Assembly (NCBI GenBank): GCA_947454705.1
Contig: CANGKZ010000001.1
Span: 1-64,000 of the forward strand
Length of the DNA stretch: 64,000 nucleotides
Direction: 5' to 3'
DNA from: Verrucomicrobiota bacterium
Lineage (GTDB): Bacteria > Verrucomicrobiota > Verrucomicrobiia > Limisphaerales > UBA9464
A model generated the notes under the pieces. The model was not told the DNA's origin. It worked only from the letters and a program-made list of their open reading frames with translations, and did no database searches. Made by a program: the position numbers and the translations under genes. Shown here in pieces: positions 1-64,000 of this stretch; the first letter of the stretch is position 1; every line of letters starts with the position of its first letter.

Positions 1-170
1 CGCCAACTGCCCGGCGGGCCGGGCCCCGCTGCGGCCTCGCTTCGCTCGTCCTTCGCTGCGCCCATCCCGCCGGAATCCACCTCCACAATCAGTTCTGCCG
101 ACCTACTACCCCTGTCACCTGAGTGACCAACTCTCCCTGTCACTTGTCTATTCAACAGCCGTCTCCAGAT
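1..170. other. Non-coding left edge
   Basis: No gene was recognised here. It is G+C rich and follows the stop codon of the HD-GYP regulator, which reads leftward. A near-perfect palindrome, GCCCGGC-GG-GCCGGGC, lies at 9-24, and a 5-bp stem (GTCAC/GTGAC) lies at 114-127. Neither has a T-run, so I do not call a terminator. Confidence 0.4.
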
Positions 171-1460
171 TCAATTCTGAAACACCGAGATCAGCTGCGT
201 GACAGGATCCCGGGTGGAATGGCTCCGAAGCTGCGCGATGGAGGCTTCGTTCAGCGCGTGTCCCTCGGGCACCAGCAGGATCCCGCGGGAGGAGTGAACC
301 CCGCGGGCGACCACCATTCCCGGAATCAGTTCCGCGAGGAGCACTTCGCGTTCGCGCGGGGACACCCAGCGGCCCGGGAGCTGTCGGATCACCGCACGGA
401 CTGCCTCAGGATCGAACGCCGTGCCGCTGGACGCCTGAAGCGTGTGAAGGGTCAGCTCGGGGGACTGTCGGCTGTGGGCCCACGCGGTGACCACGGCCAG
501 GATTCGCGCCAGCCACGGGATGGATTCGCCCTCGAGTCCGTCGGGGAATCCGCCGCCGTCAAAGCGTTCATGATGCGCGCGGATCACCCATCCGGCCGTG
601 CCGAAGGGGGTCTCCGTACCCACGAGCTGCTGCCCCACGATGGTGTGTTGTTCGAACAGGAGCCGATCACCCTCGTCCAGGGAGTCCTCCGCCGATTCCC
701 ACCGGTGAATCACGCTCCGGGGAATGGCCACCATCCCCAGGTCATGAAGCCAGGCGGCAATCTCCAGGATCTGGCGGTCGGAATCGGAAAGTCCGAGTGA
801 TGCACCCACTTTGGTACACACTTCGTTCACCCGTGCGACACGCGCGGCGAGTGCGGGGGAAAATGCCTCCAGCACACGGACCCCGAGCTGCACGGATTCC
901 TCCATTCCATTGACGATGGAACGGTTGAGGTCCACGAGCTGGAGCCGCTGGGCTTCGCCGTCGAGGAGCTGCCGGGCGAGCGCCTCGTTGACGCGGCGAA
1001 GTTCCGCGTTGGCGGCTGCGGTCGCCGCCTGGATCTGGCGGTTGCGAACGAACATCGCGTGATGCTCCTGCGCGTCCTTGATCGCGACGAGAAACTCCTC
1101 GCGCAACCACGGTTTGATGAGGAAGCGGTAGATGTCGCCCCGGTTGAGGGCGCCGATGACCGTCTCCAGGCTGAGCACGGCGGTGATCAGCACCCGGGCC
1201 GCCTCGGGCTGGAGTTGGCGGGCGTGGTTGAGAAATTCCAGCCCGGTCATCTCGGGCATGCGATGATCGGAAATGATCACCGAGAATGCGGTGGTCTTGA
1301 GCACCTCGACCGCCGCCACCGGGGAACCAATTCCGGTCACCTCATAGCCCTCGCGCAGCAGCGTCTCGCGAAGGGCAAGCATGACGATTTCCTCGTCATC
1401 CACGACGAGGACTCGCTTGAGGTCCGGATCACGGGGAAGGCCGGCGGAAGGAGCGTTCAT
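171..1460 (-). CDS. Response regulator with HD-GYP-type domain (c-di-GMP phosphodiesterase-like)
   Basis: 429 residues. The N-terminal receiver (about residues 16-130) has the acidic pair at D21/D22, a phospho-acceptor D65 in SDHRMP, and K116-P. A helical linker rich in Ala, Glu and Arg follows (about 140-185), then an HD-GYP-like domain (about 190-380). The HD pair is at 239-240 in AAWLHDLGMVAIP, and the second signature reads HHERFDGGGFP (296-306). Two positions differ from the usual family pattern: HDxGK is HDLGM, and GYP is GFP. The metal-binding His/Asp residues appear kept, so activity is possible but not assured. Known members hydrolyse cyclic di-GMP and often control motility. Its ATG overlaps the stop of the upstream histidine kinase by 4 bases, so the two are almost certainly translationally coupled partners. 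Placement after flagellar genes suggests motility control (inference). Confidence 0.88.
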   Translation of the reverse strand: MNAPSAGLPRDPDLKRVLVVDDEEIVMLALRETLLREGYEVTGIGSPVAAVEVLKTTAFSVIISDHRMPEMTGLEFLNHARQLQPEAARVLITAVLSLETVIGALNRGDIYRFLIKPWLREEFLVAIKDAQEHHAMFVRNRQIQAATAAANAELRRVNEALARQLLDGEAQRLQLVDLNRSIVNGMEESVQLGVRVLEAFSPALAARVARVNEVCTKVGASLGLSDSDRQILEIAAWLHDLGMVAIPRSVIHRWESAEDSLDEGDRLLFEQHTIVGQQLVGTETPFGTAGWVIRAHHERFDGGGFPDGLEGESIPWLARILAVVTAWAHSRQSPELTLHTLQASSGTAFDPEAVRAVIRQLPGRWVSPREREVLLAELIPGMVVARGVHSSRGILLVPEGHALNEASIAQLRSHSTRDPVTQLISVFQN

Positions 1461-3412
1461 ATCGATCGACCGGTTCCTTTCAGGAGTCTGGCGACCAGAA
1501 CGATCAGTTCCTCTTCGGGAAGATCGCGAGGGAGAACGAGTGAAGCTTCACTCATCAAGCCGGCCGGGATCTCATCGTCATTTCCCGCCAGCACCTGAAG
1601 GATAATTTTGAGCGGCAGCCGACGCTTCCGGATTTCCTGAAGCAGCCGTTCGCCGCTGGATCCGTCAGCCCCAAGCTGAAGGACGATGGCCCCGAACTCG
1701 TAGTCCGGGCTGTCGATCAACGCGAGGGCGGACTCCTCGGCAGTCTCCACCGCCACGCTGTAGCCGTGACGTCGCAGGAGCGCCGCCATCGAGGTCAACC
1801 CGGCGCCCGGGCCTCCGAGCAACAGCAGGGTCGAACGCTGTTCACTCTCAGGTTCCTCCCAGCGGTCCGACTCGGTGAAGTCCGCCTCGGGCAGCCAGAC
1901 GCGAAAGGTGGTGCCGGTGTTTTCCACCGAGTCGACCGAGATCAATCCATGATGTTTCTCGACGAACAGCCGGGCGTTGTACAGGCCCAGACCTGATCCG
2001 CGATTCGCGGGCTTGGTGGTGAAAAACGGATCGAAGATCTTGGCAATGTGGCGCGCCGGGATGCCGCAGCCGGTGTCCTCGATGGCAAAGCCGACGCAAG
2101 GCGGACGCGGGATCGAACCCGTCTCAAAAGAAGCCGCCCCGGGCACCACCGCCTCATCGCGTTTGACCGTGCTGATGCGGAGCGTGCCGCTGTCGGGCAT
2201 GGAATCCACGGCGTTGAGAATCAGGTTGAGCGCCACCTGGCGGAATTCGACGGGATCGACAAACACCGGCAGCGGCTGGGGTGCGTAATGAACCTCGACC
2301 CCGATGTGACGCGGGATGAGCCGACGCGTGAGCTCCACCAGATCGCGTCCCAGCTCGTTCAAATCGTGGTAACCGCGTTCGCCGATACGCCCCTCGTGAA
2401 GCTGGAAAATCCGTCGGACAAGCTGGCTGGCGGCGAGCGCATTGCGCTGCACGAGGCTGATGCTCTGAAGGCGCGGGTCATCGGGCGGAAGCTGGAGCTG
2501 GATCGAATCGGCCAGCGAGTGAATGCCGGCGAGGATGTTGCTGAAGTCGTGGGCCAGCCCCATCGTGATGGTGGCGAGGGTTTCCTTCCACGCGGCACCC
2601 ATGAGGCGCTTTTCCGCAATGGCCTGACGCGAGATGTCCACCCACACGCCTTCATATCCCACCAGCACGCCGCTGGTGGTTCGCACCGGTTCGCGATGTT
2701 CGAACACGTAGGTGACGCGGCCGGTTGAGATATTCCGCACCCGAAAACTGCTGACAGTGGGCTCGCCCGAGGCGGCGCGACGGATCTGGTGTTCCAAATC
2801 CTGGACATCGGCCGAGTGAACGACCTTCCAAAAAAGCCCGGGCTCCGAGGTCCATCGATCCAGCGGAATGCCGGTAAGCTCGGCCAGACGCGGGCTGACG
2901 AAGTTGAATCCGAGATCCGCCCGCTGGTTGAAGATCACCCCGGGCCATCGACGAATGAGCTGCTGGAGCTGCGACTCGGTCTGCAACAACCGCAATGCCA
3001 GTCCGTGCTCGCGATCGGTGGAAGCCGCCGCCTCGCGGAGGAGTTCGCCGGAGTCGGAGGAATCGGAGGTCAGGAGACACTCCGAAACATGAATGAACGT
3101 GTTGCCGGGAAGGCGTGATACCGAGAGACGGAACCCGCGCGCCGTGGCTTCCGGGCCATCGCGCAGCATCAGTTCACCAAATTCGGTACCCCCCGCGTCC
3201 CAGGCGAGATACGTCCGGGCCCATTCCGGATTGACGGTTCCAAGTAGGACGGAGAAGTCCCGGCCTTCGAGCCCGTCCCGAATCCCGCCGAGCCAGTTCG
3301 CGAGCGGCTGGCTGGCACGGAGGATGCAGCCTGCTCCATTGAGAACCGCCATGCCACTTTCCAACCATCCACCAAGTTGTATTCCGCCTGATCGCAAGTA
3401 GTTACCTTCCAT
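1457..3412 (-). CDS. PAS sensor histidine kinase with degenerate C-terminal receiver
   Basis: 651 residues from the ATG at 3412. The frame is open further upstream to 3856, but that extension is Pro/Arg-rich, looks non-coding and overlaps the FliT/FlgN-like gene. An N-terminal PAS-like part (about 15-110) and a second PAS domain (about 150-262, SPRLAELTGIPLDRW) come first. The dimerisation/phosphoacceptor box is GLAHDFSNILAG with H288. The ATPase domain has the N box (LNLILNAVDS, 396-405), G1 (EDTGCGI) and G2 (RGSGLGL, 471-477), the NtrB/hybrid-like class. Residues about 528-645 have the length and hydrophobic pattern of a receiver. The first acidic cluster is replaced by LLLLGGPGAG and the phospho-Asp strand reads AIVLQLGAD, so it is probably a pseudo-receiver. 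No membrane segment is visible, so it is probably a cytoplasmic sensor. It is coupled to the HD-GYP regulator. Confidence 0.85.
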   Translation of the reverse strand: MEGNYLRSGGIQLGGWLESGMAVLNGAGCILRASQPLANWLGGIRDGLEGRDFSVLLGTVNPEWARTYLAWDAGGTEFGELMLRDGPEATARGFRLSVSRLPGNTFIHVSECLLTSDSSDSGELLREAAASTDREHGLALRLLQTESQLQQLIRRWPGVIFNQRADLGFNFVSPRLAELTGIPLDRWTSEPGLFWKVVHSADVQDLEHQIRRAASGEPTVSSFRVRNISTGRVTYVFEHREPVRTTSGVLVGYEGVWVDISRQAIAEKRLMGAAWKETLATITMGLAHDFSNILAGIHSLADSIQLQLPPDDPRLQSISLVQRNALAASQLVRRIFQLHEGRIGERGYHDLNELGRDLVELTRRLIPRHIGVEVHYAPQPLPVFVDPVEFRQVALNLILNAVDSMPDSGTLRISTVKRDEAVVPGAASFETGSIPRPPCVGFAIEDTGCGIPARHIAKIFDPFFTTKPANRGSGLGLYNARLFVEKHHGLISVDSVENTGTTFRVWLPEADFTESDRWEEPESEQRSTLLLLGGPGAGLTSMAALLRRHGYSVAVETAEESALALIDSPDYEFGAIVLQLGADGSSGERLLQEIRKRRLPLKIILQVLAGNDDEIPAGLMSEASLVLPRDLPEEELIVLVARLLKGTGRSI

Positions 3413-3599
3413 CGACGCCCTCGAGCCGGTGTCGGAATGCGCCTGATTTGATGGTTCGCCCGGGGGGCGTATCTGGTTGGCATTCACACGAACGCAAGCT
3501 GCACGCACGCGTCGCAGTTGACGTGGAGATCCCGCGCCCCAGTCGCTGGTTACAGAATCTGATTCCGGACCGGGAGCCCGACCCGAATGAGCCGCCCGA

Positions 3600-4013
3600 T
3601 CAGGCCGAAGTCTCCCACACCGGGGTGCTGCGGGCAACGTAAGATCGTTGCAGCCGGGTGAGATTGAGGCGGGTGCGTTCGAGCGCTTCCCGCTCGCGTT
3701 CAGCCATGTGGCGAACCGTTGCAAGGAGCTCGAGATTGCCCTGCTCCAATCGGAGAATGGAATCGAGTCGCGCGGGGTTGGCCTGGACGCGAAGGGACCG
3801 AATTTGGTCAATCCGGGGCTGAAGCACCCGCTTGGATGCCTGCGCGTCGCGCACACCGGACCAGTCGGCCCGACGAATGGCGTCGCCCTCCTGAACCGTC
3901 AACGCAATCCAGCGTTCCAGAAGGGAGTCGAGATCCGAGGCGCTCTCTCCGGAAACGGCCGGTTCTTCCCCGGGAGCCTCAGGCGGCAGCGTGGGAGGTT
4001 GGGGAGGCCACAT
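3600..4013 (-). CDS. FliT/FlgN-like flagellar chaperone (putative)
   Basis: 137 residues. A Pro/Glu-rich start is followed from about residue 28 by a mostly helical, charged region with Leu heptads (SLLERWIALTVQEGDAIRR; LQPRIDQIRSL; LRLEQGNLELL). The size and the long-helix pattern fit FliT or FlgN, small cytoplasmic export chaperones for FliD or the hook-associated proteins. The family is poorly conserved, so the call rests mainly on position: it starts inside the end of fliS (35-base overlap) and belongs to the fliD-fliS group. No other start codon is available before the conserved helix. It could also be an unrelated coiled-coil protein. Confidence 0.6.
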   Translation of the reverse strand: MWPPQPPTLPPEAPGEEPAVSGESASDLDSLLERWIALTVQEGDAIRRADWSGVRDAQASKRVLQPRIDQIRSLRVQANPARLDSILRLEQGNLELLATVRHMAEREREALERTRLNLTRLQRSYVARSTPVWETSA

Positions 4014-4404
4014 CGTGACGGGGACCCTGGAGGGCGGTGGACCAGGCTTCGCGCAGCGAGGTCAGACGATCGATCACCTCGCGAATGCCCGTGGGCTCCT
4101 TCTTCAGGTTGCTCTCGGTCAGGCGCCAGTCGAAGTAGTGGTACAGATTCCGCAACGTCGTTGCCAGTTCCCCGCCGCTCTGAAGGTTCAGGGAATTGTC
4201 GAGCTCACGAATGATGTCCTGAGCCTTTAGAATGTTGTTGCTGATGGTGGCATTGCATTCGCCCGGGTCCTCGAGTTCGAAGCCGGTGAGCGAGCACCCG
4301 AGAAACCGGATCGCTCCATCATAAAGCATCAAGACCAGCTGACCACGCGAAGCGGTCTGCAGGGAAACCTGCCGGTAGGATTGCCAGGGTTGCCGGGGAT
4401 GCAT
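3979..4404 (-). CDS. fliS: Flagellar export chaperone FliS
   Basis: 141 residues, the usual family length. The N-terminus carries the diagnostic FliS pattern SYRQVSLQTASRGQLVLML followed by YDGAIRFL (about residues 9-36). Helices with NNILKAQDIIRELDNSLN and LRNLYHYFDWRL follow. FliS binds the C-terminal helix of flagellin in the cytoplasm, preventing premature polymerisation and guiding it to the export gate. It lies downstream of both flagellins and fliD on the same strand, 50 bases after the FlgM-like gene, consistent with one filament-assembly operon driven by the sigma-28-like promoter at 4799-4826. Confidence 0.93.
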   Translation of the reverse strand: MHPRQPWQSYRQVSLQTASRGQLVLMLYDGAIRFLGCSLTGFELEDPGECNATISNNILKAQDIIRELDNSLNLQSGGELATTLRNLYHYFDWRLTESNLKKEPTGIREVIDRLTSLREAWSTALQGPRHDVASPTSHAAA

Positions 4405-4454
4405 GAATCGAAAATCGGAGTTCGAACTTCAGATCCGAACGTACGCAAGGCCGC

Positions 4455-4745
4455 TCAGGCCTGGTCCTCCGGTGCGGAGGCCACGCGATCAGCGATCAGA
4501 TTTGAAACCTTCTTGAGCACGGCGGCCGGCGGATAGTCGCGGCCGGAATCGGACAGGGTCTGGCGAAGACGGTCCACGGCGCCGGAGCGAACTTCCGGCT
4601 CGGCCCCAAGGGCATCATGGAGGGCTTGGCTGTTGGAGAAACTGACGGCGCCATCATCGGCGTCGCCATCTGCGGCGGCCTGCCGCTTGGCGCGGACGCC
4701 CGTGGTTCCCGTTGGGACCACAGTGGTTGAGGATCTTATTTCCAT
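4455..4745 (-). CDS. FlgM-like anti-sigma-28 factor (putative)
   Basis: 96 residues from the ATG at 4745; an earlier in-frame ATG at 4793 would add 16 residues that look non-native. The N-terminal half is low-complexity and polar (TTVVPTGTTG, DGDADDG), as expected for a disordered region. The C-terminal half forms two helices: AVDRLRQTLSDSGRDYPPAA and VLKKVSNLIADR. This is the architecture of FlgM, which binds FliA (sigma-28) until the hook is complete and FlgM is exported. Sequence similarity is only at pattern level. The strongest supports are its position directly before fliS and a sigma-28-like promoter 54 bases upstream, since flgM is commonly under FliA control. Confidence 0.55.
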   Translation of the reverse strand: MEIRSSTTVVPTGTTGVRAKRQAAADGDADDGAVSFSNSQALHDALGAEPEVRSGAVDRLRQTLSDSGRDYPPAAVLKKVSNLIADRVASAPEDQA

Positions 4746-4798
4746 AGGACTGGGATATTGCGGATTCCTCGGAGCCCCCCACACGGGGCTCAACTAGC

Positions 4799-4826
4799 TC
4801 ATCGGATCGATGTGCAGAAAACTTTA
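4799..4826 (-). promoter_or_regulatory. Sigma-28-like promoter for the FlgM-like/fliS group
   Basis: Reading the minus strand, TAAAGTTT (4826-4819) is followed by 12 bases and then TCCGATGA (4806-4799). The enterobacterial FliA consensus is TAAAGTTT-N11-GCCGATAA: the -35 is an exact match and the -10 matches 6 of 8. Transcription would begin near 4792, leaving a leader of roughly 47 bases before the ATG at 4745. Confidence 0.6.
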
Positions 4827-4859
4827 AGACTTTTTTGCAAAGGGTTCAGATCGTGCGGT

Positions 4860-5564
4860 TCATCGCGAGGGCAGCGTGGCAAAGAGTGCATTCAGCGAAT
4901 ACCGCGCAAACCGGGCGGGTGTACCAAGAATGGCACGCGAATCGGACAGGGCCGGGGCCGACGGCGAACGGCCGGCCTCGTACCGGCGGGCTGCGTTCTG
5001 GACTGCCGCCTCGCCGGAATCAAACACTTCATCGGCCGCCCACAGGGTGTTCTGGGAGACGCAATCCACCAGCTTGATCCTCCATCCGATGGCCGGAGGC
5101 GGATAGGGCCGGTACTGGGTGACGCGCGTGAACATCACCGCCTCGCAGGCAAAGGCTTCCTTCAGGCGGGAAAGGGAATTGGTCGGGATTTCACGCTCCA
5201 TGACCAGCTCCTTGAAACCGGTCAGCCCGGCGAGCCGCTCGGGGGTCACCAGCACCACTTCAAACCGGCCGGTCCGCTGCAGCTCGTCGGCCACGATCGG
5301 TGCCATGGTTTCTCCCGCCGTCTGCAACTCGAGGCTGTGCCGGTCAGCCACCACCGGAAGCACCGCCACGCGCCGGATGGTGGTGGGAAGATTCGTGGAG
5401 GAACGGAAGATGTTCGCAGGCTTGTAGTCCGGACCCGTGACGGCGTCCTCGGACTGAAAGGTGGAACAACCGTGTACCAAAAGCGAAACCAACAGGACGA
5501 ACAACGCCCCGCCCGGTTTCCAAACCCAGTCCAAAGACCCCAACGGTGAGCTCCAACGCTTCAT
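4860..5564 (-). CDS. Lipoprotein in flagellar operon, CsgG/FlgO-like (putative)
   Basis: 234 residues. A short basic N-terminus and hydrophobic stretch (ALFVLLVSLL) lead to a lipobox, LVHGC, with the acylated Cys at residue 33, so it is predicted to be a secreted lipoprotein. The mature part opens with a flexible segment, then IRRVAVLPVV and a helix-rich region (MAPIVADELQRTGRFEVVLV). This is the alpha/beta pattern typical of CsgG/LpoB/FlgO-like lipoproteins that assemble at the outer membrane. Its ATG overlaps the fliD stop by 4 bases, so it is translationally coupled to fliD. A role in supporting the flagellum in the envelope is an inference from position. No specific family is certain. Confidence 0.65.
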   Translation of the reverse strand: MKRWSSPLGSLDWVWKPGGALFVLLVSLLVHGCSTFQSEDAVTGPDYKPANIFRSSTNLPTTIRRVAVLPVVADRHSLELQTAGETMAPIVADELQRTGRFEVVLVTPERLAGLTGFKELVMEREIPTNSLSRLKEAFACEAVMFTRVTQYRPYPPPAIGWRIKLVDCVSQNTLWAADEVFDSGEAAVQNAARRYEAGRSPSAPALSDSRAILGTPARFARYSLNALFATLPSR

Positions 5565-7276
5565 GCAAACGTCTTTTGTATGTAGGCCAGCTGTTGATTG
5601 ATACTGGCCTGCGCCGTTTCCATGGCGAGAAAACTCTGTGTCATTCGGTCGCTGCTGGCTTTCACCTGCTTTTCCAGATCAGCGATCTGGGTGGTGATGC
5701 CCGCAGACTGCTTGGTGATTCGGGATTGCCGATCCACGAGGGTTCCCACGATGTCGGCGCCGTCGCCAATGGTTGCCTTGAGGTAGTCGTCGAATTTGTT
5801 GGCGATGCCGTTGGTGGAATCGGTGAACAACTGCTGCACCCCGTTGAGGTTGCTGCTGAGCGCAGTGTCGAGCGCCGTGGCGTTGGTGGTGGTGAGCAGG
5901 TTGTTGTCGCCCGAGGTGTCGATTCCCAGGTCGGCCAGTCCCTTGATCGTGCCGGTGCCCGCACGCGCCCCCACCATGCTGCGGAGCTTGCGGGTGAGCT
6001 CCGTGGCGGTGGCATCGCCTGAAAGCAGCGAAGCCGTCACCTTGCCCGTTTTGTCCGTGGAGCTCGTCGTATTCCGGTCGATCAGATTCTGGACCTGGTT
6101 GTACTGGGTGACGAAGGACTGGATGGCTGTTTTGATCTTGGCCGTGTCCACCGACACGCCGACGGAAAACGTGGAGCCTTCCTTGAGGGCCGTCACCACG
6201 AGACCGGTGATGCCCGAGCTGTCCGCGGTGATGGTGTTTGAATGGCTGCTGAGGATCGGGCCGGCCCCGTTGAGCTGGTATTTCAGATCCTTGCCGTGGG
6301 TCAGCGTGCCGCCCGAAAGACCCGATGCAGCGAGAAAATTGCCAGTCACATCCTCCAGCGCGACGCCGATGTCGCCAGTGGTCTGGTTCGCGAGCTGGAA
6401 CTTGCCGGTGGAGGAGTTGTACGACGCGGTGACGCCCGCGCCGGAATTGTTGATCTTGTTGAGCACCGCCTGAACCGAGTCGGCCGTGGCGCTGTAGGAG
6501 ATCGATACTCCGTTGATCTTGAACGCCCCGGCGCCCGATCCGCCGTCGTTCACCGTGGTGCCGAAATTCGCCGAGGCCAGCGAGGCGGAGAGCCGGATAC
6601 CTCCGAGGGTCGAGGCGCTGGAAACCGACCCTGTACCATTGTTGGACAGACGGGAAAGCTGCAGGAAGTTGCTCGTGTCGGCCGAGCTCCCGAGGATGAT
6701 TTCGGAGGACGAGCTGAGGGTGATTTTGTCGGTCGAGGCGTCGTACGCGCCGGTGACCGTACCGCCGGTGGCCGTGCTGATGTGATCAAACACGTCCTTG
6801 AGCGAGTCCGTGGTTGCGATCGACACCAACTTCCCGTTGACCGTGATGTTTCCCGCGGTGACCGGCTGCGAAAAGCCGGCCGAGCTCAGGGTGAGTCCGG
6901 AGACATCATTCGTTGCGTTGAGCGCCTTGGCTACCGAACTGCTGCTGGAAATCTGGGCCGTGGTGGCGAGTTGGGTGACGTTGAAGGAGTAGCTTCCAAC
7001 GCCGGTTCCGGCACTGGCGCTCACTTGCGCGGCTGTGGTGTCGGACACACTGGACTGGCGGGCCTGGTAGAGATCCGTGGATTGCAGGGCGTCGATGCGA
7101 CTCTGCAGAACGGTGAGCTCGGTCTGAATGCCGGCGTAGGCATTGTTCTGCTGGTTGAGCTTGTTCTGATCGGTCTGCAGCACGCGCTGCGGGGCCCGAT
7201 CGACGTCGGCAAGCTGGGAGATCAGGGATTTCCAATCGAATCCCGAAGCCAGGCCGGATACGCCAAGGTTGCTCAT
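5561..7276 (-). CDS. fliD: Flagellar hook-associated protein 2 (filament cap, FliD)
   Basis: 571 residues. The N-terminus, SNLGVSGLASGFDWKSLISQ, is the characteristic FliD opening, followed by a coiled coil (about 30-70). The middle is Ser/Thr/Gly-rich with internal flagellin-hook-like segments (FKINGVSISYSATADSVQAV). The C-terminal part carries the FliD_C pattern (ADLGIDTSGDNNLL) and a final coiled coil ending YIQKTFA. FliD forms the cap under which exported flagellin folds. It is followed without a gap by the lipoprotein gene. The two flagellins lie upstream and are separated from it by a terminator, so fliD probably uses its own promoter. Confidence 0.95.
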   Translation of the reverse strand: MSNLGVSGLASGFDWKSLISQLADVDRAPQRVLQTDQNKLNQQNNAYAGIQTELTVLQSRIDALQSTDLYQARQSSVSDTTAAQVSASAGTGVGSYSFNVTQLATTAQISSSSSVAKALNATNDVSGLTLSSAGFSQPVTAGNITVNGKLVSIATTDSLKDVFDHISTATGGTVTGAYDASTDKITLSSSSEIILGSSADTSNFLQLSRLSNNGTGSVSSASTLGGIRLSASLASANFGTTVNDGGSGAGAFKINGVSISYSATADSVQAVLNKINNSGAGVTASYNSSTGKFQLANQTTGDIGVALEDVTGNFLAASGLSGGTLTHGKDLKYQLNGAGPILSSHSNTITADSSGITGLVVTALKEGSTFSVGVSVDTAKIKTAIQSFVTQYNQVQNLIDRNTTSSTDKTGKVTASLLSGDATATELTRKLRSMVGARAGTGTIKGLADLGIDTSGDNNLLTTTNATALDTALSSNLNGVQQLFTDSTNGIANKFDDYLKATIGDGADIVGTLVDRQSRITKQSAGITTQIADLEKQVKASSDRMTQSFLAMETAQASINQQLAYIQKTFA

Positions 7277-7288
7277 AGTCCAAACGTT

Positions 7289-7315
7289 GTATCGGCCGGA
7301 ACGCGTTCCGGCTTA
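7289..7315 (-). promoter_or_regulatory. Sigma-28-like promoter of fliD containing an 18-bp palindrome
   Basis: On the minus strand TAAG (7315-7312) is followed by exactly 15 bases and then GCCGATAC (7296-7289), close to TAAA-N15-GCCGATAA. The spacer and its edges form the perfect palindrome GCCGGAACGCGTTCCGGC (7295-7312). The predicted start is only about 6 bases before the fliD ATG at 7276, and no clear ribosome-binding site is visible. The promoter call is therefore moderate, and a leaderless or alternative transcript is possible. Confidence 0.45.
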
Positions 7316-7319
7316 AGCG

Positions 7320-7363
7320 AAAAAAAAACGGAGAAAACCTGGAGGATCTTTCGACCCTCCAGG
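7320..7363 (-). terminator. Rho-independent terminator after flagellin 1
   Basis: Minus strand: CCTGGAGG (7363-7356), a 10-base loop, CCTCCAGG (7345-7338), then TTTT and a nine-T run (7328-7320). It lies 29 bases past the stop codon of the downstream flagellin, separating the flagellin transcripts from fliD. Confidence 0.8.
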
Positions 7364-7391
7364 CTTTTTGTAACCTTCTGACTGTCAACGA

Positions 7392-8195
7392 TCAGCCCAA
7401 GAGGCGGAGCGCCGACTGCGGGAGCGAGTTCGCCTGCGCGAGCATCGCGGTGCCAGACTGCACCAGGATGTTGTAGCGGGCGTACTGCGTGCTTTCCTGT
7501 GCCACGTCCACGTCCTTGATGCGGCTGTTGGCGGCACCGAGGTTGTCCTTCAGCACGCCGAGCTGGCTGCTGTAGGATTGGAGGACCGACACATTGGCGC
7601 CCACGGTGGAGCGGTCGGTGGCCAGCTGGTTGATGGCTGCCTTCACGTTGGTGAGGGCCGAGCTGGCGTGCGCCGCGGTGTCCACAGCGGAACCGGTGGC
7701 GGTGGTGTAGGCAGAGGCGCCGAGGTTCACTCCGGTCATGGCGACGGTATGAGCGTCGCTGTCGGTGGTGACGTTGAGCGTCGTGCTGCTGAACAAGCTC
7801 ACACCGTTGAAGTCCTTGCTGGCAAGGTCTCCGATGTAAGTGCCGAGTTTCTGGAACTCAGCGTCGTAGAGGCCGCGATCCGTGTCGGTCTTGGTGACGT
7901 CCTGCGAGAGAACGGACAGTTCCGACATGCGATCCAGTGCCTTCGCAACCTTGCCCAGGAACCCGTCCTGAGTCTGGCTGAACGAGACGGCATTGGTCAC
8001 GTTGGTGTTGGCGGCCGACACGCGGTTGATCTGCGCATCGAAGCGCAACGACACCGCTGAACCCGCTGCATCGTCATCGGGAGACCCGATTTTCGATCCC
8101 GACGAGAGCCGGCTCAGCGACTTGGCCAGCATGGCGCTGGATTCATTGAGCTGACGTGCTCCCGAGCTAGCGGGGGTATTAGTATTAATGACCAT
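7392..8195 (-). CDS. Flagellin (copy 1)
   Basis: 267 residues. The conserved N-terminal D0/D1 region (MVINTNTPASSGARQLNESS, LSRLSSGSKIGSPDDDAAG) and C-terminal D1/D0 region (YSSQLGVLKDNLGAANSRI, ending NSLPQSALRLLG) are both present. Only a short central section (about 130-190) lies between them, so the variable D2/D3 domains are essentially absent. Flagellin is exported through the flagellar channel and polymerises into the filament. The start at 8195 is supported by AAGGAG eight to nine bases upstream. The protein is highly similar along its whole length to the neighbouring flagellin, so the pair arose by tandem duplication. It ends in its own terminator. Confidence 0.95.
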   Translation of the reverse strand: MVINTNTPASSGARQLNESSAMLAKSLSRLSSGSKIGSPDDDAAGSAVSLRFDAQINRVSAANTNVTNAVSFSQTQDGFLGKVAKALDRMSELSVLSQDVTKTDTDRGLYDAEFQKLGTYIGDLASKDFNGVSLFSSTTLNVTTDSDAHTVAMTGVNLGASAYTTATGSAVDTAAHASSALTNVKAAINQLATDRSTVGANVSVLQSYSSQLGVLKDNLGAANSRIKDVDVAQESTQYARYNILVQSGTAMLAQANSLPQSALRLLG

Positions 8196-8246
8196 ACGAA
8201 CGACTCCTTCCTTGAGTCACCCTGTTGCCAGGGCATCTGTTATTGC

Positions 8247-8264
8247 CACGGCATCCCTGCCGTG
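8247..8264 (-). promoter_or_regulatory. Hairpin in the leader of flagellin 1
   Basis: CACGGCA (8247-8253), loop TCCC, TGCCGTG (8258-8264): a perfect 7-bp stem about 52 bases upstream of the flagellin start. It may lie in the 5' untranslated region or near a promoter. No sigma-28 consensus was found next to it. Confidence 0.35.
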
Positions 8265-8387
8265 CGGCGGACTTGTTGTGGGTACCGCCTATTTGAACCC
8301 AACCGGCACTTAATGGCAGCCGGCCTCCAACCGGACCGAGCCTTACGACTCGACCTAGCAAAACTTCCAGTAAAGTTCTCCGGTCCA

Positions 8388-8418
8388 GGCGGGGGTGGGT
8401 TGTTAGCCACCTCCCGCC
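8388..8418 (-). terminator. Strong GC hairpin after flagellin 2
   Basis: GGCGGGGGTGG (8388-8398) pairs with CCACCTCCCGCC (8407-8418), leaving one bulged base and an eight-base loop, 21 bases past the stop of flagellin 2. There is no T-run after it on the minus strand. It may attenuate or stabilise the transcript rather than act as a classical terminator. Confidence 0.5.
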
Positions 8419-8438
8419 CCGGGAGAACCGCCCTTTTC

Positions 8439-9254
8439 TTAGCCCAAGAGCTTGAGGGCCGCCTGCGGCAGCGAATTGGCCTGCGCCAACATCGCGGTGC
8501 CGGACTGAACCAAAATGTTGTACCGGGCGTACTGCGTGCTTTCGACCGCCACGTCCACATCCTTGATGCGGCTGTTGGCAGAGGAGAGGTTGTCCTTGAG
8601 GACGCCCATCTGCGAGCTGTAGGCCTGCAGAACCGAGACATTCGCACCCACCGTCGCGCGGTCGGTGGCGAGCTGTGTGATGGCCGCCTTGATGTTGGTC
8701 AGGGCCGTGTTGGCGTGGGCCGTGGTGTCAATCGATGAACCCGTGGCCGCCGTGTAGGTCGAGGAACCGAGGTCGGTGCCCGCGAGGGTGACCGTGTGCT
8801 GCTCGCCGTCGGTGGTGACCGCCAGGCTCGAGCTGCTGAACAGGCTGACACCGTTGAAGTCCTTCGTTCCCAGATCCGAGACGTAGGACGCCAGTTTCTG
8901 GAATTCGGTGTTGTACAGACCGCGATCGCTGTCGGTCTTGGTGACGTCCTGAGCGAGGACCGAGAGCTCGGACATGCGATCCAGGGCTTTCGCCACCTTG
9001 GTGAGGAAGCCGTCCTGGGTCTGACTGAACGAGACCGCATTGGTCAGGTTCGTATTGGCCGCGGTGACGCGGTTGATCTGTGCATCGAATCGGAACGAAA
9101 CCGCCGTTCCCGCCGCATCATCCTCCGGCGAGCTCAGTCGGGATCCCGACGAGAGCCGGGAAAGCGACTTGGCCAACATTGCTGACGATTCGTTAAGCAA
9201 GCGGGCTCCCGCCTGCGCCGAGATGTTCGTGTTTACAACCATAACTCCATCCAT
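8439..9254 (-). CDS. Flagellin (copy 2)
   Basis: 271 residues from the ATG at 9254, chosen because GGAGG lies six bases upstream. An ATG 12 bases further in (9242) would give the standard MVVNTNISAQAG start but has poor spacing. The frame also opens at 9299 without support. N-terminal (LNESSAMLAKSLSRLSSGS) and C-terminal (YSSQMGVLKDNLSSANSRI, ending NSLPQAALKLLG) flagellin domains are intact with a short middle. It shares nearly the whole backbone with copy 1, differing mostly in the central 120-190 region. It is the first gene of the filament block and may be the major filament subunit or one of two mixed subunits (inference). Confidence 0.94.
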   Translation of the reverse strand: MDGVMVVNTNISAQAGARLLNESSAMLAKSLSRLSSGSRLSSPEDDAAGTAVSFRFDAQINRVTAANTNLTNAVSFSQTQDGFLTKVAKALDRMSELSVLAQDVTKTDSDRGLYNTEFQKLASYVSDLGTKDFNGVSLFSSSSLAVTTDGEQHTVTLAGTDLGSSTYTAATGSSIDTTAHANTALTNIKAAITQLATDRATVGANVSVLQAYSSQMGVLKDNLSSANSRIKDVDVAVESTQYARYNILVQSGTAMLAQANSLPQAALKLLG

Positions 9255-9448
9255 GAGTTGCCTCCGGTTATCGGAAGCGTCTATTTGCGCAGCGTCCATG
9301 CTGCGGGTGGGGCATTTTCATCGGGCGCCTCACCGTTTTCCCGAACCGGCTTTTCTCCCAGACCGCCGGTGGTCCGTGTCTCACGACACTTGATGTATCG
9401 GCCGCTTTCCCACGATCTTGAGGAAGAATCTTTACCCCGCTCCATTCG

Positions 9449-10687
9449 ATGCCTTTTCGCACCTCCGTCCTCCGCCCCCTGGTCGCCGCAGCCTTGTGCT
9501 CCTTCAGCGCCCTGCAGGCGCGCGAAGCAGCCGATGAACTCGCGGGATTCTCCCGTGAACGACTGAAACGAATCGACCACTTCGTCGAACAGCTCGTCTC
9601 CGCACGCCAGTATTCCGGTCTCGTCGTGGAAGTGACCCGCGAAGGCCGCCCCGTCTATTCCAGGGCCGTCGGCACCTCGAACGACTCCGGCCGCCCCCTG
9701 CGCGAGGACGACGTATTCGCCATCGCCTCGCTTTCCAAGATCGTCACCACCGTCGCCACCCTGATGCTGGTCGAGGAGGACCGCATCGGAATCAACCAGC
9801 CGGTCTCGGACTTCATCCCCGGCTTCGCCCAAACCCAGGTGGTCACCAACGCACCCGACGGCTCCGTGCACCTCCAACCCCTGGCACGCCCGATCACGAT
9901 CCGACACCTGCTCACCCACACCTCGGGAATCGTCTCCTTCGACGCCCCGCAGGGCAGCACCGTCCAGGGCGTTGCGGCTCGCTCCGGCGGATCCTTCCCC
10001 ACCCTTGCCGAGGCGGCCGACTACCTCACCCACGTCCCGCTCAAACACCAGCCTGGCGAGGCCTGGACCTACGGCGTATCCACCGACGTCCTCGGCCGCG
10101 TCATCGAAGTCGCCTCGGGAATGCCCTTCGATCAATTCCTCACCCAACGCATCTTCCAGCCTCTCGGGATGAACGACACCGGATTCGCCGTATCAGAATT
10201 GAAACAGTCTCGTCAGGTGGATCGGGATGAACGCCAGGCCGACGGGACCCTGAAGCGAATTCCCTCCCGGCCACGCGGCGGACCCTGGCCCTCCGGGGCG
10301 GGTGGGCTGTTCTCGACTCCGAAGGATTACCTCAAAATCGGGCACCTGCTCTTGAACGGCGGCCAGGTGGAAGGCGTTCGGCTGCTCTCTCCGCGGACGG
10401 TGGAACTGATGCGCCTGGATCAACTCCACGGCCTGTCCAAACCGACGAAGATCTATCCGGTGTCCGACGGCTTCGGCCTCGGCGTGGAAATCCGAACCGA
10501 TGTCGCCCGCGCCGGCTGGCTTGGATCCGAAGGCACCTTTGGCTGGAACGGGGCCTCCACCTGCTACTGCGCCATCGATCCCAAGGAGAAACTGGTGATG
10601 ATGATCTGGGCGCAACACACGCCCAACGCCGAATTCAGCCTCTACGAACGCTTCAACACCCTCGTGTATCAGGCGCAGGTCCGTTGA
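9449..10687 (+). CDS. Secreted serine hydrolase, beta-lactamase class C / PBP4* family
   Basis: 412 residues with a signal peptide (VLRPLVAAALCSFSALQA, cleavage near residue 24). The catalytic SxxK motif is S94-L-S-K97 in FAIASLSKIVTTVATL. The second motif is likely the Tyr in WTYGVSTDVLG. A conserved HLLTHTSGI and a late G-rich region (FGWNGAST) are typical of the family. Members are periplasmic esterases or peptidases acting on beta-lactams, D-amino peptides or esters; the substrate cannot be told from sequence. It stands alone, divergent from the flagellins, and ends in a hairpin that includes its stop codon. Confidence 0.88.
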   Translation: MPFRTSVLRPLVAAALCSFSALQAREAADELAGFSRERLKRIDHFVEQLVSARQYSGLVVEVTREGRPVYSRAVGTSNDSGRPLREDDVFAIASLSKIVTTVATLMLVEEDRIGINQPVSDFIPGFAQTQVVTNAPDGSVHLQPLARPITIRHLLTHTSGIVSFDAPQGSTVQGVAARSGGSFPTLAEAADYLTHVPLKHQPGEAWTYGVSTDVLGRVIEVASGMPFDQFLTQRIFQPLGMNDTGFAVSELKQSRQVDRDERQADGTLKRIPSRPRGGPWPSGAGGLFSTPKDYLKIGHLLLNGGQVEGVRLLSPRTVELMRLDQLHGLSKPTKIYPVSDGFGLGVEIRTDVARAGWLGSEGTFGWNGASTCYCAIDPKEKLVMMIWAQHTPNAEFSLYERFNTLVYQAQVR

Positions 10688-10700
10688 GCGGACCTGCGCC
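10672..10700. terminator. Hairpin spanning the serine hydrolase stop codon
   Basis: GGCGCAGGTCCG (10672-10683), loop TTGAG, CGGACCTGCGCC (10689-10700): a perfect 12-bp stem. The TGA stop (10685-10687) sits in the loop. There is no long T-run, but it lies between convergent genes and reads equally well from both sides. Confidence 0.6.
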
Positions 10701-10743
10701 CTTCCCTGTTGACGGAGCCTACCTGCAACTCAGTCAAACCTCC

Positions 10744-10765
10744 CAACACGCCTCAGAGCGTGTTG
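10744..10765 (-). terminator. Hairpin spanning the di-haem protein stop codon
   Basis: CAACACGC (10744-10751), loop of six, GCGTGTTG (10758-10765): a perfect 8-bp stem that contains the minus-strand stop codon (10753-10755) in its loop. No T-run follows. Confidence 0.45.
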
Positions 10766-12015
10766 AGAAACTCTGCCAGCTGACGGCGTTGCGACGGGGT
10801 CAGCCGCAAGTAGCGATCCCGCGACGCACGCCCTTCGCCCTCGTGGGCGACGATGGCCTGCTCCATCGTCGCCGCCCGGCCGTCGTGAAGGTAGGGCGCG
10901 CTGGCCCTCAATCCCCACAGCGGCGCCGTGCGCATCTCCGTCGGACCCGCCGCAGCCTGCACGATGCCATCGCCGAGCGATCCCATGTCGTGAAGCAACA
11001 GATCCGAGTACAACCACACCGGCTTCTGATTCAGGGCCTGAATCGATGACGGCCCTGTGGTGAGCACCGGCGTGTGGCACACCGCGCAACCCACCTGCTG
11101 GAAGAGCACCTCACCCTGACGCGCCGAAGGATTCATCTGAAGCATCGGGGGCGCGGCGAGGAAGCGCATGAAATCAGCCACCACATCGATGTCCCCCTTG
11201 CCCGTGACGGGATCCACCTCGTCCTCCGGATCCGCCACCTTGTCGAATCGGGCCAGCAGGGCCTCGTTGCCATTCGGTGCATTCTCATGCGGGAAGAACC
11301 GGCTCGTGACCCCCATTTCGTTCAGGTAGGCATCGCCTGCAAACGCCAGCAACGTCGCCTGCTGCGCCTTCCAGCCGAAACGCCCCACCCGCTTCTGTCC
11401 GGTGGTCACATCCACCACCTCCGCGGCGCGCCCTCGAACTCCGTCCGGCTTGGGCCGCACCGCGCTTTGACGCAACACCGCATCGGGAATGGCCTCCATC
11501 AGCCCCATTCCGTAGAGCGGAGTGGATTCCCGCCGGATCACGACATTCGCCTGCTGAGGCACCCTCTCCTGCACCGCTCTGTCGATGGCCATCGCCTGCA
11601 GCAGCGAGCCTCCGAGCGATTCCAGGGGGTCAAAGACGCCTGTCGCGGTGCTGCCGAACCGGGTGACGCGACGATCGCTGGCCCCACCCGGAGTTGGGGC
11701 CGAGTGACACGCCACGCAGGATACGTCGTTGAAGATCGGACCGAGACCACCCTCGACCGTTTCCGCGCGGAGGAACTCTTCCAGGCCGACACGGAAGTCC
11801 GCGAACTGCACCCGGTTGAGCCCGGGCAGCGGAACGCCGAACCCCTGGGATCCCATGGGGGCGGCCTGGAGTTGCGGCCCCTGATTGCGAACCGCGGGTC
11901 GCATGCCTGGGGCCTGGGGTGGAGGTGAATTCTGAGCGATGGACTCAAACGCTGCCGTTCCCAGCGCCACACCCATCAGCGCGGGAAGAAGGACTCCGAC
12001 TTGCGTGGTTTTCAT
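10753..12015 (-). CDS. Secreted di-haem oxidoreductase, DUF1111 family
   Basis: 420 residues from the ATG at 12015, which has AAGGGA upstream; the frame is open to 12066. A signal peptide (about 1-28) is followed by two haem-binding sites: C100-V-A-C103-H104 and C310-A-V-C313-H314. The linking region carries FGWKAQQATLLAFAGDAY and FFPHENAP, typical of the DUF1111 'di-haem oxidoreductase' family related to MauG/cytochrome c peroxidases. It should be periplasmic and handle electrons or peroxide; the substrate is unknown. No partner gene is adjacent. It converges on the serine hydrolase. Confidence 0.88.
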   Translation of the reverse strand: MKTTQVGVLLPALMGVALGTAAFESIAQNSPPPQAPGMRPAVRNQGPQLQAAPMGSQGFGVPLPGLNRVQFADFRVGLEEFLRAETVEGGLGPIFNDVSCVACHSAPTPGGASDRRVTRFGSTATGVFDPLESLGGSLLQAMAIDRAVQERVPQQANVVIRRESTPLYGMGLMEAIPDAVLRQSAVRPKPDGVRGRAAEVVDVTTGQKRVGRFGWKAQQATLLAFAGDAYLNEMGVTSRFFPHENAPNGNEALLARFDKVADPEDEVDPVTGKGDIDVVADFMRFLAAPPMLQMNPSARQGEVLFQQVGCAVCHTPVLTTGPSSIQALNQKPVWLYSDLLLHDMGSLGDGIVQAAAGPTEMRTAPLWGLRASAPYLHDGRAATMEQAIVAHEGEGRASRDRYLRLTPSQRRQLAEFLNTL

Positions 12016-12221
12016 GACGATTCCCTTTCGAACGTCGGAAGGAATTCCCGTCCGACTGGGAATCACCCTGCCCGGGAAACGTGAAGAGAGTTTGTCGCCC
12101 CACCCGGCAAATCGTTAAGGATCGGTAAAAGAACCACCCATTTCTCTGAACCATTCCAATTGGTGTCAGGCCCCGGCATTTCAAAGCCGGGAAGATCCCA
12201 TCACGAGCGGACTCCTGTCTT

Positions 12222-13442
12222 GTGCAACCGCTTTCACCTGCAACTATCGCCGGGCACGTGAACAAAAGGGACCCAGTTCTTGACGCCGTCCGAGGAATCT
12301 CAGCGCTCCTCGTGATGCTTGGTCATCTGCGGGCGTTCCTGTTTGTGGAGTTTTCTTCTCTGACACATCCCTCCCCCCTGGACCGTTTTTTTTACTTCGT
12401 CACGGGGTTCGGGCATCAAGCGGTCATCGTTTTTTTTGTCCTGTCTGGATACTTCGTTGGAGGTTCCGTATTGAATGCGTTTCGACAGAACCGGTTCAGT
12501 TGGAACACCTACGCAACAAGCCGGCTTTCAAGACTTTGGTCGGTCTTGATTCCCGCATTGGTCTGGACCTGGCTCCTCGATCGCATGGGACAGCGGTTGA
12601 ACAGTGATGCCTACCTGGGCTTTCTTCGGGATCATTTTCACTCCGGCCCTTCGGTCGAACATCCCCTGAGCCTTTCCCCCGCCACATTCGTATCAAACCT
12701 CCTTTTTCTTCAGGGAATTACGTCGCCCGAATTCGGAACCAACGGCCCACTATGGAGCCTTACGAATGAATTCTGGTACTATGTTCTATTCCCCCTTGGG
12801 CTTCATGCCTCCGGCCTAATCTTCCGAAAACCACAAGGTTCTCTCTCAAAAAAAGGAGCGCTCACCCAACTGGCGATTTTCGGCATTCTGGTTTGGGTTC
12901 TTCCAGCCGGGCTGACGCAGGCTGGTTTCGTCTGGCTCTTGGGTGCCGCGGTCTGGTGGCTCTCGAATCCGGGCCCTTCGAGCCCTCTTTACCTGGTTGT
13001 TCACCGATTCAACCAATCATGGATCGCCAGGGGGTTCTTTCTCGTCGCCCTCGCCGTTGTTTTGACGGGCGCTCGGTTCGGCAAACCCTGGGGAGGGGAC
13101 TTTGCCTTGGGGGTCGTTTTTGCCCTCTGCATGCTTTCGTGGAATGGTGCGAGCCTAAAGACCCTCTGGCTGCGGGAGCTCTTTAAGTGGATTTCCGAGA
13201 TCTCCTATTCCCTCTACCTGTTTCACTTTCCCTTTCTGTTCTTCATCTGCGCAGGGATGCTGGGTGGATCTCAATGGCACCCGGGCTTGAACGCCTACCT
13301 GATCTTTACCGGTTTGGCACTGCTCACTCTCGTGATCGGAATTCTCGCCTGGCTGCTTTTCGAACGGCACACCCCTGCGGCACGCCGCCTAATCGAACGC
13401 ATCCTGAACCGCGGCATCGCGGAGAAGCGAACCGGTCCCTAG
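12222..13442 (+). CDS. Membrane acyltransferase, acyltransferase-3 (OafA/OpgC-like) family
   Basis: 406 residues with a GTG start (12222; a second GTG at 12258 gives a shorter version). The opening, LDAVRGISALLVMLGHL, contains the family's R and catalytic-type His. VFFVLSGYFVGG and a series of about ten hydrophobic segments follow, ending in LLFERHTP. Members O-acylate sugars of surface or periplasmic glycans. G+C is visibly lower than in the flanking genes. Its stop codon shares the bases CTAG (13439-13442) with the stop of the convergent symporter gene. Confidence 0.88.
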   Translation: MQPLSPATIAGHVNKRDPVLDAVRGISALLVMLGHLRAFLFVEFSSLTHPSPLDRFFYFVTGFGHQAVIVFFVLSGYFVGGSVLNAFRQNRFSWNTYATSRLSRLWSVLIPALVWTWLLDRMGQRLNSDAYLGFLRDHFHSGPSVEHPLSLSPATFVSNLLFLQGITSPEFGTNGPLWSLTNEFWYYVLFPLGLHASGLIFRKPQGSLSKKGALTQLAIFGILVWVLPAGLTQAGFVWLLGAAVWWLSNPGPSSPLYLVVHRFNQSWIARGFFLVALAVVLTGARFGKPWGGDFALGVVFALCMLSWNGASLKTLWLRELFKWISEISYSLYLFHFPFLFFICAGMLGGSQWHPGLNAYLIFTGLALLTLVIGILAWLLFERHTPAARRLIERILNRGIAEKRTGP

Positions 13443-14689
13443 TTCCGGTCGGAACGAATCCGCCGGCTCTTCTCCAGATCCAGCGCCCCTTCCCAGCGGG
13501 CAATCACCAACGTTGCCACCGCGTTGCCGATCAGATTCGTGACTGCACGGATCTCCGACATGAATCGATCCACCCCCACGAGCAGGGACAACCCGGCGAC
13601 CGGCAACGTATGGGTGGCGGACAGGGTTGCCGACAACGTGACAAACCCTCCGCCCGAAATCGCCGCGGCTCCCTTCGACGTCACCAGCAGCAACGCCAGC
13701 AGCCCCAGCTGAGAACCCAAGGTCATTGGCGTATCCGTCGCCTGACCAATGAACACCGCTGCCATGGTCAGATAGATGCAGGTCCCATCGAGGTTGAACG
13801 AATACCCCGCCGGCAATACCAGCCCCGCCACGGCGCGAGAGCATCCAAGCTCCTCCATGCGCAGCAGCAACCGGGGCAATGCCGATTCCGAGGAGGAGGT
13901 ACCCACGACCAGAAAAATCTCCTCACGCAGGAACACCAGCAATCGCAACAGCCGGAATCCGTTCATGCGAAGGATCAACCCCAGCACACCGAATACGAAC
14001 AATCCGCACGTGCCGTAAACACAAGCGAGCAATCGACCGAGGGAAAGCAGGCCCGCGATTCCGAACTTCCCCAGCGTGAAGGCCATCGCTCCGAACGCCG
14101 CCAACGGCGCGAGCCGCATCACCAGCGCGACAATTCCCATCAACGCCTCGCCCGCCAGGTGAACCAGATCCAGCACCGGCTTCGCCCGTTCGCCCATGCG
14201 GCTGAACGAGACCCCCACCAGGACCGACAGGAACAACACCGGCAGCATCTCGCCCGACGTGAACGCGCCGAAGAAGGTGTCGGGAATGATCCCGAGGATG
14301 AACTCGACCGCCGTGAGTTTCTTCGCGGCGGCCGTGTAGCCCTGCACCGCACTGGTGTCGAGGGTCTCCGGACGGGCGTGCAGGCCCGCGCCGGGTTGCA
14401 CCCAGTTCACCACCACCAGCCCGAGCACCAGGGCGAGCGACGTCACCACTTCGAAATAGATCAACGCCTTGAGCCCCACACGGCCCACCTTCTTCAAATC
14501 TCCCACGCTCCCGATCCCCGCCACCAGCGTCGCGAACAGCAGCGGCGCCGTGAGCGCCTTGATCAACTTAAGGAATCCATCCGCCAGCGGCTTCATCGCC
14601 ACGCCAAGGTCCGGACGCACATGACCCAGGATCCCTCCAAGCAGAATCGCTATCAAAACCTGACCATACAGGGAACGAAGGGAACGCAT
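13439..14689 (-). CDS. Dicarboxylate/amino acid:cation symporter (SDF/DAACS family)
   Basis: 416 residues. The pattern matches GltP/DctA: early helices (VLIAILLGGILGHVRPDLG, LIKALTAPLLFATLVAGIGS), the serine-rich hairpin region VVGTSSSESALPRLL, then PAGYSFNLDGTCIYLTMAAV, and a second hairpin GAAAISGGGFVTLSATL. These are the residues that form the substrate and cation sites in the family. It is an inner-membrane uptake system for C4-dicarboxylates or acidic/neutral amino acids driven by Na+ or H+. It forms no operon with its neighbours, which are convergent and divergent acyltransferases. Confidence 0.93.
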   Translation of the reverse strand: MRSLRSLYGQVLIAILLGGILGHVRPDLGVAMKPLADGFLKLIKALTAPLLFATLVAGIGSVGDLKKVGRVGLKALIYFEVVTSLALVLGLVVVNWVQPGAGLHARPETLDTSAVQGYTAAAKKLTAVEFILGIIPDTFFGAFTSGEMLPVLFLSVLVGVSFSRMGERAKPVLDLVHLAGEALMGIVALVMRLAPLAAFGAMAFTLGKFGIAGLLSLGRLLACVYGTCGLFVFGVLGLILRMNGFRLLRLLVFLREEIFLVVGTSSSESALPRLLLRMEELGCSRAVAGLVLPAGYSFNLDGTCIYLTMAAVFIGQATDTPMTLGSQLGLLALLLVTSKGAAAISGGGFVTLSATLSATHTLPVAGLSLLVGVDRFMSEIRAVTNLIGNAVATLVIARWEGALDLEKSRRIRSDRN

Positions 14690-14954
14690 GATGGGATCAA
14701 AGGGAATTCGCTGCAGGCTAGACGGACCTACCGGGTGAACAAGGCCAAGTTACTCACGCTACCTTCGGGAGTCGCCCCATAGGTCAGTCACGAAACCGCC
14801 TCAAAAAGGATAACCTCCTGCAACGCCAGGACCCACGACGAACTCCGAGGCTTGACCAATTCAGCGATCCCACGTCTTTATCGCATCGGCAGGTGTATGA
14901 TGACAAACCGCCGACCGACGCGCCCTCGCACCGCCCTTCAAAGATTCACCCCAG

Positions 14955-16064
14955 ATGCAGCTGTCCCAGCTAACCTCACTCCGCTTCTTTGCCGCCATGT
15001 CAGTGCTTTTGTTTCACTTGCATAAGCCTTTCCTGCGACACTGTCCTTCCTGGCTTTCGGGATTTCTATTGAGCGGTTACGCGGCCGTGTCGTTTTTCTT
15101 CATCCTTTCCGGGTTTATTCTCACTTATGTTTATAGCAGTCCAGAAAAGGCTGATCCCATCGATCGCAATCCCGTGTTGTTTTGGAAATCGAGAGTTGCA
15201 CGAATCTATCCGGCATTCGCACTCGCACTACTGATCGCATTTCCGCCATTTCTTTATTCCTTCACGACTTCCCACATGATTTCCGGTGCTGATTTCAGTC
15301 TTGGCACCCTCCTTGTCCCTCTCCTTCTGCAGTCTTGGTGGATACCTGCTTCAGGACTGTGGATACTTCCGGCATGGTCTTTGTCCGTCGAGGCCGCCTT
15401 CTATTTTTTATTCCCGTTGATACGCCGGAGGCTTTTCGGAGTCTCACTAAGAACGCTGGCCTTGATGTGCGCTCTTGGATTGCTCCTTTCATCCCTGGTG
15501 AGGTTTTGGATCCGTGTTCGGTTCGCCATCGAAGGAACCCGGTGGGAATACCTTCCCGATTACTTCCCTTTATTCTTCGCGCCGACCTTCTTGTTCGGGG
15601 TGCTTATTGGACGAATGACGCTCGAACGCGTCCTTTTGCGAGTGGCTAAGGCGCCCGGAATCTTGATCCTGACCGTGACCGCCACCTTGGTCCTTCTGGC
15701 GGACCATCAATTTCTCCCAAATTGGGCCCGCCATGATCTCATCCTTGTCCCTCTGTTTAGCCTGCTGATCCTGGTCACTGCGGCTGGGTCGGGATTGGTG
15801 GTCACGATTCTCCGTAATCCAGGATTGGTCTTTCTCGGCGAGTCAAGTTATGCGCTCTACATCCTTCATCTCCCGCTATTATTTTGGTGGAAGAAGTTTT
15901 TTGGCGCTAGCGGCAGATTGGCATTGGAAACCGTTTCGGGTGCCAGCGCCTTCATCATAGCCGTGTTGTTGGCATCGAGCCTCGTTTACCTGTGGGTGGA
16001 GCGGCCGGCCCATCGCTGGCTCGTGGAGAAGTGGGTAAAACGGGTTTCAAAAACGGCTGGTTGA
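14955..16064 (+). CDS. Membrane acyltransferase, acyltransferase-3 family (second copy)
   Basis: 369 residues. The start, LTSLRFFAAMSVLLFHL, gives the family R/H pair. FFFILSGFILTYVY and RIYPAFALALL follow, with about ten membrane segments and a terminal YLWVERPAHRWL. It probably O-acetylates or acylates a sugar. It is not closely similar to the acyltransferase at 12222-13442, so it is not a recent duplicate. It is clearly less G+C rich than the symporter before it and the cytochrome/WD40 gene after it, suggesting separate acquisition. Confidence 0.9.
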   Translation: MQLSQLTSLRFFAAMSVLLFHLHKPFLRHCPSWLSGFLLSGYAAVSFFFILSGFILTYVYSSPEKADPIDRNPVLFWKSRVARIYPAFALALLIAFPPFLYSFTTSHMISGADFSLGTLLVPLLLQSWWIPASGLWILPAWSLSVEAAFYFLFPLIRRRLFGVSLRTLALMCALGLLLSSLVRFWIRVRFAIEGTRWEYLPDYFPLFFAPTFLFGVLIGRMTLERVLLRVAKAPGILILTVTATLVLLADHQFLPNWARHDLILVPLFSLLILVTAAGSGLVVTILRNPGLVFLGESSYALYILHLPLLFWWKKFFGASGRLALETVSGASAFIIAVLLASSLVYLWVERPAHRWLVEKWVKRVSKTAG

Positions 16065-16405
16065 ACTCGAATCGAGGCCCTTGAAAGGTGAAGGATCAAC
16101 TTCGGATGACCGACGAATCCCAGTTCTTCCACATCCGTTCGACGATTTAGAGACCCATTGAGTTCCCGAAGGATGCAGGGACTTTGATTCCGAAGAGCGA
16201 CGCAATGTCGGGCGAAAGACCCGGAGCTGAATTTCTGATGTCAGCAAGGGCGCCCCGCGGATTACTCAGCCCGAATCGGATTGAGCAGTTGTTCGATAGC
16301 GAGTTGGGACAGTGGCTGATTTGTGCCGATTGGAGGCGACATTTCTTTGTCGAAGGAGAAAAACCTTCGCCCGAATCCGCGGGGCGTGATTTCTTTGGCC
16401 ACCCC
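16065..16405. other. Intergenic region before the cytochrome/WD40 gene
   Basis: 341 bases. The downstream frame is open back to 16184, but the extra 74 residues precede a normal signal peptide, so I treat them as untranslated. A short inverted repeat, GAAGG/CCTTC, occurs around 16356-16374. No promoter or RNA gene was recognised. Confidence 0.4.
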
Positions 16406-17782
16406 ATGATGCGCCGCGCCGCCATGCCCTTCGCCCTCGGGCTCGTGCTTTCACTCGCCCCCTCGTTGCGCGCGGCGGAGAAGCCCGTCTCCTGGTATCG
16501 CGACGTCACCCCGATCTTCAAACGCTCCTGCAACGGCTGCCACAATCCCAACAAGCTCAAGGGCGAGGTCGACACCTCCACCTTCGCAGGTTTGTTGAAG
16601 CCCGGGAAACACGGCGCCAATTTCGTCGCGGGCGATCCCTCCAAGTCGCTGCTCATTTCTGAAATCACCGGCAAGGAACCCTCCATGCCCAAGGAAGGCG
16701 ATGCCCTCAGCGCAGCCGAAATCGCCGTGGTGACCCGCTGGATCCAGGAAGGGGCGAAGGACGACACGCCGGCCGATGCCTATTCCACCCGGCTCAAGGA
16801 ACCGCCCACCTACGGCTCGGCTCCGGTCATCACTTCGATCGCACTTTCGCCCGACGGATCGCAGCTCGCCGTGTCCGGATATCACGAGGTATTCCTCCTG
16901 AATTCGAGTGATTCCACGGTGCTGAGCCGACTCGTCGGGGAGTCACCGCGTGTGGAATCCGTCGCGTTTTCCCCCGATGGCAGACGCCTGGCGGTGGCCG
17001 GAGGCGCCCCGGCGCGCTTTGGCGAGATCCAGGTTTGGGACACCTCCACCCGGACCCAGCTCCATGCCTACCGGCTGGGCAGCGACTCCGTGTTCGGCGT
17101 GTCCTGGTCGCCCGATGGCAAACGCCTCGCGTTCGGCGGCGCCGACAAATCGGTGCGTGTAATCACGTCCGACGAGGGACGCGAGCAAATGCGCTTCGAC
17201 AACCACAGCGACTGGGTGTTCCGCACCGCGTGGCTCAACGACGGCACCCGGCTCCTATCCGGCAGCCGCGACCGCGCCATGAAGTTGATCAACACCGTCA
17301 ACGGCCAGTTCATCGACGACATCAACAAACTGCTCGAACCCGTCGTCTGCATGGCCCGTCACCCGAAGGCGGAATGGGCCGCCTACGGAGGGGCCGACGG
17401 CGGACTGCGGGTGTATCGCATCCAGGAGAACCAGGACCGCACCGCCGGCAACAACGACGTCAATCTCATCCGCGACTTCGAACGCCAGTCCGGTACCGTC
17501 CACGCCGTCGCCTTTTCGCCCGACGGAACCCTGCTCGCCGCCGGCGGCAGCGGAACCGAAGTCCGCGTGTACCGCACCCAGACCGGCGAGCGCATCGCCA
17601 CCTGTGGCGGACACAACGGCGCCGTGTTCACCCTCGCCTTTACCAAGGATGGAACACGCCTCCTCACCGCCGGATTCGAAGGGCTGGTGCGCCGATTCGA
17701 TCCAAAGAACGGCACGCTGATGGAGGTGGCGAACCCCGTTCCCTCCGACGCCATGAAGCGTCCAGCGGTAACCCAACGATAG
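16406..17782 (+). CDS. Secreted c-type cytochrome with WD40 beta-propeller
   Basis: 458 residues from the ATG at 16406. A signal peptide (MRRAAMPFALGLVLSLAPSL) is followed by a 'planctomycete cytochrome C' module with one haem site, C42-N-G-C45-H46, and the usual downstream pattern SLLISEITGKEPSMPKEG and VVTRWIQEGAKDD. From about residue 135 to the end come WD40-type repeats, each with a variant of 'VAFSPDGRRLAVAGG' and 'VRVYRTQTGE'. This fusion is typical of Planctomycetes and Verrucomicrobiota and is usually periplasmic. A redox or protein-binding role is plausible but unproven. Confidence 0.88.
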   Translation: MMRRAAMPFALGLVLSLAPSLRAAEKPVSWYRDVTPIFKRSCNGCHNPNKLKGEVDTSTFAGLLKPGKHGANFVAGDPSKSLLISEITGKEPSMPKEGDALSAAEIAVVTRWIQEGAKDDTPADAYSTRLKEPPTYGSAPVITSIALSPDGSQLAVSGYHEVFLLNSSDSTVLSRLVGESPRVESVAFSPDGRRLAVAGGAPARFGEIQVWDTSTRTQLHAYRLGSDSVFGVSWSPDGKRLAFGGADKSVRVITSDEGREQMRFDNHSDWVFRTAWLNDGTRLLSGSRDRAMKLINTVNGQFIDDINKLLEPVVCMARHPKAEWAAYGGADGGLRVYRIQENQDRTAGNNDVNLIRDFERQSGTVHAVAFSPDGTLLAAGGSGTEVRVYRTQTGERIATCGGHNGAVFTLAFTKDGTRLLTAGFEGLVRRFDPKNGTLMEVANPVPSDAMKRPAVTQR

Positions 17783-17825
17783 CCAACCCTGGGGCCGGCC
17801 GCGGCCGCTCTGCCTTCCCTCCGCC

Positions 17826-19475
17826 GTGGATCCCGCCGTCATCGTCCTCCTTGGCACGCTCGTGATGGTGGGCTGTCTGCTCGGGCTTCGATGGCACGCG
17901 TTTCTCTCCCTGCTGCTCGGGGCCCTGACCGTGGCTATGCTCACGCCCACAGCGCGTCGCGAACGGCAGGCACTCCGCCCGGCCACCACGGCGATCGAAC
18001 GCTGGGACCGCGCCACCGGTGAGCTTCAATTCCAACGCCGTGCCCGTCCTCCGGCCGAGGGACGCGTGGTGCTGCTCTCGGAGGCAGGCGATTGGTCGCA
18101 TCCTCTCGGCACCGCATTGCTCCTCGCGTCCAAGTCCGGCGGGACCAACGCCTGGCATCTCACTGAACTCAAGACGGAATCGGGCAATGCGATTCCAGAA
18201 ACCGCGGTGCGTTTGATTCCCGCCCCGCAGTATCAGCAACAACGACAGGTCGCATCGGCCCATCCCATGGCCCGAGTCGCCGAAGGATTCGGGGCCACCT
18301 GCCGGAGCATCGGATTCCTGATCCTGCTCGCCTCCATCCTCGGACGCTGCCTGTCGGAGAGTCGTGCCGCCGATCGCATCGTGCTCTGGATCCGGCAGGT
18401 CCTCGGCGATTCACGCGCCCCGCAGGGATTCGCGGTCAGCGGATTCCTCCTCGCGATCCCGAGCTTCTTCGACACCGTGTTCTACCTGCTCATGCCGCTC
18501 GGACGCGGACTCGCCGCGCAGACCCGGCGCGATTTCCTGCTCTACACTCTGACCATCGTCGCCGGGGCCACCATGGCCCATTCCCTCGTACCGCCCACGC
18601 CGGGTCCGCTCTTTGTGGCCAATGAACTCGGGGTCACGCTGGGCCAGATGATGCTCGGCGGAGTCGTGGTGGGTGGCAGCTCGGTGGTGGTCGGCGTGGC
18701 CTACGCGCGCTGGGCCAATCGACGCTGGCCGCTCCCACTCCGACCGGAAACGGAAGCCGCCACGGCCTCTTCCCACGCGGCGTCCTCCGACTCACGCGAT
18801 CTCCCGCCGCTCTTGTTTTCGCTTCTTCCCATCCTCGTGCCGATTGGCCTGATCGCCCTCGCCGAACTGAGGAAAGCGTTTGTACCCAATCTGGTCTCCC
18901 GCGCCTGGCTGGAGGCGGTGGGACAGGGGCAAACTGCGCTGCTGCTCGGAACTGGAATCGCCCTGGTGCTGGCCGCAAGTCGACTGAGCTGGGATTGGAA
19001 ACGCGTCGCACCGTTCGTTTCGCAGGCGGTTTCCAGCGGCAGTTCATTGCTCATGATCACCGCCGCCGGCGGCGCGCTGGGCGCGGTGATCCGGCAGACG
19101 GACATCGCCGACCAGCTCTCCTCGGTCGCGGGAGGCGGCGGATTTCGACTGTTGATCGCAGCATTCGGAATCACGGCGTTGATCCGCATCGTCCAAGGCT
19201 CGGCCACTGTGGCCATGATCACCGCGGCGGGAATCCTCGCCCCGATCGCCGCGGCAACTCCTCCGCCCTTTCATCCGGTGTACCTCGCGCTTGCCATCGG
19301 ATGCGGCTCCAAGCCGGTCCCGTGGTTGAACGACAGCGGATTCTGGATCATCAGCCGCATGAGCGGCATGAACGAAACGGAAACCCTGCGCTCCGCCTCG
19401 GTCATGATGTCCTTGATGGGATGCGTCGGATTCGGGGTGGTCCTCCTCGGCGCATGGCTTCTGCCGCTTCGGTAG
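17826..19475 (+). CDS. GntP-family permease (gluconate/organic acid:H+ symporter-like)
   Basis: 549 residues, GTG start. It is a polytopic membrane protein. After two N-terminal helices comes a soluble insert of about 90 residues (roughly 40-135), longer than in ordinary GntP proteins. Then come the conserved transport helices, including LAIPSFFDTVFYLLMPLGRG, MAHSLVPPTPGPLFVANELG and the C-terminal GCGSKPVPWLNDSGFWIISR, which are GntP hallmarks. It is likely an inner-membrane uptake system for a sugar acid or hydroxy acid. The insert has no recognisable domain. It lies 43 bases downstream of the cytochrome/WD40 gene on the same strand. Confidence 0.85.
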   Translation: MDPAVIVLLGTLVMVGCLLGLRWHAFLSLLLGALTVAMLTPTARRERQALRPATTAIERWDRATGELQFQRRARPPAEGRVVLLSEAGDWSHPLGTALLLASKSGGTNAWHLTELKTESGNAIPETAVRLIPAPQYQQQRQVASAHPMARVAEGFGATCRSIGFLILLASILGRCLSESRAADRIVLWIRQVLGDSRAPQGFAVSGFLLAIPSFFDTVFYLLMPLGRGLAAQTRRDFLLYTLTIVAGATMAHSLVPPTPGPLFVANELGVTLGQMMLGGVVVGGSSVVVGVAYARWANRRWPLPLRPETEAATASSHAASSDSRDLPPLLFSLLPILVPIGLIALAELRKAFVPNLVSRAWLEAVGQGQTALLLGTGIALVLAASRLSWDWKRVAPFVSQAVSSGSSLLMITAAGGALGAVIRQTDIADQLSSVAGGGGFRLLIAAFGITALIRIVQGSATVAMITAAGILAPIAAATPPPFHPVYLALAIGCGSKPVPWLNDSGFWIISRMSGMNETETLRSASVMMSLMGCVGFGVVLLGAWLLPLR

Positions 19476-19550
19476 GGGCAAAGGGAATAAATCTGGAAGA
19501 CAGGAAAGCAGGATATTCGGGAAACTGAACTTCACACCCTCCGCTCGATT

Positions 19551-19605
19551 CATCGTCCCACGGCGGAGCCGCGTGAACCCGGTACTCCATACGCGTTACC
19601 GGAAC
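19551..19605 (+). repeat. Partial copy (right end) of the dispersed repeat
   Basis: It matches the right end of the unit at 19631-19837 from GAGCCGCGT through GGTACTCCATACGCGT to CCGGAAC, with few differences. The left part of the unit is missing. Confidence 0.7.
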
Positions 19606-19630
19606 ACTTCCTTTCCGTTCAGCCTAGATG

Positions 19631-19837
19631 CGGCAGTTGAAGGGTTAAGAAGTTGAAGCGTTGAAGGGGAATCCCACACTTCCGCGTGCGTTTTCTCATT
19701 CGTTTGGAGTCCCGTCTTCTGACGGTTCGGGGAGGCGCGTCTCGGGAGATGCAGTTGGTTGATTTCCAACCGTTCGATGGCCCCGCATCCAACAGCAGAG
19801 CCGCGTAAACGCGGTACTCCATACGCGTGACCGGAAC
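19631..19837 (+). repeat. 207-base dispersed repeat, copy 1
   Basis: It begins CGGCAGTTGAAGGGTTAAG and ends GTGACCGGAAC. The copy at 24444-24650 lines up along its entire length without gaps: both are exactly 207 bases, with most positions identical by eye. Both lie just after a gene's end and in the same orientation. Confidence 0.8.
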
Positions 19838-19954
19838 GCTTCCCTCCTCTTCAACCCTTCAACCTCGCCCTGCCCTCGCCCCCGCCTTGCATCCCAGGGA
19901 ATGCGTGCGATCAGTGCATCGGTGACGTCGGCATCCCGCGACGAAACCTACCGC

Positions 19955-20461
19955 ATGACGATCTTCACACTTCATCAGGAGCTCTGGCTTCCGCGCCCGC
20001 GGAGCGAGGTGTTCCCGTTCTTCTCCGATGCCCACAATCTGGAGCAGATCACCCCGCCGTGGCTCCGATTCGAAGTACTGAATCCCCGCCCCATCCCGAT
20101 GCACGTCGGAACGCGTATCGATTACCGGCTTTCCCTGCACGGGATCCCGTTCCGCTGGCAGAGCGAGATCACCACCTGGGAGCCCCCCTTCCGCTTCACC
20201 GACGAACAACGCAAAGGGCCGTACCAACTTTGGTCACACCTGCACGAATTCGAGGAACGTGACGGTGGGACGCTGTGCATCGACCGCGTGCGCTACGCCG
20301 TCTTTGGGGGCGCGTTGATCAACCGGTTCTTCGTCCGCGGCGATGTGGAGAAGATCTTCGCCTACCGCTCGCAAATCCTTGCTCAACATTTTCAATGTCC
20401 AGCACAACCCGGAAATTCAGCTTCTGAGAAGCTAAGGGCTTGTAGAGCCTCGGAAGCTTAA
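19955..20461 (+). CDS. SRPBCC (START/Bet v1-like) ligand-binding protein
   Basis: 168 residues from the ATG at 19955. It has the 'cell division inhibitor / polyketide cyclase-like' SRPBCC pattern: QELWLPRPRSEVFPFFSDAH, LEQITPPWLRFEVL, a central IDYRLSLHGIPFRWQSEI and IDRVRYAVFGGALIN, then the long C-terminal helix VEKIFAYRSQILAQHF. These proteins have a hydrophobic pocket; the ligand here is unknown. The last 20 or so residues after LAQHF look non-native, and the stop lies 30 bases inside the convergent acyltransferase gene. The original C-terminus was probably replaced when that low-G+C gene arrived. Confidence 0.8.
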   Translation: MTIFTLHQELWLPRPRSEVFPFFSDAHNLEQITPPWLRFEVLNPRPIPMHVGTRIDYRLSLHGIPFRWQSEITTWEPPFRFTDEQRKGPYQLWSHLHEFEERDGGTLCIDRVRYAVFGGALINRFFVRGDVEKIFAYRSQILAQHFQCPAQPGNSASEKLRACRASEA

Positions 20462-21586
20462 GCGTTTTGAAACCCAGAGTGCCGGTCGCTCGACAACTTG
20501 GTAGAATACCGCACCACCCGCAATAGCCAGGACGATTCCAACGAATAGGAACCATAACGATGCGCGATTGACACCAGCAGGGTCGACTGCCGCTTTGAAA
20601 GCTAGGAGAACGGGACGATGCACTGCGTAAAGTGAATAACTAAACGTACCAAGGCACGCAGCAACTCGAAGAGGCCGTCCCATGAACGAATTCGAAGACC
20701 AGCTCGTGGAATGCAGGGTTAGGTAAAAGAATGCTACTCCGAGCAGAAGGTCTGCGAGTACAAAAGTTGCGTAAGTGTCACTTCTGTGAAGTACACGAAG
20801 TATCATTCCGCCGGTGAAAGCCAGCCAACCAATCCAAGTCGGAGCCACGAAATTCCGAAGTCTGCCAACTTGAACCTCTGCCGCAAGAAAACCGAGCATC
20901 CAAAGCGAAAGGAAGCGAAAGAAATACAATTTTCCGGTCATAACTGTCACTTCGCTTCTAAAGCAGACCCATTCAATCAGCGCGAGAAAAATGGGAATTG
21001 GAAGAGTGACGCAAATAATCCGAAGGGGGCCAAACCGCTTGGATCCGATAAATAGTATGGGATATACGAAATAGATATGAATTTCAATGGCCAGACTCCA
21101 AAAAACGCTATTGCTTCCAAACTGCCTTACAATCGTGTTCTGAAGTGTTAGCAGATTGCCGAACAAAGTTCGCATCGAAACATCAAGATCTGCCAACTGC
21201 GGAAGGCGAGGAATCGCATTTACATCCACAATGCCTGTGATGATTAGCGCCGCGACGTATGTCGGATAGATTCGCCAAAATCGCCGCCACACATAATCAC
21301 TCCAACTTAGTGACGATTCCGTTCCGTGTTTCGCAATCAATTCTGCGCCTGAACGGTGAATGCAATATCCGCTCAAAACGAAGAAAAGCGTCACGGCAAC
21401 ATCACCGTAACTGAACGGTAATGTGAGATATCCGAGCCACACGTTAACACCACCATTCCACCCGTACTGCTTCCATAGGTTGCTTATTCCGATCCAGAGC
21501 GAATCACGTGCATGAAAGACGACGACGATCAATGCCGCCAACCCCCTCAATGCATCAACTCCAAGACTTCTAGAAGACTGTTTCAA
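20432..21586 (-). CDS. Membrane acyltransferase, acyltransferase-3 family (third copy)
   Basis: 384 residues. The start, LGVDALRGLAALIVVVFHAR, gives the family motif. VTLFFVLSGYCIHRSG and RFWRIYPTYVAALII follow, then repeated membrane segments ending VVERPALWVSK. It is probably an O-acyltransferase of surface sugars. This is the most A+T-rich gene of the window, flanked by G+C-rich genes, and its end overlaps the convergent SRPBCC gene by 30 bases. Together these point to insertion by horizontal transfer. Confidence 0.9.
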   Translation of the reverse strand: MKQSSRSLGVDALRGLAALIVVVFHARDSLWIGISNLWKQYGWNGGVNVWLGYLTLPFSYGDVAVTLFFVLSGYCIHRSGAELIAKHGTESSLSWSDYVWRRFWRIYPTYVAALIITGIVDVNAIPRLPQLADLDVSMRTLFGNLLTLQNTIVRQFGSNSVFWSLAIEIHIYFVYPILFIGSKRFGPLRIICVTLPIPIFLALIEWVCFRSEVTVMTGKLYFFRFLSLWMLGFLAAEVQVGRLRNFVAPTWIGWLAFTGGMILRVLHRSDTYATFVLADLLLGVAFFYLTLHSTSWSSNSFMGRPLRVAACLGTFSYSLYAVHRPVLLAFKAAVDPAGVNRASLWFLFVGIVLAIAGGAVFYQVVERPALWVSKRLSFRGSTSP

Positions 21587-21654
21587 TTAGAACGAAGTGA
21601 ATGGTAGATCAGCGCTAGGTTGCAAATCAAACTCTCGAAAACCCCTCGGATCTT

Positions 21655-22944
21655 TCACTTCTCCGGCCGTACACTGCCGAAGCAATTGAGGCGGTTCAAT
21701 GTTCTCAGGTAGATGCGGCCGGAACTGAAGGCGGGCGTGCTCAGCGTTTCTTCCTTCCACTCGTTGCGCGCGAGGATCTCTAGCTTCGGCCCCGACTTCA
21801 CCACCACGCAGTTGCCCTGCCCGCTGGTGAAGTAAATGCGGCCCTCGGCGGCGACGGGGGAGACCTTCACGTTGTCGGAGAAAAGACGTTCCTGCCAGAA
21901 GCTCTCGCCGGTCTTGAGATCGAGACACGAAGCCATGCCATCGTCCCGAATCAGGAACACGCGGCCCTGATCGATGACGGGGGTCGGGCAATCCGGCGCG
22001 AACTTCTGGGCGGTCCAGCGTTTGTGGGTCGCGGTCACGTCGCCTGAGCCACCCGTGCCGACGGCAAGGGTGTAGCCCCGATTTTGGAACCCGGAGGCCA
22101 CGGCGATGATCGTGTTTTCGCCCGCAGTGGCTCCGGCGATGGTGCGTCCGTACGGGTGATCCACCTTAATCCCCTTGAACACCCAGCGTTCCTGTCCGGT
22201 GGCGGGATCATAGGCATTCAAGGCTTCCGCGCCGGCCAGCACCACGGAGGTGCGCCCGAACTCGCGAACCGCAAGCGGGCTGCTGTAGGAATCGTTCGCC
22301 TCCTCGCGGGCGCCGAGGTTGCGGTCCGCCTTCCACAGAGTTTTTCCGTTCGACGAATCCAGGGCGAGCAGTACCGAGGGGCCTTGATGCATCCAGGCGA
22401 TGTACAGGCGGTCGCCGATCAGCAGCGGCGAGGATCCATAACCATGGTTGGCCTTGTAGGCTCCATATTCGGGCGCGAGTGCCCGATGCCAGAGGACCTT
22501 GCCGGAGGAATTCAAACATGCGGCGTCGCCGGTTCCGAAGAGCACCCAGATCCGATCCTTGGAGGCCACGGCCGTGGGGGTGGCCATGTTGTGGAGCGAA
22601 TGGGCGCGGGCATTGCCGTTGGCCACGACTTGATCCCACAGCGGCTTGCCGGTTTTTGCGTCGAATGCGAGCACGTGCAATCCGTGATCCTCGGTCTGGC
22701 TGGTGAGAATCACGCGTCCTGCCACCACTATGGGGGAGGAGGCTCCCTTGCCGGGGACGTCGACAGTCCAGGCCACGTTCTCCGTTCGCGACCAGGTGAG
22801 CGGGAATCCCCGATCATGACTCACCGCCGTGCCATCGCTTCCCCGCCAGCCGGACCAATCCGCAGCGATCGCTCGGCCTTCGCCGCCCAGGTTAGCCCAT
22901 CCAATCAGGGCGAGGAGAGATAGAGGAATCGAGCAATGTCTCAT
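21655..22944 (-). CDS. Secreted PQQ-type beta-propeller protein
   Basis: 429 residues with a signal peptide (about 1-28). WSGWRGSDGTAVSHDRGFPL opens the mature part, as in many planctomycete and verrucomicrobial 'PQQ-binding-like beta-propeller' proteins. Blade motifs recur (LAFDAKTGKPLWDQVV, LALDSSNGKTLWKAD, NAYDPATGQERWVFKG, CLDLKTGESFWQER). The fold is shared with BamB and quinoprotein dehydrogenases, but no catalytic dehydrogenase residues stand out. It probably acts in the periplasm or on the surface; the function is unknown. It is a single gene with no operon partner. Confidence 0.85.
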   Translation of the reverse strand: MRHCSIPLSLLALIGWANLGGEGRAIAADWSGWRGSDGTAVSHDRGFPLTWSRTENVAWTVDVPGKGASSPIVVAGRVILTSQTEDHGLHVLAFDAKTGKPLWDQVVANGNARAHSLHNMATPTAVASKDRIWVLFGTGDAACLNSSGKVLWHRALAPEYGAYKANHGYGSSPLLIGDRLYIAWMHQGPSVLLALDSSNGKTLWKADRNLGAREEANDSYSSPLAVREFGRTSVVLAGAEALNAYDPATGQERWVFKGIKVDHPYGRTIAGATAGENTIIAVASGFQNRGYTLAVGTGGSGDVTATHKRWTAQKFAPDCPTPVIDQGRVFLIRDDGMASCLDLKTGESFWQERLFSDNVKVSPVAAEGRIYFTSGQGNCVVVKSGPKLEILARNEWKEETLSTPAFSSGRIYLRTLNRLNCFGSVRPEK

Positions 22945-23178
22945 GGAATGGGCAAATCCAGCCAGAGGCCGCGCCGTCTCGCAAGGGAGGCTTCACGCGT
23001 TTCGCGGGGGGATTGGTTTTTACTTAATTTCAGCCATCCACTTTTGTATCATTCTCGGGTAAGCAAGCCCGAACGTTTCGGCTTGGGGTTGTCTAAAGGT
23101 GTAACATTTTCCACCTTCAGCAGCCGGAATTCTCAGACTGATTGATTTACTGCTTAACTTATTCACGGTCAGACACTT

Positions 23179-24435
23179 ATGGATCCTATTCCTTTGGGAA
23201 GTCGTCCCATCGGAATGCGCGGAATTCGTGGGGGGGTCGCGGACAGAAATCAGAACCCAGCATTAATGCCCATCGTTCCCACCATCGGAATCCGGCCCCA
23301 GGAATGTCCGTTACAGCCCACGGAGTCCAACGGACTGGACAGCAACGTTTTGCTGAATTCCCTTCCTCTTCCAGCGCTGAAGGTGAGCCAGGATTGGACC
23401 ATCTTTTCCGTGAACTCCGCGTGGGAATCCTTGACGGGATGGAACGTGGAATCCGTCACCGGCTCCCGGCTTCATGACTGGGTGCAGCCAGTGGACGGAG
23501 TGAGGCTGGACCGTTTCTCGGCAAAGCCGGAAACTTCGAAGTATCGAGCGGGGCCTTCCTGGGACATCGCGGTTCGAAGCAAGACCGGTGGATGGATCTG
23601 GATGGATCTCGCCCTCAGCTGGCATCCCGGTGATGGGGCCTCCAGAGCTCATTTTCTCTGCATTCTGACCGATGTGACCCACCACCATCGCTCAGGCGAC
23701 CAACTTCGGCACGCCTTGGAACGGGAGCGCGAGGCGCATCGGAAAACGAACGAGTTCGTCGCCATGATTTCCCACGAGCTCAAGCTACCGGCAACCAATA
23801 TTGGGTATGCCGTGGAATTGCTTCGTGATTCGGGCGATCGATTGGGGACCGAAAAGCGGCAGCGATATCATCACCTGATTCAGGACAATACCGTTCGGTT
23901 GAACCGGCTCGCTGACCAATTGATGCTGTCGGGACAAATTGAATCCGGCCATTGGCGTACGTGCGCAGTCGAATCCAATCTTCGTGAACTGTGCGCTTCG
24001 GTCATCGCGGAATACGAACCCTTGAACGGGGAAAAGTCCCGGATCCAGTTTGAGGCTCCGGAGCATGTGATTTCGGCGCGGATTGATCCCCTCCTGCTCC
24101 GGGTGTCGCTTTCCAATCTCATTTCGAACGCCCTCAAATACTCTCCGATCGACTCAGTGGTGATGGTTCGTCTCCTTCCGGCGAATCCTCGGGTCTCCAT
24201 CGAGGTATCGGACCTTGGAATCGGGATACGAGCCGAGGACGCCAGCCGACTGTTTTCCCCATTTCAGCGCGGGAGCAACGTTGGAAACGTGAAGGGAAAC
24301 GGGATGGGTCTAGCGATCACCCGCACGTGCGTTGAGCTCCAGGGCGGATCCCTGGAATGGAACCGCGGCCTCAACGGAGGAACCTGTTTCATCATCCGCC
24401 TCCCGGCGGAGTTGCCGGATACTCAGAAGCATTGA
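23179..24435 (+). CDS. Orphan PAS sensor histidine kinase
   Basis: 418 residues. There is an unstructured N-terminus (1-55), a PAS domain (about 56-170, with WTIFSVNSAWESLTGWN), then a coiled helix and the phosphoacceptor box MISHELKLPATN with H199. The usual 'TPL' after HEL(R/K) is changed to LPA. The ATPase part has the N box (SNLISNALKYSP, 312-323), G1 (SDLGIGI) and G2 (GNGMGLAIT). No membrane segment is present, so it is cytoplasmic. No receiver gene is adjacent. The LuxR-type regulator at 61597-62262 has no adjacent kinase, so the two could be partners, but that is a guess. Confidence 0.87.
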   Translation: MDPIPLGSRPIGMRGIRGGVADRNQNPALMPIVPTIGIRPQECPLQPTESNGLDSNVLLNSLPLPALKVSQDWTIFSVNSAWESLTGWNVESVTGSRLHDWVQPVDGVRLDRFSAKPETSKYRAGPSWDIAVRSKTGGWIWMDLALSWHPGDGASRAHFLCILTDVTHHHRSGDQLRHALEREREAHRKTNEFVAMISHELKLPATNIGYAVELLRDSGDRLGTEKRQRYHHLIQDNTVRLNRLADQLMLSGQIESGHWRTCAVESNLRELCASVIAEYEPLNGEKSRIQFEAPEHVISARIDPLLLRVSLSNLISNALKYSPIDSVVMVRLLPANPRVSIEVSDLGIGIRAEDASRLFSPFQRGSNVGNVKGNGMGLAITRTCVELQGGSLEWNRGLNGGTCFIIRLPAELPDTQKH

Positions 24436-24443
24436 TCTGAAAA

Positions 24444-24650
24444 CGGCGGTTGAAGGGTTGAAAAGTGGAAGCGTTGAAGGGGAATCCGAAACTACGGTGA
24501 GGGTTTTCTCATTCCTTCGGAGTCCCGTATTCAGACGGTTCGGGGAGGTGCGTCTCGAGGCATCCCGACGTTTTGATTTCCGACCTTTCGATGGCCGCCG
24601 AGTCCAACAGCAGAGACGCGTCAACGCAGGACTCCAAACGAGTGAGGAAC
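24444..24650 (+). repeat. 207-base dispersed repeat, copy 2
   Basis: It begins CGGCGGTTGAAGGGTTGAAA and ends GTGAGGAAC. It aligns without gaps to 19631-19837. The best-conserved blocks are GCGTTGAAGGGGAATCC, GACGGTTCGGGGAGG and TCCAACAGCAGAG. Confidence 0.8.
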
Positions 24651-24760
24651 CCCGCTGCCTGCATCTGGCAACTGCGAGAAAAACAACCGCAGGCGGGGGC
24701 ATTGAGACTCACCCGGCAGGTGAATGAAGTGGAGGCGCAACCAACGACACATCTCCCTCT

Positions 24761-24798
24761 CCATCAGCGTTCATCTGCAGTTCAAACTGCCGTTCTTA
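24761..24798 (-). repeat. Short repeat, AACGGCAGTTTGAACTGCAG type
   Basis: The minus strand reads AACGGCAGTTTGAACTGCAG and then ATGAACGCTGATGG. The same elements occur on the plus strand at 54713-54757 with a short insertion, so this is a second dispersed repeat type. Confidence 0.6.
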
Positions 24799-24831
24799 AG
24801 AGTGAGGCAACACTCGCCGCCCTCATGTTCG

Positions 24832-24857
24832 TGGAGCTAGCGACCCGGGATCGAACC
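24832..24857 (-). other. tRNA 3'-end-like fragment (possible old attachment site)
   Basis: The minus strand reads GGTTCGATCCCGGGTCGCTA followed by GCTCCA. This matches the T-loop (TTCGATC) and an acceptor 3' strand of tRNA-Ala type. The T-stem does not pair properly and no matching 5' half exists upstream, so it is not a functional tRNA. The match stops at the T-loop, as at tRNA-derived integration cores. Chance similarity cannot be excluded. Confidence 0.3.
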
Positions 24858-24970
24858 CATTCATCCCAATCCAAGGGCAGCTCGATTCCAATCGTCGATC
24901 TTGCCGCGGAGCCCGGCCTATGATTTTATTCGTCCGCCGTTTGGATTAGAGGGGTCTAACCGGTGCACCC

Positions 24971-25192
24971 ATGAATACAGCTCGTACCGAATCCGATCAG
25001 GAGTCATCCGCAGGCCATCGGGTACGAAAACGGAAAAAACGGCCACCACAGGGCAAATACTCGTGGATAATCCGAGGGATCGGTGTCCTCGCCCTTCTGG
25101 GTATTTTCGCCGCACTTTGGGTTTGGAGTCATCGTGGCCCCACTCCCACGAGCCCGATTCTTGAAGATACTTCTGTAAGTCGACCAGGTTAG
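24971..25192 (+). CDS. Small single-pass membrane protein (hypothetical)
   Basis: 73 residues. A polar, very basic N-terminus (RVRKRKKRPPQGKYSW) leads to one membrane helix (IIRGIGVLALLGIFAALWVW, about 32-52) and a short tail of about 20 residues. The positive-inside rule places the N-terminus in the cytoplasm. It precedes asnB by 134 bases on the same strand. No family was recognised. The normal membrane-protein composition argues for a real gene, but the length leaves doubt. Confidence 0.45.
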   Translation: MNTARTESDQESSAGHRVRKRKKRPPQGKYSWIIRGIGVLALLGIFAALWVWSHRGPTPTSPILEDTSVSRPG

Positions 25193-25326
25193 CCAAAGGA
25201 GTTGGCGAATCAGACTGACTTCGTCCAATTGGTTGTATTTTCCCACTTAAGCCTCGACTACCTGTGGAGGTTTCCCCGATATCCTAGGAAGATCGTGGAA
25301 GTTTTGGATCTTGGGGAATAGATTTC

Positions 25327-27147
25327 ATGTGTGGAATCGGCGGAATACTTAGGCCCTCCGGCACTTTGGAGGAACTCCGGCAGCGGCTGGACGCCTTGCG
25401 TTCGGCCCTAAGCCATCGGGGTCCCGATGCCGAAGGGAGCTTCGTCGCCGAAACTCTTGACTGTGGATTCGTCCACACCCGCCTTGCCATTCTTGGGCTT
25501 GCTCCCACGGGCCGGCAACCGATGACCACGGCAGACGGGCGGTTCTGCATTACCTTCAACGGAGAAATCTACAATTTCCGACGACTGCGTCAGGAACTTG
25601 AGCAGCGGGGCTGTCGCTTTCATTCCGAGACCGATACAGAAGTCATCCTGCAGCTCTTCCGTCTCGACGGACCCTCCTGTGTGAACCGTCTTGAAGGTAT
25701 GTTTGCCTTCGTGGTCTGGGACACCGTCGAAAGAACCGCCTTCGCTGCAAGGGATCCCTTCGGAATCAAGCCGTTCTACTATTCCCACGGACCTTCAGGG
25801 GAGTTTGCGTTTGCCTCCGAGTTAAAGGCGCTGATTCAGGTCAAGGCAGGCCCCCACCACCTTTGTATGGAGGCGGTTTTGGGCTATCTGCTGACCGGAT
25901 CCGTTCCGGAGCCCAACACGCTTGTGGAAGGAATCCGCTGTCTTCCTGCGGGACATTCCTTGGTTTGGAAGGATGGAACCTGCCGTCTGGAAAAGTACTG
26001 GGAAGCAACGTTTCCGAAAGCGGAATGCAGTTGGGATGAGGCCGTAGGCCGCGCACGAGAGGCGTTGGAGGCTTCTGTTCGTCGTCACTTTGTGAGCGAC
26101 GTGCCGGTTGGAGTATTTCTCAGTGGGGGGTTGGATTCCACCGCACTCGTTGCCCTCGCTTCCCGCATCGGAACGCGGGATCTGAGAACCTTTTGTCTGA
26201 GGTTTGATGAGCCCACCTTCGACGAATCAGAGGTGGCTTTGCAGACGGCGCGCCATTTCGGCTACTCCTTTGAAACGTGGCGCCTCGACGCCAATGCTGC
26301 GCGTCCCGTGCTCGGCGAGTACCTGAACGCCATGGACCAGCCGAGTATCGACGGATTCAATACGTTTTGCGTTGCCCGACACGCCCATCACTCCGGCATG
26401 AAGGTTGTCTTGTCCGGCCTTGGTGGCGACGAGCTATTTGGCGGCTACGCATCCTTCGTCCGAATTCCTCAACTCATGCAGGCGATGGAGTTGCTGGAAG
26501 GAATCGGTCTCCGTAAAACCGCGATCCGTTTTCTGAAAAATGCCACTGGGCCACGCCGCCGCGTGGTTGCAGCGCTCGGGGAAGGACCCGATTGGGGCAT
26601 CACTCACTGGGCCATGCGGGGAATCTTTACACCGCTTGAGGCCCTGGCAATTGCCAAGGGGTTCCAGAGGGGCGACACGAGCCTCCCCTCTGCTGCTGAA
26701 CTAATCCGAAGCCAGAAGGTCGCATACAACTCCCCCGTACCCTCCGCAAAGGATTGGGTGTGCCGGCTGGAATTCGACCGCTATCTTCGAAATCAGCTTC
26801 TCCGGGATTCGGACATCTTCAGCATGGCCTGGGCCATGGAACTTCGGGTTCCATTTGTTGATCGCTCCCTCTTCGAATCGATCTCTTCGATTCCTGCGAG
26901 GCATCGTCTTGCTTCCGGAAAAAAGCTGCTTCAGGCGGCTGTTCCTGAACTTCCCCAATGGGTAACCGGCCGTCGGAAGCAGGGATTCGTGGTTCCATTC
27001 TCGAAATGGGCCCTCACGGAATGGAATCAACAGCTCGGAGCGACCGAGGCGAGTTCTGCAGTTCCTTTGTCCGCTTGGTATCAACGTTGGGCGCTCTTCG
27101 CACTGGATCAGTTCGTCAGACGTCACGGCTTGCAGGCAACGGGCTGA
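25327..27147 (+). CDS. asnB: Asparagine synthase (glutamine-hydrolysing), AsnB type
   Basis: 606 residues. The start MCGIGGIL gives the catalytic Cys2 of a class II glutamine amidotransferase. The N-terminal domain (to about 200) has LSHRGPDAEG and FNGEIYNFRRLR. The synthetase domain has the ATP-binding SGGLDSTALVAL loop (about 265-276) and VLSGLGGDELFGGY. In primary metabolism it makes asparagine from aspartate, ATP and glutamine. AsnB-like enzymes are also common in polysaccharide and exosortase-linked loci, where they are thought to amidate sugars. Its place at the head of this locus favours such a role here (inference). Confidence 0.92.
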   Translation: MCGIGGILRPSGTLEELRQRLDALRSALSHRGPDAEGSFVAETLDCGFVHTRLAILGLAPTGRQPMTTADGRFCITFNGEIYNFRRLRQELEQRGCRFHSETDTEVILQLFRLDGPSCVNRLEGMFAFVVWDTVERTAFAARDPFGIKPFYYSHGPSGEFAFASELKALIQVKAGPHHLCMEAVLGYLLTGSVPEPNTLVEGIRCLPAGHSLVWKDGTCRLEKYWEATFPKAECSWDEAVGRAREALEASVRRHFVSDVPVGVFLSGGLDSTALVALASRIGTRDLRTFCLRFDEPTFDESEVALQTARHFGYSFETWRLDANAARPVLGEYLNAMDQPSIDGFNTFCVARHAHHSGMKVVLSGLGGDELFGGYASFVRIPQLMQAMELLEGIGLRKTAIRFLKNATGPRRRVVAALGEGPDWGITHWAMRGIFTPLEALAIAKGFQRGDTSLPSAAELIRSQKVAYNSPVPSAKDWVCRLEFDRYLRNQLLRDSDIFSMAWAMELRVPFVDRSLFESISSIPARHRLASGKKLLQAAVPELPQWVTGRRKQGFVVPFSKWALTEWNQQLGATEASSAVPLSAWYQRWALFALDQFVRRHGLQATG

Positions 27148-27582
27148 TCAGTCTTGGTATTGGTGATTGGGAGCGCCCGGTTTTGGAGCAGTTTCTCTGT
27201 GCAAGTCATCGCTCATCTGCCAGGCCGATACCTCATTTTTACCAACTTTTGTACTACCCACTGCCCTAAACAGCATCCCAGACTGAGGGCGAAAATATGG
27301 TCGCTACTTCTCTCTATGGTGACTTCGAAATCCCCCGAAGTTACCGGGCGAAGCGCGCCCATCTATTGTCCTAGGTCCAAGTTGCAAACCATTGCCAATC
27401 AATTCTCAGCGAAATTGCTACGCGTGAACCGTTCGCGCGGGCTCTCGCGACCCAAAGACTGTCGGCAACCAAGAACCCTCCTGGACGAGCTAGAATGTTC
27501 GGCAATCAACGCGGAGCTTTCGATTTGATCTTCTAATGAAGTGGAACAGCTGGCGCAACCGCTGTTCCAACCCTAACGATTG
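27148..27582. other. Intergenic region between asnB and a glycosyltransferase
   Basis: 435 bases without a recognisable gene. The only clear structure is the 9-bp inverted repeat at 27542-27569. The short open frames lack normal protein composition. Confidence 0.4.
27542..27569 (+). promoter_or_regulatory. Perfect 9-bp hairpin just before the glycosyltransferase start
   Basis: TGGAACAGC (27542-27550), loop TGGCGCAACC, GCTGTTCCA (27561-27569). It ends 13 bases before the ATG at 27583, where a ribosome-binding site would be expected. It could regulate translation or be an operator. There is no T-run. Confidence 0.4.
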
Positions 27583-28857
27583 ATGCGGGTCCTGCTCTTA
27601 AATCAAACCTTCTACCCGGACGTCGCGGCGACGGCCCAGTATTTGACCGACCTTGCCCACGGCCTGGCGGAGCGGGGCCATGAAGTCTCGGTGGTTACCA
27701 GTCGCCGCAGCTACGACAGTCCGGAGGAATGCTTCCCTGCCTATGAGCGTCGTGACGGCATCGAGATCCACCGGGTCCCAGCCACCGGATTCGGAAAGGG
27801 AAGCCGATGGCGCCGGGCCGTTGATTTCGCCACCTTCATCGGCTCGTGCGCGGTGAAGTTGATTTTGGTTCGACGCCACGAAGCAGTCGTCGCACTGACT
27901 TCACCTCCCCTGATTGCCTTTCTCGCCGCCTGCTACTGCCGGCTCCGGGGCGCCCAACTGTTCTATTGGGTGATGGATTTGAACCCAGACGCTGCGGTGG
28001 CCGCCAAATGGTTGCGTCCCGATTCGTTTGCGGCCCGATGCCTTGAGGCCTTGTCGCGGTTCAGCTTCAAGCATTCTCATCGGATTATTGTTCTGGATCG
28101 CTTCATGCGTGATAGAGTTATCGCTAAAGGTATTCCTGTATCGAAGATCGAGGTGATTCCTCCCTGGGCTCAAGACAACGTGGGGGGGTGGGATCCCCAA
28201 GGTCGGGCTTCATTCCGCAAGAAACATGGACTGACGGACCAGTTCGTCATCATGCATTCCGGGAATCACAGCCCTTGCCACCCGTTGGACACGGTTCTCG
28301 AAGCGGCAAGAGTCCTGGCTAACGATTCCCGCTTCGCGTTCTGCTTCGTGGGTGGAGGAAGCCAGCACGGTGTCATCCGAAAATACGCAGAAACCCATCA
28401 GCTGCGTCATGTCCACACCCTGCCGTACTCTTCCATGGAGGAACTTGCCGGATCTCTTTCGGCAGCGGATCTCCACGTGGTTGTCATGGGGGATCCCTTC
28501 GTCGGCATGATTCATCCCTGCAAGATCTACAACGTGCTACTGGTCGGCGCGCCAATTCTCTATCTCGGACCCGTCGACAGCCACATTCGCGATATTTTTG
28601 CAGAGATTCAGGATCCGACCCATCTGCATCAGGTTCGCCACGGCGATGTGGAATCCATGCTGCGTACAATCCAAAAGGCCGCCGACACAGGAACACGAGG
28701 TTCCATCGAACGGTTCAGACAGATTGTGGATCGCTTTGGCGCAGCGAGTCTTCTTGGTAGAACCCTTGATCTGATCACCTCGTCCGAAGTCTCGAACCAC
28801 ACCAAGCCGGTCACTCCGCAACTCAATCCGGTGGGCAATCCAGAACCTTCAGTTTAG
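27583..28857 (+). CDS. Glycosyltransferase family 4 (WbuB-like)
   Basis: 424 residues from the ATG at 27583 (a TTG lies one codon upstream). It is a GT-B fold enzyme. The N-terminal domain begins MRVLLLNQTFYPDVAATAQY with the Gly/His-rich acceptor loop (GLAERGHEVSVVTSR). The C-terminal domain carries IMHSGNHSPCHPLDTVLEAA and ends in VGAPILYLGPVDSH. The usual E-x7-E motif is not obvious, as in WbuB relatives that transfer N-acetylated amino sugars. It probably adds a sugar to a lipid-linked glycan on the cytoplasmic side. It is separated by long spacers from asnB and the carbamoyltransferase. Confidence 0.85.
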   Translation: MRVLLLNQTFYPDVAATAQYLTDLAHGLAERGHEVSVVTSRRSYDSPEECFPAYERRDGIEIHRVPATGFGKGSRWRRAVDFATFIGSCAVKLILVRRHEAVVALTSPPLIAFLAACYCRLRGAQLFYWVMDLNPDAAVAAKWLRPDSFAARCLEALSRFSFKHSHRIIVLDRFMRDRVIAKGIPVSKIEVIPPWAQDNVGGWDPQGRASFRKKHGLTDQFVIMHSGNHSPCHPLDTVLEAARVLANDSRFAFCFVGGGSQHGVIRKYAETHQLRHVHTLPYSSMEELAGSLSAADLHVVVMGDPFVGMIHPCKIYNVLLVGAPILYLGPVDSHIRDIFAEIQDPTHLHQVRHGDVESMLRTIQKAADTGTRGSIERFRQIVDRFGAASLLGRTLDLITSSEVSNHTKPVTPQLNPVGNPEPSV

Positions 28858-28921
28858 ACAAATCTAGGTATCTGCCCTGATTCCGTCACCAACCCGACCG
28901 ACCGTCAACTAGCACCGCTGC

Positions 28922-30646
28922 ATGTACATTCTCGGCATTAATGCCTACCACGGGGACTCCTCCGCCGCCTTGCTCCACAACGGCGAACTGGTTGCTGCGG
29001 TTGAGGAGGAACGCTTCCGCCGAATCAAACATTGGGCTGGTTTTCCCTCCGAAAGCATCCGGTATTGCCTGGAACATGCTGGGATCGGAGTCGAGCAACT
29101 CGACCACATCGCCCTGTCCTTTGACCCCAAGGCGAACGTCGGCAAGAAGGCCCTGTTCGCACTTACCAAGCGTCCGTCCCTGCAGGCCATCCTCGACCGC
29201 CTCGGACGCCAGAGCAAAACACTGGGAATTCGCGATGAACTCAGCCGCGCCTTCGGAATCGACGCCAACCGGATTAAGGCAAAGCTCCACAATGTGGAAC
29301 ATCATGATTCCCACGTGGCATCGGGGTTCTTCACCTCCCCATTTTCTGAAGCGGCCGTCCTGTCCGTGGACGGCATGGGCGATTTCGTCAGCACCGTCCT
29401 CGCCAAGGGGCGCGGCAATCAGTTTGAAAAGCTAACCGAGGTCTTTTACCCACACTCCCTGGGCTTCCTCTACAACGCCATCACCCTCTATCTCGGTTTC
29501 CATTCCTACGGGGATGAGTACAAGGTGATGGGCCTCGCTCCGTACGGCGAGCCGGTTTATCTGGAGGAATTCCGAAAGATGGTTTTCCCCAAGGGCGACA
29601 CCTTTGAGCTGAATCTGGATTATTTCACGCACCAAAAGGACGGCATCTCCATGAGCTGGGATGACGGATCCCCGAAGGTCCTGCCGTTTCACAGTGAATT
29701 GCTGGAAAAGCGCCTGGGCCCGGCCCTCAAACCCCGTGCGGAAATGGGCGAACGTGAGCAGAACCTCGCGGCTTCGCTCCAACGGGTGACAGAAGAAATC
29801 ATTTTCCACCTCCTCAACCGGCTCCATACGATGCATCCCGTGGAGGAGGTTGTCATGGTCGGCGGTTGCGCGATGAACTCCGTAGCCAACGGAAAGATCA
29901 CACGCAACACCCCCTTCAAACGCGCCTTCATCCCCGTGGGTGCCGCCGACAACGGAACTGCATTTGGAGCGGCTTTCGATGTCTGGAATCGGGTTCTCGG
30001 CAATCCCCGCAAGTTTGAGTTGATCCACGGGTTCTGGGGTCCTTCCTACACCTCGGAACAATGCGCCGAAGCCGCCAAGGCCTACCCGGTGAAAACGGAG
30101 GTGCTGGAGGAGAGCGAGCTCCTCGACCGGACTGTCGATGCACTTTGCGAAGGAAAAGTGGTGGGCTGGTTCCAAGGCCGCTGTGAATTCGGAGCCCGGG
30201 CGCTCGGCTGCCGATCCCTGATCGCCGACCCCCGTCGCACCGACATGCGGGACATCATCAATCTCAAGATCAAGTTCCGCGAAAAGTTCCGCCCCTTCGC
30301 ACCAAGCATTCTCGCCGATCACGTCGCCGACTGGTTCGAACCCGCAGAGCCGTCGCCGTTCATGGAGAAGGTGCTGCCAATACGGCCCGAGAAACAGTCC
30401 ATCATTCCTGCGGTCACCCACGTGGACGGATCGGGCCGCCTTCAGTCAGTCACGCCAGAGTCGAATCCGCGCTATTACGAGTTGATCCGGCGCTTTTATC
30501 TTCGGACCGGGGTTCCCATCGTTCTCAACACCTCCTTGAACGAGAACGAACCCATCGTCCACACCCCGGGCCAGGCCATCGATTGTTTCCTTCGAACCCG
30601 CATGGACCACATCGTCCTCGACCGGGTCTGGGTCAACCGCGTTTGA
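28922..30646 (+). CDS. Carbamoyltransferase, NodU/CmcH family
   Basis: 574 residues, full family length. The N-terminal Kae1/Hsp70-like domain opens MYILGINAYHGDSSAALLH and contains VEEERFRRIKHWAGFP and VEHHDSHVASGFFTS, whose His residues bind metal/carbamoyl-adenylate in the family. Later come VMVGGCAMNSVANGKI and the YrdC-like C-terminal end with GRCEFGARALGCRSLIADPR and FREKFRPFAPSIL. It uses carbamoyl phosphate and ATP to O-carbamoylate a sugar, as in Nod factor or antibiotic synthesis. In this locus it would decorate the polysaccharide or its precursor. Confidence 0.92.
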   Translation: MYILGINAYHGDSSAALLHNGELVAAVEEERFRRIKHWAGFPSESIRYCLEHAGIGVEQLDHIALSFDPKANVGKKALFALTKRPSLQAILDRLGRQSKTLGIRDELSRAFGIDANRIKAKLHNVEHHDSHVASGFFTSPFSEAAVLSVDGMGDFVSTVLAKGRGNQFEKLTEVFYPHSLGFLYNAITLYLGFHSYGDEYKVMGLAPYGEPVYLEEFRKMVFPKGDTFELNLDYFTHQKDGISMSWDDGSPKVLPFHSELLEKRLGPALKPRAEMGEREQNLAASLQRVTEEIIFHLLNRLHTMHPVEEVVMVGGCAMNSVANGKITRNTPFKRAFIPVGAADNGTAFGAAFDVWNRVLGNPRKFELIHGFWGPSYTSEQCAEAAKAYPVKTEVLEESELLDRTVDALCEGKVVGWFQGRCEFGARALGCRSLIADPRRTDMRDIINLKIKFREKFRPFAPSILADHVADWFEPAEPSPFMEKVLPIRPEKQSIIPAVTHVDGSGRLQSVTPESNPRYYELIRRFYLRTGVPIVLNTSLNENEPIVHTPGQAIDCFLRTRMDHIVLDRVWVNRV

Positions 30647-31106
30647 ACTCCCATCGTTCCCTTTCAGACCGGTCGCCGGCAACTTCAGCGATCCAATGGG
30701 TGAACGATACGGTGATGGAAAACTAGGTCTTAATCCGGAGCTAAACTTGCAAAGAAACCATTCCCGAAACGAATTAGAAACGGGGCATCAATATCGATTG
30801 GCAACTGGAGACCAATAATTCTGCCTGCCTCCCGAACAATTCTGAAAGCGCCACACGCAGGATCAGGGAACACTACAGTGCCAAGATGACTTCCCTAGTA
30901 ACGATCACAGGCAAACCAAAACAATCCTGCCCGCAGTTCGATAACCGGCAATAATCAACACATTCCAGATTGAAGCGGAGGATCGCAGTCCCCTGCCGAC
31001 CCGGTCCGATCGTACGCAAAACGAGGAGATTCTTCCTCCAGCAACGAAGAGCGGCTGGAAGACCTCCACTTCAGGAATCTGCAAAACCTCTCAGCAAAGC
31101 AATTTC
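30647..31106. other. Intergenic region before the ABC exporter
   Basis: 460 bases. It is clearly less G+C rich than the carbamoyltransferase before it, marking a change of composition at the start of the main polysaccharide block. It holds a possible protein remnant on the minus strand (30730-30894). No promoter was identified with confidence. Confidence 0.4.
30730..30894 (-). pseudogene. Possible protein remnant
   Basis: A 54-codon stretch without a start codon, between a TAG (30895-30897) and a TAA stop (30730-30732). Its reading (TVVFPDPACGAFRIVREAG, then GLQLPIDIDAPFLIRFGNG) has ordinary protein composition, unlike most shadow frames here. It may be the tail of a destroyed gene. No family was recognised and chance is possible. 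Confidence 0.25.
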
Positions 31107-31922
31107 ATGGAAGAACTCATTATCGAACCCGGACGCGGGGAGCGAAACTACTGGCGCGACCTGTGGCGCTATCGCGAGCTGTTCTACATCCTGGCTTGGC
31201 GGGATATCCTAATACGATATAAGCAGACTGTAATCGGCGCAGCATGGGCACTGATTCGCCCAATGGTAACAATGCTCGTCTTTACCTTTCTTCGCAAAGT
31301 CGGCCATTTTTCGTCCCACAAAGTTCCCGAAACGATTTTTGTATTCGCCGCGGTTCTGCCGTGGCAGTTCTTTTCAAGCGCTTTGTCCGATGCCTCCAAC
31401 AGCCTGCTAACCAACAGCAACCTGATCTCAAAGACCTACTTCCCCCGGCTACTAATACCGGCGAGTTCAGTGGCCACCAGCCTGGTGGACTTCACGATTT
31501 GCCTCGGGTTCCTGGGTATTCTAATGGCCACAAACGGCTTTATGCCCGGACCCCAACTTTTGGCGCTGCCCTTCCTGATCATCCTAACTTTTGCTCTCTC
31601 CACCGGAGCCGGCCTCTGGCTAGCGGCGCTCAACGTAGAATACCGTGATTTTCGCTACATCGTTCCGTTTATTGTTCAGTTCGGCCTTTTTGTTTCACCC
31701 ATCGCAATCTCCAGTAGCGACATTCCAACGAGCTGGCGCTGGCTTTACAACGTTAACCCGATGGTCGGTATCATCGATGGCTTCCGATGGAGCATCTGCG
31801 CGGGAATTCCCCCCATCGCTCCGTCCACCTTTCTTACCTCCGTCGCCATCAGCATCCTTCTTCTCGTCTCCGGCGTCGCCTATTTTCGAAAAATGGAGCG
31901 AGGCTTCGCTGACGTTATCTAA
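31107..31922 (+). CDS. ABC-2 type polysaccharide/O-antigen export permease (Wzm-like)
   Basis: 271 residues with six predicted membrane helices. Family features are the N-terminal amphipathic segment DLWRYRELFYILAWRDILIR, then YKQTVIGAAWALIRPMVTML, the central NLISKTYFPRLLIPAS, and the C-terminal RKMERGFADVI. This is the membrane half of a Wzm/Wzt exporter that moves a completed undecaprenyl-linked polysaccharide across the inner membrane. The ATPase gene follows 33 bases later. Confidence 0.93.
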   Translation: MEELIIEPGRGERNYWRDLWRYRELFYILAWRDILIRYKQTVIGAAWALIRPMVTMLVFTFLRKVGHFSSHKVPETIFVFAAVLPWQFFSSALSDASNSLLTNSNLISKTYFPRLLIPASSVATSLVDFTICLGFLGILMATNGFMPGPQLLALPFLIILTFALSTGAGLWLAALNVEYRDFRYIVPFIVQFGLFVSPIAISSSDIPTSWRWLYNVNPMVGIIDGFRWSICAGIPPIAPSTFLTSVAISILLLVSGVAYFRKMERGFADVI

Positions 31923-31955
31923 GGCAATTCGCAGCGTGGACCTACCCGAACCGAA

Positions 31956-33212
31956 ATGAGCAACTGGATCCTCAAGGTTGAGAACCTTGGCAAGCGTTAT
32001 ACCATCCGCTCCGCGAAGACGGAACGCTATACCGCACTCCGCGATGTCATCGCGCGAAAAGCTCGAAGTTTCTTCAACCGCACGGACGCAGAAAAACCAC
32101 CTGCTGACTCAGAACACTTCTGGGCTCTGGAAGGGGTTTCTTTTGAGGTAAAACGCGGGGAAATAATGGGGGTTGTCGGCCGAAACGGAGCCGGGAAAAG
32201 TACCCTACTGAAGCTGCTGAGTCGAATAACCGAACCAACGCGGGGCCGCATCCACGTTCGCGGAAAGGTGGCAAGCCTTCTTGAAGTCGGAACCGGCTTC
32301 CATCCTGAACTTACGGGTCGCGAAAACATCTTTCTGAACGGCGCCATCCTCGGTATGAGCCGGGCTGAAATCCGATCCAAGTTCGACGAAATTGTCCAAT
32401 TTGCGGAAGTTGAGCAGTTCGTTGATACGCCTGTTAAGAGATACTCAAGCGGGATGTACGTCCGCCTTGCCTTTGCCGTGGCTGCGCATCTCGAGCCGGA
32501 CATTTTGATCATTGACGAGGTTCTCGCGGTTGGCGATGCGGCGTTCCAACGGCGCTGTCTAGGCAAAATCGATGCCGTATCCCGATCCGGAAGAACGGTC
32601 CTTTTTGTCAGCCATCAAATGGCGTCGGTCCAAGCACTCTGCAGTTCAGCGATTCTACTCTCCCACGGCAAGCTGCTGAAACACGGCCCAACACAGTCGA
32701 TCATCCGCGACTACCTCACACTCTCGAACGGAAAAGCGGCGCAATCGGTTGAGTTTAGAGACCGAGCCACCGACTTGTCCTCAACCTTACTCACATCACT
32801 CTCGATCGAGGACGCGGATGGAAAGGCAGAAATCTTTACGTCAAGCAGGCTTAAAATCACCATCGGGTATTCCGGGGCCAACCGTCTCAGCGACTACAAC
32901 CTACTCATCGCCATTTACGACCTCGGCAACGCCGGAATTTACGCATTCCGAACAAGCACTTCAAAATCGCTCCCAGACAATCTTCCTCCATCCGGGACCC
33001 TAGTCTGCATCACGGACAGGATTAACATCACTCCGGGCAGATGCTATATTAACATCGCTCTACAGAAATGCGGTGCCAACCTGGACCATATTCCGCACGC
33101 CGCCGAGTTCGATGTTGAACCGGATCCAGAAGTCGACCCCGGATCAATCCCAAGTCGCGATTGGGTGTTGGTTGCCCTCAATCATTCATGGTCCTTTGAG
33201 CCTGCCCCCTAA
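31956..33212 (+). CDS. ABC exporter ATPase with C-terminal glycan-binding domain (Wzt-like)
   Basis: 418 residues. The nucleotide-binding domain spans about 1-250: Walker A GRNGAGKST (75-83), signature YSSGMYVRLAFAVA, Walker B LIIDEVLAVGD, and the late His in VSHQMAS. Residues about 255-418 form a separate beta-rich domain. This matches the Wzt type in which the C-terminal domain recognises the modified non-reducing end of a finished O-antigen chain; ATPases without it export independently of a terminal cap. The next gene, six bases away, encodes a kinase-methyltransferase fusion that could make such a cap. Confidence 0.93.
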   Translation: MSNWILKVENLGKRYTIRSAKTERYTALRDVIARKARSFFNRTDAEKPPADSEHFWALEGVSFEVKRGEIMGVVGRNGAGKSTLLKLLSRITEPTRGRIHVRGKVASLLEVGTGFHPELTGRENIFLNGAILGMSRAEIRSKFDEIVQFAEVEQFVDTPVKRYSSGMYVRLAFAVAAHLEPDILIIDEVLAVGDAAFQRRCLGKIDAVSRSGRTVLFVSHQMASVQALCSSAILLSHGKLLKHGPTQSIIRDYLTLSNGKAAQSVEFRDRATDLSSTLLTSLSIEDADGKAEIFTSSRLKITIGYSGANRLSDYNLLIAIYDLGNAGIYAFRTSTSKSLPDNLPPSGTLVCITDRINITPGRCYINIALQKCGANLDHIPHAAEFDVEPDPEVDPGSIPSRDWVLVALNHSWSFEPAP

Positions 33213-33218
33213 ATTTCA

Positions 33219-34643
33219 ATGACATCCACCGAAGCCGCTTCGCTCCAGTCGCATCCACTATCTACCGCGGATCCATCCGGACGTCTTTGCGAATCCGGCG
33301 AAAAACTCTACCGCGTAATCAACCCGATCAAGCAGGAGCTATATCGGCGGCTCTTTAAGGACGGGACGATCGAGGACCTCTGCAAAAAGGGCCTCATTAT
33401 CAATACTTCCATTGAAACCGACTCCCCGCCGGAATCTCTGCTCATACTTGAGCATCGCCGACTGCCAGTTGTCAGTTATGCGTTTGAGTGGAGCTCGGAA
33501 ATGCTCAGGGCGGCTGCCTTGCACGTCATTGATCTAGAACTGGAACTTCTCAAGAAAGGGCTCTCGCTTCAGGACTGCCATCCTTGGAACGTTCTTTTCG
33601 AAGGAACAAAACCGCAGTTCGTCGACTTCGGGTCCATCCAAACAGAAAAAGGAAACGACATTTGGGAGGCAAATGGTGAATTCTTTCGCTACTACGTATA
33701 CCCTTTGATGGTTCTGGCAACGCCGCATCACCGAATTGTCCGGCACTTTCTAACTGATCACTGGATTGGGATTACCCAACTGGAGGCTGATTTCTTGACC
33801 TCCCGCGCTTCCTCGGAGGCCAAAGAAAAGATCCGAACACTTGTCAGAAGGATTCGGAAGCTCCTTCCAAGCGGGTCACTCAATTTCTTCAATTCCGCAA
33901 TCAAATCCGTCGAGGGCAGAGTCACTGGCAGATCCAAGAAATCGACGGAATCCCGCAGTTCCTACCTTACCCGTCTGCGAACCATGGTGGAGGGCCTCCC
34001 GAACTTTCAGGCGGACACCTATTGGTCGGCATATGCACAGGACGAGTATCCAGACTTCAGTCCATCTGCGACATGGACCGAAAAGCACAGACAAGTCCAT
34101 GCTGCGCTCACAAAACTCCAACCCAAGACACTGCTCGACATTGCATCCAATACGGGTTGGTACTCCATCCTTGCAGCCAAGATGGGAATTCAAGTTATCG
34201 CCACCGACAATGACGAAACGTGTATAAACCAGTTGTTCAGGGAAGCTCGTCGCTTGGAAGCGAACGTCCACCCCCTCTACGGAAATCTTCTTTGCCCGTC
34301 ACCTGCTATCGGTACTCCCGGAACTATGATGCCGGCGGCCGTTGACCGCCTCCGATCCGAATGTGTCCTGGCACTAGCCATTACGCATCACATGGTCTTT
34401 CGCTTCTTCTTTTCTTTGGATCAAATCGTCAATCTTCTGAATGCCTTTTCGAGTCGATACCTGATTGTCGAGTTCGTGCCTAAAGAGGACAAATATGTCT
34501 CAGGATGGTGGGACGCCAGCAAGCCTTGGTACTCGCTCGAGGCTTTTCGAAACTCTCTCGGCCGGTTCTTTGACAATATCGTTGAAATTCCGTCGCATCC
34601 ATCACCTCGGGTGCTCCTAATTTGCGAGAAGAAAAAGCCCTAG
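33219..34643 (+). CDS. Kinase-like/SAM methyltransferase fusion (candidate chain terminator)
   Basis: 474 residues in two parts. Residues about 30-180 resemble a small-molecule or glycan kinase: LQDCHPWNVLF gives a catalytic-loop-like D119/H121/N124, and FVDFGSI a DFG-like D136-F-G. A conventional glycine loop and lysine are not obvious. After a linker (about 200-260), residues 290-470 form a Rossmann methyltransferase with SAM motif LLDIASNTGWYS (305-316), acidic ATDNDE (328-333) and LALAITHHMVFR. NoeA-like proteins share parts of this layout. In E. coli O9a the bifunctional WbdD kinase-methyltransferase caps chains for Wzt recognition; here the domain order appears reversed. A terminator role is inferred from domains plus position right after wzt. 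Confidence 0.7.
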   Translation: MTSTEAASLQSHPLSTADPSGRLCESGEKLYRVINPIKQELYRRLFKDGTIEDLCKKGLIINTSIETDSPPESLLILEHRRLPVVSYAFEWSSEMLRAAALHVIDLELELLKKGLSLQDCHPWNVLFEGTKPQFVDFGSIQTEKGNDIWEANGEFFRYYVYPLMVLATPHHRIVRHFLTDHWIGITQLEADFLTSRASSEAKEKIRTLVRRIRKLLPSGSLNFFNSAIKSVEGRVTGRSKKSTESRSSYLTRLRTMVEGLPNFQADTYWSAYAQDEYPDFSPSATWTEKHRQVHAALTKLQPKTLLDIASNTGWYSILAAKMGIQVIATDNDETCINQLFREARRLEANVHPLYGNLLCPSPAIGTPGTMMPAAVDRLRSECVLALAITHHMVFRFFFSLDQIVNLLNAFSSRYLIVEFVPKEDKYVSGWWDASKPWYSLEAFRNSLGRFFDNIVEIPSHPSPRVLLICEKKKP

Positions 34644-34843
34644 TCGCGGCTCAGAGAGCCTCGCATTGCAAGTTCTTCTCCCCGAAATTGGCATGCTAGC
34701 GCTTCCTAGTTTCTATCGGAAAGCGAAGGATCGCCGATTGAAAAGAATAACCGCATCTGCCGAAGCTATTTCCGGTAGCTAGGATTGCCTTCGCAGCGGG
34801 AAGCGACTGGCAAAGTACAAATCCGCTTTTTTTCCCGGTTTCA

Positions 34844-35713
34844 ATGGCACGTACCACGTTTCTTGGCTCCATCTCACGGATTCTACCAGACTCCGTACGG
34901 CTACGCCTCCGTTCCATCTATCATCAACACATCCTCTTTCCCCCGATCCGCTTTTCCGGACCATTCGCGACCTGGGATGATGCTGCATCCAGGGCGATTG
35001 GCTACGATACGAACGTCATCTTTGAGAAAACAAAGCGGGCTGCGCTCGAAGTGAAAGAGGGTAGAGGCGTCTTCGAACGCGATTCCGTGGTTTTCCAGAG
35101 TCCCGAATACAATTTTCCTCTGCTCTCTGTTTGCCAAACCACGGCCGCAATACACCACGGCGAACTGAGCGTCATGGATTTCGGCGGCGCCTTGGGAAGC
35201 TCCTATTTCCAGAATCGTCCCTTACTGTTGGGAATAAACCGAATCCGTTGGAGCGTAATCGAACAGGGTTCCTACGTGGAATTCGGCAACAAACACATCT
35301 CGAACCACGAACTTAAATTCTATCATTCGATTTCGAGTGCCGCGGAAGCCGCGTCCCCTAACCTTGTTGTTGCATCCGCGGTTCTTCAATACCTTCCGAA
35401 GCCTTGGGCAATCTTGAACCAACTCGCAGAACTCGACCATGAGATGCTTCTACTCGATCGGATGCCTGTAATTTCAACAGGACCCAGTTTGATTGCGGTT
35501 CAGCACGTCCCAAAGTGGATTTATCCCGCTAGCTACCCGTGCTGGTTTTTCTCCGAGCAGGAGCTGATCGATCGACTGGGGTCCCGTTATATCCTCGCAT
35601 CGGCGACCCAGTCTAAGGATCGAATTAAGACCTCCATCGCTCCCCTTGAATACAAAACCTACCTCTTCCTGAAACGCGGTCTCGTCCCGGGAATTGCCAC
35701 CGCTCGAATTTGA
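34844..35713 (+). CDS. Putative methyltransferase, TIGR04325 type
   Basis: 289 residues. The pattern fits the TIGR04325 'putative methyltransferase' family found in surface-polysaccharide loci: FSGPFATWDDAASRAIGYD near the N-terminus, then the SAM-type motif VMDFGGALGSSYF (110-122), VVASAVLQYLPKPW and a C-terminal WFFSEQELIDRLGS. Its substrate is unknown, probably a sugar in the polymer. It is separated by 200 bases from the fusion gene before it and by 27 bases from the dehydratase after it. Confidence 0.8.
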   Translation: MARTTFLGSISRILPDSVRLRLRSIYHQHILFPPIRFSGPFATWDDAASRAIGYDTNVIFEKTKRAALEVKEGRGVFERDSVVFQSPEYNFPLLSVCQTTAAIHHGELSVMDFGGALGSSYFQNRPLLLGINRIRWSVIEQGSYVEFGNKHISNHELKFYHSISSAAEAASPNLVVASAVLQYLPKPWAILNQLAELDHEMLLLDRMPVISTGPSLIAVQHVPKWIYPASYPCWFFSEQELIDRLGSRYILASATQSKDRIKTSIAPLEYKTYLFLKRGLVPGIATARI

Positions 35714-35740
35714 CCGGCTCGGAACTCTTCAGGATATCCT

Positions 35741-36727
35741 ATGCACGAAGGCCCCTTCTCCGGAAAGCACATCCTAATCACCGGAGGTGCCGGTTTCATT
35801 GGCTCGAACTTGGCGATCCGCCTCATTTCTGAAGGCGCGATCGTATCAATCGTAGACAGCATGATTCCTGAGTTTGGGGGCAACCTTAAAAACTTGGAAC
35901 CCATCCGTGACCAGTGCGAGCTCCACGTGGCAGATATCCGGGACGAACACAGCATCAACTACCACATCGCTGGGAAGGACTTCATCTTCAACTTGGCTGG
36001 GCAGACCAGCCACATGGATTCCATGCGGAATCCTTTTGCCGACCTTGACATCAATTGCCGGGCGCAACTTTCGCTGTTGGAGGCATGCCGCCGAAGTAAC
36101 CCAAAGGCGACGGTCCTCTTTGCCAGTACACGCCAAATGTACGGCAAACCCGACTTCCTTCCCGTCCCGGAAACACACCCAATTCGTCCTGTGGACGTCA
36201 ACGGCATCAACAAGATGGCGGGCGAGGCCTACCACACGCTCTATCAGGCCGTCTATGGTATCCCAACCTGTTGCATCCGCCTGACGAACACCATCGGACC
36301 CCGCATGCGCATACGGGACACGCGGCAAACCTTTCTGGGCATCTGGATTCGGCGGCTACTGGAGGGTGATCCCTTCGAGGTATGGGGCGGTGATCAGATA
36401 CGTGATTTCACCTATGTTGACGATGCGGTGAACGCAATGATGCTAGCGGCATCAAATCCAGTCTCATACGGTCAGGTGTTCAATCTAGGCGGCCCTCCCC
36501 CGATCCGCCTCCGGGATCTTGCGGAGCTTTTGGTCGAAACCAATGGGGCAGGTAGTTACAAGATCATTGAGTTCCCCGCCGACCGGAAACCCATCGACAT
36601 CGGAGATTATCAGGCCGACGACACGAAAATCCGGAACGCGCTGTCTTGGTCTCACAAGACAACCCTTCGTGAGGCGCTTCGTCAAACCCTCGACTACTAC
36701 CGTGAGCGACTCTCCTTCTACAAATAG
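35741..36727 (+). CDS. NAD-dependent epimerase/dehydratase (extended SDR)
   Basis: 328 residues. The NAD-binding motif GGAGFIGSNLA is at 15-25 and the acidic ribose-binding D39 at the end of strand 2. The catalytic region reads LFASTRQMYGKP (S129/T130) and VDVNGINKMAGE with K158. The position normally held by the catalytic Tyr of YxxxK is N154. I believe this VNGINK variant is shared by a subgroup of surface-glycan SDRs, but I cannot check it. C-terminal parts (EVWGGDQIRDFTYVDDA, FNLGGPPPIRL) are typical. It probably acts on a nucleotide sugar; the missing Tyr makes the chemistry uncertain. The next gene, an aminotransferase, starts 10 bases later. Confidence 0.85.
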   Translation: MHEGPFSGKHILITGGAGFIGSNLAIRLISEGAIVSIVDSMIPEFGGNLKNLEPIRDQCELHVADIRDEHSINYHIAGKDFIFNLAGQTSHMDSMRNPFADLDINCRAQLSLLEACRRSNPKATVLFASTRQMYGKPDFLPVPETHPIRPVDVNGINKMAGEAYHTLYQAVYGIPTCCIRLTNTIGPRMRIRDTRQTFLGIWIRRLLEGDPFEVWGGDQIRDFTYVDDAVNAMMLAASNPVSYGQVFNLGGPPPIRLRDLAELLVETNGAGSYKIIEFPADRKPIDIGDYQADDTKIRNALSWSHKTTLREALRQTLDYYRERLSFYK

Positions 36728-36737
36728 CCCTCCGAAC

Positions 36738-37865
36738 ATGCCCCAACCCAATCCCCAAATCCTTCAGGCGAATCCTAAAGCAGCCTACCTGGAGCACGCG
36801 ACCGCCGTACTCGCTTCAGTACAACGCGTCTTGGAGTCCGGGATCTATATTCTTGGCGAAGAGGTCCAGCAGTTCGAAGTTGAGTTCTCCCGCTTCGTCG
36901 GGGCGTCGGAAACAGTCGCGGTCGGCAGCGGTACGGACGCACTGGCGGTAGCACTCCGAGCACTTGGAGTCGGTTCCGGGGACCTTGTGGCCACCACCTC
37001 CAACACCGCAGTAGCAACAGTTTCCGCGATATACCAGGCCGGTGCCGAGCCAATTCTCATTGACGTCGAACCAGATACTTTGACCCTCTCGCCGTCTCGA
37101 TTTGAAGAGGCGTTGGAGACAAACCCGGGGAAGATTAAGGGAGTCATACCGGTCCATCTATATGGGCATCCTGCGGACATGCCGGCAATTGAGGCGATCG
37201 CCCAGCGCCACGGCATTTTTATCCTTGAAGACTGCGCACAATCCCACGGTGCCTCCCTAAATGGCAGGCAGACCGGCACCTGGGGAAGCGCGGCTGCCTT
37301 CAGTTTCTATCCGACTAAGAACCTCGGTGCACTGGGGGATGCTGGCGCGGTGACTACCTCAAACCCCGCGCTTGCTGAACAGATCCGCCTCCTCCGACAG
37401 TATGGATGGAAAACCCGCTACATCAGCCAGATCAACGGGATAAACACGCGCATGGATCCCGTGCAAGCGGCCATCCTTCGTGTCTTTCTTCAACATCTTG
37501 CCGAAAGCAACCAGCGTCGCGCCGCGATCGCCGACCTCTACACTCAAGGATTGGCTGGATTGCCACTCCGTTGCCCTGCGGTACGCCCAGGAGCAAAACA
37601 CGCCTACCACCAATACACGATTCGAAGCGCCTCCCGCGATCGAATCCAAGCCGGACTTTCCGCCCTCGGCATTCCGTCAGCAATTCTCTATCCGGTACCA
37701 ATCCATCTCCAACCTGCCTACAAGAACGCCATCCGAATCGGACCAGGGGGCCTCCCTGAAACAGAGTTGGCAGCCTCGGAAATCCTGTCGCTGCCGCTGT
37801 ACCCACAAATTCCAAAACAGCACGTCGAACTCGTCATTCAGGCCCTCAGACAGCTGCTAGGATGA
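36738..37865 (+). CDS. Sugar aminotransferase, DegT/DnrJ/EryC1/StrS family
   Basis: 375 residues from the ATG at 36738; the open frame extends into the previous gene. It is a PLP enzyme of fold type I. GSGTDALAVALRALG binds the cofactor phosphate, D165 in EDCAQSHGA contacts the ring, and K194 in FYPTKNLGALGD is the Schiff-base lysine. It would transfer an amino group from glutamate to a 3- or 4-keto nucleotide sugar; similarity of pattern to FdtB/QdtB-type enzymes suggests a 3-keto-6-deoxy sugar. It pairs naturally with the preceding SDR and the downstream hexapeptide acetyltransferase. It overlaps the next gene by 4 bases (ATGA). Confidence 0.92.
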   Translation: MPQPNPQILQANPKAAYLEHATAVLASVQRVLESGIYILGEEVQQFEVEFSRFVGASETVAVGSGTDALAVALRALGVGSGDLVATTSNTAVATVSAIYQAGAEPILIDVEPDTLTLSPSRFEEALETNPGKIKGVIPVHLYGHPADMPAIEAIAQRHGIFILEDCAQSHGASLNGRQTGTWGSAAAFSFYPTKNLGALGDAGAVTTSNPALAEQIRLLRQYGWKTRYISQINGINTRMDPVQAAILRVFLQHLAESNQRRAAIADLYTQGLAGLPLRCPAVRPGAKHAYHQYTIRSASRDRIQAGLSALGIPSAILYPVPIHLQPAYKNAIRIGPGGLPETELAASEILSLPLYPQIPKQHVELVIQALRQLLG

Positions 37866-38893
37866 CTCGACACTACTGCACCTACTTCGATCACCGGTAC
37901 CTTCCTAGGGGGGTTGCCATGTTCGAATCCCTTCGGGCGGTGGCGCCATCGTCTGAACTCTGGGTCCTTTGTCTCTCTGAAGAATGCCACGCAACGCTTC
38001 AGGCTCTAGCGCTGCCGGGCCTCCATTGCATCCCTCTCTCCGAGCTTGAAGCCGCCGATCCAGAGCTTCTCCGTGCGAAATCAAACCGGTCCAAGATAGA
38101 ATATTTTTTCACCTGCTCCCCTTGCCTCCCACGTTATCTCCTCCGAAGCAACCCTGGCATCGAACTCATTACCTACCTTGACTCCGACCTCTATTTCTTC
38201 AGCTCGCCTGAGGCAATATTCGCCGAAATAGGAGATCGATCCGTGGCGATCATCGAACATCGCTTTGTGCCTCGTAACAAGTGGATGCTCAAAAACGGCC
38301 GTTTCAATGTCGGCTGGCTGTCCTTCAGAAACAACCCGCAGGGGGGGGAGTGCCTCGACTGGTGGCGCACGAGCTGCATTGATTGGTGCTACGACCGTGT
38401 CGAACCGACTCGATTCGCAGATCAGAAATACCTGGATCAATTTCCAAATCTTTTCCCTGAGGTAGCGATTATCTCTCACCCAGGGGCCAACTCCGCGGCT
38501 TGGAACATCGAGCGAAATCCAATCCACAGCACCAAGGAGGGCCTCAAGGCCGGATCCGGGGCGCTCATCTTCTTCCACTTTCAGGGCGTAAGACGCCTTT
38601 CTCGCTGGGTGGTGGATCCCAATGTCCAGTGGTTTGGAATTCGACTCTCTGTTGTGATGGAAATGTGCCTATACCGGCCATACCTCGCGCACATTGAACG
38701 AGTACGCACACGCGTTGGCACCACCCACTCAGTCCAATCTGATCTCGTGGCATTGGCGCGCGCACATGATTTGGAAAACCAAGCGCGGGCCGTCGAAGGA
38801 ACCCGCCAACATGTGATCGATTGGATCGCCAACGTCTATCGCCAAAGCCGCGGGGTTCTGGCACGCCGGTTCATGCTGCATCGAGGCCGGTAG
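37862..38893 (+). CDS. Glycosyltransferase, GT-A fold with DxD motif
   Basis: 343 residues. HYCTYFDHRYLPRGVAMFES at the start and ITYLDSDLYFFSSP (D107-S-D109, the metal-binding DxD) identify a retaining GT-A enzyme related to GT8-type or capsule transferases. The middle has KNGRFNVGWLSFRNN and CLDWWRTSC, seen in polysaccharide-locus relatives. No membrane segment. It is translationally coupled to the aminotransferase. Donor and acceptor cannot be deduced. Confidence 0.82.
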   Translation: MTRHYCTYFDHRYLPRGVAMFESLRAVAPSSELWVLCLSEECHATLQALALPGLHCIPLSELEAADPELLRAKSNRSKIEYFFTCSPCLPRYLLRSNPGIELITYLDSDLYFFSSPEAIFAEIGDRSVAIIEHRFVPRNKWMLKNGRFNVGWLSFRNNPQGGECLDWWRTSCIDWCYDRVEPTRFADQKYLDQFPNLFPEVAIISHPGANSAAWNIERNPIHSTKEGLKAGSGALIFFHFQGVRRLSRWVVDPNVQWFGIRLSVVMEMCLYRPYLAHIERVRTRVGTTHSVQSDLVALARAHDLENQARAVEGTRQHVIDWIANVYRQSRGVLARRFMLHRGR

Positions 38894-38908
38894 GTACGAC
38901 ACCCTCCA

Positions 38909-40138
38909 ATGCGAATATTCCTAGCCATCAGACACGCGCAAAGGCCCGACGCCTTTTACGGGGATCTTTGGGCTACGCACTTCATCCCTGCTCTTAAGCG
39001 ACTTGGACATGAAATCGTCGAATCCAAAGTTGATCTGGAACCCTGCAGCCGGTTCATGGATGCCCCCCTTCCGTTTACCCACCAGGAAGTCGCGCAGCGT
39101 GCTGAGACAACCGATCGAATTCTGAGTGAGCTACGAGAAGAGCATGCGAGGCAGCGTTTTGAACTTTTTCTGTGTTATTTTTACAACTCTCACTTTGATC
39201 CTGAAGGATTTAACGTTATTCGAACCCTCGGAATAACTTCGATCAACTTTTACTGCAACAGCATCTATCAATTCGAGCTCGTTGCTGAGATCGCGAAGTC
39301 GGTCGACTTCTCCTGGCATTCCGAACGAGACGCACGAGACGACTACTTGAGGGCCGGAGCCAAGCCGGTCTGGGTCCAGATGGGAGCAGACCCCGAAGTG
39401 TGCTTTCGCCCGATCCGTGACACTTGCATTCCAAGAGCATGCTTTGTCGGCCAACCGTACTGCGATCGGGTTGAACTCGCCACCGGGTTGCTCGCCGCAT
39501 CGCTACCATTGGATCTTTACGGAAGCGGGTGGCCACACCCTTCTTCAAACCCGGGTGCTGCGCAGCCAAAGCAGGAAACCGCGCCACCCCCACTCGAGTA
39601 TCTTGGACGCCGCCGAAATCCAACCGCCTCCGTTTCGAGCTACGTAGATTTGGCCAGGCGAATCCTCAGAAATGACGGACTGTGGAGGGGTGCAGCCCGC
39701 ATCTACCAGATTCTGAATCACCGTCGCTGCCTCTCCCGCAATCGTGCCGCACTCGCAGTGGTCTCGAAGGGGAGAGCCAAAGATGTCGCCACAACCTATT
39801 CCGAATATGCAGTAGGGCTGAACTTCAGCAATGTCTGGCATGATGGAATTCCTTGCGGGAGGAAGATTTCACATGTGCGGCTCCGCGACTTTGAGGCACC
39901 AATGGCAGGGACCTGTTATCTAACGGGCTATTCCAATGAGCTGGAGGAGTTTTACACACTGGGGAGCGAGATTGATGCCTACAATTGCCCAGAGGAACTG
40001 ATCGACAAGACTCGCTTTTACCTGACCCATCCAGAGGCGGCCAACTCACTCAGGCGGCGAGGTCAGGAACGTGCCCTTTCATCCCACACCTGGGACCATC
40101 GATTCAGGGAACTTTTCAGCCGCTGTAGCCTCACATAA
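38909..40138 (+). CDS. Glycosyltransferase, CgeB-like (GT1/GT4 superfamily)
   Basis: 409 residues. The GT-B layout of CgeB-like proteins is present: an N-terminal domain with DAFYGDLWATHFIPALKRLG, a linker with DFSWHSERDARDDYLRAGAK and VQMGADPEVCFRP, and a C-terminal domain carrying RLRDFEAPMAGTCYLTGYS and LSSHTWDHRFRELF at the end. The Asp/Glu pair in the last motif region is typical of the family. It probably transfers a sugar to the growing repeat unit in the cytoplasm. 15 bases separate it from the previous gene. Confidence 0.82.
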   Translation: MRIFLAIRHAQRPDAFYGDLWATHFIPALKRLGHEIVESKVDLEPCSRFMDAPLPFTHQEVAQRAETTDRILSELREEHARQRFELFLCYFYNSHFDPEGFNVIRTLGITSINFYCNSIYQFELVAEIAKSVDFSWHSERDARDDYLRAGAKPVWVQMGADPEVCFRPIRDTCIPRACFVGQPYCDRVELATGLLAASLPLDLYGSGWPHPSSNPGAAQPKQETAPPPLEYLGRRRNPTASVSSYVDLARRILRNDGLWRGAARIYQILNHRRCLSRNRAALAVVSKGRAKDVATTYSEYAVGLNFSNVWHDGIPCGRKISHVRLRDFEAPMAGTCYLTGYSNELEEFYTLGSEIDAYNCPEELIDKTRFYLTHPEAANSLRRRGQERALSSHTWDHRFRELFSRCSLT

Positions 40139-40276
40139 GCCGCACGAACTTCCATATCGAAACTCGGGATCCATTTCTCGCTAATTGCGATTGCCCGTGG
40201 AGACTTTAAAACATTTGAAAGAATCGAACCGAGGGCAACTCGCCCGCGTTAATCGCTCGATTCGAGTGAATTTGTG

Positions 40277-41227
40277 ATGCCAGTTTTTCCAGCTTCTGCA
40301 GTCATTCCAACTAGAAATCGAGCCGGGAGCCTCCGGGTAACTCTGGAATCGCTGTTGAGGCAAAACCTCATTCCTGCCGAACTCATAATTGTAGATGGCT
40401 CAGAGTCCGAGGAAACACATCTTTTGATCAAAGAGTTTGCCTCCAAACTCAATCCAGCCTGCAGAATAAAATACCTTCGGGCAGATAGGCTGGGGGCTGC
40501 CGTCCAACGAAACCAAGGCGTGGCTGCCGCCACCCAGAATTGGATTTGGTTCCTCGACGATGACATTCTATTCGAGTCCGAATGTGTCCTGCGTCTCTGG
40601 AATGCCGCTCAATCAGACCCCAAAATCGGTGGAGTTAATGCGCTGATCCAGAACCAGCGATACCAGAATCCGGGACGTGCCAGCCGGCTCATTTTCTCAA
40701 TCATGGCCGGAGCATCGGCTCCCTCGTATGCAGGTCGGGTACTGGGACCGGCAGTCAACCTACTTCCCGAGGACGAGTCCAGCTTGCCCGAGGTGAATCC
40801 AGTAGAATGGCTAAACACCACCTGTACAATTTATCGACGCGAGGCGCTCCCGTCTCCTCCTTTTGACTCAATGTTTACGGGATACTCTCTCATGGAAGAT
40901 CTAACTCTTTCTCTCCGCGTTGGGAGAAAGTGGAAGCTGGCGAACGCGCGTAGTGCAAAGATCTTTCACGACAGCCAACCCGGACCTCACAAGCAAAGCA
41001 TTCGTGCCATGGCTGAAATGGAACTCGTCAACAGGCACTATGTCATGACCCAAGTGCTGGGTCGGAAGTCGTCAGTGGACCACTTCAAACTGTTCATGTG
41101 GGAGCTTTTCCAACTCGCCTCCTTGATGCAAACCGCAAAAGGTCGAGGGCAACTTGGGGAAAACCTTCAAGGCAAGCGTGACGCGATAAACAAGATACGC
41201 TCAACCATCAAAGGGTCCGCAGCATGA
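40277..41227 (+). CDS. Glycosyltransferase family 2
   Basis: 316 residues from the ATG at 40277; a GTG one codon earlier is less likely. The GT2 fold opens with SAVIPTRNRAGSLRVTLES and AELIIVDGSESEE. The metal-binding motif is FLDDDILFES (about 92-101), and a later MEDLTLSLRVGRKWKL gives the ED catalytic pair. It is an inverting transferase acting on a lipid-linked glycan. A 138-base spacer separates it from the previous gene, and it overlaps the next GT2 gene by 4 bases. Confidence 0.9.
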   Translation: MPVFPASAVIPTRNRAGSLRVTLESLLRQNLIPAELIIVDGSESEETHLLIKEFASKLNPACRIKYLRADRLGAAVQRNQGVAAATQNWIWFLDDDILFESECVLRLWNAAQSDPKIGGVNALIQNQRYQNPGRASRLIFSIMAGASAPSYAGRVLGPAVNLLPEDESSLPEVNPVEWLNTTCTIYRREALPSPPFDSMFTGYSLMEDLTLSLRVGRKWKLANARSAKIFHDSQPGPHKQSIRAMAEMELVNRHYVMTQVLGRKSSVDHFKLFMWELFQLASLMQTAKGRGQLGENLQGKRDAINKIRSTIKGSAA

Positions 41228-42075
41228 ATTCACGGGTATTGGTGGGCATTGTGACCTGCAACCGGGCGGATATCCTTCCGAAGGCAATCCAATCAGCTCT
41301 TGAACAGACCTTCCCCGCCCTTGAGGTGGCGGTCATCGATGATGGATCACGCGACGCAACTCCAACGGTATCTTCCCAATTCCCTGAAGTAACATGGAAG
41401 CGCCGCGACAAAAGCGAGGGATATATGTCGGCCCGGAACGAATTCATGGAGCGTTCCGGCTTCTCCTATTTTGTAAGTCTGGACGACGATGCGTGGTTTC
41501 TAAAGGGTGACGAGATCCAAGTGGCAATCAACTATCTTGAGAGTCATCCGGAGGTGGGAGCGCTGGGATTCGACATACTTTCTCCCGACCGGCCGGATAC
41601 CAGGGAACGATCCGCACCGATCCCGGCGGCAATGTTTATCGGTTGCGGTCATGTTGTGCGTCTTTCTGCTTTAGATTCGGTCGGAATGTACGATCCCGTA
41701 CCAGGCGGATACGGTGGAGAGGAAAAGGATCTTTGCCTCCGGCTACTCGATGCCGGTTTTCACGTGGTGACACTCCCCGGAGTCCACGTATGGCACGACA
41801 AAACACCCGTGGCGCGAGAGCTTTACAAACAACATCGGTCAGGTGTCTGCAATGATCTCGCAATGACCCTGCGCAGGACCCCAGCCTTCGCACTTCCCAT
41901 AGCCCTTCCCATGAAATTCCTGCGCCATCTCCAGTTCGCATGGAGTAGAGGGCTGATCAAGCCCTGCCTTCGCGGGTTCGCCCTGTTTATTCGAAATAGT
42001 CCGTCTCTGTGGAAGTCACGCCGCCCCCTGCGTCTCGATACGCTAAAGGCATTCGTGCGACTTTCGCGAGGTTGA
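41224..42075 (+). CDS. Glycosyltransferase family 2
   Basis: 283 residues. VGIVTCNRADILPKAIQSAL and VAVIDDGSRDATPTV form the nucleotide-sugar binding part, VSLDDDAWFL the metal-binding DxD, and GGEEKDLCLRLLDAG the catalytic ED region. Compared with its neighbour the pattern is closer to the rhamnosyl/galactosyl GT2 subgroup, but the sugar is not determinable. It overlaps the previous gene (ATGA), indicating coupled translation. Confidence 0.9.
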   Translation: MNSRVLVGIVTCNRADILPKAIQSALEQTFPALEVAVIDDGSRDATPTVSSQFPEVTWKRRDKSEGYMSARNEFMERSGFSYFVSLDDDAWFLKGDEIQVAINYLESHPEVGALGFDILSPDRPDTRERSAPIPAAMFIGCGHVVRLSALDSVGMYDPVPGGYGGEEKDLCLRLLDAGFHVVTLPGVHVWHDKTPVARELYKQHRSGVCNDLAMTLRRTPAFALPIALPMKFLRHLQFAWSRGLIKPCLRGFALFIRNSPSLWKSRRPLRLDTLKAFVRLSRG

Positions 42076-42092
42076 TACTGAATCGTCAACCG

Positions 42093-42668
42093 ATGTCTCT
42101 CGAAGCTACTCTACTTAAGTCAAGCCGTGGGCTCACGAGCCGAATTCGGATCCTTTTCTACCGAATGCTAGGCCTGAGGGCAGGAAAAAGAAACCGTATT
42201 GAAGGAGGTGGCCGTTTTCGTCGCCTAAGTCAAATCAGCATTGGAGACTTCAATGCCTTCACACAAGGTTGCTGGCTCTGGCCGGAGGACACGGACTACG
42301 CGGGAGTTCGGATTCAAATAGGAAATAGGAACTATTTTAATCGAAATGTCATGATCGACTCCTGCGGGGCCGTGATTATCGGAAATGAAAATATGTTCGG
42401 TCCCGACATCTATATAACAGATTCGAATCATACCTGGGGTCCAGGGTTGTCTCCCGGCAGGGAACCGATGAAAAAAGGTCGTGTTTTGATCGGAAATCGT
42501 TGTTGGATTGGTGCAAAAGCGATTATTTTGAGTGGCGTTGAGCTGGGTGACGGATGCGTGGTCGGCGCCGGCGCCGTGGTAACGAAAAGTGTTGCACCAG
42601 GGACCGTTGTCGCCGGCATTCCAGCGCGTCCACTTAACCATTCGCTTGCCGTCGGGGGTAGTCGGTGA
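42093..42668 (+). CDS. Hexapeptide-repeat acyltransferase (LbH fold)
   Basis: 191 residues from the ATG at 42093, which follows the previous stop by 17 bases; the frame also opens at 42009 inside the previous gene. Left-handed beta-helix repeats are clear: IGDFNAFTQGCW, IQIGNRNYFNRNVMI, IIGNENMFGPDIYI, VLIGNRCWIGAKAIIL, GDGCVVGAGAVVT. ITDSNHTWGP carries the catalytic-type His. The end, GTVVAGIPARPL, is typical of WbbJ/NodL-like O- or N-acetyltransferases. It probably acetylates a (possibly amino) sugar of the polymer. It overlaps the next gene by 4 bases (GTGA). Confidence 0.9.
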   Translation: MSLEATLLKSSRGLTSRIRILFYRMLGLRAGKRNRIEGGGRFRRLSQISIGDFNAFTQGCWLWPEDTDYAGVRIQIGNRNYFNRNVMIDSCGAVIIGNENMFGPDIYITDSNHTWGPGLSPGREPMKKGRVLIGNRCWIGAKAIILSGVELGDGCVVGAGAVVTKSVAPGTVVAGIPARPLNHSLAVGGSR

Positions 42669-45133
42669 AGGTGGCTGTCATCCATCCCGATTCCCAGGAC
42701 GCGATACGGCTCGCAATAGAGTTATTCCAACGTTCCCTACTGGGATGTATTTACACCATTGGTACCAACCGAGCTCCCGATATCTTCAATACTTTACTCG
42801 CACCTTTTCGTTCGGGTTCGGATGCCAATCTCGAAGCTTCAAACGCGAATTCCCTCCCTAGGCAACGAATTCAACTTCAATCCTTTTCAAGGACGGCAGC
42901 ACATTCAGCGCCTGATGGGACTAGCAACGGGCAACGTTCTCTTTTTCATCGGAACCAGCAGTTCCAGAACCGAGTCCCAGATTCCGTGCTGCAAGACGCC
43001 GACGTAGTTGTCGGTTTCGCCAGATCAAGCTGGCTCCTGATTCAACGTTGTCAGGATCTCGGAAAACCGTTTGTCCTCGTCCAAACTCGCGAGCATCCGG
43101 CCACCCGACTTAGAATCCAGCGGGAACTCAGCAACCGCTTTCCGGAGTGGCACGACTATGAGTCTGAAACTCTGCCGGAGGTGCGGGCCATCGAGTATCT
43201 CGAGCTGGATACCGCAGCTCTGGTTGTTACCAAAAGCTCTTCGTTGCGAGAGTCCCTCCTAGAGCATGGAGTTGACGCTAAGCGAATTAACCTAGTTCCC
43301 GAAGCAATCGATTGTCGCGATCTGCAGGTAGCGAGAACTCAGGGGCCTCGGCCGTTCCGGTTCATCTATTCCGGCCAGTTCGATGGCCCAGCAGGTCTAC
43401 CCCTGCTCCTGGAAGCATGGGGACGACTTAAACTCCCAAACGCTGAACTCTGGCTGGTTGGAGATGCCTCGCATTCCGTCACATTGCGACTATCGAGTCA
43501 GCCGGGACTTCGCCTCCTTTCAGCCGTTTCCGAGTCGAAAATTCAGGAGCTTCTCAATCAATCCGATGTCTTCGTCTTTCCAAGTTTGCTTGGAGACTCC
43601 GGCAACGAGATCCTCAGAGCAATGGCATGTGGGCTTCCTGTAATTACAACTACAGCGACTCCTGGCATTGATTTCCTAAAACAGGCGTCAAACGGCTGGA
43701 TTCACAATGCAGGAGACCTGGACGCCTTGTGCTCCGATATGGAATCGGCCTATCGGAGTCCGTCCGTCTGTCGGGAGATGGGCCTAAGGGCACGAGCCAG
43801 GGCGGAGGAATTGAACTGGACAGGCCACGGGGACCAGTGGAGCAAACTCCTGCATGAGTTTTCGCGGAAACCGATCCGAAGCATTGAATCCAAGCCTTAC
43901 CCACCCCGCGTCCTTGTCGCACATCCAGGAACGCAATATTCGAGACACCTCGCCCGGCAATTGAGTCAGTTTGGAATGCTAAAGGAGTTCCACACTTCAA
44001 TCGCCTACACCTCGGATGGGGCCACCGCGCGCACCATAGGATTTCTGTCAAAGAAGTGGAGTCGACGGCTTGCAAACCGTCTTGTTCCCGGAGTTCCAGC
44101 AAGGCAGCTGATCACCCAACCAACAACCGAACTTCGCGCCTTGATTCAGCAACGGCTTGGTGCCGAGGAAGGCGTCGCAATCCTTCGCCGCAACCAAGCT
44201 TTTCAGGAATCAATCCCCGAGCAATCCCTCCAGGGCGCCAATGTCGTAATCGGATTCGATACCTCATCCTGGATTCTGTGTCGAAGAACCCAGCGACTTG
44301 ACGGCCGATTCATTCTAGATCAAAGCATTGCACACCCCAGGTCCTACCAAGCGGTCCTCGCTGAACTCCAAAAGCGGTATCCAATGTGGGGATCCGTGAC
44401 TAATAGGAAAAGCAATGAACAGCTGGTGCACGAAACCGCCGAGCACGATCAAGCAGACAGAATCGTTGTACCCAGTACTTTTGTCGCAAGAACCCTAGTC
44501 GAGCACGGCGTAGATCCAGCGAAGATCCGCAAGAATCCATTCGGCTGCGATCTTGAACTCTTTCAGCCAGGATCCCCAACTCCGATTCGCCCGCTTCGCT
44601 TCATCTTTGCTGGCTCACTGCAGGCAAGAAAGGGCCTTCCCCTGCTGCTCGAGGCGTGGAGGCGAATCGGAGGTTTGAGAGCAATCGAATTGTGGATCGC
44701 CGGCGGCGGTACAATTCCAGAAGCCGAACGCGAGAATCTTCCACCGAACATCCGCTGGCTAGGCCGACTCAACCAGGCACAGCTGGTTAGCGCGTTTCAA
44801 CAATGTCACGTTTTTATTTTTCCAAGCTTATTTGAAGGCCTAGCCCAAGTTCAAATTGAAGCAGCCGCGAGTGGACTCCCGGTAATCGGCACAACAAATT
44901 CCGGTGCCGATGCCGTGATCGAGAATGGAAAAACCGGATATATCCTCCCTGCAGGCGATCTCTCAGCACTGGTTCAAACCCTCGAGAACATCGCGACGAA
45001 TCCAAGTCAGATCAGCCAAATGCGCCAACAAATATTGGAACACCGGTATCTTTTGTCTTGGGATCTATACGGGGAACGATGGTCCAGGATCATCCGAGAA
45101 GTTGTCGCTGAACTTCCTCAATCCGTGAACTAA
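42665..45133 (+). CDS. Double glycosyltransferase: two GT4 modules in one protein
   Basis: 822 residues, GTG start overlapping the previous stop. Two GT-B modules follow each other. Module 1 (about 1-410) has the donor site FIYSGQFDGPAGLPLLLEAW and E-containing GDSGNEILRAMACGLPVITT. Module 2 (about 415-822) starts PPRVLVAHPGTQYSRHLARQ and has FIFAGSLQARKGLPLLLEAW and FEGLAQVQIEAAASGLPVIG with the E-x7-E pattern. The modules share order and many motifs (QRHL-type N-terminal region, SWxLxxRxQ, VxHGVDxxxI), so they arose by internal duplication. The protein could add two consecutive sugars or polymerise. It is cytoplasmic; no membrane helix was seen. Confidence 0.88.
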   Translation: MKVAVIHPDSQDAIRLAIELFQRSLLGCIYTIGTNRAPDIFNTLLAPFRSGSDANLEASNANSLPRQRIQLQSFSRTAAHSAPDGTSNGQRSLFHRNQQFQNRVPDSVLQDADVVVGFARSSWLLIQRCQDLGKPFVLVQTREHPATRLRIQRELSNRFPEWHDYESETLPEVRAIEYLELDTAALVVTKSSSLRESLLEHGVDAKRINLVPEAIDCRDLQVARTQGPRPFRFIYSGQFDGPAGLPLLLEAWGRLKLPNAELWLVGDASHSVTLRLSSQPGLRLLSAVSESKIQELLNQSDVFVFPSLLGDSGNEILRAMACGLPVITTTATPGIDFLKQASNGWIHNAGDLDALCSDMESAYRSPSVCREMGLRARARAEELNWTGHGDQWSKLLHEFSRKPIRSIESKPYPPRVLVAHPGTQYSRHLARQLSQFGMLKEFHTSIAYTSDGATARTIGFLSKKWSRRLANRLVPGVPARQLITQPTTELRALIQQRLGAEEGVAILRRNQAFQESIPEQSLQGANVVIGFDTSSWILCRRTQRLDGRFILDQSIAHPRSYQAVLAELQKRYPMWGSVTNRKSNEQLVHETAEHDQADRIVVPSTFVARTLVEHGVDPAKIRKNPFGCDLELFQPGSPTPIRPLRFIFAGSLQARKGLPLLLEAWRRIGGLRAIELWIAGGGTIPEAERENLPPNIRWLGRLNQAQLVSAFQQCHVFIFPSLFEGLAQVQIEAAASGLPVIGTTNSGADAVIENGKTGYILPAGDLSALVQTLENIATNPSQISQMRQQILEHRYLLSWDLYGERWSRIIREVVAELPQSVN

Positions 45134-45141
45134 AGCCTCCC

Positions 45142-46350
45142 ATGCTTGCAATAGTCACGACACATCCCATCCAGTACCAAGTTCCTCTCTGGAGGGCATT
45201 GGCCGAGAATGGAGGGATTCCGTTTGAGGTCTGGTATCTATCGCACCACGCCGCAAAGAAGAGTTACGACAGTGCCTTTCGGACGGAATTCGCCTGGGAC
45301 ATCGATCTCCTCGCCGGCTACCCCAGTCGCCTGCTAAGGGTCCCTCCGAACTCAACTCCCAACGCATTCTTTGAATCCCGGATTATCGGTTCACCCACCT
45401 CCCTATTGCAGGACAATCAGGCAAAAGTCCTATGGATTCAAGGATGGCAAGTCGCGGCGTACTGGCAAATGGCGTGGGCGGCAAAGCGATCAGGCTGCCG
45501 GGTATGGCTACGCGGCGAAAGTAATTTGCTCGCGCCAAGGATTCCCTGGAAGGAACCGATCAAGCGTCTCCTTCTTGGCTCTCTCTTCTCACGAGTAGAT
45601 TCATTCCTTTGCATCGGAAGCGCAAACCGCCGCCTTTATAGGGAATACGGGATACCAGCATCACGACTCCACAACGCACCTTACGCAGTCGATAATTTCC
45701 ACTTTGCGGCAAACGCATCCACCCTTCTTCCAAATCGGAACGAGATACGCCGCGCTTTCAACATTCCAGATGGAGCAGTCTGTGTCCTCTTCTGCGGCAA
45801 ATTCGTCCACAAGAAGTTTCCCCAACACGTAGTCCAGGCAGTCAGTCTCGCGAGACAACAAAAGCCGGATAAAGAGATTCACATCCTCTTCGTGGGAAGT
45901 GGCGAACTTGGCGACTCACTGCGAGCTCAATGCAATGTGGTCTATGACGCAGCAGGCACCCACTCCTCAACACCCACCCAAGCGAAGCCCCATTCACCCA
46001 ACGCCTCTTTTGCGGGATTTCTCAACCAAAGTGAAATCTCGAGGGCGTACGTGGCAGCCGACTGTCTTATTCTACCGAGCGACTTCGGAGAGACATGGGG
46101 ACTGGTCGTCAACGAGGCCAATGCATCCGGATTGCCTTGCATCATCAGCAACCGCTGCGGTTGCGCCGAAGACATGGGAACAATCGCGGGAAATCGTATC
46201 TTCAACTTCGGAGATATTGCTGCTCTTGCCGATGAAATCTGCAAACAATCCAGTGTCCGAAAACCAACACTACCGAATCTCCACCTTCCAAACTTCGCGG
46301 AAACAGTCAATACGGTAGCGCAACTCTACAAGGCTGAGTCCAGTTCCTAA
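45142..46350 (+). CDS. Glycosyltransferase family 4
   Basis: 402 residues. The N-terminal domain begins LAIVTTHPIQYQVPLWRALA, a pattern of GT4 enzymes in polysaccharide loci. The C-terminal domain has VLFCGKFVHKKFPQHVVQAV, ILFVGSGELGDSLR and the E-x7-E-type segment FGETWGLVVNEANASGLPCI. Retaining transferase, probably peripheral to the inner membrane. It starts 8 bases after the double glycosyltransferase. Confidence 0.9.
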   Translation: MLAIVTTHPIQYQVPLWRALAENGGIPFEVWYLSHHAAKKSYDSAFRTEFAWDIDLLAGYPSRLLRVPPNSTPNAFFESRIIGSPTSLLQDNQAKVLWIQGWQVAAYWQMAWAAKRSGCRVWLRGESNLLAPRIPWKEPIKRLLLGSLFSRVDSFLCIGSANRRLYREYGIPASRLHNAPYAVDNFHFAANASTLLPNRNEIRRAFNIPDGAVCVLFCGKFVHKKFPQHVVQAVSLARQQKPDKEIHILFVGSGELGDSLRAQCNVVYDAAGTHSSTPTQAKPHSPNASFAGFLNQSEISRAYVAADCLILPSDFGETWGLVVNEANASGLPCIISNRCGCAEDMGTIAGNRIFNFGDIAALADEICKQSSVRKPTLPNLHLPNFAETVNTVAQLYKAESSS

Positions 46351-46430
46351 AACGGAGTTTGGCAGGCCATCGGCCTGGGCTCAAAACAGACAGGACAATC
46401 CCACTTCATTCGCAACAAGCGCCACTACTG

Positions 46431-47879
46431 ATGCTTACACAACAGGAATCAACTTTCGACGAAAGCTCAGCAGTACAGAACACCGAGTTTTACGCGGTTC
46501 AGAAGCTTCGCCGGATTCTGCTGTCTCTTGAGCTCCTTCTTCTTCCATTTACCGCTGTTTCCGAGAACCCCGAGATTGCAACCTTTGCACTCCTAGAACT
46601 TCTCCTCTTTACGTGGCTCCTTTGGTCTCCGACAAGGCCACCCATTCTCTTCTTCGCATGGCTGATGCAATGGATGCAATCATCGTTGCTTGTCTTCTCC
46701 CTCTCTCTACAAGGGGTGAGTCTCTCGAACCACCCAAACGCAGGGCTGGCCACAGCCTCCTGGTTGGCTATCCTCTCTTCGTTTGCGTTGGGATGCGGAA
46801 TGGCCATACCAAGTCGGTTCAAACAACCCCCTTCCTGGAATCCAGCTGAATGCAAATCGATCCCACTATTCCAGCTGGCAATTCTTTATGTTGTTATGGT
46901 TGCGAGCACGTCCGCATTAACCGTTATCGCTTGGACTTTTACTGGAATCACACAGCTCGTCTTAACCATCAGCTACAGCCGCTGGGCTGTCATCTACCTC
47001 CTCTTTATCTCCACACTCACAAAACAAAGAGGATACTGGCTGGCTCTGACGGTAATCCTGACTGAGATCGCAATTGGTTTTCTCGGATACTTCGGTGATT
47101 TCCGACACGTCATCATTGTGTTCCTGGTGGCACTCCTATCCTCCAACGGATCTCGACGCCTCATCTGGATGACGGTTCCCATCGCCGCCCTCGGAGTGGC
47201 TCTCCTTCTTGTTTGGACATCGATCAAAGTCGAATATCGCGCGTTCGTTAACAAGGGTGGAGGCTTACAGGTTGTGCTCGTGACGGACACCGAGAAGGTT
47301 GAACGACTGGTCTATCTTTGCCAGCAACTCACCAAAGCAGACCTTATTAAGGGTACCGATGCCCTGGTGAACCGCATTGCATACGTTGATCTTCTGTCCA
47401 AGACAATTCAGTACGTTCCGAGTATTACCCCCCACGAGGATGGAAACCTTTGGAAGGCGGCTGTCAGACACGTGCTGATTCCACGGCTCTTCGATCCTGA
47501 CAAACCGTCATTGGATGACTCCGCACTCGCACGACGCTACACCGGAATCTTTGTAGCGGGCAAGGAGGAGGGGACGAGCATCGGACTGGGATATGTCGCC
47601 GAAAGTTATGTTGATTTTGGGCGATATGGTATGTTTGTTCCAAGCCTTCTTCTGGGACTTTGGCTTGGATGGATCCATTGGCGCTTTCGAGCCAAGCAAT
47701 TCTTCCAGCCGCTCGCGGCTGGATTCCTCGTTGCAATTGTAGTGTTGAATGCAAACAGCATTGAAATCTCGAGCGCAAAACTGCTCGGCAGCCAGGTAAC
47801 AATGGCTGTGATCTTCTTCGTTATGCTCTCCTTCGGAACGAGGATGTTACGCACGACGTCGCATCAGCCCATTGATTAG
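46431..47879 (+). CDS. Multi-spanning membrane protein, Wzy/EpsG-like polymerase (putative)
   Basis: 482 residues from the ATG at 46431 (a TTG at 46359 is open but unlikely). About ten to twelve hydrophobic helices flank a large soluble loop (about residues 275-400) that contains KVERLVYLCQQLTKADLI, HVLIPRLFDPDKPSLDDS and GTSIGLGYVAESYVDFG. The last motif is typical of oligosaccharide repeat-unit polymerases, whose big periplasmic loop near the C-terminus takes part in polymerisation. It could alternatively be a ligase. It does not look like a Wzx flippase. Confidence 0.72.
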   Translation: MLTQQESTFDESSAVQNTEFYAVQKLRRILLSLELLLLPFTAVSENPEIATFALLELLLFTWLLWSPTRPPILFFAWLMQWMQSSLLVFSLSLQGVSLSNHPNAGLATASWLAILSSFALGCGMAIPSRFKQPPSWNPAECKSIPLFQLAILYVVMVASTSALTVIAWTFTGITQLVLTISYSRWAVIYLLFISTLTKQRGYWLALTVILTEIAIGFLGYFGDFRHVIIVFLVALLSSNGSRRLIWMTVPIAALGVALLLVWTSIKVEYRAFVNKGGGLQVVLVTDTEKVERLVYLCQQLTKADLIKGTDALVNRIAYVDLLSKTIQYVPSITPHEDGNLWKAAVRHVLIPRLFDPDKPSLDDSALARRYTGIFVAGKEEGTSIGLGYVAESYVDFGRYGMFVPSLLLGLWLGWIHWRFRAKQFFQPLAAGFLVAIVVLNANSIEISSAKLLGSQVTMAVIFFVMLSFGTRMLRTTSHQPID

Positions 47880-47984
47880 GAATTCCCAGTCGGTGGTAAC
47901 TATGGTTTTGCGACCACCAATAATCGATGAAGACTGATCTTATCGTTCTGTATTATAGCTAACCTGGAGCAACATTGCCTGAAA

Positions 47985-49139
47985 ATGCCAGATCCTTCTC
48001 TTCGTTCAGAATCGCCGTATTCGAATGGAATCCGGAAGAATTCCGCCGGAGCAGGATCAAGACGGCTCAGAATCTTGGTATACCGAATTGGACAACTAGG
48101 CGACACATTGGTTGCGCTACCGGCATTTCACGCAATTCGGAAGCTTCATCCAGCAGCGGAAATAACTCTCTTATCCGATCAGGCGGTTGGCCCGAAGGGA
48201 ATTGGCGCGCCGCAGCTGCTCTCGAACACGGGCTTAGTGGATCATTTTGTCACCTATTTAGTCCCAAGGTCTGGGTCTTTTCTCCTCCTGCGACGCTTTT
48301 TTGATTCGCTCGGTTTGTGGTGGAAACTGAGAAAGAACAAATATGACCTCGCATTCTATCTTGCTCCCTCCCATCGCCCGCCTACGAGCGTCCGTCGTGA
48401 CAGTTTGATTTTTCGTTCACTTGGGATTTCCCGTCTCTTCGGTTTCGGAATAACTTCTTCAAATCCATTACCTACTAACATTTCTGAGGCGGATTTCCTT
48501 TTGGAGCGACTTCGAGCTGATGGCGTATCGGTGCCCGCCTTGGGGCAGGGCGACATGTCCCTTCGGGTGCTAGATGAGGAATTGGCCGGATACAGAGAAT
48601 GGGCGACGACGAACAAATTCCCGCATGACCGGATTTGGGTTGCGATTGGTGCAGGGTCGAAAATGCCGTCAAAGCAGTGGCCTGTTGAACGCTACGCTGC
48701 GGTTGCAAAGGAGCTCTTTCGACGCTATCGAATTGTGCCAATTGTGGTTGGATCATCGGATGAGCGCGGGTTGGGAGACCACATTATCCGTGAGGTCGGT
48801 TCAGGACTGAATGCGTGTGGCGATTTGAATATCAAGGAGAGCTTGGTTGCACTTGGTAAGTGCCTTTTCTATCTTGGCAATGATACTGGCACAATGCATC
48901 TTGCCGCCTGCGCCAAGCGTCCCTGCATTGCTGTATTCTCCTATCGAGCGCGGAAGGATTCTTGGTTTCCCTACGGAGTTCCCCACCGCGTGCTTCGCCA
49001 TGATGTTCACTGCAAAGGATGCGAACTCGTCGTATGCGTTGAACATGCCAACCGATGCTTGACCGAGATCTCCTCCGACCAAGTACTTGCGGCATGCGAC
49101 GATCTCATTCAGTCCCTTGCCTTGATTCCAAAACGGTAG
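47985..49139 (+). CDS. Glycosyltransferase family 9 (heptosyltransferase-like)
   Basis: 384 residues with a polar N-terminal extension of about 28. The GT9 pattern follows: RILVYRIGQLGDTLVALPAF in the first domain, then IWVAIGAGSKMPSKQWPVER and IVPIVVGSSDERGLGD, and the donor-binding FYLGNDTGTMHLAACAKRPC and HCKGCELVVCVEHANRC. GT9 enzymes usually add heptose or a related sugar from an ADP/GDP donor to LPS core. Here it may build a linker or core part. It stands 105 bases after the polymerase-like gene. Confidence 0.92.
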   Translation: MPDPSLRSESPYSNGIRKNSAGAGSRRLRILVYRIGQLGDTLVALPAFHAIRKLHPAAEITLLSDQAVGPKGIGAPQLLSNTGLVDHFVTYLVPRSGSFLLLRRFFDSLGLWWKLRKNKYDLAFYLAPSHRPPTSVRRDSLIFRSLGISRLFGFGITSSNPLPTNISEADFLLERLRADGVSVPALGQGDMSLRVLDEELAGYREWATTNKFPHDRIWVAIGAGSKMPSKQWPVERYAAVAKELFRRYRIVPIVVGSSDERGLGDHIIREVGSGLNACGDLNIKESLVALGKCLFYLGNDTGTMHLAACAKRPCIAVFSYRARKDSWFPYGVPHRVLRHDVHCKGCELVVCVEHANRCLTEISSDQVLAACDDLIQSLALIPKR

Positions 49140-49531
49140 CCTTTACTTACCTGTTGCTCCTTGCCGCCTGACAGGCTCGCTTTGATTTTCGAACCGCCTC
49201 CGCTGCTATGCGAGGATTTCATCTTGTCATTCGGACCATAATTATTCTTCCCGGGAACATTTGACTTCGATTGCATCTCATTTGGCTGACTGCTTCCTAC
49301 TTCTAACTGTCTATCGGCTTTTTGATTCGGATTGGCGAGCACCTGGGGTTCGGATTCCCGCACGCGAGTTCCAATGTTCTTGAAGACACCCTCGGCTTCG
49401 CTTGGATGCTCTTGGTCCCTTCTGGGCATTTGATATACAAACACCCTGACGCATTCTTTTTGAACAACACTCATGCACTTTTCAAAAACGCGATTCTTCA
49501 GCGCCATTTTGTTTCAGGCAATTTTTTCAAA
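49140..49531. other. Intergenic region before a GT4 gene
   Basis: 392 bases. The downstream frame is open from 49322, but a normal GT4 N-terminus begins at 49532, so most of this is taken as untranslated. A weak stem (GCCTG/CAGGC) occurs near 49170-49183 after the GT9 gene. Nothing else was recognised. Confidence 0.4.
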
Positions 49532-50704
49532 GTGAAGGCTCTTCACGTAATTCCATCGCTGGCCAAGTCGCAGGGCGGACCTAGTTTTGCGATCCTAGCC
49601 ATCGCGCGCAGTCTCGCCTCAAGGGGTGTCTCGGTGGACATTATTGCGACCGCAGCAGGAATTCAGGAGGAAGACGAACTACGGGCAACTGCTGCAGACC
49701 TTAAGCCATTGGGCATTCGCGTATTTCCATTTAGACGACAAACTTCATTCTACAAGTACTCGAGTTTCCTTTCCAACTGGGTTAAGGCGCATGTTTCTGA
49801 GTATGATATTGTGCATGTCCATGCACTCTTTTCCCATGCTCCAACGTCGTCGGCCCTTCACGCGCGGAGGCAGGCCGTTCCCTACGTTGTCCGGCCTCTT
49901 GGCGTTCTGAACCAGTGGGGAATGAAGGAGCGGCGCCCCTTGTTCAAGGCACTCTCCTACAAATATCGCGAGTCAAAGATTCTCGCGAATGCAGCAGCAG
50001 TTCATTTTACCAGCCGCCAGGAGCAGCTTGAGGCGGAATCGCTAGGCACACCTCTTCGCTCCGTCGTAATCCCTCTTGGGATTGATTTGAGCCAACTTAA
50101 GACCAGAATTGATTCATCGGTTTTCCTGGAAAGATTTCCCGAAACACGCGGACGCAAAATCATCCTGTTCCTTTCCCGAATTGATCCGAAGAAGGGACTT
50201 GAGTTGTTGATACGATCCTTTGCTGTGTCCGTCCGCAGATTTCCGGCAACCTGTCTGGTAATTGCAGGTCATGGCGACTCCCTCTATGTGAGTTCGCTTC
50301 GAGAATTGGTTTCGAGGCTCGGTATTGAAAACTCTGTAGTCTGGACGGGGTTTGTAGACGGCGATCAAAAGCGCTCGGCGCTTTCAGCCGCGAGCATCTA
50401 TGCGCTTCCATCCCATTCGGAGAATTTTGGAATTGCCGCGGTCGAAGCGATGGCTACTGGCCTGCCTTGCGTGTTGACCCCCGGCGTCGCAATCTCCGAG
50501 GGACTGCAGGAGTCGCGCGCGGCCTTGGTCCCGGATTCTTCGGTTGATTCAATCTCGGCAGCATTTGACGTTCTTCTCAGCACGCCCGATCTCGCACTAG
50601 AAATCGGCAACAACGGTCGATCGCATGCGTTTCGAGAGTTTGAAATGAACACCATGGGGGAGCGCCTCAAAGCACTTTACCAATCGCTGCTTGAAAGGGA
50701 ATGA
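49532..50704 (+). CDS. Glycosyltransferase family 4
   Basis: 390 residues from a GTG at 49532, chosen because VKALHVIPSLAKSQGGPSFA is the standard opening of this GT4 subgroup. An ATG at 49322 would add 70 residues of uncertain value, and no strong ribosome-binding site is seen for either. The C-terminal domain has IILFLSRIDPKKGLELLIRS, CLVIAGHGDSLYVSSLREL, VVWTGFVDGDQK and SHSENFGIAAVEAMATGLPC with the E-x7-E pair. It probably transfers a sugar to the lipid-linked glycan. It overlaps the next gene by 4 bases. Confidence 0.88.
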   Translation: MKALHVIPSLAKSQGGPSFAILAIARSLASRGVSVDIIATAAGIQEEDELRATAADLKPLGIRVFPFRRQTSFYKYSSFLSNWVKAHVSEYDIVHVHALFSHAPTSSALHARRQAVPYVVRPLGVLNQWGMKERRPLFKALSYKYRESKILANAAAVHFTSRQEQLEAESLGTPLRSVVIPLGIDLSQLKTRIDSSVFLERFPETRGRKIILFLSRIDPKKGLELLIRSFAVSVRRFPATCLVIAGHGDSLYVSSLRELVSRLGIENSVVWTGFVDGDQKRSALSAASIYALPSHSENFGIAAVEAMATGLPCVLTPGVAISEGLQESRAALVPDSSVDSISAAFDVLLSTPDLALEIGNNGRSHAFREFEMNTMGERLKALYQSLLERE

Positions 50705-51501
50705 TGGAAACGTCGTCTCCGAAGATCTCCGCACTGATACTCACTTACAATGAGGATCCAAACATTGAGAGAACCCTGGAGAGCCTCCATTGGGTAAATG
50801 AGATTGTTGTCGTGGATAGCGGCAGCACCGACAGAACTCTCGAGATTCTAGCGAGGTATTCTGCGGTCAAGGTGATCCATAGACATTTTGATGACCATGC
50901 AGCGCAGTGCAATTTCGGGATTTTGCATTGCTCAAATCCATGGATTCTCTCACTCGACGCAGACTACATCCTCTCCAAGGAGCTTATCACGGAACTCCAG
51001 CTTTGGAAGCCTGAGCACGGAATTCAAGCCTGGTATACCTCGTTTCAATATGTCGTCTGTGGGCGAACTCTCCACGGCACGCTTTATCCACCGCGCGCCG
51101 TGCTTTTCCGATCCGGGGAGTGCAGTTACGTTCGGGATGGACATGCACATCGGTTGATCGTTTCAGGGCCAACTCGCAGTTTCCGATACCGTATCCTTCA
51201 CGATGATCGAAAACCGTTGGAACGGTGGACTGCGGATCAGATGCGCTACGCCAGAAGGGAAGCGGCGAAGCTTCTTTACGAGTCGGTGGGGTCCCTTCGA
51301 ATCCAAGACCGGATTCGCGGCTGGATTGTCGTTGCTCCACTTCTGACGTTTTTCTACACCTATTTCGCAAAGGGCCTATGGCGAGACGGCTCTGCGGGCC
51401 TTTACTATTGCTTTCAGCGTGTATTTGCGGAACTCTTGCTTTCGCTTTGCCTTCTGGAGTGTCGCCTCAGCGGGGCGTCGTTCGCAAGGCGGCGGATTTA
51501 A
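50701..51501 (+). CDS. Glycosyltransferase family 2, WaaE/KdtX-like
   Basis: 266 residues. SALILTYNEDPNIERTLESL, NEIVVVDSGSTDRTLEI and WILSLDADYILS (DxD) define the GT2 catalytic part. The C-terminal third (about 180-266) carries an amphipathic/hydrophobic helix region (LTFFYTYFAKGLWRDGSAGL), as in WaaE/KdtX LPS-core glucosyltransferases. Coupled to the preceding GT4 (ATGA overlap). A role in core or repeat-unit assembly is likely. Confidence 0.9.
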   Translation: MMETSSPKISALILTYNEDPNIERTLESLHWVNEIVVVDSGSTDRTLEILARYSAVKVIHRHFDDHAAQCNFGILHCSNPWILSLDADYILSKELITELQLWKPEHGIQAWYTSFQYVVCGRTLHGTLYPPRAVLFRSGECSYVRDGHAHRLIVSGPTRSFRYRILHDDRKPLERWTADQMRYARREAAKLLYESVGSLRIQDRIRGWIVVAPLLTFFYTYFAKGLWRDGSAGLYYCFQRVFAELLLSLCLLECRLSGASFARRRI

Positions 51502-51705
51502 GGTGCTTGTAGTCACGTCAAAGTCCGGCGTATCTACTCAGCTTGGTGGCCGTGCGAATGTCCGACTGCGATCGATGGCAACCGGGGTATTTCCTTGAGC
51601 CCGCTGAGCCTGCAGCGCTTCGGCAACTCTCGCTTTTTTCCTCCACACCGACAAAGCTCCGGAGAACCCGCTTCTAGTTTCATTCATTTGACCTCTGAAC
51701 CCCTC

Positions 51706-52983
51706 ATGAGATCCATCCAGCATCTGAAGTGCCTAGCAATCCTCACGGCGGTTGAACTAGCCGCCCACGGGGCGGGGCTCAACATGATTCCCGCACTTCC
51801 GCAGCAGGCCTCGAGTTCGCCGAACAGCGAGGATTCTGAGAGCGATGGATTCTGGTATACCTCATGGAACACGCCCCCGCTGCGCTCGTGGAAGGGAGTC
51901 GACCTGCGTACGACGTTGGACTACAGAGCGTTCTATACAGACAATCCGCGTTTGAGCCCCGGTACTCACAAGGGGGACTACATGCATTATCTGTCCCCAT
52001 TGATCGGAGTTTCGCGCTCCTTCGAGACGGAGCAGCGTGCCACTCTTGTTTCCATTTCCTACCAGCCAACGTTTGTCGTCAGCAGCTTGGGGAACGGAAG
52101 AGACCAAGACTATCATTTGGTTCGCGGTGAGCTTTCCCATCTCTGGAACGAGAAGACCGTTTACCTCTCGCACCAGTTCCAAGAGTCAAGCGAGTCCTCA
52201 ACACAGGCCGCCTTTCTCACACCCCAACAGGAGAACAGAACACTCGCAGGATTTCGCACCCCTCTCACCGGGAAAATTAGTGCAGATTTCGGATTTGAAC
52301 AAACGGTGATTGACTCCGCTGTTCCGAGCTCCGCCGACAGAAGGCAGCTGAGGAACTGGATTTCCAATACCCACATCGACTACCAGCTTAAGCCCAAGCT
52401 CCAAACCGGCGTGCGAATGAAATTCGGCTATTCGGAGCAGGCCGGCGTGGCATCAGCAGCAAGGTATTTCTCTGAAAGCTTGGTCTCGACTTGGAGCTAC
52501 CAGGTTTCGGGAAAGATTTCCGCGAGTCTGGATGCCGGTGGACAGATTGTTCAGTCGCAAACCGCCTCTGTTCGGGATCCGGAACCCACGCCCATCGCTT
52601 CTGGGGGTCTGATTTACGAACCTCGCTATGGCACCTCGCTCAGTCTCAACGGTGGTCGTAGCGCAAATGCTTCCCAGTTCTTCTCCGGAAGCTTTGTCAC
52701 TGAGTCGGGATTGGATCTGTCAGTGCGGCAGCGAATCTATCAGGATTTCTTGTTGTCTGGAAGGTTCGCTTACTCGGTTGGCGAGTATTCGGAGTTGGAC
52801 CCAAGCGCAACAAAGGTGAGTCGTGACTACTCCTATTACACCTTGACCGCGAACCTGCAGTGGCGAATTAACGCGCGAATTGCGACAGGCATCTTTTACC
52901 AGTATTTGAGTCGTGACTCAAATCTCTCGACCGAATCCTACTCCGCAAGTCAGGTTGGGGCGAGCCTGTCGCTGAGCCTGTAG
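51706..52983 (+). CDS. Outer-membrane beta-barrel protein of the polysaccharide locus
   Basis: 425 residues from the ATG at 51706, which begins a good signal peptide (MRSIQHLKCLAILTAVELAA); the frame opens at 51595 without one. The mature part is a succession of amphipathic beta strands with aromatic ends (LRTTLDYRAFYTDNPRL, LVSISYQPTFVVSSL, GVRMKFGYSEQAGV, ATGIFYQYLSRDS), ending in VGASLSLSL. Comparable barrels accompany exopolysaccharide and exosortase loci, where they are thought to help secretion (EpsL-like), but the family cannot be fixed here. Confidence 0.78.
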   Translation: MRSIQHLKCLAILTAVELAAHGAGLNMIPALPQQASSSPNSEDSESDGFWYTSWNTPPLRSWKGVDLRTTLDYRAFYTDNPRLSPGTHKGDYMHYLSPLIGVSRSFETEQRATLVSISYQPTFVVSSLGNGRDQDYHLVRGELSHLWNEKTVYLSHQFQESSESSTQAAFLTPQQENRTLAGFRTPLTGKISADFGFEQTVIDSAVPSSADRRQLRNWISNTHIDYQLKPKLQTGVRMKFGYSEQAGVASAARYFSESLVSTWSYQVSGKISASLDAGGQIVQSQTASVRDPEPTPIASGGLIYEPRYGTSLSLNGGRSANASQFFSGSFVTESGLDLSVRQRIYQDFLLSGRFAYSVGEYSELDPSATKVSRDYSYYTLTANLQWRINARIATGIFYQYLSRDSNLSTESYSASQVGASLSLSL

Positions 52984-53139
52984 AGATCATTCGATCCTTT
53001 TCCGGTGACGTCTGCCGATTTTTCCTCGGTTCAGGCAAGTGGCTTGCATAGGATGGATCGAGCTTTGTGATCGAAGTTCGGCACGAATCTGCGTCGGATG
53101 CCGGGCAGACTTGGCAACCGGTGATTGGGTTGCACTGAG

Positions 53140-54585
53140 ATGCTCAAGAACCACCTACCAGAATACGCTTTGCTCTCCTTCGCATTCGGTTGCGCAGGCG
53201 CTGTGATCGTCCTCCGGTTGCTTATGGCTCGGGCGCTCATTGGGTGGATTCCCTCATGGCTTCCAGTTTCCCGTCGGCAAGACGAAGTACCCATCCCGCG
53301 AACGGGCGGTTTCGCCATCGTCGCCGGGATTCTCGTGGTTGCTACGATTGGCTGGCTCCGCGGAGCTCATCTTGCTGCGCCTTCCGCAACCACCGGGCTT
53401 TTGGTCGGCATGGGAGGGATGTTCACGGTCGGGTTGGTTCAGGACTTCTGGCCTCGGCTGGGACGCTTTTGCTACCTCGCCCAGTTTGCAGTTGCCCTGG
53501 CCGCCATTGGTTCCGGATTGCGAATGGACTATTTCCATCTCCCAGTCATGGGAGTGGTGAGCCTTTCACCGTTGGTTGCGACTATCGTTACCGCATTTTG
53601 GTTGGTCCTGTGCACAAATGTCATCGGACTCGTAAACGGCATCGAAGGCCTGGCAGGCGGAATTAGTTTAATGGTGCTTGGGCTCACCTTCGATGTGGCT
53701 CACGCCTCTGGAGATGCCGGAGTGGCCTTGTTCATTGCCGGTATGGCAGGCGGGCTTGTTTCTTTCCTGTGGTACAATTTCCCCCCGGCGCGCATCGCAC
53801 TCGGAAAAAACGGAACCTATGTCCTGGGAATGGCGCTTGGAGGCCTTTCCATCGAAGTCAGCCATAAGGGGGCGCTTCAATTTGCCTTTCTGGCACCGAC
53901 CCTGGCAATGGGGCTTCCCTTCTTAGACATGGGTATGATTTTGGCGCGTCGATTGATTCGGGGAATTCCGATTTTTCGGGCGAATCGGCGTCAGATCCAT
54001 CACCAGCTTCAGGAGCAGGGGTTGGATCCGGTCCAAACGTTGATGGTCCTCTACGGGGTGTCGGCCTGCTTTTTAACGGCTGGCTTTGTTGTGATGTGGA
54101 CGAAGGGCCAATTGGTCCCCTTGGTCCTGGCTCTCGTCGCGGTTTTGGTGCTGCTCTTCATGCGGCAGCTCAGCTTGGATTCAAGAGGCCGGTCAACGGA
54201 CACATCTAGGGAAAGCCCTTCTGTTTTCAGACGGGAGATCAAGAACGCGGAGATTCTGGGCAAGTGGCTTAGCCTCCAGTCAACGCGAGTGAACGATTTT
54301 GACGAGTTCTGGACGCGCTTTTGTTACGTCATCAACGATCTCGGATTGACCGGGGCCGAATTACAGGCCAATGGGCTCGATCGATATTTCTCAAGCGGAC
54401 TTCCGACGGGCGACGGCCTAAGCAGCCGGCACCGGATCCTCGGTCCAGGCGGAGTCCCGATCCAGATCCTGATTCGTGGCGATTCAGACAAGACCCATGG
54501 CACGCTTTTCTACACCTTGGCTGAACTGGCTGCCGAGGCGCTGCAGAGCGGACTTCAACGTTCCCGAGGATTTAAATTGGAGTAA
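53140..54585 (+). CDS. Polyprenyl-phosphate sugar-1-phosphate transferase (WecA/MraY family) with extra C-terminal domain
   Basis: 481 residues from the ATG at 53140 (a TTG at 53125 is also in frame). About ten membrane helices carry the family landmarks EVPIPRTGGFAIVAG, GLVQDFWPRLGR, NVIGLVNGIEGLAGG and RANRRQIHHQL. Key acidic positions differ from the textbook motifs: DD is Q101-D102, and DGIDG is N166-GI-E169-G. Residues about 345-481 form an extra soluble domain (EFWTRFCYVINDLGLTGAEL, VPIQILIRGDSD) not found in WecA. The family loads the first sugar onto undecaprenyl phosphate. Position at the end of the locus fits an initiating enzyme, but activity should not be assumed. Confidence 0.82.
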   Translation: MLKNHLPEYALLSFAFGCAGAVIVLRLLMARALIGWIPSWLPVSRRQDEVPIPRTGGFAIVAGILVVATIGWLRGAHLAAPSATTGLLVGMGGMFTVGLVQDFWPRLGRFCYLAQFAVALAAIGSGLRMDYFHLPVMGVVSLSPLVATIVTAFWLVLCTNVIGLVNGIEGLAGGISLMVLGLTFDVAHASGDAGVALFIAGMAGGLVSFLWYNFPPARIALGKNGTYVLGMALGGLSIEVSHKGALQFAFLAPTLAMGLPFLDMGMILARRLIRGIPIFRANRRQIHHQLQEQGLDPVQTLMVLYGVSACFLTAGFVVMWTKGQLVPLVLALVAVLVLLFMRQLSLDSRGRSTDTSRESPSVFRREIKNAEILGKWLSLQSTRVNDFDEFWTRFCYVINDLGLTGAELQANGLDRYFSSGLPTGDGLSSRHRILGPGGVPIQILIRGDSDKTHGTLFYTLAELAAEALQSGLQRSRGFKLE

Positions 54586-54607
54586 ATCCCCCCCACCTAT
54601 TCGATTC

Positions 54608-54635
54608 ACCGCACTTTCGTAAGTGCGGTTTTTTT
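54608..54635 (+). terminator. Rho-independent terminator of the plus-strand polysaccharide locus
   Basis: ACCGCACTT (54608-54616), loop TCGT, AAGTGCGGT (54621-54629), then a run of T to 54635. It is a 9-bp stem with a tetraloop, 22 bases after the WecA-like stop codon. Confidence 0.92.
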
Positions 54636-54688
54636 GTCACTAGCTCCGAACATCAACCTTATCAAGCTCGGACAAATCAGCCCAGAAG

Positions 54689-54757
54689 CGGCAGTGGAAG
54701 GGTTAAACCTAGAAACGGCAGTTCAAACCGCAGATCGACGCAGATAAACGCTGATGG
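54689..54757 (+). repeat. Repeat fragments, CGGCAGT...GAAGGGTTAA and AACGGCAGTTCAAACCGCAG
   Basis: 54689-54706 matches the left end of the 207-base repeat (CGGCAGTGGAAGGGTTAA). 54713-54757 matches the minus-strand repeat at 24761-24798 (AACGGCAGTTCAAACCGCAG, ending AAACGCTGATGG). Confidence 0.6.
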
Positions 54758-54922
54758 GCAGGGAGAAGGAGCAAGGGATACGTTTCCGATTCATTCACCT
54801 GCTGGGTGAGTCACACGAGCGGTCTTCACCTTCTGACGCCCGGTTTCCAATCTGAAAACGACGGCGCTGTCGCTGGTCGTTTTTGGAGTTTCGGCGGCGT
54901 TACCTCGCCGCGGGGCCGCTTT

Positions 54923-54961
54923 CCCCTTCATTGTTTTAACTTTTTACCACTTCAACTGCCG
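54923..54961 (-). repeat. Inverted fragment of the 207-base repeat's left end
   Basis: The minus strand reads CGGCAGTTGAAGTGGTAAAA and then AGTTAAAACAATGAAGGGG, a diverged version of the left 40 bases of the repeat at 19631. It faces the fragment at 54689. Confidence 0.55.
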
Positions 54962-55429
54962 GATTTAGGTTCAACTGTAAAAGCTTTGTGGCCGAGAATC
55001 TGCGGGCAGCGTGGATCGAAAAGTCAGCAATCTGCGGGAGCCTTCTGTAAGATTCGGATCGGAAGATCGGCCGTTTCTGAACCGTGGTCACCCGATTGAA
55101 CGAGTGGTTCGTCGTTTGGATCTCCCTCCAGGAAGTGAATCGTAGCGCTGCGTCTCAACGCTACGGCTAGCTTCAGCGGTTGAGATGTTCTTCCGGGATT
55201 GTATCGCAGACTGAGCCCTTCTGCATCGATCCGTGGTGAAAACTGGTACGAATTCGCGGAAACTGGATGCGAGCCATGCTCCTGGGGGCCTTCGGCGTTC
55301 ATCGGTGCTGGTTGATTCCAGCAACGTTTGTTATTTGGTAAAGATAGTTTCTTCGGAGAGTCCTTCTTTCCACGGCCGAAAGACGGTTGTCCGTTTTGGT
55401 TTCCGTCGAGCCTGAGGGACGGGTGCCCA

Positions 55430-55464
55430 AAAAAAGCGCCGTCCTGCATTGGTACAGGACGGCG
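55430..55464 (-). terminator. Rho-independent terminator of the minus-strand wza/wzc operon
   Basis: Minus strand: GCCGTCCTG (55464-55456), an 8-base loop, CAGGACGGC (55447-55439), GC, then seven T (55436-55430). It lies 50 bases after the stop of the last gene of the operon. Confidence 0.92.
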
Positions 55465-55513
55465 ATTGCTTTTGGTTTGATCCAGGACCAAACCAGCCTA
55501 TTGGCTGATCAGA

Positions 55514-56176
55514 TCAGCTTGGGCCGTAGCAGGATTCAAGGATCCGAATGATGGGTTGATTAGGGTTGGGCTCACCGGGAGGGTTTGCCTGAAAGTTAAA
55601 AATCACCTCAGTAAAATCCACCACCGGGTTGCTGAAGTAGAAAACACCAAAGCGGGGTACGACAGCCGAAAGTTTATTGCTAGGGCTTTGGGCAGGTGAC
55701 GCCATTTGGACCATTTTCTGAACATCGGCTGCGATTTCAGGCCTTTCGGACGACACCATGCTGGCAACTTGTTGAACCGAGGAGGGACTGATCTCGGAGA
55801 TGACGATCATCGCCACTCGATAGGCCTTGGGGGCCTTGCTCATCACCGCAGACATCACCGCGACGGACTCATCGGGTGCGACCGTCAGCACAGCTCGAAC
55901 CGTGGCGCCAACCGCAGTTGGATGCTGGGTCAAAACCGCTTCAACAGCCGCACGAACAACGGCGGAGCGATTCTCCTTTGCGCTGGCGGCAACAACTTTG
56001 GCGGCACGGTAAGGAGCCTCCACCAATTTCACACCAGCGAGGGAGGCCTTAGCCGAAGCGACGACAGGCAGATTCAATTCAGCACGAACAACATCGGCTG
56101 CGCTCGCAGAAAATGCGATCCCGGCGGATGCCAGCATCAACGAGGCCCACAAAAGCGGATTTTTGGAGTTCTTCAT
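55514..56176 (-). CDS. Secreted protein with 15-residue proline-phased helical repeats (hypothetical)
   Basis: 220 residues from the ATG at 56176, the start of a clean signal peptide (NPLLWASLMLASAGIAFSAS, cleavage near 27); the frame is open to 56332 but the extension overlaps the upstream gene. Prolines stand at 86, 101, 116, 131, 146 and 161, exactly 15 apart, each followed by a short Val/Ala/Met-rich helix of the form P-x-x-V-x-x-V-x-x-V. One or two weaker units precede them (from about 56). The tail (about 172-220) is different: aromatic and Pro/Asn-rich, with GVFYFSNPVVDFTEVIFNF and a lone Cys. No family was recognised. It is the last gene of the wza/wzc operon, 22 bases after the PEP-CTERM-like gene, and should be exported. 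Confidence 0.75.
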   Translation of the reverse strand: MKNSKNPLLWASLMLASAGIAFSASAADVVRAELNLPVVASAKASLAGVKLVEAPYRAAKVVAASAKENRSAVVRAAVEAVLTQHPTAVGATVRAVLTVAPDESVAVMSAVMSKAPKAYRVAMIVISEISPSSVQQVASMVSSERPEIAADVQKMVQMASPAQSPSNKLSAVVPRFGVFYFSNPVVDFTEVIFNFQANPPGEPNPNQPIIRILESCYGPS

Positions 56177-56198
56177 AATTCTATTCCAGGAAGTTGTC

Positions 56199-56912
56199 TT
56201 AGACCGTCGCCTTCGAACCACGCTTGCAAAAACGAAACACACCAAGAAGACCCAGAGCAATTCCAACCGCCTGGGTCGCATTGACCTCAGGAACTTCTGC
56301 CATGCGGATGAAACCCCACGAAGTCCCTCCATCCAAGGTGCTCCAGAACTGATTCAACGGATGAGATCCAACCGAAGGCAACGCCTCAGAAACGAGCCAG
56401 CCTGCGTGATGCGAAGCATCCAATCCGTCAAAAGCCAACGTGATGCTCAGGGTTGAAGGGAGACCCTTGGCCGGATCATAAGGAAATACGACCGTCGCCT
56501 TGTTGATCGATCCGGTCACCACCCCTTGAAGGTCGAGAACATCACTGTAAAGAACAGTGCCAGGGCTCGGCTGACCCGCAACAAGCGCACCATCGTTTTT
56601 CCAGATCGTGTACGACACGCCATTCAGTTTCGCGTAGTCGGAATAGTAGTAAAACGAGATACCGCGGAGGACGTTTCCAGCGCTGGGATCCAACGTGACC
56701 TGCGCGCCGTATTCTTCGTTGGGCTTTCCCTGATAGACAGCCTCATTCAACCGTCCAAGATCGTAAGCGGTGCTTGAAGCACCGGGGGCGGCAGAGGTGA
56801 ACACCGACATCGCGAAGTAGGTATCAACCACTGCAGCCTGGCTTGCCGCGCTGGCGAGGCTACCTGCGACGGCCATCAAGAGCGCCGCACGTTTGAGTTG
56901 AGTCGTTTTCAT
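56199..56912 (-). CDS. PEP-CTERM-like secreted surface protein
   Basis: 237 residues. A signal peptide (KRAALLMAVAGSLASAASQA) leads to a beta-rich, aromatic extracellular domain (about 28-200: ISFYYYSDYAKLNGVSYTIW, STLSITLAFDGLDASHHAGW). The C-terminus is VPEVNATQ, a hydrophobic helix (AVGIALGLLGVFRF) and a basic end (CKRGSKATV). This is the tripartite pattern of PEP-CTERM sorting signals, cut by an exosortase, with VPEV as a variant of the VPEP core. PEP-CTERM proteins often depend on exopolysaccharide loci, which fits its place between the O-antigen-ligase-like gene and the 15-residue-repeat gene. No exosortase gene is in the window. Confidence 0.8.
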   Translation of the reverse strand: MKTTQLKRAALLMAVAGSLASAASQAAVVDTYFAMSVFTSAAPGASSTAYDLGRLNEAVYQGKPNEEYGAQVTLDPSAGNVLRGISFYYYSDYAKLNGVSYTIWKNDGALVAGQPSPGTVLYSDVLDLQGVVTGSINKATVVFPYDPAKGLPSTLSITLAFDGLDASHHAGWLVSEALPSVGSHPLNQFWSTLDGGTSWGFIRMAEVPEVNATQAVGIALGLLGVFRFCKRGSKATV

Positions 56913-57019
56913 GGTTGGTCAGTTGCTTGCGAGCCGTTTACAAAATTTCGAACTGTGCGATTTAAGCTCACCCGGTCACCGAAGTCTGTCTCGAAAAATT
57001 GGTAATAAAGGGTGAAACC

Positions 57020-58504
57020 TTAGAAAGTCTCTGGCGTAGTGTTAGCAGACTTGGGGGTCGCGTAAAGCGCAATCGCGCAGCCGAGGGCAAAGAAAAGGTG
57101 TAAGCTCTTTGTGTGGAACGGAATATCCACGCAAGCATCCAAACAAAACCCAGCCAGTGCGGTCCAGAGAAAGGGAACAAACGCTGGCGGAATGATTTTG
57201 AACTGGTTCTTTCTCGCCAGAAGGATTCCAACAACGACAAGGGTCACCAGAATTCCGAAGCCGATTTTTCCATATGAAAGGCGGGCTTCCAACCAGTCGT
57301 TGTGGACCATGCTTTCCCAACTGTCCGCCGTCGGATCCGTGTAAAGGTCATTCACAGCGTAAAAGCTGCCGGCACCGCTACCCCAGGGATCGAAATCCGG
57401 AATCATTTTCAATACCTGCCGGTAGATCGGGAGCCTGCCGCCCCACTCATCGGATCGAGCACGCTCAACTTTCTTCAGAATCGGGCCAATTCCAACAAAC
57501 GCGACCGCAAGGGAAACCAGTAAGCCGGAAACCACGACGCTGATCGTCAAGAATCGAGGGAAGGATTTTCGATTGACCCAGGCAATCAAGGCCATCGCGA
57601 CCACCTGGAACAGGCAGACGACGACGCCAGCCCTGGATGTGGTCATAAACACGCACACAATCATCAGCAGGGCCGCAACCGGCAGAATGGATCCGAGATT
57701 CGACCCAAACCTTGGGCGGGCGCCGGTACGACGGAATTCCCGCAACTGGTTGGTCCACCAAAGCCCAAGGGTTAATGGCCAAATTAAGTTGAAATAGGCA
57801 GTTCCCGTTCCCTGGTAAGAAAAGGGGCCCAAGCTGTCGTGAGCATCCAGCACAAACCGCCAATTGTATCGAGGGAGGATAAAAAGGAGTTCATTGGAGC
57901 GGGACAATCGCTGAATGATTGCTTCGATTGCCATCAAAGCGGTGCTTATGCTTAGAACCCAAAGGAGTTTGCGGATTCCGGGGGGCCAGTGGTTTGAACC
58001 GTTCGCCAGGCTGCGTTGAACTGCCTGGACGCGAATCCAGCGGCAAGTTGCGAAAAAGGCCCCGGAAAGCGCGACCTGCCAATACCATTCGTGTTCGGTG
58101 GCCTTCTGGGAATACGAATGGGGCAGCCAGACAATCGCTTCAAGGTACTGCAACGCAACGCCAGTGCCTCGGATAGCCGCTATGGCTCTCGCGTTCAGAA
58201 AGCTGACGAGGACGTAGACGAGAAATAGGAAGAGTGTGGTGATGAACAACTTCCCGAGCCAAGTTGATCCAAACTTCGGGATTGATACTGGAGGTTTGCC
58301 AACAAGCCCCACGCCAGCAAATAGCATCACCAAGAGATGCATGATTTGCGCAAAAGGTCGCGGGTGGGAATTGAACGCCCACGGCGTGTACACGACCAGG
58401 ACGAGAAGCAGCGGCTCGACACACTTCCAAAGCCAATGTCTCAACCCGTCAATCAGCCCATTGGTGTTCACTTCGAATAGAAATTTGGCACCTGAGCCGA
58501 TCAA
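57020..58504 (-). CDS. O-antigen ligase/polymerase family membrane protein (WaaL/Wzy_C type)
   Basis: 494 residues with about eleven membrane helices. The conserved Wzy_C core is present: MTTSRAGVVVCLFQVVAMAL, the periplasmic loop with DPWGSGAGSFYAVNDLY, and SMVHNDWLEARLSYGKIGFG. The His in the last motif is a hallmark of O-antigen ligases and polymerases. It joins or polymerises undecaprenyl-linked glycans on the periplasmic side. Together with Wza and Wzc upstream in the same operon, a polymerase role is more likely than a ligase role. It starts 18 bases after the Wzc stop. Confidence 0.88.
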   Translation of the reverse strand: MIGSGAKFLFEVNTNGLIDGLRHWLWKCVEPLLLVLVVYTPWAFNSHPRPFAQIMHLLVMLFAGVGLVGKPPVSIPKFGSTWLGKLFITTLFLFLVYVLVSFLNARAIAAIRGTGVALQYLEAIVWLPHSYSQKATEHEWYWQVALSGAFFATCRWIRVQAVQRSLANGSNHWPPGIRKLLWVLSISTALMAIEAIIQRLSRSNELLFILPRYNWRFVLDAHDSLGPFSYQGTGTAYFNLIWPLTLGLWWTNQLREFRRTGARPRFGSNLGSILPVAALLMIVCVFMTTSRAGVVVCLFQVVAMALIAWVNRKSFPRFLTISVVVSGLLVSLAVAFVGIGPILKKVERARSDEWGGRLPIYRQVLKMIPDFDPWGSGAGSFYAVNDLYTDPTADSWESMVHNDWLEARLSYGKIGFGILVTLVVVGILLARKNQFKIIPPAFVPFLWTALAGFCLDACVDIPFHTKSLHLFFALGCAIALYATPKSANTTPETF

Positions 58505-58522
58505 TCCACGGACTGGATCGGA

Positions 58523-60739
58523 TCAGCCCTTTTTGTCCGGGGCTCCGTACACGCCTGCGCTGCTGTAGCCGTCCCGACCGTAATAGTAGTAGTAATAACC
58601 GTAGCCGCCGCGCTTGGGCAGCTGGTTGAGCACCAAACCATCGATTTGCGCTCCGACGCGCCTCATCTCTGAAATGGCACGGAAGACGGCCCGTTCAGGA
58701 GTCTTTGCCGCACGAATGACCAGCAGCACAATTTTCGCAAATGGGAGGAGACTGATGGTGTCGGCGACCGAATTCACAGGTGCCGTATCCACGACCACCA
58801 CATCGAAGGCACTGGTAAGCGCCTCGAAAAACTCGCGGGTGTGGGAGCCTGCCAGCTGCTCCGCAGGATTGGGGATGCGTGGGCCCGCCGGAATCACCGT
58901 CAAGCCGGGTACACGAGTTGGGTGTTGGATTTCTGTGAACGACTTCTGTCCCAAGAGGAACGAACTGACTCCGGGATCATCCGGGTTCATTTGAAGTCGC
59001 TTGCCGATGGTGGGACGGCGGAGGTCGAGATCGACTAGAACAACCCGTTGCCCCAATTGCGCGAGCGAGGCGGCGTAGTTCAACGTGCAAAAGCTCTTGC
59101 CCTCGCCAGGAAGCGCGCTGGTGACCAAACGAACCTTGATGTCCGCTGCGCGCCCAATCATCGCAGTGGAGGCACGGAGGGACCGGAATCCTTCCGCCGT
59201 CAGGCCGTGGGCCTCGTCCACCATCACCAATCGGGGAAAAGTTTGGCCCTGCGAACCCGCGTCGATACTGATCGCCCCAAGAACCGGAATCTGCAGTCGA
59301 TCCTCCGCTTCATCAACGGTTCGAATGCTGCCGTCGATCGTTTGGAGCAAATAGACCAAACCGATTCCAAGCGCGAGCCCGGCGAGTGCACCCTGAAGCA
59401 CGTACCGGGTTCGATTCGGGCCGGAGGGGCGTTTGGGTTCGGGCGCGATTTCCGAGACACTGAGCGGAACATTGTCGATCTGCTTGGTAAGATCGAGTTC
59501 CTTGATCCGCTTCAACACAGACTGCTGGAGGGCGGTGTCGGTGGCCACATCGCGCTCGAGTGCGGCGTAATCGGACGAGATGCGGTTCAAGGCTTGGACT
59601 CGATCCTGAAGCTTGGTGATTTCACTGCGGATTGACGATTCGGCAGCCTCGACCACCGGCACCCGTTTTTTGAGAACCGCCAGAGAGTCGGCAATGACGC
59701 TTGATTGGGATCTCTGGAGGTCTTCCAGCTGCTGGATTGCCTGGATGAACTTCGGATGTTTGGGTTTGTAGCGATTGGTATAGCCCGCCAAGAGCACCTG
59801 CTGTTGCAGAATTTGCTGGCTGAGCCCGATCACCGCGGGCATTGATGAGATGCTCTTGATAGCCATCAACTCAGGCAGCTTATCCTGGGATTTTGAGGCT
59901 TGATCCAGGTCGCTTTGAAGGAGTTGGAGTTCGTTGTGGACCCCGTCTGCCTCGGCAATGGCTTTCACCAACTGCTGACTCAGCAGGCTGCGCTCGCCCT
60001 CGATCGAAGTCATTTGGTGAACCTCACGGAAATCCTGCAGTTTCTTTTCAGAAGTCCGGAGCTTCTTCTCGAGTCGATCCACTTCGCTTCGAAGGGATTC
60101 ACTCCCCGTCTGAGTCGAGAGAAATGCCCGTTCCGCGCGATCCGCGATGTATTCCCGGGCTGCGGAGTTCGCCACAAGAGAAGTGAGCGTGGCATTGGTC
60201 GAATCGACCACGATGTCGATAAGCAGCGTTCCCGGTCGGAGTTTAACCGTGAGCATTCCGTTGATCGCAGCGACGGCGGAGTCCTCAGAGATGCTCTTGC
60301 CGGAGGCACCGGTTAACCGCTCGTCGGTAGTCAGCCGGTTCGTGGAAACAATCCGTCGGAGAACGGAGGTGTTGCGCACGCTTTGGACAATCGTGTTCAA
60401 CATCACCGTATCATCCATACGGGCATCTTGGCCCACGCCCTCGATTGAGATGACCCGTTGCTGTTGACGATTGACGGAAATGGTGCTTTTCGACTGATAG
60501 GTCGGCGGCAAACGCATCGCCCAGACTGCGGTTCCCACTGCGGCACAAACCACCAACCCGACGATCATCCAGATGCGCTGAAGGTAGGGCTGGATGAGTT
60601 TCGGCAGGTCAAACCGCGATCCTTGGGAGCGGGAATACTTGGCGTATTGAGCGCTTCGCCCACTTCCCTGGGAAGCAGTTGCGGATGCGGCAATCGGATT
60701 CGGCACGGGGCCGCCGGATGGATTTTGAGAACTATTCAC
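58523..60739 (-). CDS. wzc: Wzc-like polysaccharide co-polymerase and tyrosine autokinase
   Basis: 738 residues. An N-terminal Wzz domain has its first membrane helix at about 56-75 (RIWMIVGLVVCAAVGTAVWA), long periplasmic coiled coils (about 190-400) and a second helix (VLQGALAGLALGIGLVYLL). The cytoplasmic BY-kinase has Walker A ALPGEGKS (about 541-548), Walker A' VVLVDLDLRRPTIG and Walker B VVVVDTAPV. The tail is tyrosine-rich, with nine Tyr in the last 30 residues (GYGYYYYYYGRDGY), the autophosphorylation cluster. It controls chain length and export with Wza in the Wzy pathway. It starts 11 bases after the wza stop. Confidence 0.95.
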   Translation of the reverse strand: MNSSQNPSGGPVPNPIAASATASQGSGRSAQYAKYSRSQGSRFDLPKLIQPYLQRIWMIVGLVVCAAVGTAVWAMRLPPTYQSKSTISVNRQQQRVISIEGVGQDARMDDTVMLNTIVQSVRNTSVLRRIVSTNRLTTDERLTGASGKSISEDSAVAAINGMLTVKLRPGTLLIDIVVDSTNATLTSLVANSAAREYIADRAERAFLSTQTGSESLRSEVDRLEKKLRTSEKKLQDFREVHQMTSIEGERSLLSQQLVKAIAEADGVHNELQLLQSDLDQASKSQDKLPELMAIKSISSMPAVIGLSQQILQQQVLLAGYTNRYKPKHPKFIQAIQQLEDLQRSQSSVIADSLAVLKKRVPVVEAAESSIRSEITKLQDRVQALNRISSDYAALERDVATDTALQQSVLKRIKELDLTKQIDNVPLSVSEIAPEPKRPSGPNRTRYVLQGALAGLALGIGLVYLLQTIDGSIRTVDEAEDRLQIPVLGAISIDAGSQGQTFPRLVMVDEAHGLTAEGFRSLRASTAMIGRAADIKVRLVTSALPGEGKSFCTLNYAASLAQLGQRVVLVDLDLRRPTIGKRLQMNPDDPGVSSFLLGQKSFTEIQHPTRVPGLTVIPAGPRIPNPAEQLAGSHTREFFEALTSAFDVVVVDTAPVNSVADTISLLPFAKIVLLVIRAAKTPERAVFRAISEMRRVGAQIDGLVLNQLPKRGGYGYYYYYYGRDGYSSAGVYGAPDKKG

Positions 60740-60750
60740 CAGAGGCCAGA

Positions 60751-61503
60751 TTAAAAGGCGCTTTCGCCGACCGTAATGTTGTCGTCCGAGAGGATTAGAG
60801 GAACTTCACCACCGCCGCCCGTTGCCAAGGCCTTGGCATTGAACCGCAGGATCTCCTCTCCCTTTTCCGTGGAGCGTCGGATCCGGATTTTGGTCGGATC
60901 AGCAATCTTTGTATAGCCTCCTGCCATGGCGATGGCCTGCAGCAGGTTCAATCGTTCGCTGCTTGGAATCTCGTAAACACCGGGGCGGGCAACTTGCCCC
61001 ATCATCACAAACCGCCGGGGAGCAAATTCTCCCACCAGGACCGTAACCTGCGGATGCTGAAGGTAATCGGCTCCATACCGGTCAGAAATTCGCTGCCGGG
61101 CGGCTTCCGTCGTTAACCCACGGACGCTCACGCGCCCGATGAGGGGGAGCACCACGGTGCCCTCTTCGTCCACGCGGGTCTTGGTGCTCAAATCCTCCTC
61201 CTGATACACACGCACTTCCAACGTGTCGCCGGATCGGATTAGGTAAACGCTACGCTCGTCGCCTTTTCCACCGGTGGAACGAGGCGACATCAAAAGAGTT
61301 TCCCCAGAACCGACGGCGGAAGCTTCGACCTTGCCCGCCTTGGGCTTGGCTCCGGCATCGGCCTCTGCTGCAGATGCCTCCGTGGGGCAAATCACGACGG
61401 CAAGGAATAGCGCAAGCCACAGGCAGGCTTGCGTTCTCAGGGAATTCCAACAGCTGATCCCAGCCACCCCATTAAGCGGGACTCTCGGTTGCTTCATCAT
61501 CAT
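60751..61503 (-). CDS. wza: Polysaccharide export outer-membrane protein (Wza-like)
   Basis: 250 residues from the ATG at 61503 (a GTG at 61518 is also in frame). A signal peptide (TQACLWLALFLAVVICPTEA) is followed by a disordered Ala/Lys-rich linker (about 47-85). Next is the polysaccharide export domain (YLIRSGDTLEVRVYQEEDLS, VDEEGTVVLPLIGRVSVRGL), then one SLBB domain (VMMGQVARPGVYEIPSSERL and LLQAIAMAGGYTKIADPTKI). It lacks a lipobox and the C-terminal amphipathic helix of E. coli Wza, so it is a short OPX protein that may need a separate outer-membrane barrel such as the one at 51706-52983 (inference). Confidence 0.92.
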   Translation of the reverse strand: MMMKQPRVPLNGVAGISCWNSLRTQACLWLALFLAVVICPTEASAAEADAGAKPKAGKVEASAVGSGETLLMSPRSTGGKGDERSVYLIRSGDTLEVRVYQEEDLSTKTRVDEEGTVVLPLIGRVSVRGLTTEAARQRISDRYGADYLQHPQVTVLVGEFAPRRFVMMGQVARPGVYEIPSSERLNLLQAIAMAGGYTKIADPTKIRIRRSTEKGEEILRFNAKALATGGGGEVPLILSDDNITVGESAF

Positions 61504-61596
61504 TTGAATCGAGCACACAGTGCTTCTCGCCAGTCGTGTTCAGAATGCCAAAAATCGCGTAAACCCCAAAGGAGAACTTTTTTACGCAGCGATCCC

Positions 61597-62262
61597 CTAC
61601 CCAGATACCACCGCTATTTTCGGGGTTATTGCGGGACCGGAGTCCTTTTCCTGAAGCTTGGCTATCGCCGCCAGCCGGTTGGTCACCCCCAGCTTCCGAA
61701 AGATTCGACGGTTATGAACGTACACGGTTTGGACACTGATTCCCAGTTTCTTTGCAACCGTCTTGCAATCGTACCCCTTGGCGCTGAGTTCCAGGATTCT
61801 GAGTTCAGCGGGGGAAAGATCGTGGTGCTGGGAGGAAACGAAGTCCTTCCGGACCAGGCGAAAGAGGGCCCGGAGAGCCACTCCTGAGGCCACTGGCAGG
61901 CCCTTTACCGCCTCAAGAATCGAAGCCACGATCTCCGTAAACGACGCCTGCTTCAGTAGGTACCCATCGGCACCCGCCTCAATGGCCGTAATCACCGTTT
62001 CCTCCGAATCAACACAGGTGTACGCAAGAATACGCATGGCCGGACACGCCTCCCGAATCCGTCGAATCCAGCGGAGACCGGAGTCGTTAAGGAGGCGGAT
62101 ATCAATCAGAACCACCGAGAACTTCCCCTTCCGGGCGGCCTCCAACGCAGGCGCACCGGAATCAAATGCCTGCAGCGGGGCAAACCGAGCATCCGCAGCG
62201 AGGTAATCGCGCAGCAGCTCGAGCAACTCGGAATTATCATCAATGATTGCGATCGATAGCAT
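61597..62262 (-). CDS. LuxR/NarL-type response regulator
   Basis: 221 residues. The receiver has D8/D9 in AIIDDNSELLELL, phospho-acceptor D54 in VVLIDIRLL and K104 in YLLKQASF. The C-terminal LuxR helix-turn-helix (about 148-205) reads LSPAELRILELSAKGYDCKT and VAKKLGISVQTVYVHNRRIF. It is the first gene of the wza-wzc direction and separated from wza by 93 bases, so it probably controls this operon and perhaps the opposite locus. No kinase lies next to it. Confidence 0.93.
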   Translation of the reverse strand: MLSIAIIDDNSELLELLRDYLAADARFAPLQAFDSGAPALEAARKGKFSVVLIDIRLLNDSGLRWIRRIREACPAMRILAYTCVDSEETVITAIEAGADGYLLKQASFTEIVASILEAVKGLPVASGVALRALFRLVRKDFVSSQHHDLSPAELRILELSAKGYDCKTVAKKLGISVQTVYVHNRRIFRKLGVTNRLAAIAKLQEKDSGPAITPKIAVVSG

Positions 62263-62656
62263 TCGTTCCTACCTAAGATTTACTAGCCGCATTACCCAGG
62301 ATTCGCCAACAGCCATCAGCTAAATGACTCAGAATCAATTGTCCATAAAACTTTGAAGGTGGGCGTTTCTTGCCCACTCCGACGTCTTGATGCAACAATC
62401 CCTAGGGAGAAGCAAGTGGAAGGCCAATCTCAATACATCTTCAACAATTCTTGGTAATTCGAGACTTTCGGCTCAAAACGTCGAGGTGCCCCGTGGCTCA
62501 CGGTCAACCAGGATTCAAGTGCCACGGGCGGACTTGGGTCATTCCGATCAATTCGGAGCGCGCAACTTCAACACCCCCGAACTTCCATACCGGTGTCTTG
62601 GCTCCTGAATCGTGTTCGGTCTCGTCCTCGGGCAGTGGGCGGTTCAGGTTTTCTCC
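62263..62656. other. Intergenic region between divergent genes
   Basis: 394 bases that must contain the promoters of the LuxR-type regulator and of the secreted-protein gene. Two inverted repeats are visible: GTGGGC-N7-GCCCAC (62359-62377) and CCCGTGGC-N23-GCCACGGG (62490-62528). They could be regulator sites or transcript structures. No sigma-70 promoter was assigned with confidence. Confidence 0.45.
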
Positions 62657-63868
62657 ATGAACCGGCGTGAACTGATTCACTTGGCGGCCTTCTCGGTGTT
62701 TTGGAGTGGCCGCAGTCTTGCGGCGGAACGGTCGGTAAACGCGCCCGATTCCTTCGACGCGACCCAGAGACAGGAATGGCTGACCGCGTGGACGGACGGC
62801 ATTCTGGCCGATGCGCGGGACCGCACCTGCGACCGGGAACTGGGCGAGGAACTCGGCTGGCTGGTGAGCCCGATCCTCAACGGCTTTTACTACGGCTACC
62901 TCGCCACCCGGGACTCCGCGTGGCTGGACCGGCTGATCGATTGGACCGATGCCTGCACGCGTCGCGCCGTGATCGAACCCGATGGCTTCCCGAGCTGGCC
63001 CAAGGGCGACGGCGGGGGCGGAGCATCCTCCGAATACTCCGCCGACAGCCTGCTCGGCGAGGCCATGTTCCTCCGACCCGCAGTGCTGGCGGCGCGGGAA
63101 ATTCAATCCGGACCCACCCTTCCGACGCGGTACCAGGATTGGGCGAAGGCGCTTCTGGCGACCGCCGAGCGGGTGTTCCAAAAGTGGGACAGTCGGAATT
63201 GCTGGCGCGCCGTGGCGGGCGTGGAAGGCGGCGGGGTGTGGGTGGTGCCGGGATTTGGCATCGACCCGAAAACCGGCGGCTGGTCGAAGGGCTACGCCAA
63301 GCGGAGCACGGAGGGATTCACCAATCCGGACAACAAGCTGAACCACATCGCCCGCTGGATGCTGGCCCTGTATGCGGCCACGCGGAAGAAGGTGTACCGC
63401 GACCGGGCGGAGGCCTGGTTCCGCGTGATGAAAGCGCGCCTGAAGACGCGGGGCGACGGACGGTTCCTCGTCTGGAACTATTGGGAACCGGCGGGGCCGT
63501 GGGATTTCAAAGCCGATGGATCGCCGAAGCATTGGATTGGCGTTCACCCAAACGGCGGCTACTACGCGATCGATGTGGAGGCGATCGTGGACGCCCACCG
63601 GCACGGGGTGGTGTTCACCCGGGCGGACATCGACCGGCTCGTGGCCACCAATCGCGACTTCATGTGGAACCAGAAGATCGAAGGCGCCCGGTTCCAGCGA
63701 ATCGATGGCGGAGAAGTGGATCCCCGGTGGAAGAATTCGCCCGGGCTGCTCTGGGAATCCTTGATGCCCTACAACGCAACCCTGCGACGCATCTTCATCG
63801 CCAACCACAGGCCGAAATCCTGGGGCGGTCTCGCCTCCACGCCGTGGTTCCTGGCGGGAATGCCGTGA
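62657..63868 (+). CDS. Secreted protein, probably (alpha/alpha)6-barrel (hypothetical)
   Basis: 403 residues from the ATG at 62657, which begins a signal-like segment with a twin-arginine-type pair (NRRELIHLAAFSVFW). The mature part is helical with conserved-looking aromatic and Gly loops: LVSPILNGFYYGYLATRDSA, GFPSWPKGDGGGG, RWMLALYAATRKKVYRDRAE, WIGVHPNGGYYAIDVEAIVD. Such patterns are common in glycan-active alpha-toroid proteins (lyases, epimerases, unsaturated hydrolases), but no specific family was identified. It faces away from the LuxR-type regulator, and a role with the polysaccharide is only a guess. Confidence 0.7.
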   Translation: MNRRELIHLAAFSVFWSGRSLAAERSVNAPDSFDATQRQEWLTAWTDGILADARDRTCDRELGEELGWLVSPILNGFYYGYLATRDSAWLDRLIDWTDACTRRAVIEPDGFPSWPKGDGGGGASSEYSADSLLGEAMFLRPAVLAAREIQSGPTLPTRYQDWAKALLATAERVFQKWDSRNCWRAVAGVEGGGVWVVPGFGIDPKTGGWSKGYAKRSTEGFTNPDNKLNHIARWMLALYAATRKKVYRDRAEAWFRVMKARLKTRGDGRFLVWNYWEPAGPWDFKADGSPKHWIGVHPNGGYYAIDVEAIVDAHRHGVVFTRADIDRLVATNRDFMWNQKIEGARFQRIDGGEVDPRWKNSPGLLWESLMPYNATLRRIFIANHRPKSWGGLASTPWFLAGMP

Positions 63869-63943
63869 ACTCATTCTCGCGGCCACAGGCTTCGCGCTTG
63901 CCGTCGGGTCGGTGCGGTGGGGATGCTGCGGGGAAACCACTCC

Positions 63944-64000
63944 ATGATGCGTTCACGATTTTCCCCATCCACCCTGGCTTCCGCCGTCCTCCTCTTCGCG
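63944..64000 (+). CDS. Start of a secreted protein gene, cut by the window edge
   Basis: The ATG at 63944 (or 63947) begins MMRSRFSPSTLASAVLLFA, a typical signal peptide start, 75 bases after the previous stop on the same strand. Only 19 codons are inside the window, so the product cannot be identified. Confidence 0.5.
   Translation, partial: MMRSRFSPSTLASAVLLFA

Follow-up and report, generated by a model that had tools for sequence, protein, structure and literature searches.

A NoeA-type kinase-methyltransferase next to an ABC glycan exporter in Verrucomicrobiota: a candidate enzyme for methyl-phosphate marking of glycans

The window examined in this work, a stretch of 64,000 nucleotides from a Verrucomicrobiota bacterium, contains a gene (33219..34643, + strand) for a protein of 474 aa which combines a kinase-like part with a methyltransferase and which directly follows wzt, the gene for the ATPase of a glycan exporter. 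According to the original prediction, it could be a chain terminator of the WbdD type with its domains in the reverse order, forming an independently assembled cap-and-export module. The question which this locus raises is whether the protein marks the end of a glycan for recognition by the exporter, as WbdD does in Escherichia coli O9a, and how its kinase-first architecture came about.

The locus and the domains of its kinase-methyltransferase

The gene has an ATG start and no internal stops, and it is present in a single copy in the source genome. Its boundaries, the residues D119, N124 and D136, the SAM motif and the 6-base gap (33213-33218) that separates it from the end of wzt (33212) were all found as originally described. 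The preceding genes encode an ABC-2 permease (wzm, 31107..31922, + strand; ABC2_membrane, E 2e-22) and the exporter ATPase (wzt, 31956..33212, + strand; ABC_tran, E 2e-23). The separate C-terminal domain that had been predicted for this ATPase was also detected, as a domain of the cap-binding type at residues 280-390 (32793..33125, + strand), by a match to PF14524 (Wzt_C, E 2e-6) that lies slightly below the Pfam cutoff. The gene order is the same as that of wzm-wzt-wbdD in E. coli HS (O9). On the 3′ side, the gene is followed by a methyltransferase of the TIGR04325 family (34844..35713, + strand; E 1e-53), a nucleotide-sugar epimerase, a DegT aminotransferase and many glycosyltransferases, and a glycosyltransferase-like protein without any Pfam match is encoded at 37862..38893 (+ strand). 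The same glycan cluster includes, 5′ of wzm, a carbamoyltransferase and an asparagine-synthase-like protein (28922-30646 and 25327-27147). Judging from the sequence, a second polysaccharide export system is present alongside the ABC system at 53125-61518, consisting of a WecA-like transferase and, on the opposite strand, O-antigen-ligase-like, Wzc-like and Wza-like proteins.

An AlphaFold2 model of the 474-aa protein, based upon an alignment of 70 homologs (pLDDT 90.1, pTM 0.91), consists of a protein-kinase-like fold (about residues 1-215; 33219..33863, + strand) followed by a class I SAM-dependent methyltransferase (residues 265-474; 34011..34640, + strand). When residues 1-259 were modelled alone (pLDDT 87), they matched protein kinases by both Foldseek (E 3e-6) and VIA (Z up to 10.7, with 204 residues aligned at an rmsd of 4.6), and the matches listed for this half were exclusively chains of the protein-kinase fold; the kinase of WbdD was not among the best 50 listed by VIA. 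Residues 265-474 matched class I methyltransferases with Z values of up to 18.8. WbdD (residues 10-213; Z 16.7, 181 residues aligned) was among these matches, and MePCE, the methylphosphate capping enzyme, which is itself a phosphate methyltransferase, was one of the closest folds (Z 17.7). This domain has a Rossmann-like SAM fold in which D307 and G313 of motif I and the acidic residues D330 and D332 after strand 2 are conserved; the SAM-binding motif (residues 305-316; 34131..34166, + strand) contains the sequence LDIASNTGWYS at about 306-316. The assignment of the two halves as a kinase fold and a methyltransferase (Z about 17-19) is thus borne out. In the model the protein stops three residues past the last methyltransferase strand, and because of this ending it can contain neither a C-terminal coiled-coil ruler nor a polymerase-recruiting region; a home-made coiled-coil score was discarded, as the positive control, WbdD, scored zero.

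NoeA has been known since 1995 as a host-range gene for nodulation whose chemistry is undefined, and to our knowledge there is no biochemistry for any member of its family. By sequence comparison, the 474-aa protein is a member of this NoeA/Lani_1194 family of kinase-methyltransferases. Searching whole genomes and named contigs, we retrieved hundreds of relatives from many phyla, with E-values down to 1e-50 or better for full-length relatives; identity to family members, NoeA included, was 26-32% over 86-100% of the length, and for the NoeA of Sinorhizobium/Ensifer, found by tblastn against plasmids, it was 27% over 86%. The kinase-first fusion is already known: this family, with about two thousand homologs, was described in 2022, and the methyltransferase part is present in 94% of them (PMC9758233). 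Since the kinase-first order is normal for the NoeA family, it does not reflect a local rearrangement of WbdD, and the idea that the module was assembled independently at this locus was given up in view of the NoeA homologs in many phyla and the 2022 paper. The description of this family also covers an alkaline-phosphatase-fold protein, NoeB, among its neighbours, and its main text does not propose phosphate methylation for these proteins, the word "phosphate" being absent from it (PMC9758233).

Catalytic residues shared with WbdD and differences from known capping enzymes

In the 70 diverse homologs, R32, D119, N124, D136 and E418 are invariant, and the first four of these are retained in 143 of 144 family members that were sampled. 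R32 (33312..33314, + strand) is probably the ATP-anchoring residue, equivalent to R38 of Lani_1194, in whose family an Arg replaces the Lys that is usual at this site (PMC9758233). The catalytic loop D119-C-H-P-W-N124 (33573..33590, + strand) and the metal-binding D136-F-G-S (33624..33635, + strand) supply D119, W123, N124 and D136, which align with D351, W355, N356 and D369 of WbdD. When the profile of the family was compared with the PDB, WbdD was the best match (E 2.6e-8); the alignment covers the two domains in exchanged order, and together with the AlphaFold2 model this confirms the predicted inversion. The similarity between the two kinases is remote: it is restricted to the catalytic segment (E about 0.1), and when solved structures were searched with a profile of residues 1-259, the matches were no better than chance and did not include WbdD.

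In WbdD of serotype O9a, methylation of the phosphate requires each of H132, H133 and R203, whereas the WbdD of serotype O8, which methylates a hydroxyl directly, has no equivalents of these residues (PMC3482155). In the 474-aa protein, H390-H391 (34386..34391, + strand) align with H132/H133 and are conserved in 143/144 and 142/144 family members. R464 (34608..34610, + strand; conserved in 142/144) is the probable equivalent of R203, an assignment made by position and motif rather than from a printed structural superposition, as R464 in SPR-VLLIC and R203 in VPR-PMYLV both lie immediately before the last strand. As the H, H and R residues of WbdD and the D, W, N and D residues of its kinase all have equivalents in the family, we infer that its members may produce methyl-phosphate.

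These likenesses have to be set against several differences. The 474-aa protein shares with WbdD (E. coli O9a and Klebsiella pneumoniae O3) a kinase and a methyltransferase directly after a wzt with a C-terminal domain, but in WbdD the methyltransferase comes first and the protein continues into a coiled coil and a polymerase-recruiting tail, both of which are lacking here; a coiled-coil ruler is carried by the characterised terminators (PMC11231755). ORF6 of K. pneumoniae O7, for which a terminal methyl-phosphate has been demonstrated on an ABC-exported glycan, is likewise a fused methyltransferase-kinase, but it is set apart by its description, with the methyltransferase first, an AmiN-like kinase, a coiled coil and glycosyltransferase modules (PMC11231755). 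The family of Legionella Lcin_0519 also joins a kinase to a methyltransferase in a single protein and often adjoins Wzt/Wzm, but it is described as a different kinase-methyltransferase family, often with a coiled coil; the Wzt-linked Lcin_0519 family is treated separately in that work, and it is Lcin_0519 that is compared there with WbdD (PMC9758233).

An exporter-linked branch of the NoeA family

The 474-aa protein shares with NoeA and Lani_1194 the domain order, the invariant residues and full-length alignability, but it differs from them in its catalytic loop and its neighbours, and in the sample of 144 family members these differences separate 127 canonical proteins from a branch of 17. 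In the canonical group the +2 position relative to the catalytic aspartate is S or T in nearly all members, as it is in NoeA; in the branch, H occupies this position in 16/17, including the 474-aa protein (a D-x-H-x-x-N loop). A glycan exporter was found within 500 bp of 13/17 members of the branch vs 0/127 canonical ones, the Wzx profile used having been built from the exporter-linked branch, which may have let flippases of unrelated families beside canonical genes escape notice. This risk is covered in part by Pfam scans of the immediate neighbours (102 downstream, 114 upstream), in which no exporter permease or flippase families were present among the families listed, rare families not all being listed, and only one ABC ATPase was seen. 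The exporters of the branch comprised 7 Wzt and 6 Wzx proteins, all at most 276 bp away and mostly <50 bp. Grouped by the +2 residue, 12/16 members with His have an exporter nearby vs 1/128 of the others (Fisher p 2e-13, which is descriptive only, the members being related). An ATPase near one member (L014) was dropped as a candidate Wzt, since it has a TOBE domain and is probably part of an importer.

The canonical genes have a different setting. A small one-helix YxDPGSGS protein is encoded directly upstream in 87/124 of them vs 0/17 in the exporter-linked branch, against a background of 21/620 random stretches. These small proteins have 50-80 residues and the motif Y-[IVL]-D-P-G-[ST]-G-S (e.g. 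L012:9736-9951, L036, L033, L126), and they are probably homologs of Lani_1193. A gene of the sulfatase superfamily lies within 500 bp of 68/128 members without His at +2 vs 0/16 with His, and in the Pfam scans Sulfatase was found in 44/102 downstream and 9/114 upstream neighbours. Most NoeA family members lie away from ABC exporters, beside sulfatase/LTA-synthase-like genes, an outcome that the original prediction had named among those that would refute it. The gene at 33219-34643, in contrast to the NoeA operons with their YxDPGSGS protein and sulfatase-like NoeB, has neither neighbour and adjoins wzm-wzt instead.

In the phylogenetic tree, a fully supported branch splits the canonical from the exporter-linked members with the exception of L014, which is placed on the exporter-linked side; monophyly of the exporter-linked group without L014 has a p-AU of 0.52. 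Within this group the type of exporter has switched at least 2 times. The TIGR04325 methyltransferase and a relative of the glycosyltransferase at 37862-38893 are repeatedly present in loci of both the Wzt and the Wzx type, and these co-travelling proteins were also seen in L123, L143, L205, L206, L207, L211 and L213. Judged by the coiled-coil score that had failed its WbdD control, the glycosyltransferase-like proteins at L123:4234-6126, L211:11100-12495 and L213:13340-15247 seem to contain an extended, charged helical region, which might be a separate coiled-coil ruler. In another locus (L218; G711:C3), a broken kinase-methyltransferase copy with internal stops lies beside a Wzx-like gene and a TIGR04325 methyltransferase. 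Members of the exporter-linked branch were sampled almost wholly within the source phylum Verrucomicrobiota, to which the wide genome searches were confined; in plasmid, phage and viral collections no exporter-linked members were found beyond NoeA-type ones, three viral loci being left unclassified.

The pairing with wzt that had been suggested for this gene consequently holds for its own branch, in which 7/7 neighbouring Wzts (that of the present locus and of six others) carry Wzt_C, but it does not extend to the 127 canonical members. In the systems that have been studied, this domain reads a cap at the non-reducing end (PMC9445017). Among the members of the branch, the Wzt C-terminal domains vary and resemble that of E. 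coli O9 only marginally, which precludes deducing a common ligand from them.

Proposed function and its alternatives

We give an even chance to the proposal that the protein is a sugar kinase and phosphate methyltransferase whose methyl-phosphate mark at the non-reducing end is read by the C-terminal domain of Wzt before export. In this proposal, the N-terminal kinase would phosphorylate a hydroxyl of a lipid-linked glycan in the cytoplasm and the C-terminal methyltransferase would methylate the same phosphate. In an ABC locus such a mark would most likely be placed at the non-reducing end, where the C-terminal domain of Wzt could read it prior to export in the manner of the WbdD system of E. 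coli O9a, and it probably serves there as a terminator or export tag. The suggestion of a WbdD-type terminator is upheld as regards the phosphate-methylating residues and, within its own branch, the position beside an exporter. This branch, however, neighbours Wzx (6) nearly as often as Wzt (7), and for this reason a chain cap read by Wzt can account for it only in part. For the close relatives that adjoin Wzx, there would be no point in a stop signal at the non-reducing end that Wzt has to recognise, and in view of these relatives and of the missing coiled-coil ruler, chain termination should not be assumed in every case. The reversed order, the lack of a ruler and the Wzx-paired relatives all argue against equating the 474-aa protein with WbdD.

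The strongest rival explanation, which we regard as possible but on the unlikely side, is that the methyl-phosphate decorates each repeat unit or a short oligosaccharide and does not control chain length, adjacency to exporters then reflecting modification before transport in general. The switching of a single branch between Wzt and Wzx neighbours fits well with this explanation, as do the TIGR04325 methyltransferase and the glycosyltransferase that accompany the gene in both settings, the absence of a coiled-coil extension, and the role of NoeA, which is thought to decorate the Nod factor, a secreted oligosaccharide (PMC9758233). It accounts less readily for the C-terminal domain on every neighbouring Wzt, elsewhere a reader of the non-reducing-end cap (PMC9445017).

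The remaining alternatives concern the chemistry. That the two domains have separate targets, with the kinase acting on a sugar or a lipid-linked precursor and the methyltransferase on a sugar hydroxyl or another group, appears improbable: the residues with which WbdD binds the phosphate are all three conserved across the family, and the fusion is kept by 94% of the homologs, about two thousand in all (PMC9758233), which fits sequential chemistry, although the O8 WbdD does methylate a hydroxyl directly and paired histidines are also found in some methyltransferases that do not act on phosphate (NodS or RebM), including N-methyltransferases (PMC3482155). It is less probable still that the methyltransferase alone works and the kinase-like part serves as a scaffold without catalytic activity. 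The N-lobe is indeed atypical, and its probable ATP anchor is an Arg where a Lys would be usual (PMC9758233), but the catalytic residues (D, N, D and R) are retained in 143/144 members, and the 474-aa protein retains even the H of the D-x-H-x-x-N loop.

Beyond this locus, the mapping of WbdD residues onto the NoeA family leads to one concrete, testable prediction, viz. methyl-phosphate on a glycan. We put forward tentatively, and with less confidence than the function proposed for the 474-aa protein, that the whole family of thousands of proteins, NoeA itself included, may be glycan methyl-phosphate transferases with a domain order opposite to that of WbdD, of which the exporter-linked branch has repeatedly been paired with Wzt- or Wzx-type exporters. 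If this is true, the branch would be another, separate way in which glycans are marked ahead of export, and its members beside ABC exporters and beside Wzx lend themselves to a comparison of what the mark is for.
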